Positions 1-26,845 of a stretch of DNA of 26,845 bases are shown in pieces. Each line of letters begins with the position of its first letter. Positions within the stretch are counted from its first letter, which is position 1. The notes below the pieces were generated by a model, which saw only the letters and a program-made list of their open reading frames with translations, was not told the DNA's origin and ran no database searches. The DNA lies in the IMG/VR virus record IMGVR_UViG_3300017765_000038, positions 1 to 26,845 of that record. One strand, given 5' to 3'. The stretch comes from a virus. The position numbers and the translations under genes are program-made.

Positions 1-136
1 TGGGACAAAGGAGTGGGACAAAATGTCCGCAATGAAAACAAGAGGTTATAGCAAACGGGACAAGCGTGGGACAAATGTCCGACAGACGGGACGGACAGGA
101 CACTCTCTAGAGTCCTGTCCCACTGTCCCAATGTCC
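1..136. repeat. TGGGACA/TGTCCCA repeat cluster (possible iterons or operators)
   Basis: The heptamer TGGGACA or close variants lies at about 1-7, 14-20, 57-62 (GGGACA), 67-73 and 88-92 (GGGAC). The inverted form TGTCCCA lies at 116-122 and 124-130, followed by TGTCC at 132-136. Two copies form short palindromes (GGACAAAATGTCC near 16-28 and GGACAAATGTCC near 69-80). Copies are direct on the left and inverted on the right of a hairpin centred near 106. Such dense, oriented repeats are typical of initiator or repressor binding sites; a nearby downstream gene (606-1277) encodes a winged-helix protein that could bind them. Function is inferred. The cluster continues to the window edge, so more copies may lie upstream. 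Confidence 0.6.
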
Positions 137-625
137 GCCGAAACCAGGTTAGTTGTAGAGGCTCATGACATGGTTGCGAGAGAGATGGAATTGAAGTGGG
201 GGGTCGGAAGGCTGCAGCGTCTGGTTGATGATGCGCTGGGCCAGAAGTTCCAGGCTCAACTCGACAAGTTTAATATTGCTCTGGCCAGGAATGATGAAGC
301 TGACATCCGAAAGCATGGGGCTTCTATGAAGAGGGCTTACGATGTCCTGGACAAAGAGGCTGAGAAGCTGGGCTGTAAAACGATTGACCCGAATGATTAC
401 TGGGAGATGAAACACCCCAGGGCAGAAGGGATTACAATACGCCTGGTCAGAACCGCTGAAGAGATGCCTGTGATGAAGCCTGACGGCGTGGCTTATGTCT
501 GCGCTGAGGAGATGATTGAGTTTGTGCCGCCTACTGTGTTGATGATTAAAGAGGCTTTCGGTGGTGCCAAAGTAACTGACATGAAACCAAAGGATACAGT
601 GCCAGATGACCCAATCCCCTTCTAA
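23..625 (+). CDS. Hypothetical phage protein, repeats overlap its 5' end
   Basis: 200 residues from the ATG at 23, which has AAAGGAG at 7-13 as a plausible ribosome binding site. An in-frame ATG at 131 (37th codon) has no purine-rich site in front of it. The first 36 residues are basic and are largely dictated by the GGGACA repeats, so the conserved protein may really begin at 131. From there the chain is mostly helical and charged, then has a more mixed half with an IRLVR segment and ends in an acidic tail, PDDPIPF. I do not recognise the family. It overlaps the next gene by 20 bases, so the two are probably co-expressed and may act together in early phage functions. Confidence 0.6.
   Translation: MSAMKTRGYSKRDKRGTNVRQTGRTGHSLESCPTVPMSAETRLVVEAHDMVAREMELKWGVGRLQRLVDDALGQKFQAQLDKFNIALARNDEADIRKHGASMKRAYDVLDKEAEKLGCKTIDPNDYWEMKHPRAEGITIRLVRTAEEMPVMKPDGVAYVCAEEMIEFVPPTVLMIKEAFGGAKVTDMKPKDTVPDDPIPF
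93..120. repeat. Perfect 9-bp inverted repeat (hairpin/operator)
   Basis: GGACAGGAC at 93-101 is exactly complementary to GTCCTGTCC at 112-120, with a 10-base loop that contains CTCTAGAG. The arms are built from the same GGACA unit as the surrounding repeats. There is no T-run after it, so it does not look like a terminator. It may be an operator or part of a replication origin. Confidence 0.6.
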
Positions 626-1277
626 GCCGCCTATTAGGAAATATAGTGTGCTTCCCGCAAGAGCCATCCAGGATGACGACTTGCACTGGACAACGCTCAG
701 AGTCCTGGGAGCCATCTGTCTTTATACCAATGCTTATGGAATAGCCTGGCCCTCAAGGATGACGATTGCCAGGCATATCTCACGCAGTACAAAGACCGTC
801 AGCGTTCATGTGTCCAGGTTGATAAAGGCTGGCTACGTCAGAAAGCTGCACCCCAGAAGCTACCCGCCAAAGATAAAGGCCAAGAACACCTGGCGAACCA
901 ACAGATACCAGGTGCTATTCGATGGCGCACAGACAGAGTTGCCAAGCAAGGAGCAATTCTGGGCACCGCGTCCGAAACTGGTGGCTGAGGCACTCGATGA
1001 AGATACGCAAGCTGTAACACATACTAGAAGGGAGTCTGAGGGTGGAAATAGCGACTTTAAGATATTGGCACAAGCGTTCGTTTTAGGCGTGGAATTGGCT
1101 TCTGGTCAGCGCAGATTGCCTGGACCGAACCAGGATTACGCTCGTGTCCTGGCAGAACGTGGCGTCAAGGCTGACCAGGTGAAGGCCGCAACCATAGAGA
1201 TGACAAGGGCTAACCTCAAGCGAGGCCGGACGCCACCGCTTACAATCGAACAGGTCGCACAATGGGCAGCATTATGA
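606..1277 (+). CDS. Winged-helix DNA-binding protein (HTH_36-like; possible replication or regulatory protein)
   Basis: 223 residues. Residues about 28-85 read as a winged helix-turn-helix of the HTH_36 type: a first helix around VLGAICLY, then WPSRMTIARHISRSTKTVSVH as helix-turn-recognition helix, then the wing with LIKAGYVRK. This arrangement is common in phage and plasmid replication initiators and in DnaD-like proteins. Residues about 86-150 are a basic, poorly conserved linker. The last 60 residues (YARVLAERGVKADQV...) form a small helical domain. It starts inside the preceding gene. The repeat cluster at the window start is a natural candidate binding site. Whether it starts replication or regulates transcription cannot be told from sequence alone. 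Confidence 0.7.
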   Translation: MTQSPSKPPIRKYSVLPARAIQDDDLHWTTLRVLGAICLYTNAYGIAWPSRMTIARHISRSTKTVSVHVSRLIKAGYVRKLHPRSYPPKIKAKNTWRTNRYQVLFDGAQTELPSKEQFWAPRPKLVAEALDEDTQAVTHTRRESEGGNSDFKILAQAFVLGVELASGQRRLPGPNQDYARVLAERGVKADQVKAATIEMTRANLKRGRTPPLTIEQVAQWAAL

Positions 1278-1434
1278 TAGCCTGGATTTACAAAGGCCAA
1301 ACGCTGGCATCGCTATTGTATAAGGGGCCCTGCTTTTTGCGTAACATATTGAAATCATTGACAAAGGCACCTTGCCCCCTCCCCGTCCGCGTGTATATAC
1401 GGGGGGTTCACTCAAAATTTTGGAGATTTTCATC
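1278..1434 (+). promoter_or_regulatory. Intergenic gap with hairpin and weak promoter candidate
   Basis: This is the only sizeable gap before the structural operon. CCCCGT at 1381-1386 pairs with ACGGGG at 1399-1404 around a 12-base loop. TTGCCC (1372-1377) and TATATA (1394-1399) are 16 bases apart and could be a sigma70-type -35/-10 pair; TATATA overlaps the hairpin, which would allow control by a repressor or by structure. A better-looking TTGACA at 1358-1363 has no -10 at the right distance. The following gene has GGAG at 1422-1425 as its ribosome binding site. A promoter is expected here because all genes downstream read the same way, but the match is weak. Confidence 0.35.
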
Positions 1435-1752
1435 ATGAACAACATTGACCGCTATGTCGAATCCATCGAGTCGGTGGCCGACATCCTCAAGGCGCGGAAT
1501 CAGAATTACGGGACCCCGTATGCCAATCATGTGGCAACTGCCCAGTTATGGTCTGTTCTGTTGGAAAAGGACATAGGCCCTGAGCAAGTGGTCATGTGCA
1601 TGGTTGCTGTGAAACTTAGTCGCCTTATTCATGAGCCCACGCATGATGATTCCTGGGCGGATGTTATTGGCTATGGCGGTATCGGACGGGGGATAGCTGA
1701 TATTGAGAAGGATGTGAATGATGCTGTGTCCAAAATGCGAAAGAAGGACTGA
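1435..1752 (+). CDS. DUF6378 family phage protein
   Basis: 105 residues from the ATG at 1435, chosen over an upstream in-frame ATG at 1372 because GGAG sits 9 bases before it and the upstream 21 residues are not conserved-looking. Motifs typical of DUF6378 are present in order: ARNQNYGTPYANH near residues 20-32, a Trp in AQLWSVLLEK, then VVMCMVAVKLSRLIHEPTH and DSWADVIGYGG. The fold is helical with buried Trp and conserved Arg/His/Asp. These proteins are frequent in phages of proteobacteria and actinobacteria, often near nucleotide-metabolism or packaging genes; their function is unknown. The 3' end overlaps the zinc-ribbon gene by 35 bases. Confidence 0.8.
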   Translation: MNNIDRYVESIESVADILKARNQNYGTPYANHVATAQLWSVLLEKDIGPEQVVMCMVAVKLSRLIHEPTHDDSWADVIGYGGIGRGIADIEKDVNDAVSKMRKKD

Positions 1753-2011
1753 GGTTTACGATTCCAGGCAAGCGCGGGGCACGACCAGGCGGGGCCGTGT
1801 GTGTACAGGTTGCGGTCATAGGTTCCGCACGATTGAGGTTTTGGAAGCCGCGCCGGAGCGCAAGCCTGTGATTGCGAAGAAGGTGAAGAAGCGCAAAGGA
1901 CCAGTTCTTGAGCCGGATGTTGTGATTGTGGATTTCAGTGGCATGAGCGATGAGGAGTTAGAGTCAGCGATTTTTGATGGCAGTGTTCGCTTTGATGAGG
2001 ATGAACTATGA
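1718..2011 (+). CDS. NrdR-like zinc-ribbon protein
   Basis: 97 residues. The N-terminal 40 residues match the zinc ribbon of NrdR: CPKC at 4-7, VYDSRQ at 13-18, an RR pair, CTGCGHRF at 29-36 and TIE at 38-40. The ATP-cone that follows in true NrdR is missing. Instead there is a Lys/Arg stretch (KKVKKRKG, about 54-61) and an acidic C-terminus (MSDEELESAIFDGS and DEDEL). It is therefore a nucleic-acid-binding phage adaptor, not a ribonucleotide reductase repressor. GAGAAGGA stands before the ATG pair at 1718/1721. It overlaps the small terminase by 4 bases (ATGA), and could supply DNA binding to that subunit (inference). Confidence 0.75.
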   Translation: MMLCPKCERRTEVYDSRQARGTTRRGRVCTGCGHRFRTIEVLEAAPERKPVIAKKVKKRKGPVLEPDVVIVDFSGMSDEELESAIFDGSVRFDEDEL

Positions 2012-2418
2012 GCAAGAAGATTACGACCCGCCAGGCGCGGAATGCCCTGGTGTTTGGCACTGATGATGAGAAAGAGGCGGTCAAGCATGAACTGTCTACC
2101 ATTGCGGCGTCAGATATAACTGAGGTGATGTCCTGGGATGAGATGGGCCGCGTGACGCTGAAGGACGCCAAGGATGTGCCTTTGCATACCAGGAAGGCGA
2201 TTAAGAAGGTGAAGGTCACGCCAACCAGGATGGGGAACGCGATTGAGGTGGAGATGCACGATAAGGTCTCAGCTTTGCGGATGTTGGCCAAACATCATGG
2301 GTTGTTAGAGCCAGGGCTAGAGAAGTCGGATAGGCCGTCTGTCCTGGGCATTAATCTGCATGGGCCTACAGTTACAGAATATGAGGAAAAAGATGGGTCG
2401 GACGAAAGCAGCGAGTGA
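2008..2418 (+). CDS. terS: Terminase small subunit (Terminase_2-like, HTH part missing)
   Basis: 136 residues. Residues about 28-100 match the central and C-terminal part of Terminase_2 small subunits: ELSTIAASDITEVMSWDE, GRVTLKDAKDVPLHTRKAI, a VKV strand, then VEMHDKVSALRMLAKHHGLLE. Family members usually carry a 50-60 residue helix-turn-helix before this block; here only about 25 residues precede it, with no clear HTH. The gene lies directly before the large subunit, as expected for the DNA-recognition part of the packaging motor, and is coupled by ATGA to the zinc-ribbon gene. The reading frame starts with a GAGGATG ribosome site. Identification is good by context and by the C-terminal block. 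Confidence 0.75.
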   Translation: MSKKITTRQARNALVFGTDDEKEAVKHELSTIAASDITEVMSWDEMGRVTLKDAKDVPLHTRKAIKKVKVTPTRMGNAIEVEMHDKVSALRMLAKHHGLLEPGLEKSDRPSVLGINLHGPTVTEYEEKDGSDESSE

Positions 2419-3943
2419 CAGGTCATCCAGGCGGAAGACTGACGCGGATGGGGTCTTTGGTGGGTTAGACCTGGATTTTAGCACCAGCCCTACGGTGTGG
2501 AAGTTCTTGGGTGATGATGCTTTCTTTCGGGGATTGATGGGCCCTGTGGGGTCCGGCAAGTCTTATGCCTGTGCGGCTGAGGTTATGCTGAGGGCTGTTA
2601 AGCAGCCTGTCTCTCCTAAGGATGGAGTGAGGTATAGCAGGGTTGTAGTGGTGCGGAACTCTTATCCTGAGTTGCGGACGACTACCATTAAGACCTGGCT
2701 TGAACTATTCCCAGAAAATATATTTGGCCCAATGCGTTGGTCGCCGCCCTTGACCCATCATATTAAGTTGCCAGCCAGGGGAGATGCTGCGGGGATTGAC
2801 TGTGAGGTTATATTCCTGGCCCTGGACCAGCCTAAGGATGTGCGGAAGCTGTTGTCATTGGAGTTGAGTGGGGCCTGGGTAAACGAGGCTAGAGAGTTGC
2901 CCTTGAGTATTGTCCAGGGGCTCACGCATCGCGTGGGGCGTTATCCTACCAAGGCGAATGGCGGTTGCCCCTGGCGCGGGATATGGGCTGACACGAACCC
3001 TATGCCAGACGACCACTGGTGGTTTCGGTTGTCTGAGAAGGAGCCTGTGCGCGGAAAGTACAAGTGGAACTTCTACAAGCAGCCGCCTGGTATGCTGGAG
3101 AGCCAGGCTGATAATCCTGATGCTTTGCCTGGTGGCGGACGGTTGTGGGCTAACAATCCTAAGGCGGAGAACGTGAAGAACTTGCCTGTTGGATATTATG
3201 AACAGCAGCTAGGAGACAAACAGCTTGACTGGATTGAGTGCTATATCGGCGGGAAGTATGTCTATGTTCAAGAGGGCAAGCCTGTCTGGCATGAGTTTGA
3301 TGATACGATAATGGTTGACCAGGACTTGGGCCTGGACCTTTCCCTTCCCCTTCATGTCGGCCTGGACTTTGGTCTTACCCCTGCGGCTGTGATTGGTCAG
3401 CGGTATGCGTCTGGTAAGTGGCATATCCTGGATGAGATTGTCACAGAGGATATGGGGCTAGAGCGGTTCGGCCAGATGCTGCTGTATGAGTTGAACATGA
3501 AGTATCCTAAGTTTGAGGTGAAGGTCTGGGGCGACCCTGCTGGTATGAAGCGCGATGAAATCTTTGAGGTAACGGCCTTTGACCATTTGCGGACCATTGG
3601 CTTCCAGGCACAGCCTACAGCGTCAAACGACTTCCAGGTGCGGCGTGAAGCGGGTGCCGCTCCTATGTTGCGCCTGGTGGATGGTAAGCCTGGGCTGCGG
3701 GTCAATGCCAGGTGTACTAAGCTGAGGAAGGCCCTGGCTGGTGGCTATCACTTCAAGCGTGTGGGTATCTCCGGCGGCAATGATAGATTTAGAGATGCGC
3801 CGAATAAGAATGACTCATCCCACGTTGGCGATGCTTATGGGTATCTTCTCCTGGGGGCTGGTGAGCATAGGCGCATGACCAGGGGCTCAAGTCGCAACAA
3901 CTTTCAACAGGCCGTGGCTAAGACTGATTTCAACATATGGTGA
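2393..3943 (+). CDS. terL: Terminase large subunit (packaging ATPase-nuclease)
   Basis: 516 residues from the ATG at 2393, which has GAGGA five bases upstream; in-frame ATGs at 2360 and 2381 would extend it by 11 or 4 residues further into terS. Walker A is GPVGSGKS at residues 50-57. The Walker B/catalytic carboxylate region is the segment ending SGAWVNEARE near 160-168. The RNase H-like nuclease has its first Asp in VGLDFG (about 325), a second in WGDPAG (about 381) and a third in SHVGDAYGY (about 480). This is the motor that pumps DNA through the portal and cuts the concatemer, of the Terminase_6 type. It overlaps the neighbours on both sides. Confidence 0.93.
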   Translation: MGRTKAASDRSSRRKTDADGVFGGLDLDFSTSPTVWKFLGDDAFFRGLMGPVGSGKSYACAAEVMLRAVKQPVSPKDGVRYSRVVVVRNSYPELRTTTIKTWLELFPENIFGPMRWSPPLTHHIKLPARGDAAGIDCEVIFLALDQPKDVRKLLSLELSGAWVNEARELPLSIVQGLTHRVGRYPTKANGGCPWRGIWADTNPMPDDHWWFRLSEKEPVRGKYKWNFYKQPPGMLESQADNPDALPGGGRLWANNPKAENVKNLPVGYYEQQLGDKQLDWIECYIGGKYVYVQEGKPVWHEFDDTIMVDQDLGLDLSLPLHVGLDFGLTPAAVIGQRYASGKWHILDEIVTEDMGLERFGQMLLYELNMKYPKFEVKVWGDPAGMKRDEIFEVTAFDHLRTIGFQAQPTASNDFQVRREAGAAPMLRLVDGKPGLRVNARCTKLRKALAGGYHFKRVGISGGNDRFRDAPNKNDSSHVGDAYGYLLLGAGEHRRMTRGSSRNNFQQAVAKTDFNIW

Positions 3944-4446
3944 CGGCTCAAGATATCGAAACCTGGTGCGGACATAGGTGCGTTGACTTTCACTATGGGC
4001 ATATTGCGCTGATGGATGTGAAGGACAAAGCCAGGGAGTTAGGGGCCGCTATGCCGGATTATCTGCGCTATATGGAGCGGACTACAGCCGGAACCCCTGC
4101 TTTTACAATCATTGACCAGGGAAAAGTGGCCCTGTCCTTTGGCGTGTTTCCTATCTGGCCAGGCCTGGGAGAGGGCTGGATGGTGCCAAGCAATCACATT
4201 GATGGCAGAGCGATTGCCTTGATTAAGGGCGCAAGGATTGTTTTCGATAAGATTGGTACTGCTATGCAACTGCGGCGATTGCAGTTCATGGTTCGTTCAT
4301 CTCACTTACAGGCGACACGTTTTGCTGAAGCGTTGTATTTTGACAAAGAAGCTACTCTCAAGGCCTACGGTCCTGAGGGTGATGATTATCATGTGTATGT
4401 GAGGTTTTACGATGGCAGGAGTTTTATCAAGGCCAAAAATGCCTGA
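3937..4446 (+). CDS. GNAT-like phage protein (DUF2833 / T7 gp13-like)
   Basis: 169 residues. The order of motifs fits the acetyltransferase-like DUF2833 family, which includes T7 gp13: an N-terminal helix with short strands, GVFPIWPGLGEGWMVPS near residues 69-85, a long helix with arginines, LQFMVRSSHLQATRFAEALYF near 115-135 and a C-terminal YGPEGDDYHVYVRFYDG. The typical acetyl-CoA pyrophosphate loop (QxxGxG/A) is not obvious, so catalysis is doubtful. In T7 the relative is needed for assembling the internal core; here the gene sits right after terL rather than next to the core genes. It overlaps terL by 7 bases. Confidence 0.65.
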   Translation: MVTAQDIETWCGHRCVDFHYGHIALMDVKDKARELGAAMPDYLRYMERTTAGTPAFTIIDQGKVALSFGVFPIWPGLGEGWMVPSNHIDGRAIALIKGARIVFDKIGTAMQLRRLQFMVRSSHLQATRFAEALYFDKEATLKAYGPEGDDYHVYVRFYDGRSFIKAKNA

Positions 4447-4678
4447 CACCTCGGCGGCTGAAAAGGCTCAGTCAGAGGCGTTGGAAAAGCAAACAGAAAT
4501 GCTTAATCAGCAAGAAGCTAGGCTTGATGCTCAAGAGAAGTCGGCACAAGCGACAGCCGCTGCATCAGCCAGGTCACGGCGCAGAGGTCGTGGGGCATTT
4601 CGTTTGTTGCTGTCTTCAGCCCGTGGTGGTTCGGCTGCGACAGGCATTAAAGGTTCTGGGACCACATTAGGTGGCTAA
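4412..4678 (+). CDS. Small Gln/Ala-rich phage protein between terminase and portal
   Basis: 88 residues from the ATG at 4412 (GAGG upstream); an internal ATG at 4439 is an alternative start giving MPDTSAAEKAQ. A first half of Glu/Gln/Ala coiled-coil character (residues 12-52) is followed by an Arg-rich stretch (ARSRRRGRG) and a Gly/Ser-rich end. Similar short proteins with a coiled coil and a basic, glycine-rich tail occur just before the portal gene in many marine podoviruses, but no function is established. It overlaps the GNAT-like gene by 35 bases and the next gene by 8. Confidence 0.6.
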   Translation: MAGVLSRPKMPDTSAAEKAQSEALEKQTEMLNQQEARLDAQEKSAQATAAASARSRRRGRGAFRLLLSSARGGSAATGIKGSGTTLGG

Positions 4679-4853
4679 GTTCAAGAAAGTCCCAAAGGAC
4701 AAGAAGTCCGGCGTCCCCAAGAAATATATCTCTGGGTCAAAGAATCCTGACGCCAGGCGCAGAGAAATCCTCAACACAAGGCGGCTGTATAGGGCTGGCA
4801 AGCTAACGCCAGCAATGATGGACCGCATATCAAAGGAGCGCGAAAATGCCTAG
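4671..4853 (+). CDS. Small basic protein with PKKYISG and LYRAGKL motifs
   Basis: 60 residues, GTG start at 4671 overlapping the previous stop. It is very basic, with GVPKKYISGSKNPDARRREI followed by TRRLYRAGKLTPAMMDRIS. I do not recognise a named family with certainty. The pattern of a Lys-Tyr-Ile-Ser-Gly segment and a Leu-Tyr-x-x-Gly-Lys helix suggests a nucleic-acid-associated helical protein. It is the first of three consecutive small basic genes (4671-5356), each overlapping the next by 8 to 29 bases, so they are probably made together late in infection. Confidence 0.6.
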   Translation: MAKFKKVPKDKKSGVPKKYISGSKNPDARRREILNTRRLYRAGKLTPAMMDRISKERENA

Positions 4854-5085
4854 CTTCAGCGGCATACCAGGTGCCGGAAAGTTCTCTCAGTCCAAACTGA
4901 TGCAAGTCTACCGCCGTGGGCTGGGTGCCTACTACTCAAGTGGCTCCAGGCCAAAGGTATCAGCTAACGCCTGGGCGATGGGTCGCGTGAAATCTTTTGT
5001 CACAGGAAAGGGCGGCGCAAGGAAGGCTGACGCTGATTTACTGAAAGGCAAGTCTGGTGACACTAAAAAAACATCAAAATCCTAA
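4846..5085 (+). CDS. Small basic protein with YRRGLGAYYSSGSRP / WAMGRVKSF motifs
   Basis: 79 residues with a strong AAAGGAG ribosome site. The core reads KLMQVYRRGLGAYYSSGSRP and WAMGRVKSFVTGKGGARKAD, an Arg/Lys-rich pattern that recurs in many marine phage and plankton metagenome proteins, often beside DUF6321 proteins as here. No enzymatic motif is visible and the function is unknown. The tail (GKSGDTKKTSKS) is a flexible basic end. It could be an internal head protein or DNA-associated protein made with the portal; this is inference. Confidence 0.65.
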   Translation: MPSFSGIPGAGKFSQSKLMQVYRRGLGAYYSSGSRPKVSANAWAMGRVKSFVTGKGGARKADADLLKGKSGDTKKTSKS

Positions 5086-5356
5086 AGGCGGTCTGAACGC
5101 TGCGGGTCGGGCGCACTTCAACAGGACAACTGGTTCTAACCTGCGTCCCCCAGTCAGACGCGGAGACAGCCCACGCCGCGCTTCTTTCCTGGCCAGAATG
5201 GCTGGCAACAGCGGACCTGAGCGAGACGCAAAGGGAAAGCCGACCAGGTTGCTCCTGAGTCTCCAGGCTTGGGGCGCATCATCAAAGGCAGATGCCAGGC
5301 GTAAGTCTGCGGCAATATCAAAGAGATTGAAGGGTAAGAAAAATGGCACAGCTTGA
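5057..5356 (+). CDS. DUF6321 family protein
   Basis: 99 residues from a GTG at 5057. It matches the DUF6321 pattern: NPKGGLNAAGRAHFNRTTGSN, then LRPPVRRGDSPRRASFLARM, then GPERDAKGKPTRLLLSLQAWG and a final basic SKADARRKSAAISKR helix. The family is short, basic and found in phages, giant viruses and marine bacteria; its role is not known. The GTG lacks a strong ribosome site, so translation is probably coupled to the overlapping upstream gene (29-base overlap). The 3' end overlaps the portal gene by 14 bases. Confidence 0.75.
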   Translation: MTLKKHQNPKGGLNAAGRAHFNRTTGSNLRPPVRRGDSPRRASFLARMAGNSGPERDAKGKPTRLLLSLQAWGASSKADARRKSAAISKRLKGKKNGTA

Positions 5357-6887
5357 ACCCCGCGAGATAATGAAAAGGGCTGAAAAAGCCGAAGCCAGGA
5401 AAGACCAGTGGCGTACCATTTATGAGGAGTGCTATGAGTTTGCGCTTCCACAACGCAACCTTTACAGCGGCTACTATGAGGGCAAAACACCAGGGCAAAA
5501 CAAAATGGCCAGGGTGTTTGACGCTACAGCCGTCAACTCAACACAGCGTTTTGCTAACCGTATCCAGTCTGCCCTCTTCCCGCCTTACCGTAACTGGTGC
5601 CGTCTGCAAGCAGGGAATGATGTGCCTGAGGAACGCAAAGAAGAGATAGGTCAGGCCCTGGATATCTATACTGAGAAAATGTTTGACGTTATCCGGCAGA
5701 CTAACTTTGACCTGGCAATGTCAGAGTTTCTCCTGGATTTATGTGTTGGCACTGCTGTCATGCTGGTTCAGCCAGGAGATGATGATGGTCCCGTCCGCTT
5801 TACCGCTGTCCCACAATACCTGGTCAGCCTGGAAGAAGGGCCCTATGGCGTGGTCGATAACGTCTACCGCAAAATGCGGGTCCGCGTGGATGTAATCCAA
5901 AGGCAGTGGCCAGATGCCAAGCTGCCAGAAGACCTGGCGCAAAAGGTCCAGGACAAGCCAGATGAAGAGATTGACCTGATTGAAGCGACTGTCTGGTCTG
6001 AGAAAATGCAGACCTACTGCTATCACCTGGTCTATTCAAAGGACAAGAAACACGCTGGGGCAGTTGACCTGGTATATCGAACCATGACTGTCAGCCCCTG
6101 GATTGTCGCCAGGTATATGAAAGTTTCCGGCGAAGTCTATGGGCGCGGCCCCCTGGTCAGTGCGTTGCCGGATATTAAGACCCTGAATAAGGTGAAAGAA
6201 CTGGTACTGAAAAACGCCTCTATCGCTGTAGCTGGTGTCTACACAGCCGCAGATGACGGCGTTTTGAACCCGCAGAACATCACTATTGCGCCTGGTGCCA
6301 TCATTCCTGTGGCCAGGAACGGCGGTCCCCAGGGCGAAAGTATCAAGCCGTTGCGCTCTGCTGCGGACTTCAATGTGGGCCAGCTAGTTATCAACGACCT
6401 TATCATGGGCATTAAGAAAATGCTTTTGGACGACACCCTTCCCCTGGACACTCAATCAGCCAGGTCAGCTACAGAAATCGTGGAACGCATGAAGGAGTTG
6501 TCACAGAACATGGGTGCCGCCTACGGGCGTCTGATTACAGAATGTATGATGCCCCTGGTGAATCGCATCCTGTTTGTGATGGATGAGCAAAACCTGGTTG
6601 ATATGCCACTCAAGGCTGATGGCAAGGTTGTCAGGGTTATTCCTGTCTCTCCCCTGGCTCAGGCTCAGAACATGGACGACTTACAGAATGTATTGCAGTT
6701 CGCTCAGATTGCTCAGACTGCTGGGCCTATGGGTCAGGTCGCTATCAACCAGGATGAGATGCTGGATTATATCATTGAGAAAATGGGCGTCCCTCGCCGC
6801 GTTGTTAATAGCGCAGAAGAGCGCGGGGCCGTAGTAGAGCAAATGCAAGCTGCTATGGCTGAGATGAAGGGTCCGGCACAGCAATGA
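5343..6887 (+). CDS. Portal protein (T7 gp8-like head-tail connector)
   Basis: 514 residues, close to the 536 of T7 gp8. The start (RAEKAEARKDQWRTIYEECYEFALPQ) and the block PGQNKMARVFDATAVNSTQRFANRI with ALFPPYRNW are hallmarks of the podovirus head-tail connector family. Further conserved parts are GRGPLVSALPDIKTLNKVKE and the helical wing with TATEIVERMKE-type sequence (here SARSATEIVERMKELSQNMG). The C-terminus is Gln/Ala/Met-rich. Twelve copies form the ring at the packaging vertex, which the terminase docks on and to which tubular protein A binds after packaging. Ribosome site AGGGTAAG; ATGA overlap with the next gene. Confidence 0.93.
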   Translation: MAQLEPREIMKRAEKAEARKDQWRTIYEECYEFALPQRNLYSGYYEGKTPGQNKMARVFDATAVNSTQRFANRIQSALFPPYRNWCRLQAGNDVPEERKEEIGQALDIYTEKMFDVIRQTNFDLAMSEFLLDLCVGTAVMLVQPGDDDGPVRFTAVPQYLVSLEEGPYGVVDNVYRKMRVRVDVIQRQWPDAKLPEDLAQKVQDKPDEEIDLIEATVWSEKMQTYCYHLVYSKDKKHAGAVDLVYRTMTVSPWIVARYMKVSGEVYGRGPLVSALPDIKTLNKVKELVLKNASIAVAGVYTAADDGVLNPQNITIAPGAIIPVARNGGPQGESIKPLRSAADFNVGQLVINDLIMGIKKMLLDDTLPLDTQSARSATEIVERMKELSQNMGAAYGRLITECMMPLVNRILFVMDEQNLVDMPLKADGKVVRVIPVSPLAQAQNMDDLQNVLQFAQIAQTAGPMGQVAINQDEMLDYIIEKMGVPRRVVNSAEERGAVVEQMQAAMAEMKGPAQQ

Positions 6888-7036
6888 AGTGTATGGACTG
6901 TGACGACCAGGAACTAATACACGGCGGAGACCATGACTGTGAAGATGGTGAGCATTTAATAGTTTCCAATCTTACTTGCCCAGTTTGTGAGGCTTTTGTC
7001 CTGGTGTACAGGTTTAAGGAAAACGATAATGAGTGA
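6884..7036 (+). CDS. 50-residue Cys-rich (zinc-ribbon-like) protein
   Basis: The ATG overlaps the portal stop (ATGA). The protein has cysteines at 3, 6 and 19 and a CPVC pair near 32-35, giving a C-x2-C ... C-x2-C arrangement typical of a tiny zinc ribbon, plus His/Asp residues between them. It ends YRFKENDNE and runs into the next gene with an 8-base overlap. It exactly fills the space between portal and the Bbp19-like gene, which supports it being real. No function is known for it. Confidence 0.6.
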   Translation: MKCMDCDDQELIHGGDHDCEDGEHLIVSNLTCPVCEAFVLVYRFKENDNE

Positions 7037-7232
7037 GGAAATAGATAAGACCTTTGTGCGTTGCTTCTCCACAAAGGACGGCCAGGCAGTTCTGGAATTT
7101 TTACGAAACACAACAATAGAACAACCCACCTGGTTCCCAGGGGATGACCCCTCTCATGGCTTTCACCGTGAGGGGCAGAACTCCCTGGTCAGAGATATTG
7201 AGAAGCGTATCAAAAGAGGTAGAACCCTATGA
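7029..7232 (+). CDS. Bbp19-like phage protein
   Basis: 67 residues from the ATG at 7029 (AAGGA upstream). The sequence FVRCFSTKDGQAVLEFLRN, TTIEQPTWFPG, a GFHREGQNSLVRDIEKRI block and a basic end matches the family named after Bordetella phage BPP-1 Bbp19. These proteins are short and consistently lie beside portal and scaffold genes, so a structural or assembly role is likely but unproven. It overlaps the scaffold gene by 4 bases. Confidence 0.75.
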   Translation: MSEEIDKTFVRCFSTKDGQAVLEFLRNTTIEQPTWFPGDDPSHGFHREGQNSLVRDIEKRIKRGRTL

Positions 7233-8044
7233 GTGAAGAACAACTGGCCGTGAGCGACAACTCGGAAGAGCCGCAAACCGATAACCAGGAGCAACAAACT
7301 CTCCTTGATTTACAACCAAAAGAAGAACCAGCCCAGGACACTGAACCGGAGGCCATGCCTCATATCCAGGAAGATGCGGACGCAGATGAGCCGATTGACT
7401 GGGGTGATAGGCCTGACTGGATACCGCAACAGTTCTGGTCTGAAGATGACGGCCCAGATGTTGAGGGTGTTTTCAAGTCCTATAACGAACTCAGGTCTAA
7501 AATGTCCCAGGGGCTGCACAAGGCACCTAAGGACGGCGAATACGCGATGGACATCATGTCTGATGCTGGTGTAGCTGAAGATGACGACATGGCCACTGGT
7601 TATCTGGAACTGGCCAAAAAGCATGGCATTAGCCAGGATGCCTTTAACGAGATTGCGTCTTTGTACTTCAACAGTGTTGGAGATGCAGAAGAGATGGCCG
7701 CTGTTAGCGTGGCAGATGAAAAAGCAAAGATAGGCCGCAATGCTGACCGCATCATTGGTGAGACTGAGAAGTGGCTCATGAAAATGAGTTCTTCTGGCGT
7801 GATTACTCAGCAAGAGACAGAGGCCCTGGCCAATGCCTCAACCAATGGGCACTTCATCACAGCCATGAATAAGATACGCCAGTCTTACAATGAGGCCCCT
7901 ATCCCGACCATAGATTTACAGGAAGGGGCAACTATGACACGCCAGGAGTTGGATGAGATGGTTGCAGACCCGCGTTATGGTAAGGACATGGCCTTCACCC
8001 GCAATGTTGAGCAAGAGTTCATGAAAGCGTTTGGTGAAGCGTAG
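7229..8044 (+). CDS. Capsid assembly scaffolding protein
   Basis: 271 residues. The first 60 residues are strongly acidic and Gln/Glu-rich, then comes the conserved block DWGDRPDWIPQQFWSEDDG and GVFKSYNELRSKM, a central helical part with LAKKHGISQDAFNEIASLYF, and the C-terminal block TMTRQELDEMVADPRYGKD with a final basic-acidic helix. This is the T7 gp9-type scaffold layout found between portal and major capsid genes in podoviruses. The protein is expected to fill the procapsid and be released before or during DNA packaging. It is followed by the terminator-like structure at 8070-8133. Confidence 0.88.
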   Translation: MSEEQLAVSDNSEEPQTDNQEQQTLLDLQPKEEPAQDTEPEAMPHIQEDADADEPIDWGDRPDWIPQQFWSEDDGPDVEGVFKSYNELRSKMSQGLHKAPKDGEYAMDIMSDAGVAEDDDMATGYLELAKKHGISQDAFNEIASLYFNSVGDAEEMAAVSVADEKAKIGRNADRIIGETEKWLMKMSSSGVITQQETEALANASTNGHFITAMNKIRQSYNEAPIPTIDLQEGATMTRQELDEMVADPRYGKDMAFTRNVEQEFMKAFGEA

Positions 8045-8069
8045 GGCGTAATACAATAGCCAACAGTAG

Positions 8070-8133
8070 CGGTTGTTAGTTGCACAGTGCCCCTAAGGTG
8101 GATATAACTGGTGTAACTGACAACCGTTTTTTT
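8070..8133 (+). terminator. Strong stem-loop plus T-run between scaffold and capsid genes
   Basis: CGGTTGTTAGTTGCAC at 8070-8085 pairs with GTGTAACTGACAACCG at 8111-8126 over 16 base pairs, including two G-U pairs, with a 25-base loop. The stem is followed immediately by seven T residues (8127-8133). This has the shape of an intrinsic terminator on the + strand. Read-through or a new promoter is needed to express the capsid gene that starts at 8219. The rest of the gap (8134-8218) has no clear sigma70 promoter; it ends in a T-rich tract and the strong ribosome site AAGGAG. A second copy of GACAACCGT near 8165-8173 could pair with the left arm as an alternative structure. Confidence 0.7.
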
Positions 8134-8218
8134 GCGGCCAGTTCTCGCAATACACGGCCCTCATGGACAACCGTAAGCGATGTGAAACCTTGTTTTTATT
8201 TTTCTAAGGAGAAAGCAA

Positions 8219-9064
8219 ATGGCTGTATCAATCAGCAACGCATTTGTTACCCTCTTTGATAGTGAGGTGAAGCAAGCCTACCAGGGTCAACGGATACTGG
8301 CTGGCTTAACTCGTGAGCGCACTGTTGAGGGTTCAACTGTAAAATTTCCGAAAATCGGTAAGGGCACCGCATCTATTCGCGTGCCTCAAACTGATGTAAC
8401 TCCAATGTCAGTGACCTATAGCCAGGTTACAGCGACTATGGAAGATTATATTGCCGCTGAATACAGTGACATATTCAATCAAGCTAAAGTAAACTTTCAG
8501 GACCGAGCAGAGCTAGTCCAGGTGGTTTCTGGAGCGATTGGACGGCGTATGGACCAGGTTGTAATTGACGCCCTGGTTGCAGCATCCGGCACAAACACTG
8601 TGGCAAATTCTGTCGGGGGTTCTAACACGAACCTCAATGTTGCCAAGCTACGGGCAACAAAGAAAGCTATGGACGCCAAAAACGTCCCAGCAGAGGGCCG
8701 CTGTATTATTGCACACGCCAACAATATGGATGCTTTGCTTGCTGAAACAGAAGTCACAAGTTCTGATTTCAACAGCGTCAAAGCCTTGGTCACGGGCCAG
8801 GTCGCAGACAATACATTCCTCGGCTTTCGGTTTGTCCAAATTGGAGACAGAGATGAGGGTGGTTTGGCCATTGATGGTTCAAATGACCGTATCGTCTATG
8901 CTTTCCATAAGGACGCTATGGGCCTGGGTGTCGGCATGGGGCAGCAGAGCCGCGTTGATTACATTCCAGAGAAGACATCCTTCCTGGTCGCGTCAATGTT
9001 CTCCGCTGGCAGTGTAGCGATTGACCCAGAGGGCATTACAAAAATCACTTGCCGCGAAAGCTAA
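8219..9064 (+). CDS. Major capsid protein
   Basis: 281 residues with a strong TAAGGAGA site. Motifs shared with podovirus major capsid proteins: N-terminal FVTLFDSEVKQAYQG, then VRF/VKFPKIGKGTASIRVP, TMEDYIAAEYSDIFNQAKVNFQDR (spine helix), GRRMDQVVIDAL, the P-domain-like block PAEGRCIIAHANNMDALLA, and FLGFRFVQIGD near the end. An HK97-type fold is expected from the family. It is the most highly expressed product by position and by ribosome site strength. It follows the scaffold gene, as usual, but is separated from it by a strong stem-loop. Confidence 0.9.
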   Translation: MAVSISNAFVTLFDSEVKQAYQGQRILAGLTRERTVEGSTVKFPKIGKGTASIRVPQTDVTPMSVTYSQVTATMEDYIAAEYSDIFNQAKVNFQDRAELVQVVSGAIGRRMDQVVIDALVAASGTNTVANSVGGSNTNLNVAKLRATKKAMDAKNVPAEGRCIIAHANNMDALLAETEVTSSDFNSVKALVTGQVADNTFLGFRFVQIGDRDEGGLAIDGSNDRIVYAFHKDAMGLGVGMGQQSRVDYIPEKTSFLVASMFSAGSVAIDPEGITKITCRES

Positions 9065-9076
9065 GGAGACTGAGAT

Positions 9077-9352
9077 ATGGCTTATTCAAAAACTGGTCTT
9101 CAGCCTATCGGTGGTCAAGGCAAAGCTGGAACTGCACCGCAAATGTGGTCTTACACTTCAGCGGATGCGATAGCTACAGTTAACACTGCTGGTTATTTCA
9201 ATGACGCCTCTGACCTTCTGAAGGTTGGCGACCTGATGTACATCCATGATTCAAACACACCAACTGGCTCTTTGGTCATTGTGTTGAGCAATGCCTCAGG
9301 TGTTGTGGACGTTTCTGACGGTATAACTATCGCTGTTACAGATAGCGACTAA
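9077..9352 (+). CDS. Probable capsid decoration / head protein
   Basis: 91 residues, AAGGAG ribosome site, 12 bases after the capsid gene. It is a small beta-rich protein: MAYSKTGLQPIGGQGKAG, then QMWSYTSADAIATVNTAGYF, then a barrel-like SDLLKVGDLMYIHDS and repeated Val/Ile strands. The same kind of short protein, with a VNTAGYF and LLKVGD pattern, accompanies the capsid gene in many marine phages. Position and size suggest a decoration or head-stabilising protein; this is inferred, not shown. Confidence 0.65.
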   Translation: MAYSKTGLQPIGGQGKAGTAPQMWSYTSADAIATVNTAGYFNDASDLLKVGDLMYIHDSNTPTGSLVIVLSNASGVVDVSDGITIAVTDSD

Positions 9353-9363
9353 CTTCCTCCCCT

Positions 9364-9390
9364 GGGGCGGGTTTTATCATTTTCCCGCCC
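9364..9390. terminator. GC-rich hairpin after the head genes (weak terminator candidate)
   Basis: GGGCGGG at 9365-9371 pairs with CCCGCCC at 9384-9390 around a 12-base AT-rich loop. There is no T-run after the stem on either strand, so it may only pause transcription or protect the 3' end of capsid mRNA. It lies in the short gap between the decoration and tubular A genes, a place where T7 also has its main terminator. Confidence 0.45.
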
Positions 9391-9411
9391 TAGCCAACTA
9401 AGGAGAGTGGC

Positions 9412-10029
9412 ATGGCCTCAGGTGATACCAAACTGTCTATATGCTCAGACGCTTTGATAATGCTTGGAGCCGCGCCGCTTTCTTCTTTTTCAGAGGGCAC
9501 AGATAGCGCACAAATTACGGACCGCCTCTATGACGACATCCGCGACAGTACGCTTGGGATGCACCCCTGGACATTCTCATTCAAAAAGACCCAGCTATCC
9601 AGGACAACTAGCACTCCTGTCAACGAGTTCCTGTACGAATACCAGTTGCCAGGTGACAGGCTGAACAATGTCAGGGCTGTGTTTGTCAGCGGCACATCTG
9701 GCGCAAAGCCCATACGTTATGGCTGGGAAATAATGGGTGACAAGCTGCTATCCTCAGAAGAGAAAATATTTGTGGACTATCAGTTCCCTACGCCAGAAGG
9801 TGAAATGCCCACATACTTTGTGCAACTTTTAAAATATATGATGGCCTGGAATATCGCAGAAACTGTGACTGACCAGATAACCAAAGCAGATTATTTTAGA
9901 GGGATTGCTATGGGTACACCCTCCGAGAATATGCGTGGCGGCTTTTTCCGCGTTGCGACATCCATAGACAGCCAGAACCGACAGACAGAGGCGATTGAAG
10001 ACTTCAGTCTGATTTCGGTGCGTGGATGA
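9412..10029 (+). CDS. Tail tubular protein A (T7 gp11-like adaptor)
   Basis: 205 residues, near the 196 of T7 gp11. The start SICSDALIMLGAAPLSSFSEG, then QITDRLYDDIRDSTLGMHPWTFSFKK, the LPGDRLNNVRAVF strand block and the helical end with LLKYMMAWNIAETVTDQ are typical of the tubular A family. It forms the ring that joins the portal to the tail nozzle and closes the head after packaging. AAGGAG ribosome site; its stop overlaps the next start (ATGA). Confidence 0.88.
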   Translation: MASGDTKLSICSDALIMLGAAPLSSFSEGTDSAQITDRLYDDIRDSTLGMHPWTFSFKKTQLSRTTSTPVNEFLYEYQLPGDRLNNVRAVFVSGTSGAKPIRYGWEIMGDKLLSSEEKIFVDYQFPTPEGEMPTYFVQLLKYMMAWNIAETVTDQITKADYFRGIAMGTPSENMRGGFFRVATSIDSQNRQTEAIEDFSLISVRG

Positions 10030-11999
10030 GCCGAATTGTACAGATACAAACAAACTTTTCTGTCGGTGAGATAGACCCCCTACTCCGCGCCAGGATTGAC
10101 CTCAAGCAGTATTACTCAGCCTTGCAGACCGCTACAAACGTGGTGATACAGCCTCAGGGCGGGGCGAAGCGCAGAGAGGGCTTGCGGTATCTAACAACCC
10201 TGGACTCTGGTGCAGCTAACGGTGTACGCCTGGTTCCTTTCGAGTTCAATACAGATGACAGCTATATGTTCGCCATTACGGCGGGGAAGCTGTATGTATT
10301 CCGCGACAAAGTTCTAATCACAGACATAAACGGCACAGGAAACAACTTCCTGGCAATATCAGAAATCACTGCGGCGATGTTACCGCAACTGCGCTTTGCT
10401 CAGTCTGCTGATACAATCATTTTTGTGCATGAGGACCTGGAGCCGCTCAAGCTGGTGCGAGGGGCAAACAATTCATCCTGGACTAAATCAACCATCACAT
10501 TTACTGAGCGGCCATATTACCCATTTACAATATCAACTAGCAGCCCCAGCGCAAACATTACTCCTAGCGCAACAGATGGGAATATAAAAATAACAGCTTC
10601 ATCCGGCGTTTTTGCGTCAGGCAATGTTCATCAATATATTAATGTCACCAGCAGCTTTGGCCGTTTGCGAGTTGTAGAGTTTGTTTCAAGCACTGTTGTT
10701 AACTGCGTGGCTGAAGTGCCGCTTTTCTCTACAGATGTTATAAACTCTGGCGATTGGGAGTTGGAGTCGGGCTATGAAAATGCCTGGTCTAACACCAGAG
10801 GATGGCCTAAATCTGTGACGTTTCATGAGGGTCGCTTATGGCTGGCGGGGTCAAAGTCATTGCCCTCGACAGTCTGGGCCTCAAGGTCTAACGACTTCTT
10901 TAACTTTGACAAAGGCGAAGGCCTGGATGATGCAGCCCTAGAGGCTACCATCTCAACGTCTACGCTCAACAGTATCACAGACATTTTCTCTGGGCGTGAC
11001 TTACAAATCTTTACCACTGGTGGCGAGTTCTATATCCCCCAGGCGAACTTAGAGCCGATAACGCCGTCAAATTTTATTGTGAAGATTGCCACCCGCAATG
11101 GCTCTAAGGCTGACGTTCCTATTGTCGGCGTTGATAGCGGCACCCTGTTTATCCAGCGCAAAGGCAAGTCTCTTAACGAACTGGCTTTTACAGACACAGA
11201 ACTGGCTTACAACACCAGCAACGTATCTATGCTGTCCGGCCACTTGTTTAAAACGCCAGTAGATATGGCCATACGCCGCGCCACTTCTACTGATGAAAGT
11301 GACCGCCTGATGATTGTCAACGGCGATGATGGCTCAATGACGGTGTTCAGTTTGCTGCGGTCTCAAGAGGTGACGGCCCCTGCCAGGTTCACAACGAGCG
11401 GTGAGTTTGTGGCTGTGGGTGTAGATGTGGACACCATCTATGCTGTGGTCAAGCGGACTGTGAATAGCGCGGCCCAGTATTTCGTTGAATACTTTGACAG
11501 TGCTTTGCACCTGGATAGTGCAGTGCGAGGCACAGGTTCTGCAAGTTCAACGTCAATGGCTCACCTGGACACAGAGGCTGTAAAGGTCATTCTGGACGGG
11601 ATTATTCAGCCTGATGTAACAGTTTCAAGCAACACAGCCACTTTCCCCAGGGCAAGTGCGACAGACTTTGAGTTGGGCTTAGGCTACTCCCTTGAAATCA
11701 AAACTATGCCTGTAGAACCGCAAATGCAGTCTGGCTCCTTGCGGGGCTTCAAGAAGCGCATCCTGGAAGTAAACGCAGAACTATTTGAGACCCAGGCTTT
11801 GACTGTCAATTCACAGCAAGTGCAGTTCCGGCAGTTCGGTCAGAACAACCTCAATACGGCGGTTCAGAAGTTTACAGGTATTAAAACTGTGGGCCCTCTC
11901 CTGGGCTACAATAAAGAAGGTCAAATAACAATAACCCAGAGTGTGCCTCTTGATATGACGGTTCTGGCTCTGGACTACAAAGTGAGTGTGGGGCAGTAG
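10026..11999 (+). CDS. Tail tubular protein B-like (T7 gp12-like nozzle)
   Basis: 657 residues (T7 gp12 has 794). The N-terminus QTNFSVGEIDPLLRARIDL followed by QTATNVVIQPQGGAKRREGL and a beta-propeller-like run of strands (DDSYMFAITAGKLYVFRD, QLRFAQSADTIIFVHEDL, VTFHEGRLWLAGSKSLPST, SGRDLQIFTTGGEFYIP) is characteristic of podovirus tail nozzle proteins. The C-terminal part has repeated short beta segments. It forms the hexameric nozzle below the adaptor and binds the fibres. Position between tubular A and the internal proteins agrees. Confidence 0.85.
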   Translation: MSRIVQIQTNFSVGEIDPLLRARIDLKQYYSALQTATNVVIQPQGGAKRREGLRYLTTLDSGAANGVRLVPFEFNTDDSYMFAITAGKLYVFRDKVLITDINGTGNNFLAISEITAAMLPQLRFAQSADTIIFVHEDLEPLKLVRGANNSSWTKSTITFTERPYYPFTISTSSPSANITPSATDGNIKITASSGVFASGNVHQYINVTSSFGRLRVVEFVSSTVVNCVAEVPLFSTDVINSGDWELESGYENAWSNTRGWPKSVTFHEGRLWLAGSKSLPSTVWASRSNDFFNFDKGEGLDDAALEATISTSTLNSITDIFSGRDLQIFTTGGEFYIPQANLEPITPSNFIVKIATRNGSKADVPIVGVDSGTLFIQRKGKSLNELAFTDTELAYNTSNVSMLSGHLFKTPVDMAIRRATSTDESDRLMIVNGDDGSMTVFSLLRSQEVTAPARFTTSGEFVAVGVDVDTIYAVVKRTVNSAAQYFVEYFDSALHLDSAVRGTGSASSTSMAHLDTEAVKVILDGIIQPDVTVSSNTATFPRASATDFELGLGYSLEIKTMPVEPQMQSGSLRGFKKRILEVNAELFETQALTVNSQQVQFRQFGQNNLNTAVQKFTGIKTVGPLLGYNKEGQITITQSVPLDMTVLALDYKVSVGQ

Positions 12000-12000
12000 C

Positions 12001-12450
12001 ATGGAAGCAATAGGCGCAATCAACATGGGCAAAGCCCAACAGGATATGTACAATGCTCAGGCAAAGCAAGCAGAGATGCAAGCCAGGAACCAGGTCCTAC
12101 AGAACCGCGCTGAAGTCCTAAACCACAAGCGGCAGGGAATTGAGGTTCTCAAAAAGATTTCACAAAATTTGTCATCTATTAATGCCAGAGCCGCTGCTGG
12201 TTCAATAGACCCCTTCTCTGGGTCTGTCCAGAATCTAGCCATTTACAACTTGGGCAAAGGCGCAACTGATTTTTATACGTCCCGTGAAAACCAAATGATT
12301 GGTCAGGCTCAGTCAAGCATCATAGAGGCTGGTGGCTCAATGCAGTCAGCGCAATACCTTATGGCTGGTAAATTAGCCAGGCAACAGGGGTACATCAACG
12401 CTATTGGCATTATGAGTGACAGGGCAATACAAGCTGCGGGGCTGATGTAA
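12001..12450 (+). CDS. Internal virion protein (T7 gp14-like)
   Basis: 149 residues from the ATG at 12001; a GTG at 11986 would add five residues but overlaps the nozzle gene. The N-terminal half is a Gln/Ala/Arg-rich helix (AQQDMYNAQAKQAEMQARNQ), then INARAAAGSIDPFSGSVQNL, a motif seen in gp14-type core proteins, and a second helical half rich in Ala, Gly and Gln with mild hydrophobicity. In T7 the equivalent leaves the head during infection and forms a pore in the outer membrane. The stop overlaps the next start (TAATG). Confidence 0.78.
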   Translation: MEAIGAINMGKAQQDMYNAQAKQAEMQARNQVLQNRAEVLNHKRQGIEVLKKISQNLSSINARAAAGSIDPFSGSVQNLAIYNLGKGATDFYTSRENQMIGQAQSSIIEAGGSMQSAQYLMAGKLARQQGYINAIGIMSDRAIQAAGLM

Positions 12451-15062
12451 TGAGTGAGTTGTTTGAAAGATTAGCAAGTCAGCCGATACGTTCTGTCGGT
12501 CCGGCAAATATCCGAAATATAGATTTTGCTGCTGGCCGCGAGGCGGTTCGTACTTCTGAGGCTCTAGTAAGAGCAATGGACCGCATTACTAATTTCGCAT
12601 TTGAAAAGGCAAAAGAAACCCAAATTACAGAAGGACAGCAACAGGGAGCAGCCGACCCCAGGAGAGCCCTGGCTGAGTTAGAGGACAAAGACCCTTCTAG
12701 CTTTAACTTCAGAGACCAAGCAGCGTTTGGCACAGCAGTAAAGGCCCTCACAGCAGAGGTTGAGGTCGAAGCTAAGAAAGCTATGGGCCTGGAGATGCTA
12801 GAGTCACAGAAGCTGGGCGAAACACCAGAGCAACTAGCAGAGCGTCTGGATATGGTGACGCTTGGCTATGCTGATGCTTTGGCCCTGATGGACCCTGCAT
12901 CTGCCAAGTCACTGAGCCTTAACTTAGAGAACTACAGGAACTCTCAGTATCTAAACTTCTCTGAAGACCACATCAAGAAGCAGAAGCAGACAACCAGGGC
13001 TCAAGGCGCAATTAAGTTAGACATGATGAATGAAAGTCTGGAGAACTTAGCCAGGTCTCAGATAGCTGGTGTTGATGAGTTGATTGAAGAAACTCTAAAT
13101 AGTCATGATGCTTTTCTTGCTGGGCAAGGCTTCAGCGCAGAGGAGATAGCCAGGGAAAGGATTGCCTCAAAGAAAAAAGCTGTCATAGCCAGGTCACGCG
13201 GAGAGTTTGACCGACTAACTTCGGTTGAGGAAAGGCTAAACTATGCAGAGGCTTTTGAGGAGTCTATTGGTAAGGACGGTGGTCTGGCTCGTGGTATGTC
13301 AGATGCAACCGCTCAGGCTTTAGCCAAGCAGTTTGGCACTATGGCAAAAGCGGATAAGGCTGCACTGAACTCAGAAATAGCAGTCCTAGGCGCAGATATT
13401 AAATTGGATGTTTCTAGTGTTGTGACGGCTGGCGGTGTGCCAGGCGATGGCGTTGTCAAAAAACTCAGAGCCCGTGTCAATGCACTAGAAGAGCAAGGCG
13501 GAAACAAAGAAAAGATTGCCGCTCTAAAAGACAGACTGGCCAGGGCTGAGGGAAACATTGAGTATTTCAAGGGCATCCAGGGCTATAACATTGAACAGCT
13601 TGCGGCTGAAAAGACCAGGCTAGAAGGCGTCAAAGATACAGCCGCAACGCCGGATGACATACTGCGCTTGAAAGTTGTTAAGTCCCGTCTGTCTCCTATG
13701 CTGGCAGAGGCAACGGCACAGAACGCCACCTGGAAGACTGCGGCCACGGCTGTTGGCAAAGGCGTTGACGCCCTTGAGAAGGTCGTCAAGCGGTTCGACC
13801 CCATAAGAGATGAGGACCTAGAAGCAGTAAACAACTCCATCAATGATATGGAAGAAGCTGGCGCACCGCCTGAGATGATTCAAGCTCTGCGCCAGGATGT
13901 GGCCAGGCTCAAGGGGATGTCTGAGTTTTTCAATGATATTGCTGATGATAGTAGCATGACCCTGGAAGATAAGATTGCAGCCCTGGGGCAGAAAGCACAG
14001 GAAGGCGGTCTGTCAACAGATGAGAGCGAAATCCTGGACGCGATGGACAAGCGGCTCACTGCTATGAGAACCGCCCTCAAGAGCGACCCAATGTCCTGGG
14101 CTAATGGCGCGGGTGTTGTAAGTCTGGAAGTAAATGTTGTTGAGACAATCCTGGCAGGGTCTGACCAGGACGCGATAGAAGCGTCTGTTGCCATGAGAGT
14201 CAATCACGCCAACAAGGTCGCGGGTCATTACCAGATACCGCGCAAAATCCTTACACAATCTGAGGCAACTAGCCTGGCTACTGCTTTGGAAGAGGCACCG
14301 ATTGAAGCACAAGCCGGATTGCTCAAAAGAGTCGTGGATGGCTTTGGCGCAAACGCCCTGGATGCTTTGAGCCAAATATCAAAGGACGCACCAGAACTAG
14401 CGCACATCGGCGGCTTGATGGCCTCAGGTGCGTCAGACGATATTATCAATGCTGCGATGATGGGCAAGGTTATCAAGGCTGGCAAAGAAGACAGAGCCCT
14501 GGGCGAGATGACAGACCAGCGCGATATGCGGATGGTGATGCTAGAGGGATTAGGTCAAACAGAGGGCATGGTCAAAACTGTAGACCGTCTCAAGTCAGTT
14601 GCAGACCTCATCTATCTGGGCCGTGGCGGCAGTACGGGCGCAACCTTTAACCGCAACTTATATGAACAGGCACTGCAAGAGGCGGCTGGTCAGCGCATGG
14701 TCGGGGGTGAGGCTTACGGCGGAATCACAGAGTATAGACCGACTATGAAGGCGGGGCGAAACATTATATTGCCAAGCAACATCCGCACTGATGGCGGCGT
14801 TGATGAAGTATTTGACAACATGACTAGCATAGATGATTTAGTTTCATTAGCTGTTACCCAGGATGATAATGGCAACCTGGTAAACTACGACCAGGCTCCT
14901 ATCGGCGTGGCTAACCAGGTGCAAGTGCCTTTGAGCGTAGTGCAAAAGTCAGACCTTATTTCTGTCGGCGATGGTCTTTATAAGTTGGCTTTTGAGGGCA
15001 ACGTCCTATTTGCGCCAAACAACCAGCCTTATCTCATCGACCTCAAGAAGGTCAACCAATGA
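12450..15062 (+). CDS. Internal virion protein (T7 gp15-like core protein)
   Basis: 870 residues (T7 gp15 has 747). The start (RLASQPIRSVGPANIRNIDF, then a long Ala/Glu-rich helical run) fits gp15-type internal core proteins. Nearly the whole chain is predicted helical with many Ala, Glu, Lys and Leu; no transmembrane segment or enzyme motif is visible. The C-terminal 100 residues are more globular (GVANQVQVPLSVVQKS and VLFAPNNQPYLIDLKK). By analogy it would form part of the conduit spanning the periplasm during DNA entry. It overlaps its neighbours by 1 and 4 bases, so the four core genes are one translational unit. Confidence 0.75.
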   Translation: MSELFERLASQPIRSVGPANIRNIDFAAGREAVRTSEALVRAMDRITNFAFEKAKETQITEGQQQGAADPRRALAELEDKDPSSFNFRDQAAFGTAVKALTAEVEVEAKKAMGLEMLESQKLGETPEQLAERLDMVTLGYADALALMDPASAKSLSLNLENYRNSQYLNFSEDHIKKQKQTTRAQGAIKLDMMNESLENLARSQIAGVDELIEETLNSHDAFLAGQGFSAEEIARERIASKKKAVIARSRGEFDRLTSVEERLNYAEAFEESIGKDGGLARGMSDATAQALAKQFGTMAKADKAALNSEIAVLGADIKLDVSSVVTAGGVPGDGVVKKLRARVNALEEQGGNKEKIAALKDRLARAEGNIEYFKGIQGYNIEQLAAEKTRLEGVKDTAATPDDILRLKVVKSRLSPMLAEATAQNATWKTAATAVGKGVDALEKVVKRFDPIRDEDLEAVNNSINDMEEAGAPPEMIQALRQDVARLKGMSEFFNDIADDSSMTLEDKIAALGQKAQEGGLSTDESEILDAMDKRLTAMRTALKSDPMSWANGAGVVSLEVNVVETILAGSDQDAIEASVAMRVNHANKVAGHYQIPRKILTQSEATSLATALEEAPIEAQAGLLKRVVDGFGANALDALSQISKDAPELAHIGGLMASGASDDIINAAMMGKVIKAGKEDRALGEMTDQRDMRMVMLEGLGQTEGMVKTVDRLKSVADLIYLGRGGSTGATFNRNLYEQALQEAAGQRMVGGEAYGGITEYRPTMKAGRNIILPSNIRTDGGVDEVFDNMTSIDDLVSLAVTQDDNGNLVNYDQAPIGVANQVQVPLSVVQKSDLISVGDGLYKLAFEGNVLFAPNNQPYLIDLKKVNQ

Positions 15063-17203
15063 GTATTTTCTATGAGCAATACTACAACACTGGCATAGGT
15101 GACACGCCCTTTGCTTATGGCGGTGAAGAGGTTGGTTTTGCTGATGCTCTCAGTCAGGCCTATGATAGTCAGATACGGGGCTCTAATATAGACACCTATG
15201 TCGAGTTGATGACTGACGAATTGCAGCCGCTGATTGACGCTATCAAGGAGCGTGAGGACCAGACCTTCATCAACCCAGGTCATTACTTTGGCGCATCAGA
15301 CAGCCAGGGTCACAACGATGGGATGCGTGAATATCGCCTGGGTCAGTTGTTTGACCACCTCAACGCCAACCGTGAACTATACCCAGAGTTTCAAGACCTA
15401 ACCCGCGAAAGTCTGCATGAACGCATTACATCAACGGCACTGGAAGCAATAGAGACAGGTCGGGAGTCTGCTGAAAGAGAAACAACACTTGGCTCTGTTG
15501 GTGGGTTCATTGGCACTGCTGGCGGCATTTTCGCTGATGACGCCTTCATGGAGCAGCTTTTCATGATGGGCCCTGCTGCCTTCACCAGGTCATCTGCAAC
15601 GCTGGGGCAGACCATGATAAGAGAGGCTATCATTGGCGGGGGCATGGAAGCGCAGCTACAAGCGGGAGTGATGGATTGGTATAACTCCCTGGGCCTGGAC
15701 TACGGCTATGACCAGTTTCTCACAAATGTTGCGGCTGGCCTGGTTATCGGGGCCGCGTTGCCGCCTGTGTTAAAGGGTGGGTCAACGGCTGTTAATTTAA
15801 CTTTTGACCAGGCAAGGCGCGGTTTCGAGGCGTTCAAGGGCACAAACATCAAGCCAAGGGATGCTGACCTGGCTATGGACCAGATTGACGACCTTGAGGC
15901 GTTGAACAGTCCTGACGCTCCAGATGTATTTGCGGCACCTGAGGGTGCTGATGCAAACATCAACGCCCTGATAGACGGGCTCAACAGAAACGCTGATGAT
16001 GCAGAACTAGCGTCTAATCCGGCTGTCGTTAAGGTCCAGGCTGATATGGAGGCTATACCTGAGACAGCGAAAGAGAACGACTATGGGTCTGTTGATTGGG
16101 ACCTAAACAGAACCTTCAACGACCCTGTTACAGGCGACACCTTTACAGGTTATGAAACAGCCTTGCAGAAGCTATACGATGGGGCAAAAACGCTTGCCTG
16201 GACAGACTCAAAACTGGCAGTGCCAGATGTGCCAAACAAATTTGAAAAACGTGCAATTATCGTTTTAGGACCACCAGCATCAGGTAAATCGTCAATAGCT
16301 AACCCAATAGCGAGACAGCATGGGGCAGCAATCATTGACCCTGATGAAGCTAAGAAGCTGTTTCCAGAGTTTCATAAGGGTGTTGGTGCAAACGCTGTGC
16401 ATGAGGAAAGCAAGTTTATGTCTGAGGTTCTTCAAGCCAAAGCTTTGGAAGAAGGCCTCAACATAGTCGTCCCTACCGTTGGCGGCAAAGCAGACAAGAT
16501 AAGAAACCTAATTCAGAAGTTTAAGGACAACGGTTATAGTGTTGACCTGTCTGTTGTGAACGTAAATTATACAAACTCTAGAAACAGAATGTTTATGCGG
16601 TTCGTAGAGAAAGGCCGCTACATTCCCTTAGATTACATTCAAAGCATTGGCAACAACCCTCTAGAGGTGTACAATACTTTGAGGAGAGAAGGAGTAGCAG
16701 ATGGCTACACGCAAATCGACAACAACGGAAGGGTCAACGAGCCCAAGCCCGTCATCGAAGACACCAGGGGACTCCTCGAAGGCGTTGAGTTACGATTACG
16801 AAGCGGCGGACGAGAGGGTGGAGACATACCTGGGGACGCCCCAGGGACAAGAGCGGATGAAGCGACTACTCGCGACTCTGAAGAGTTCATAGGCCGCTTA
16901 AATAAGGCTGATGACGCCTTCGCTAACTTAGAACGTGGAAACCTACCAGACGACCCCATAGGGTCCACTCAGACACGCCCTGCGCCCCAGGAAACATCTA
17001 TCCAGGCTAGAGATGTGGACGATGCTGTTGAGCAAGTGTCCAGAGATACTGACTTTGACAATATGCCAGACGATGAGGTCCTTATTCTGGATGAGGTCAT
17101 TGACGACCAGGTTGTGGCCAAAAGTTTCACTGGCAAAGAAATCAAAGCAGAACTAGCCCAGGACCAGCAGATGCTAGATAGACTGAGAGGGTGCGTAGTA
17201 TGA
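15059..17203 (+). CDS. Internal virion protein with embedded zeta-toxin-like kinase domain
   Basis: 714 residues. Residues 1-240 look like the N-terminal part of a gp16-type ejected core protein, with glycine-rich hydrophobic stretches near 140-240. Residues about 395-570 form a P-loop kinase: Walker A GPPASGKS at 404-411, an AAIIDPDEAKKLFPEF block (423-438) that parallels the catalytic Asp region of zeta toxins, HEES at 448-451, an EEGLNIVVPTVGG strand, a GYSVDLSVVNV strand, an Arg lid EKGRYIP and a closing TQIDNNGR. Zeta toxins phosphorylate UDP-N-acetylglucosamine; the acid usual after the NLVI strand is Pro here, so activity is uncertain. The end, QMLDRLRGCVV, is core-protein-like. Codon use is AT-richer in the kinase part. 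Confidence 0.8.
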   Translation: MSIFYEQYYNTGIGDTPFAYGGEEVGFADALSQAYDSQIRGSNIDTYVELMTDELQPLIDAIKEREDQTFINPGHYFGASDSQGHNDGMREYRLGQLFDHLNANRELYPEFQDLTRESLHERITSTALEAIETGRESAERETTLGSVGGFIGTAGGIFADDAFMEQLFMMGPAAFTRSSATLGQTMIREAIIGGGMEAQLQAGVMDWYNSLGLDYGYDQFLTNVAAGLVIGAALPPVLKGGSTAVNLTFDQARRGFEAFKGTNIKPRDADLAMDQIDDLEALNSPDAPDVFAAPEGADANINALIDGLNRNADDAELASNPAVVKVQADMEAIPETAKENDYGSVDWDLNRTFNDPVTGDTFTGYETALQKLYDGAKTLAWTDSKLAVPDVPNKFEKRAIIVLGPPASGKSSIANPIARQHGAAIIDPDEAKKLFPEFHKGVGANAVHEESKFMSEVLQAKALEEGLNIVVPTVGGKADKIRNLIQKFKDNGYSVDLSVVNVNYTNSRNRMFMRFVEKGRYIPLDYIQSIGNNPLEVYNTLRREGVADGYTQIDNNGRVNEPKPVIEDTRGLLEGVELRLRSGGREGGDIPGDAPGTRADEATTRDSEEFIGRLNKADDAFANLERGNLPDDPIGSTQTRPAPQETSIQARDVDDAVEQVSRDTDFDNMPDDEVLILDEVIDDQVVAKSFTGKEIKAELAQDQQMLDRLRGCVV
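16701..16892 (+). CDS. Out-of-frame nested small ORF at the end of the zeta domain
   Basis: 63 residues in another frame inside the zeta-containing gene. The ATG at 16701 has a strong GAAGGAG site seven bases upstream. The first 28 residues are Ser/Thr/Pro-rich; the rest reads like a natural amphipathic helix (SYDYEAADERVETYLGTPQG, then ERMKRLLATLKSS). In the main frame the same bases give a Gly/Arg/Asp-rich, low-complexity linker. It might be an overprinted gene, a remnant of a separate gene that followed a free-standing zeta gene, or even an antitoxin. Chance is also possible. Confidence 0.3.
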   Translation: MATRKSTTTEGSTSPSPSSKTPGDSSKALSYDYEAADERVETYLGTPQGQERMKRLLATLKSS

Positions 17204-19686
17204 GCCTTTTAGATTGTATCTCTAATGCAGAAAAAGAGGGGCCAGCTAATGGCGGCTTGACCAAAGAGCAAGCCAAGAAAGCAAGGCAACTTTTTATTGA
17301 TTTTAAAGTTCACAACGAAGCCAACATGAAAATGAGCCCCGCTGATGCTGATGCAAAGGCTGGTCAAGATACCTTTGATGTCCTGGAGTATGAGGCTTTC
17401 CAGAAAAAGCGGCGGATGATACTGCAACGGGCCACACTTACCAGGGCACTCAAAAACCTAGAGTCATACAAAGGACCTAACAAGGGTGAGGCTATGATTG
17501 CCTTCCTAGAGCGCGATGGCAAGGGCTTGAGCCCCTACTCTAACGTCACAGGCAGACAGGCTGTTGTTCGGGGCATGGCACATTCTCTTATGTCTGATGT
17601 CATCAACGGCTTACGCAAAACTCAGGTGACTGGCCGGACAACCAGGAAAGCTAAGGCAAAGTCTGAAGCTATGGTGCGAGAAGTGTTTGGCGAAAACACA
17701 GGAGACCAGGCAGCAAGAGAACTGGCTCAAGCCTGGGAAAAAGCCGCAGAGTTTCTCAGACTGTCATTTAACAAGGCTGGCGGTGACATCCCAAAGCGAC
17801 AGGGTGGGTATATGCCCCAGGTGCATGACAACGCAGCTATACGCAAAGCTGGCCTTGATACCTGGAAATCTTTTATCAGGCCTTTGTTAGATGAAGAGAA
17901 CATGGTCAGCTTTAAGACAGGCAAACCTATGACTATAGTCGAGTTTGAAGAGGCTCTTGATGAAGTGTGGGAAACCATTGCGACTGAAGGCTTCAGCAAG
18001 ATAAAGCAGACCTCTGTCGGGGGGCAAGGCAAGTCACTAGCAAGGAGACGCCAGGACCATAGATTTCTAAAGTTTAAGGACGCAGACTCATTCATGAAAT
18101 ACAATGCTGAGTTTGGGTCAGGCGATGTGTTCACAACTATGATGAACCACATTGATGGGATGTCCAGGGATGTGGCGTTGCTAGAAATCCTGGGTCCTAA
18201 TCCGAACTCGACTATCCGCTTTTTAAGGACTCAGGTCACAAAACAAGCCAAAGAGATTGACGCCAAGAACAACAACAGCAAGGCGTCATCTAAGTTGCAG
18301 GGTGCGTTTGATAAGTTCGATGATATGTTTGACTACATCTCTGGCAAGGCGCACACCCCTTCAAATGAAGCTGTAGCCAGGACATTCGCTGGTCTAGGCA
18401 ATCTTCTCACTGCGGCTTACCTGGGCTCGACATCTATCCTGGCCATAGCAACAGACCCGAACTTTACCAGGATTGCGAAGCGAATGGCGGGAATGCCTGT
18501 CTGGAAATCCTCTATGAAGAAGTCGTTTGCTATGATGACGGCGAACAAAACCACTAAGCAGCAAGCTATTCGCATGGGCCTCATTGCAGAGAACTGGTCT
18601 GCTGTGGCGTATGGCCAGGCCAGGTATGCTGGTGAGATTATGGGCGGCAGGGTATCTGAGGCAATAGCTACAACAGCTATGAACCTATCCCTCCTCTCCC
18701 CATTTACCCAGGCAGGGCGTTGGGCCTTTGGCATGGAGTTTATGGGGTTCATCGCTGATAACGCAGCAAAGCCCTACTCAGCCTTAAACCAGCCATTCAA
18801 GGAGACCCTAGAGCGTTTTGGTATATCTGAGGCTGATTGGGGTAAAATGGCCAGCTTTGAGCAATACGATTTTAAAGGCTCAAAGTTTCTAAGGCCAGAT
18901 GAGATGATGGAAACAGACAGAGACCTGGCATTTAAGACACTGGAGATGATACAGGGCATGACCAACCTGGCCGTCCCCGTGTCGTCTGTAAGGGCCAGGT
19001 CTACATTAGTGAGCAACACCAGGGCTGGGACATTAGCTGGCGAACTGGTCAGGTCGTTTGCTATGTTTAAGAACTTTCCCGTCACCTTTTATCAGAACAA
19101 TATGATGGCAGCTATATACCAGAAAGGCACTGGCCGGAAGCTGGCTATCGCGTCTGACTTGTTTATAACGTCCTCTGCTATGGCTGCTTTGTCTATTCAA
19201 ATGCGAGAGTTTACAAAGGGGCGAGATACTTTGCCTATGGACACGCCGCAGTTCTGGGGCAGTGCAATCCTGACAGGCGGCGGCTTTGGTATTTTTGGTG
19301 ATTTCCTATTTGCTGGGGTCAATCGCTTTGGCAAAGGCCTCACAGAAACAGCCGCAGGGCCAAGGACCAGTTTCCTCAACGATTTAAGAAACCTCACCCT
19401 GGGCAACGTGGCGCAGCTAATTGGCGGAGAGGACACAAACTTTGCTCGTGAGACTGTAGACTTCTTTGGCCGTAACTTACCTGGTGCATCAACCTGGTAT
19501 CTGCGCCTGGCTATAGAGCGGGGTGTCATGGACCAGTTACGCCTGGTAACAGACCCAAAGGCTTACAAAAGGTTTAGGCAATTAGAGAGGGGCCGCATCC
19601 GCGATTATGACCAGGAGTATTGGTGGCGTCCAGGTCAACTACTTCCTGACCGCGCCCCTAACGTCCTGGGTGTAACAGGAAGGTAA
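17200..19686 (+). CDS. Internal virion protein (T7 gp16 C-terminal-like)
   Basis: 828 residues from the ATG at 17200 (ATGA overlap); a GTG at 17191 is three codons upstream. Features in order: an N-terminal helical half with LSPYSNVTGRQAVVRGMAHS and KRQGGYMPQVHDNAAIRKAG, a middle with a glycine-rich amphipathic helix FAGLGNLLTAAYLGSTSILA near residues 390-415, several more mildly hydrophobic helices (AIATTAMNLSLLSPFTQAG; FGIFGDFLFAGVNRFG), and the terminal WWRPGQLLPDRAPNVLG that is common at the end of podovirus core proteins. It probably forms the inner-membrane channel for DNA entry. No transglycosylase motif is seen here or in the preceding gene. Confidence 0.75.
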   Translation: MSLLDCISNAEKEGPANGGLTKEQAKKARQLFIDFKVHNEANMKMSPADADAKAGQDTFDVLEYEAFQKKRRMILQRATLTRALKNLESYKGPNKGEAMIAFLERDGKGLSPYSNVTGRQAVVRGMAHSLMSDVINGLRKTQVTGRTTRKAKAKSEAMVREVFGENTGDQAARELAQAWEKAAEFLRLSFNKAGGDIPKRQGGYMPQVHDNAAIRKAGLDTWKSFIRPLLDEENMVSFKTGKPMTIVEFEEALDEVWETIATEGFSKIKQTSVGGQGKSLARRRQDHRFLKFKDADSFMKYNAEFGSGDVFTTMMNHIDGMSRDVALLEILGPNPNSTIRFLRTQVTKQAKEIDAKNNNSKASSKLQGAFDKFDDMFDYISGKAHTPSNEAVARTFAGLGNLLTAAYLGSTSILAIATDPNFTRIAKRMAGMPVWKSSMKKSFAMMTANKTTKQQAIRMGLIAENWSAVAYGQARYAGEIMGGRVSEAIATTAMNLSLLSPFTQAGRWAFGMEFMGFIADNAAKPYSALNQPFKETLERFGISEADWGKMASFEQYDFKGSKFLRPDEMMETDRDLAFKTLEMIQGMTNLAVPVSSVRARSTLVSNTRAGTLAGELVRSFAMFKNFPVTFYQNNMMAAIYQKGTGRKLAIASDLFITSSAMAALSIQMREFTKGRDTLPMDTPQFWGSAILTGGGFGIFGDFLFAGVNRFGKGLTETAAGPRTSFLNDLRNLTLGNVAQLIGGEDTNFARETVDFFGRNLPGASTWYLRLAIERGVMDQLRLVTDPKAYKRFRQLERGRIRDYDQEYWWRPGQLLPDRAPNVLGVTGR

Positions 19687-19691
19687 GGTAA

Positions 19692-19748
19692 ATGGATTTT
19701 TTTAGGCCTATATGCTACAACAACCAAAGGTCCCGTGAGGTATTGTAA
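19692..19748 (+). CDS. Possible 18-codon mini-ORF before the tail fibre gene
   Basis: ATG at 19692 with AAGG just upstream; the peptide is MDFFRPICYNNQRSREVL and its TAA shares a base with the fibre ATG (TAATG at 19746-19750). It fills the 61-base gap completely, which could mean translational coupling. The fibre gene also has its own GAGG site, so coupling is not required. Confidence 0.3.
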   Translation: MDFFRPICYNNQRSREVL

Positions 19749-21496
19749 TGACTGATTATAACATCAATGCTGTTAAAAGAAGAACAGTTCAGAGCGGAAG
19801 TGCGGGTCTGGGCCCGTATAACTTTACCTTTGAGATACTGTCTCAGACCGACATTGCGGTTCATTTGAACTCAACGCTTCTTACCCTTACGTCTGACTAT
19901 ACTGTTTCCATCAACTCAAATGTCACTGGCTCTGTAACTATCGTAACAGGGACAAATGTATCATCTACGCCACAAGCATCAGATGACATTACAATCATCG
20001 GGGCCAGGGACATTGAGCGCACAACTGATTTTGTTACGGCGGGTGACTTAACAGCGTCATCACTTAACGAACAGTTGGACAGTCTTACAATCTTTGACCA
20101 GCAAATATCTGAGCGAGTGGACCGCGCCCTCATAGGCAGCATCTCTGACCCGACCACCCTTGATATGACATTACCGACTGTTGATAACAGAAAAGGTAAA
20201 TACCTGGCTTTTAACTCAACGAGCGGCGCACCAGAGGCAGGGCCGTCAACATCAGACGTAAACACTCTCGCTTCAGTGACAAGTGATATTGCGACCCTGG
20301 CCGACATACAAGATGGGACAACAGCAACAAATGCCATCACAACGGTTGCTGGAATTCATGCTAATGTTACTACTGTGGCTGGCATTTCAAGTAACGTCAC
20401 CACTGTAGCTGGCAATACATCTAATATAAGTACTGTTGTATCAAACATAAGTGCTATTCAAGGTGCGGCAACCAATGCAACCAATGCCGCTAACTCAGCT
20501 ACAGCTGCGGCTGCAAGTGCGGCGGCGGCAGCAGCAAGCGAAGATAGTTTTTCAGACACATATTTAGGCGCAAAGTCTAGTGAGCCGTCAACAGACAATG
20601 ACGGTGATGCACTAAACGCTGGTGACTTGTTCTTTGATACAACAGCTAACACAATAAAGGTTTATACTGGTTCTGCTTGGCAAGTAGTATCACAGGCATC
20701 ATTAACATCTATTGCATCTGACACATCTCCTCAGCTTGGCGGCGACTTGGACATGGTGACATTTGATATTGTTACAACAAGTAACCGTGACATTGAGTTA
20801 AATCCAAATGGAACTGGTAAAACAGTTCTAAAAGGCAACACCAATCCAGGCACTTTAGTATTTAACTGTGAATCTAATACGCATGGACAGACTGTTAAGT
20901 CACAACCACACTCTGCTTCAGTAACAAATACACTGACGCTTCCTGCTGGTGGCGACCAAGAGATTGTTGGTGCTAGTGCTACGCAAACTCTTACTAACAA
21001 AACAATAGGTGTAGGCCAGCTATCAGGCCAAGTGGCTATAGCAAATGGTGGCACTGGTGCGGCTTCAGCATCAGCGGCTAGAACAGCATTAGGACTTGCA
21101 ATAGGTTCTGATGTGCAAGCGCATGATGCTGACACAGTAAAGAAAGATGTGAACAATACCTTTACTGCGGCACAGCGTGGTAGCACAGACACAGACACCA
21201 GCAACACTGGTTCTGTTACTTTGAACTTTGACACCAACCAGAACTTTGTGTTGACGCTAACAGGTGCTGTAACACTGGCTAATCCAAGCACTGAATCTGT
21301 AGGGCAAAGCGGCTTTATTGTATTTATACAGGATGGCACAGGCGGCAGAACTGTTAGTCTTGGCACAGACTACGAGACTGCTGGGGGTGCTGGCCTTACA
21401 CTATCTACAGCCGCAAGCACGACAGACATTGTACCTTATATTGTAGCAGCATCAGGCCGCATCTTATTAGGTGCGCCACAACTGGCGTTTGCATAA
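19748..21496 (+). CDS. Tail fibre protein (T7 gp17 N-terminal type)
   Basis: 582 residues. Residues 1-150 are the T7 gp17-type attachment domain (NINAVKRRTVQSGSAGLGPY, ITIIGARDIERTTDFV, SLNEQLDSLTIFDQQISERVDR). Then come decapeptide repeats TTVAGIxxNV at 198-237, an Ala-rich helix near 240-265, a phage carbohydrate-binding-like block LNAGDLFFDTTANTIKVYTG, a LPAGGDQEIVGASATQTLTN segment with GGTGAASASAARTALGL, and a C-terminal beta domain ending SGRILLGAPQLAFA. The N-terminal part docks on the nozzle; the distal part projects outwards. From about 20300 the DNA loses the CCWGG abundance seen upstream, which suggests the shaft and tip were exchanged. Confidence 0.88.
   Translation: MTDYNINAVKRRTVQSGSAGLGPYNFTFEILSQTDIAVHLNSTLLTLTSDYTVSINSNVTGSVTIVTGTNVSSTPQASDDITIIGARDIERTTDFVTAGDLTASSLNEQLDSLTIFDQQISERVDRALIGSISDPTTLDMTLPTVDNRKGKYLAFNSTSGAPEAGPSTSDVNTLASVTSDIATLADIQDGTTATNAITTVAGIHANVTTVAGISSNVTTVAGNTSNISTVVSNISAIQGAATNATNAANSATAAAASAAAAAASEDSFSDTYLGAKSSEPSTDNDGDALNAGDLFFDTTANTIKVYTGSAWQVVSQASLTSIASDTSPQLGGDLDMVTFDIVTTSNRDIELNPNGTGKTVLKGNTNPGTLVFNCESNTHGQTVKSQPHSASVTNTLTLPAGGDQEIVGASATQTLTNKTIGVGQLSGQVAIANGGTGAASASAARTALGLAIGSDVQAHDADTVKKDVNNTFTAAQRGSTDTDTSNTGSVTLNFDTNQNFVLTLTGAVTLANPSTESVGQSGFIVFIQDGTGGRTVSLGTDYETAGGAGLTLSTAASTTDIVPYIVAASGRILLGAPQLAFA
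20339..20458 (+). repeat. 30-bp tandem repeats in the tail fibre gene
   Basis: Three 30-base units (20339-20368, 20369-20398, 20399-20428) encode TTVAGIHANV, TTVAGISSNV and TTVAGNTSNI, with a degenerate fourth (STVVSNISAI). The DNA differs at many third positions while the protein is kept, so the repeat is under protein selection. It is probably a trimeric coiled-coil shaft element. Copy number of such repeats changes easily and sets fibre length. Confidence 0.75.
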
Positions 21497-23970
21497 TGAC
21501 TGCTCTTGATTCCTCACAATGGATGTACGCATCTGGTGGTTTCTATTCTCACACGATAGACCAATCCTTGCGTTTTGAAGATGGCGGCAGTCCTTCTTTG
21601 GAAAGAGACCAATCCAGCACAACCTCTTCAAGTGACAAAGCGTTTACTTTTTCTTGTTGGGTTAAGCGTGGAAATTTTGGTTCTTACCAAGCTCTCTTAG
21701 GCACAGAAGAAAGTGGCGACAGAGAATATTTTGGTTTTATGGATACAAATTATTTCATTTACCAATTTAACAACGGAACTAATTTAATTAGTAACCGTCT
21801 TTTTAGAGATTCTGCTTCTTGGTATCACATAGTTGTCGCTGTAAACATCAATGAAAGCACAGCGGCAGATAGACAAAAAATCTATGTAAACGGTTCTCAG
21901 CTAACCTCTTTTAGTTCAGCCAATTATTATGGTTCTAGCGATACTGTAAACTTTATGAAAAGTGGAATTGCAACAAGGGTTGGAGGTTTAAACAGTAGCA
22001 ATGCTATTCCCCTTGACGGTTATCTAGCAGAAGTGCATTTTGTGGATGGCTCTGCATTAGCACCAACCTCATTTGGCGAAACTAAAGCTGGCATCTGGAT
22101 CCCCAAGCAGTACTCAGGCTCCCACGGTAACAATGGTTTTTACCTGCCGTTTGATGATAGCGGTGCTATAGGCGATGACGAATCTGCAAACACAAACGAT
22201 TTTACAGTCAGCAACATTACGGCAACAGATGTAGTGCCTGATAGTCCTACGAATAACTTTGCTGTAATAGCAAATGATAAGGGCGGAACATCGCAAGATT
22301 ACACTGAAGGCAATCTACACGCTAACCAAGATGGTTCGGGTGCTGGTTCTTATGCGGCTAAATCAACAATGCTTGTGCCTATGAACTCTGGCAAATGGTA
22401 TTGTGAGGCACTATCAGATGCAAGTGGGGGATCTGGTGCAGGACTAGGTACATATACAGCCGATACAATCAATAGAGTTGGAACTGCTAGTTATTACTAT
22501 ACAGGCAATATTGTTGTAGCGAATGACGTTATTCATTACTATTCCAGCGGAGGTATATACCAAAATGGTCAACAACAAAGTGGTTTAGCAACCGTTGGTG
22601 ATAAAGACATTATTGGTATGCTTGTTGATACTGATGCAAAGACTGTGCAGTTTTATGTAAACGGTTCTGCGGCTGGCTCTGCAATAAGCATGAACAATAC
22701 AACAGACCCTGTTGGCGCACAGTTACATGGACATAATACCAGACCGTTCATGTTCAACTTTGGTCAAGGTTCTGATTTTGCTGACAGAAGCGCATCTGGT
22801 TCTGCAAACGCACAAGATGCCAATGGCATTGGTAATTTTTATTACACTCCACCTGCTGACGCAAAAGCGTTTTGCACAGCCAACCTACCCGACCCTGCCA
22901 TAGACCCTGCACAAGACGAAGAGCCAGCAGATTATTTCGATACTCAATTATGGACAGGCACGGGCAGTGGACAATCACTTAGCAATTTTTCATTTCAACC
23001 CGATTGGTTATGGTTTAAACATAGAAATGGTGGCTCTGACCATGCAATATTCGACTCAGTAAGAGGGGTCAACGCAGGGCTTTCATCAAATAACACTAAC
23101 GATGAAAATACAAGTGCTAGTGGCTCTCAAGATTTAGTAAGCTTTGATAATGATGGCTTTACCACAGGCACACCATCTCAATATGGTTCATTAGGAAGTA
23201 ATACAAATACTATTGTTACATGGGCTTGGAGAGGTGGCGGCTCTGCGTCTAGCAACTCAGCAGGTGACATAACATCGTCTGTATCTGCAAACACTGAGTC
23301 GGGGTTTAGTATAGTGGGTTACACAGGAGATGGAACATCTGCAACAAGAACTATTGGCTGTGGGTTAACAAAAAAACCAGAAGCAGTTATCTTAAAAAAT
23401 AGAACATCCGATAGTGTTACTGATACTTGGTTCGTTTGGCATACAGCATTTGGTACTGCTTCACCATCTAAATACATGACTTTGTACAACTCAGATGCTG
23501 TAGCGGCATCTGGTGTATTTGTAGATAGTTCATTTTCTGACAACAGCGGCAATGCGCTATTTGCAGTTGATGGCAGTTACAATGGTGTAAATAAATCAGG
23601 CACAACTTATATAGCTTACTGTTTTCACAGCGTTGAGGGCTACAGCAAGGTTGGCGGCTCATACACAGGCAATGGAAATGCTGATGGGCCGTTCATCTAC
23701 ACAGGGTTTAGGCCAGCGTGGGTTATGATAAAGCGTACTAATGGCTCAGGTAACTGGGTAATTCTTGACAATAAGCGTGAGGGATTTAACCCAGACCAAG
23801 ACGGTCTGGATGCAAACAGTGCTGGCGCAGAAGGTTCAGCTGAACAATCTGACTTTCTTTCTACTGGATTCAAAGTGCGTAACAATAGCACAGGAAACAA
23901 TGGCTCAGACAACACTTTTATATATCTTGCCTTTGCAGAACAACCCGCAAAATATTCTAATGCCCGATGA
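21496..23970 (+). CDS. Large lectin-like receptor-binding tail protein (LamG + SPRY-like + repeated DUF7483-like modules)
   Basis: 824 residues; the ATG overlaps the fibre stop. Residues about 15-200 form a concanavalin/LamG-like fold (AFTFSCWVKRGNF, SWYHIVVAVNI, KIYVNGSQLTSF, LDGYLAEVHFVDGSALAPTS). Residues about 230-440 look SPRY/B30.2-like (GKWYCEALSDASGG, TVQFYVNGSAAGS, FMFNFGQGSDF). The last 330 residues hold three related modules starting near 500 (FQPDWLWFKHRN), 626 (KKPEAVILKNRT) and 738 (FRPAWVMIKRTN), each with a strand-rich body and a YIAY/FIYLAF end, as in DUF7483 proteins. It is the best candidate for host-surface recognition. By eye it contains no CCWGG at all, unlike the phage backbone. 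Confidence 0.78.
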   Translation: MTALDSSQWMYASGGFYSHTIDQSLRFEDGGSPSLERDQSSTTSSSDKAFTFSCWVKRGNFGSYQALLGTEESGDREYFGFMDTNYFIYQFNNGTNLISNRLFRDSASWYHIVVAVNINESTAADRQKIYVNGSQLTSFSSANYYGSSDTVNFMKSGIATRVGGLNSSNAIPLDGYLAEVHFVDGSALAPTSFGETKAGIWIPKQYSGSHGNNGFYLPFDDSGAIGDDESANTNDFTVSNITATDVVPDSPTNNFAVIANDKGGTSQDYTEGNLHANQDGSGAGSYAAKSTMLVPMNSGKWYCEALSDASGGSGAGLGTYTADTINRVGTASYYYTGNIVVANDVIHYYSSGGIYQNGQQQSGLATVGDKDIIGMLVDTDAKTVQFYVNGSAAGSAISMNNTTDPVGAQLHGHNTRPFMFNFGQGSDFADRSASGSANAQDANGIGNFYYTPPADAKAFCTANLPDPAIDPAQDEEPADYFDTQLWTGTGSGQSLSNFSFQPDWLWFKHRNGGSDHAIFDSVRGVNAGLSSNNTNDENTSASGSQDLVSFDNDGFTTGTPSQYGSLGSNTNTIVTWAWRGGGSASSNSAGDITSSVSANTESGFSIVGYTGDGTSATRTIGCGLTKKPEAVILKNRTSDSVTDTWFVWHTAFGTASPSKYMTLYNSDAVAASGVFVDSSFSDNSGNALFAVDGSYNGVNKSGTTYIAYCFHSVEGYSKVGGSYTGNGNADGPFIYTGFRPAWVMIKRTNGSGNWVILDNKREGFNPDQDGLDANSAGAEGSAEQSDFLSTGFKVRNNSTGNNGSDNTFIYLAFAEQPAKYSNAR

Positions 23971-23982
23971 TAGGAGATAACA

Positions 23983-24537
23983 ATGCCTTGGAAATTAGGT
24001 AATAAAATAATCAGAGAAGGGCGTAGCTGGTCTGCCGATGGCATAACCCATCCTACCAACTGGGCTATCTGGTCAGATGCAGATAAGAAAGCATTAGGGC
24101 TAACATGGGAAGACCCACCGGCATCGTACGATAATCGTTTCTACTGGGATGCAAGCACACCAAAGGCATTGGATGATGTCAACGAAGTAGATAGTGATGG
24201 CAAGGCAATCATTAGCCCCATAACAAAAAAACAAATTGTAACGCTGGGCCTTAAAAGCCAGTGGAGGGCTATCATCAAGCAACAGGCGGCAGGGTTACTT
24301 GCCTCAACAGATTGGTACGTTACACGCAAAGCAGAGGACAGCACAGCAACAATACCGTCTGATGTGACAACATACAGGGCCGCTGTTCGCACCAAATCTG
24401 GGCAGATAGAAACATTGATAGCAGATGCGGCTGACCATGCGGCTTTTATGGCATTGTTTGATGTGCCGATGGATAATCAAAAACCACCACAGCCAACTGG
24501 CAACGCTCCAATTAATGATTGGCCTGATGAGTTATGA
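23983..24537 (+). CDS. Tail fibre assembly / chaperone-like protein (DUF4376-like)
   Basis: 184 residues with AGGAG upstream. The N-terminal half begins MPWKLGNKIIREGRSW and has THPTNWAIWSDADKKALGLT, typical of small proteins that follow marine phage fibre genes. The C-terminal half, LLASTDWYVTRKAEDSTATI then PSDVTTYRAAVRTKSGQIET, is the DUF4376/tail-assembly-type helical pair in which a TDWY motif precedes two helices. The end is Pro-rich. The role is inferred from position: folding or attaching the receptor-binding protein directly upstream. Confidence 0.65.
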   Translation: MPWKLGNKIIREGRSWSADGITHPTNWAIWSDADKKALGLTWEDPPASYDNRFYWDASTPKALDDVNEVDSDGKAIISPITKKQIVTLGLKSQWRAIIKQQAAGLLASTDWYVTRKAEDSTATIPSDVTTYRAAVRTKSGQIETLIADAADHAAFMALFDVPMDNQKPPQPTGNAPINDWPDEL

Positions 24538-24619
24538 ACTAGGTGAACCAGAATTTTTTTGCAGATAAATTACAAAGGCCAAAAGAATGAGATGGATATT
24601 GAAACTGTGGAGAGCGATT

Positions 24620-24730
24620 ATGCCGCACATCTATGACTTAAACCCAAAGCTGAAACCTAAGGCAACAAAGGATAAGGCCCCTGCCCCGAAAAAGCGTGGC
24701 CGTCCAAAAGGAAGCAAGGCTAAAAAATGA
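24620..24730 (+). CDS. AT-hook micro-protein
   Basis: 36 residues from the ATG at 24620 (GGAG at 24609-24612); an upstream in-frame ATG at 24587 would give 47. After MPHIYDLNPKLK the chain is Lys/Pro/Ala-rich and ends KKRGRPKGSKAKK, a textbook AT-hook core (RGRPKGS) that binds the minor groove of AT-rich DNA. The stop overlaps the next ATG (ATGA). Its place between fibre chaperone and lysis genes gives no further hint. It might condense DNA or modulate transcription. Confidence 0.6.
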   Translation: MPHIYDLNPKLKPKATKDKAPAPKKRGRPKGSKAKK

Positions 24731-24897
24731 GTAAGACTACTGCCGCATCTGTCAAAGCAGAACTAGACACGCTGACTGCATTGAGCCAGGAGCGTTTTAT
24801 TGAACTGCTCAGTCGGGTCAAAAGACTAGAGGCTGTGTTGGTCGGTTCGGCAGGGACAACGATTGTGTTGTTGCTTACCATGTTAGTGCGAGGCTGA
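24727..24897 (+). CDS. Small coiled-coil + C-terminal membrane segment protein (XhlA/holin-accessory-like)
   Basis: 56 residues. An N-terminal amphipathic helix (SVKAELDTLTALSQERFIEL, then LSRVKRLEAV) is followed by one membrane segment at about 36-54 (LVGSAGTTIVLLLTMLV). That layout recalls XhlA-type holin partners and other small phage lysis proteins. AAGG precedes the ATG by eight bases. It is too short for firm family assignment. Confidence 0.6.
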   Translation: MSKTTAASVKAELDTLTALSQERFIELLSRVKRLEAVLVGSAGTTIVLLLTMLVRG

Positions 24898-24900
24898 CCC

Positions 24901-25347
24901 ATGTTGGCGGAACTAGCGGCAGCAAATGCGGCTTTCGCTATCATCAAAAAAACCATCACCAACACTGGTGAGATTGCAAAGGCTGGCAAGGCCATCTCTG
25001 ATTTTGTGATAGCCAAAGAAGAACTCCAGCGCAAAGGGCAGAAGAAGAAAAAGTCAGGCGTAAGGACAAGTGACCTAGAGGAGTTTATGGCTCTAGAAGC
25101 GATTAGACAAAAAGAAGAAGAACTCAAGCAGTTCATGATTTACGCGGGTCGTCCTGGCTTATGGCATGACTGGCAGAAGCATCAGGCAGAAGCAAGGAAA
25201 GAGCGGCGTGTCCAAGAAGAACTCGCAAAAAGAAGAAGGGCGGAAATCCTTGACGCTCTGGGGCTGGGTGCTGTGGCTTTGTTTATATCTGCTTTGGTGG
25301 CTGGCCTTATAGCCTGGGTGGTGTGGCTCAAAGGAGGGTTCAAATGA
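24901..25347 (+). CDS. Coiled-coil phage protein with C-terminal membrane anchor
   Basis: 148 residues. The start MLAELAAANAAFAIIKKTIT and the block DLEEFMALEAIRQKEEELKQ followed by GRPGLWHDWQKHQAEARKER are shared with short proteins in the lysis region of many marine phages. Residues 35-118 are strongly charged and helical. The last 30 residues hold one membrane helix (about 119-143, GLGAVALFISALVAGLIAWV) and a short basic tail. A spanin- or holin-like role is possible from position; no lipobox or spanin partner is seen. Confidence 0.65.
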   Translation: MLAELAAANAAFAIIKKTITNTGEIAKAGKAISDFVIAKEELQRKGQKKKKSGVRTSDLEEFMALEAIRQKEEELKQFMIYAGRPGLWHDWQKHQAEARKERRVQEELAKRRRAEILDALGLGAVALFISALVAGLIAWVVWLKGGFK

Positions 25348-25556
25348 GTGACTGGTTCGACAAATATCTGAAGGTAAACATCACTGCAAAGCTGACAATG
25401 ATTGCGTCAGTGGCCATGTCCTGGAGATGTGCGGAGTGGTTTATGAATCTTGAAGAGCCCACAACACAGCAGTCCGCTTTTGTGAGCGTAATTATGGGGG
25501 TCATGACAGGTGTGTATGGCCTATATCTTGGGAAAGAAGCGAAAGGAAAAAGCTAA
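25344..25556 (+). CDS. Small two-helix membrane protein, holin candidate
   Basis: 70 residues from the ATG at 25344 (AAAGGAGG upstream; ATGA overlap). Two hydrophobic helices are visible: about 15-35 (AKLTMIASVAMSWRCAEWFM) and about 47-66 (SAFVSVIMGVMTGVYGLYLG), with a short charged N-terminus and a Lys-rich C-terminus, as in class II holins. It is the second putative holin in the cassette, besides the 3TM-type protein at 25705. Confidence 0.65.
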   Translation: MSDWFDKYLKVNITAKLTMIASVAMSWRCAEWFMNLEEPTTQQSAFVSVIMGVMTGVYGLYLGKEAKGKS

Positions 25557-25708
25557 TGCCTATGGGAAAAGGAACTTACGGTTCAAAGGTGGGCAGACCA
25601 CCAAAGAACAAGAAACTTGCAGCCATGTCTGGTGACAAAAACAAAATCACTCGTGGCGATATAATCATGGCGGCAAAGAAGAAGGCCATGAAAAAAGGCA
25701 AAGCATGA
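25556..25708 (+). CDS. 50-residue basic protein with GRPPK AT-hook-like motif
   Basis: The ATG shares a base with the previous TAA (TAATG) and the stop overlaps the next start (ATGA). The chain begins MPMGKGTYGSKVGRPPKNKK, in which GRPPK is an AT-hook-like core, then continues with KITRGDIIMAAKKKAMKK. Short MGKGTYGSKxGRP proteins are common in marine phages. It was too short to stand out by length alone but fits the gap exactly. Confidence 0.55.
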   Translation: MPMGKGTYGSKVGRPPKNKKLAAMSGDKNKITRGDIIMAAKKKAMKKGKA

Positions 25709-26088
25709 TTAATGCTCTTATTGGCCCTCTGGCATCCCTGGCAGGGTCTTTCCTGGAAGGCCAGGTATCAAAGCAAAAAGCCAAGGCCACTTTGGCACAG
25801 ACTGAGGCTGAGGCTAAGGCTGAGGTAATGAAGACTGCGGCACAGCATGATAGTAAGTGGGAACTCATCATGGCTGAGTCTACAAAATCCTCAATCAAGG
25901 ATGAGATAGTCACGATTGTTGTCTTGATTCCTGTGGTCCTGGTGTTCATCCCTGGCATGGAAGAGGTCGTGAAGAACGGCTTTGACCGCTTAAATGAATT
26001 GCCTGACTGGTATCAATACCTGGTTTTCCTGGTGTGCAGTGCGGCCCTGGGCATTAAAGGCCTGGATAAATTTAAGAGGCGCAAGTGA
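25705..26088 (+). CDS. Holin of the 3TM / GTA-release type
   Basis: 127 residues. An N-terminal weakly hydrophobic helix (INALIGPLASLAGSFLEG), an Ala/Lys/Glu-rich helix (20-60), then membrane segments at about 67-86 (EIVTIVVLIPVVLVFIPGM) and 102-119 (WYQYLVFLVCSAALGIKGL) and a basic end (DKFKRRK). This pattern, including the WYQYLVFL segment, matches the GTA_holin_3TM family (first known from the Rhodobacter gene transfer agent). It forms the inner-membrane hole that lets out the endolysin encoded next, with a 4-base overlap. Confidence 0.8.
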   Translation: MINALIGPLASLAGSFLEGQVSKQKAKATLAQTEAEAKAEVMKTAAQHDSKWELIMAESTKSSIKDEIVTIVVLIPVVLVFIPGMEEVVKNGFDRLNELPDWYQYLVFLVCSAALGIKGLDKFKRRK

Positions 26089-26615
26089 AACAAAACTTTG
26101 CACAGTGTCTGCGATGGTTGCTGCATCATGAGGGCGGGTTCGTTGACCATCCTGATGACCCTGGCGGGATGACAAACAAAGGCATCACTGCCAAAACCTA
26201 TCAGCGTTGGCTGTCGGAAACGATTGATGAGGACGCTGTTGTAACTGAAGAGACTTTGAGAAACATACCTGACAATCATGTGTCTCAAATATACCGCCAG
26301 GAATACTGGGTAAAAGTTTCTGGTGACAATCTCCCTGGTGGCCTGGACTGGAGCATTTTTGACTGGGCGGTCAACTCTGGTCCAGGTCGCTCCGCCAGAG
26401 CAATACAACGCATACTCAAGGTCAAAGCTGACGGAGACATAGGCCCAAAGACACTGGCCGCAATCAGAGAACATGACGCGGCCAGCTTGATAGATGATAT
26501 GTATTTTAGGCGACAGGCCTTTTATGAGCGGCTAAAGACCTTCCCCACATTTGGAGCGGGATGGACCCGCCGCAATGATGAGACTAGGGAGCAAGCGCAC
26601 CAGCTAGCACAGTAG
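26085..26615 (+). CDS. Endolysin, GH108 muramidase with peptidoglycan-binding domain
   Basis: 176 residues from a GTG at 26085. The catalytic start is LLHHEGGFVDHPDDPGG with Glu16 as the expected acid, followed by GMTNKGITAKTYQRW, as in GH108 (zliS-type) lysozymes. GLDWSIFDWAVNSGPGRSAR and ILKVKADGDIGPKTLAAI mark the border to the C-terminal predicted peptidoglycan-binding domain (PG_binding_3). No signal peptide is seen, so holin release is needed. The last 32 bases overlap the convergent LexA-like gene. Confidence 0.92.
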   Translation: MKQNFAQCLRWLLHHEGGFVDHPDDPGGMTNKGITAKTYQRWLSETIDEDAVVTEETLRNIPDNHVSQIYRQEYWVKVSGDNLPGGLDWSIFDWAVNSGPGRSARAIQRILKVKADGDIGPKTLAAIREHDAASLIDDMYFRRQAFYERLKTFPTFGAGWTRRNDETREQAHQLAQ

Positions 26616-26823
26616 TCTTTATGACTTCAATCATGCGGCGGTTGCCTGGCAGGGTTTTTATATATCCCCTGGCCTCAATCTTTTTGACATGAGCGGCAAC
26701 GCCCCCGATAGATGATACCCCTACCCCGTCAGCAATCTCCGCATAGGTAGGGCTGTACCCCTTCTCCACCTGGTAATCCACGATAAAGTCCAGGACATCC
26801 TTTTGTCTTTTAGTCAGGCTCAT
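26584..26823 (-). CDS. LexA N-terminal-domain-only repressor
   Basis: 79 residues from the ATG at 26823-26821; a GTG 12 bases further upstream (26835) is an alternative, but MSLTKRQKDVLDFI is the canonical start of the LexA fold. Residues 1-65 match the LexA winged helix: SPTYAEIADGVGVSSIGGVAAHVKKIEARGYI and a basic wing (PGNRRMIEV). The S24 peptidase and dimerisation half is missing, so self-cleavage on DNA damage is not possible. It is the only minus-strand gene, convergent with the endolysin and overlapping it by 32 bases. It may control early genes beyond the window edge. Binding sites cannot be seen because only 22 bases lie upstream. Confidence 0.75.
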   Translation of the reverse strand: MSLTKRQKDVLDFIVDYQVEKGYSPTYAEIADGVGVSSIGGVAAHVKKIEARGYIKTLPGNRRMIEVIKTTVLAGALAP

Positions 26824-26845
26824 GCGGTCATCCACTTCTGTGCAA

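Follow-up and report, generated by a model that had tools for sequence, protein, structure and literature searches.

Phages are already known to exchange their host-recognition modules, and two described systems come closest to the locus analysed here. In the Alteromonas phages A5, V22 and P24, a fibre gene and its cognate chaperone form a syntenic module that is found across tail morphologies and in unrelated genomes, implying horizontal transfer (PMC10579305). In so-called 'metaviromic islands', close marine phages vary in fibre C-termini, in lectin-like or carbohydrate-binding proteins and in fibre assembly proteins, and the fibres show a conserved N-terminus followed by repeats (PMC3909814). 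The stretch of DNA analysed here (the window, a virus record from IMG/VR that is 26,845 bp long) adds a clear example of this phenomenon. Sequence comparison indicates that the region at about 20.44-24.54 kb is very probably an imported host-recognition cassette, which replaced the genes of the phage's relatives through recombination with unrelated phages. The region has defined boundaries, a conserved gene order, foreign nearest relatives and a mosaic origin, and it lacks the CCWGG enrichment of the surrounding DNA.

By its gene content, the window belongs to an uncultured marine podovirus related to the cultured OM43 phage MEP301. The terminase, portal, capsid and tail tube genes are colinear with those of MEP301 (65% amino acid identity for terminase and capsid, 60% for portal and 51-55% for tail tube), and the virion gene order together with homologous portal, capsid and terminase places the phage in the MEP301-type group. 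At the DNA level, the left 20 kb of the window match nothing in phage records. The single pointer to the host of this phage and its contig relatives is the relationship to MEP301, which suggests OM43; a search of genome contigs for relatives of the portal, as a prophage route to the host, found none. One protein in the position of an internal virion protein (15059-17203) contains a kinase domain of the Zeta-toxin/AAA_33 type (Pfam PF06414, E=3e-22), which is unusual in a virion protein. The features of the window are as follows.

1..19686, + strand: left backbone, with replication initiator, terminase, portal, capsid, tail tube and internal virion proteins; CCWGG-enriched, without GATC and without CCSGG
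19748..20395, + strand: N-terminal 216 aa of the fibre, presumed virion-attachment part, backbone (62-82% aa identity in sisters)
20348..20436, + strand: left joint, three copies of a ~30-bp tandem repeat (found by TRF) that encodes a VTTVAGI-type linker
20464..20686, + strand: collar/shaft module common to the fibres of many phages (70-74% nt identity in L399, L202, L285, L286 and others)
20720..21496, + strand: foreign C-terminal half of the fibre, residues ~321-582 (nearest relative L370)
21496..23970, + strand: adhesin or putative receptor-binding protein of 824 aa, with Laminin_G_3, SPRY-like and DUF7483 domains
23983..24537, + strand: putative tail-fibre assembly chaperone of 184 aa (PHROG 4912)
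24544..24583, + strand: right joint, with the promoter-like element TTACAAAGGCCAA at 24570, where sister homology restarts
24588..24897, + strand: two small backbone genes (a basic 47-aa protein and a 56-aa membrane-type protein)
24901..26615, + strand: right backbone flank, with a phrog_32327 protein, a phrog_2524 protein and a GH108 endolysin (97-99% aa identity in G001)

Edges and joints of the island

The edges of the island are set by sister phages, whose backbone proteins are mostly 50-100% identical to those of the window. The closest sister, G001, has 97-98% identical backbone DNA from 1 to 15.9 kb, apart from a 150-bp interruption near 6.9 kb, and on the left it ends at window position 15.9 kb; it is similar again from 24,544 on (92%), and directly left of 24,544 it carries four unrelated genes, so that a near-identical backbone holds non-homologous genes at the same place. 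In G005, G002, G009, G006, G003 and L290, nearly all covered backbone proteins match, mostly at 50-92% amino acid identity, and the fibre N-terminus is 62-82% identical (57% over residues 5-165 in the isolate MEP301). Past this N-terminal part, sister matches to the fibre are at most weak or short: residues 321-450 find no sister match except at 33% in L290, and residues 451-582 none except at 62% in G008. The adhesin and the chaperone have no counterpart in these six relatives, and wherever the sisters are covered they match again right of the chaperone. Both joints lie on a single contig only in L290, where the flanks are 75-84% identical at the amino acid level. The early region of G001 (L190/L191) encodes a protein consisting of a LexA DNA-binding domain only, a serine resolvase N-domain protein and a weakly YqaJ-like protein.

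At the DNA level, similarity to G005, G002, G006, G009 and L290 breaks off within the fibre gene, at 20,319-20,436, and sister DNA matches the window once more from 24,544-24,554, in good agreement with the drops at about 20.3 and 24.6 kb that the first-pass annotation had predicted. That annotation had drawn the island itself from 20851 to 24785, on the basis of its missing CCWGG sites. Its placement of the left edge inside the fibre gene and of the right edge just after the chaperone stands, but by homology the true edges are at ~20.44 kb and ~24.54 kb, which moves them leftwards by about 0.4 kb and about 0.24 kb from 20,851 and 24,785, respectively. The CCAGG at 20846 is already inside the foreign part of the fibre, since similarity to L370 starts at 20,720, and CCWGG resumes at 24786, within the two small backbone genes. 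Two outcomes had been named that would speak against an exchanged cassette, namely equal sister identity across the island and a k-mer profile like that of the backbone; both analyses were run and neither outcome occurred.

At the left joint, the linker is 74-82% identical in nucleotide sequence in L364, L313, L290, L243 and L218 (65% in L366), as against 45-72% for the 300 bp that precede it and 42-51% for the DNA that follows. A short patch of homology serving in recombination would leave this pattern, although constraint on the protein that the repeat encodes may also explain it. The right joint is conserved in G001 (92%) and G002 (72%), with unrelated DNA upstream, and its element TTACAAAGGCCAA is found in L290 too. 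Other good copies of the element in the window lie at 1288 and 8052, both intergenic and on the + strand. More broadly, an intergenic + strand repeat, TTACAAWRGCCAA, occurs at 1288, 8052 and 24570, with a weak copy at 19716; it heads gene blocks that resemble transcription units, has copies at corresponding places in G001 and G002, and is a candidate phage promoter or regulatory site. As a marker of the phage group, the bare 14-mer of the right joint was rejected as not specific by itself, G001 and L040 being the group members recognised among the matches listed. RNA genes, tRNAs and Rfam elements are absent from both joints. The neighbouring small membrane-type gene (24727-24897) is 93% identical at the amino acid level in G002 and absent from the otherwise near-identical sister G001.

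Sources of the fibre tip, adhesin and chaperone

For fibre tip, adhesin and chaperone alike, the nearest relative lies on an unrelated backbone. Fibre residues 321-582 are closest to L370 (89/95% amino acid identity, and 81% nucleotide identity over 20720-21578), with L368 at 71/88%. L368 and L370 have different backbones, since such structural proteins as they have in common with the window are remote, at only 26-27% identity. The adhesin is 92% identical in nucleotide sequence to G012 over 21553-23327 (1,775 bp), a contig with no similarity to the window backbone and a tail protein 59% identical to that of the SAR116 phage HMO-2011. The chaperone is closest to L367 (93% amino acid identity, and 92% nucleotide identity over 23855-24531). 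Across G012, L370 and L367, virion genes show either no similarity or remote similarity only to those of the window. A possible second exchanged gene is the 99-aa gene upstream of the portal (5057-5356): it has 69-74% identity to L368-L370, and in these contigs the other virion genes that were matched are only remotely similar or are missing.

Homology also points to distal-fibre, receptor-binding and chaperone functions for the island genes. Pfam domains in the adhesin are Laminin_G_3 (residues 43-185) and DUF7483 (residues 476-817), and a profile search against the PDB together with fold comparison adds a SPRY-like domain at ~265-400 (AlphaFold model: pLDDT 79, pTM 0.82). From its lectin-like domains and its position we infer that the adhesin binds a receptor, the ligand being presumably a surface glycan or protein. 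Relatives of the adhesin appear in 71 phage records, most of them from phages of Pelagibacter, Synechococcus and Roseobacter. The chaperone assignment draws on its family, 27/30 homologues of which match PHROG 4912 'tail fiber assembly', and the gene lies directly 3' of the adhesin in nearly all contigs that have both; its model has no significant fold match in the PDB, and its sequence no convincing family in Pfam.

Dozens of contigs have their genes in the order fibre tip-adhesin-chaperone, as does, distantly, the isolate MEP301. It is also present in G013, whose translated ORFs include tape-measure-like and gpJ-like genes and appear siphovirus-like. No two of fibre tip, adhesin and chaperone share the same closest relative; the island is therefore a composite that draws on at least three sources, put together either in this phage or in an unsampled ancestor. 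The first-pass annotation had proposed a host-range cassette exchanged as a block. The exchange of a host-recognition cassette is borne out, with genes foreign to the sisters and nearest relatives on unrelated backbones, but 'block' is too simple a word when the closest relative differs from segment to segment. With such differing sources, a single block transfer is only a possibility, and the island was perhaps imported from an unsampled composite.

We propose that the conserved fibre N-terminus keeps the fibre anchored on the virion, and that all distal parts (the fibre C-terminus, the LamG/SPRY/DUF7483 adhesin and the fibre-assembly chaperone) would have been swapped when unrelated phages, infecting the same cells or an overlapping set of them, recombined with this one. 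The left joint may have formed by short-homology recombination at the tandem-repeat linker and the right joint by the same route at the intergenic promoter-like element, perhaps assisted by a YqaJ-type recombination nuclease. Relaxed recombination in this phage group is plausible: MEP301 carries genes for YqaJ and ERF, and a G001 protein resembles YqaJ, although its Pfam match (E=0.0012) does not reach the family cut-off. Such a swap would have changed receptor specificity and host range.

CCWGG enrichment of the backbone and its absence from the island

The island was first noticed by eye as a stretch free of CCWGG between 20846 and 24786, with about ten sites per kb elsewhere, and counting confirms this. 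The window holds 236 CCWGG sites, none of them in these 3,940 bp; the second-longest gap is 567 bp, and at a uniform rate of 10.3/kb, as found outside the gap, zero sites in 3,935 bp has P ~3e-18. The DNA is AT-richer as well, as claimed, with 43.9% GC at 20396-24540, compared with 50.5% in the left flank and 48.7% in the right one. A further claim, that the island's products are rich in Ser, Thr, Asn and Gly, applies to the fibre (42%) and the adhesin (41%) but not to the chaperone (23%, vs 24% in the backbone). As a general marker of imports, a drop in GC was rejected: the region after the linker is AT-richer in only 28/56 relatives.

We also computed expectations by permutation of synonymous codons, which preserves proteins and codon usage. 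The coding sequence of the backbone, which spans 1-20395 and 24541-26845, has 214 CCWGG sites where 64.6 (sd 6.3) are expected, a 3.3-fold enrichment. For the island, zero sites compares with 2.25 (sd 1.4) expected from its own codons (P=0.094) and 7.3 expected under backbone codon usage; with the 3.3-fold enrichment applied, these expectations rise to 7.4 (P ~6e-4 for zero) and 24 (P ~3e-11), respectively. The oddity is thus an enriched backbone: the island simply lacks that enrichment and is not significantly depleted for its own composition.

The enrichment is common to the sisters, with observed/expected counts of 256/71 in G001, 399/100 in G005 and 347/102 in G002, and their own variable regions have 1/2.8, 5/4.6 and 1/5.0. 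Each of the ten relatives with enriched backbones shows weaker enrichment past the linker than in its backbone (pooled observed/expected 0.94 vs 3.35); in lineages free of CCWGG, the cassettes are nearly site-free too. This family-wide pattern fits, without proving, enrichment that builds up slowly in resident DNA together with avoidance that acts fast on imports. We propose that the gap in the window would be a by-product of the exchange, with backbone enrichment slow to accumulate and the imported DNA too recent to have acquired it.

Within the portal family, the CCWGG observed/expected ratio can be as low as 0 or as high as 4.6, and high ratios occur at low and high GC alike. CTWGG/CCWAG is depleted (40 vs 73 expected), the direction predicted by very-short-patch repair, but GCAGG, CGAGG and other neighbours of CCWGG are depleted as well. 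Among the eight G001 proteins scanned against Pfam, none is a phage-encoded methyltransferase that might cause the enrichment. The backbone also lacks GATC (0 vs 73 expected), CCSGG (0 vs 25) and CGACG (0 vs 42), and has 2 AGCTC vs 45 expected. Scarcity of AGCTC is common to the sisters; that of GATC is not, being near normal in G002. The island has 2 GATC (8-13 expected); as a pointer to its donor, avoidance of this motif gives a mixed picture among the island's relatives, with none in G012 and G013 and many in L368-L370. We tentatively suggest, as one doubtful possibility, that an active process raises CCWGG in the backbones of these phages and that imports arrive without the enrichment, so that its level would date each import; the driver may be host m5C methylation together with very-short-patch repair, or selection for the motif as a methylated mark of self. 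If true, the CCWGG pattern would be a built-in clock for host switching.

Such a clock would fail if the enrichment is functional, or comes from a process that skips the fibre region, in which case a non-enriched island says nothing about import. The lower enrichment after the linker in 10/10 enriched relatives speaks for this explanation. However, enrichment spans all other parts of the window, including the small genes right of the joint, and we consider the explanation unlikely; since import is established separately by homology, it touches only the use of CCWGG as a clock. Slightly less likely still is that a CCWGG-specific restriction system in the host or the donor selected against sites in the island. 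CCWGG is wholly absent from some contigs that carry related cassettes (L204, L206, L367, L373 and L376), cassettes in CCWGG-free lineages are nearly site-free, and parts of the island may thus stem from lineages under such selection. On the other hand, the recipient has 235 CCWGG elsewhere, on which such a system cannot act unless the sites are protected; L370, the likely source of the fibre tip, has 10 vs 13.3 expected; and chance can account for the lack of sites in the island, given its own codons, a result by which we reject restriction-driven avoidance as the main cause of the gap. Finally, it is highly improbable that the region is native and old and looks foreign through fast distal-fibre evolution and AT-richer coding for Ser, Thr, Asn and Gly: the unremarkable zero and the 41-42% of these residues in fibre and adhesin would suit such a history, but fast evolution cannot yield an adhesin 92% DNA-identical to that of an HMO-2011-type phage or a chaperone 93% identical to that of L367, a sister whose backbone is 98% identical has neither gene beside its right flank, backbone enrichment acting on the island's codons would rarely leave it without sites, and island genes were found at high identity on unrelated backbones, the very outcome that contradicts this history.

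Comparison with known exchange systems

Read as an imported cassette, the island is a clearly bounded case in which relatives are identified for every imported piece, and in which a podovirus appears to have gained a complete host-recognition unit from other phage groups. Relatives of the adhesin span phages of SAR11, Roseobacter, OM43 and cyanobacterial lineages, and cassette sequence may therefore predict hosts better than backbone sequence. CCWGG enrichment, strong in the backbone and weaker or absent in the cassettes of all ten enriched relatives tested, offers a compositional marker for recent imports.

Like the module of Alteromonas phages A5, V22 and P24, the island joins a fibre to a chaperone in a unit common to unrelated genomes (PMC10579305). 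It differs in adding a LamG/SPRY/DUF7483 adhesin between the fibre tip and the chaperone, in a chaperone without a match to DUF4376, the family reported for A5 and V22 (PMC10579305), and in its recipient, a MEP301-related podovirus. HMO-2011-type phages, which include SAR116, Roseobacter and pelagiphages, are represented by G012, recognised by its HMO-2011-like tail protein; this contig has the 92% DNA-identical adhesin, but no backbone similarity and a different fibre gene of its own (54%, in residues 321-450 only). MEP301 (MW452941), by contrast, shares the virion gene order and the fibre N-terminus, and carries a distant copy of the cassette (39% for a fibre-tip piece, 36% for the adhesin and 36% for the chaperone) with extra genes between fibre and adhesin; the window cassette is far less identical to this copy than to cassettes on other backbones. 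The island resembles a metaviromic island in its overall plan, with a conserved fibre N-terminus, repeats, and variable distal fibre, lectin-like and assembly genes (PMC3909814). Metaviromic islands were defined by the recruitment of metavirome reads (PMC3909814), whereas the island described here is known from homology, from its joints and from a compositional marker.
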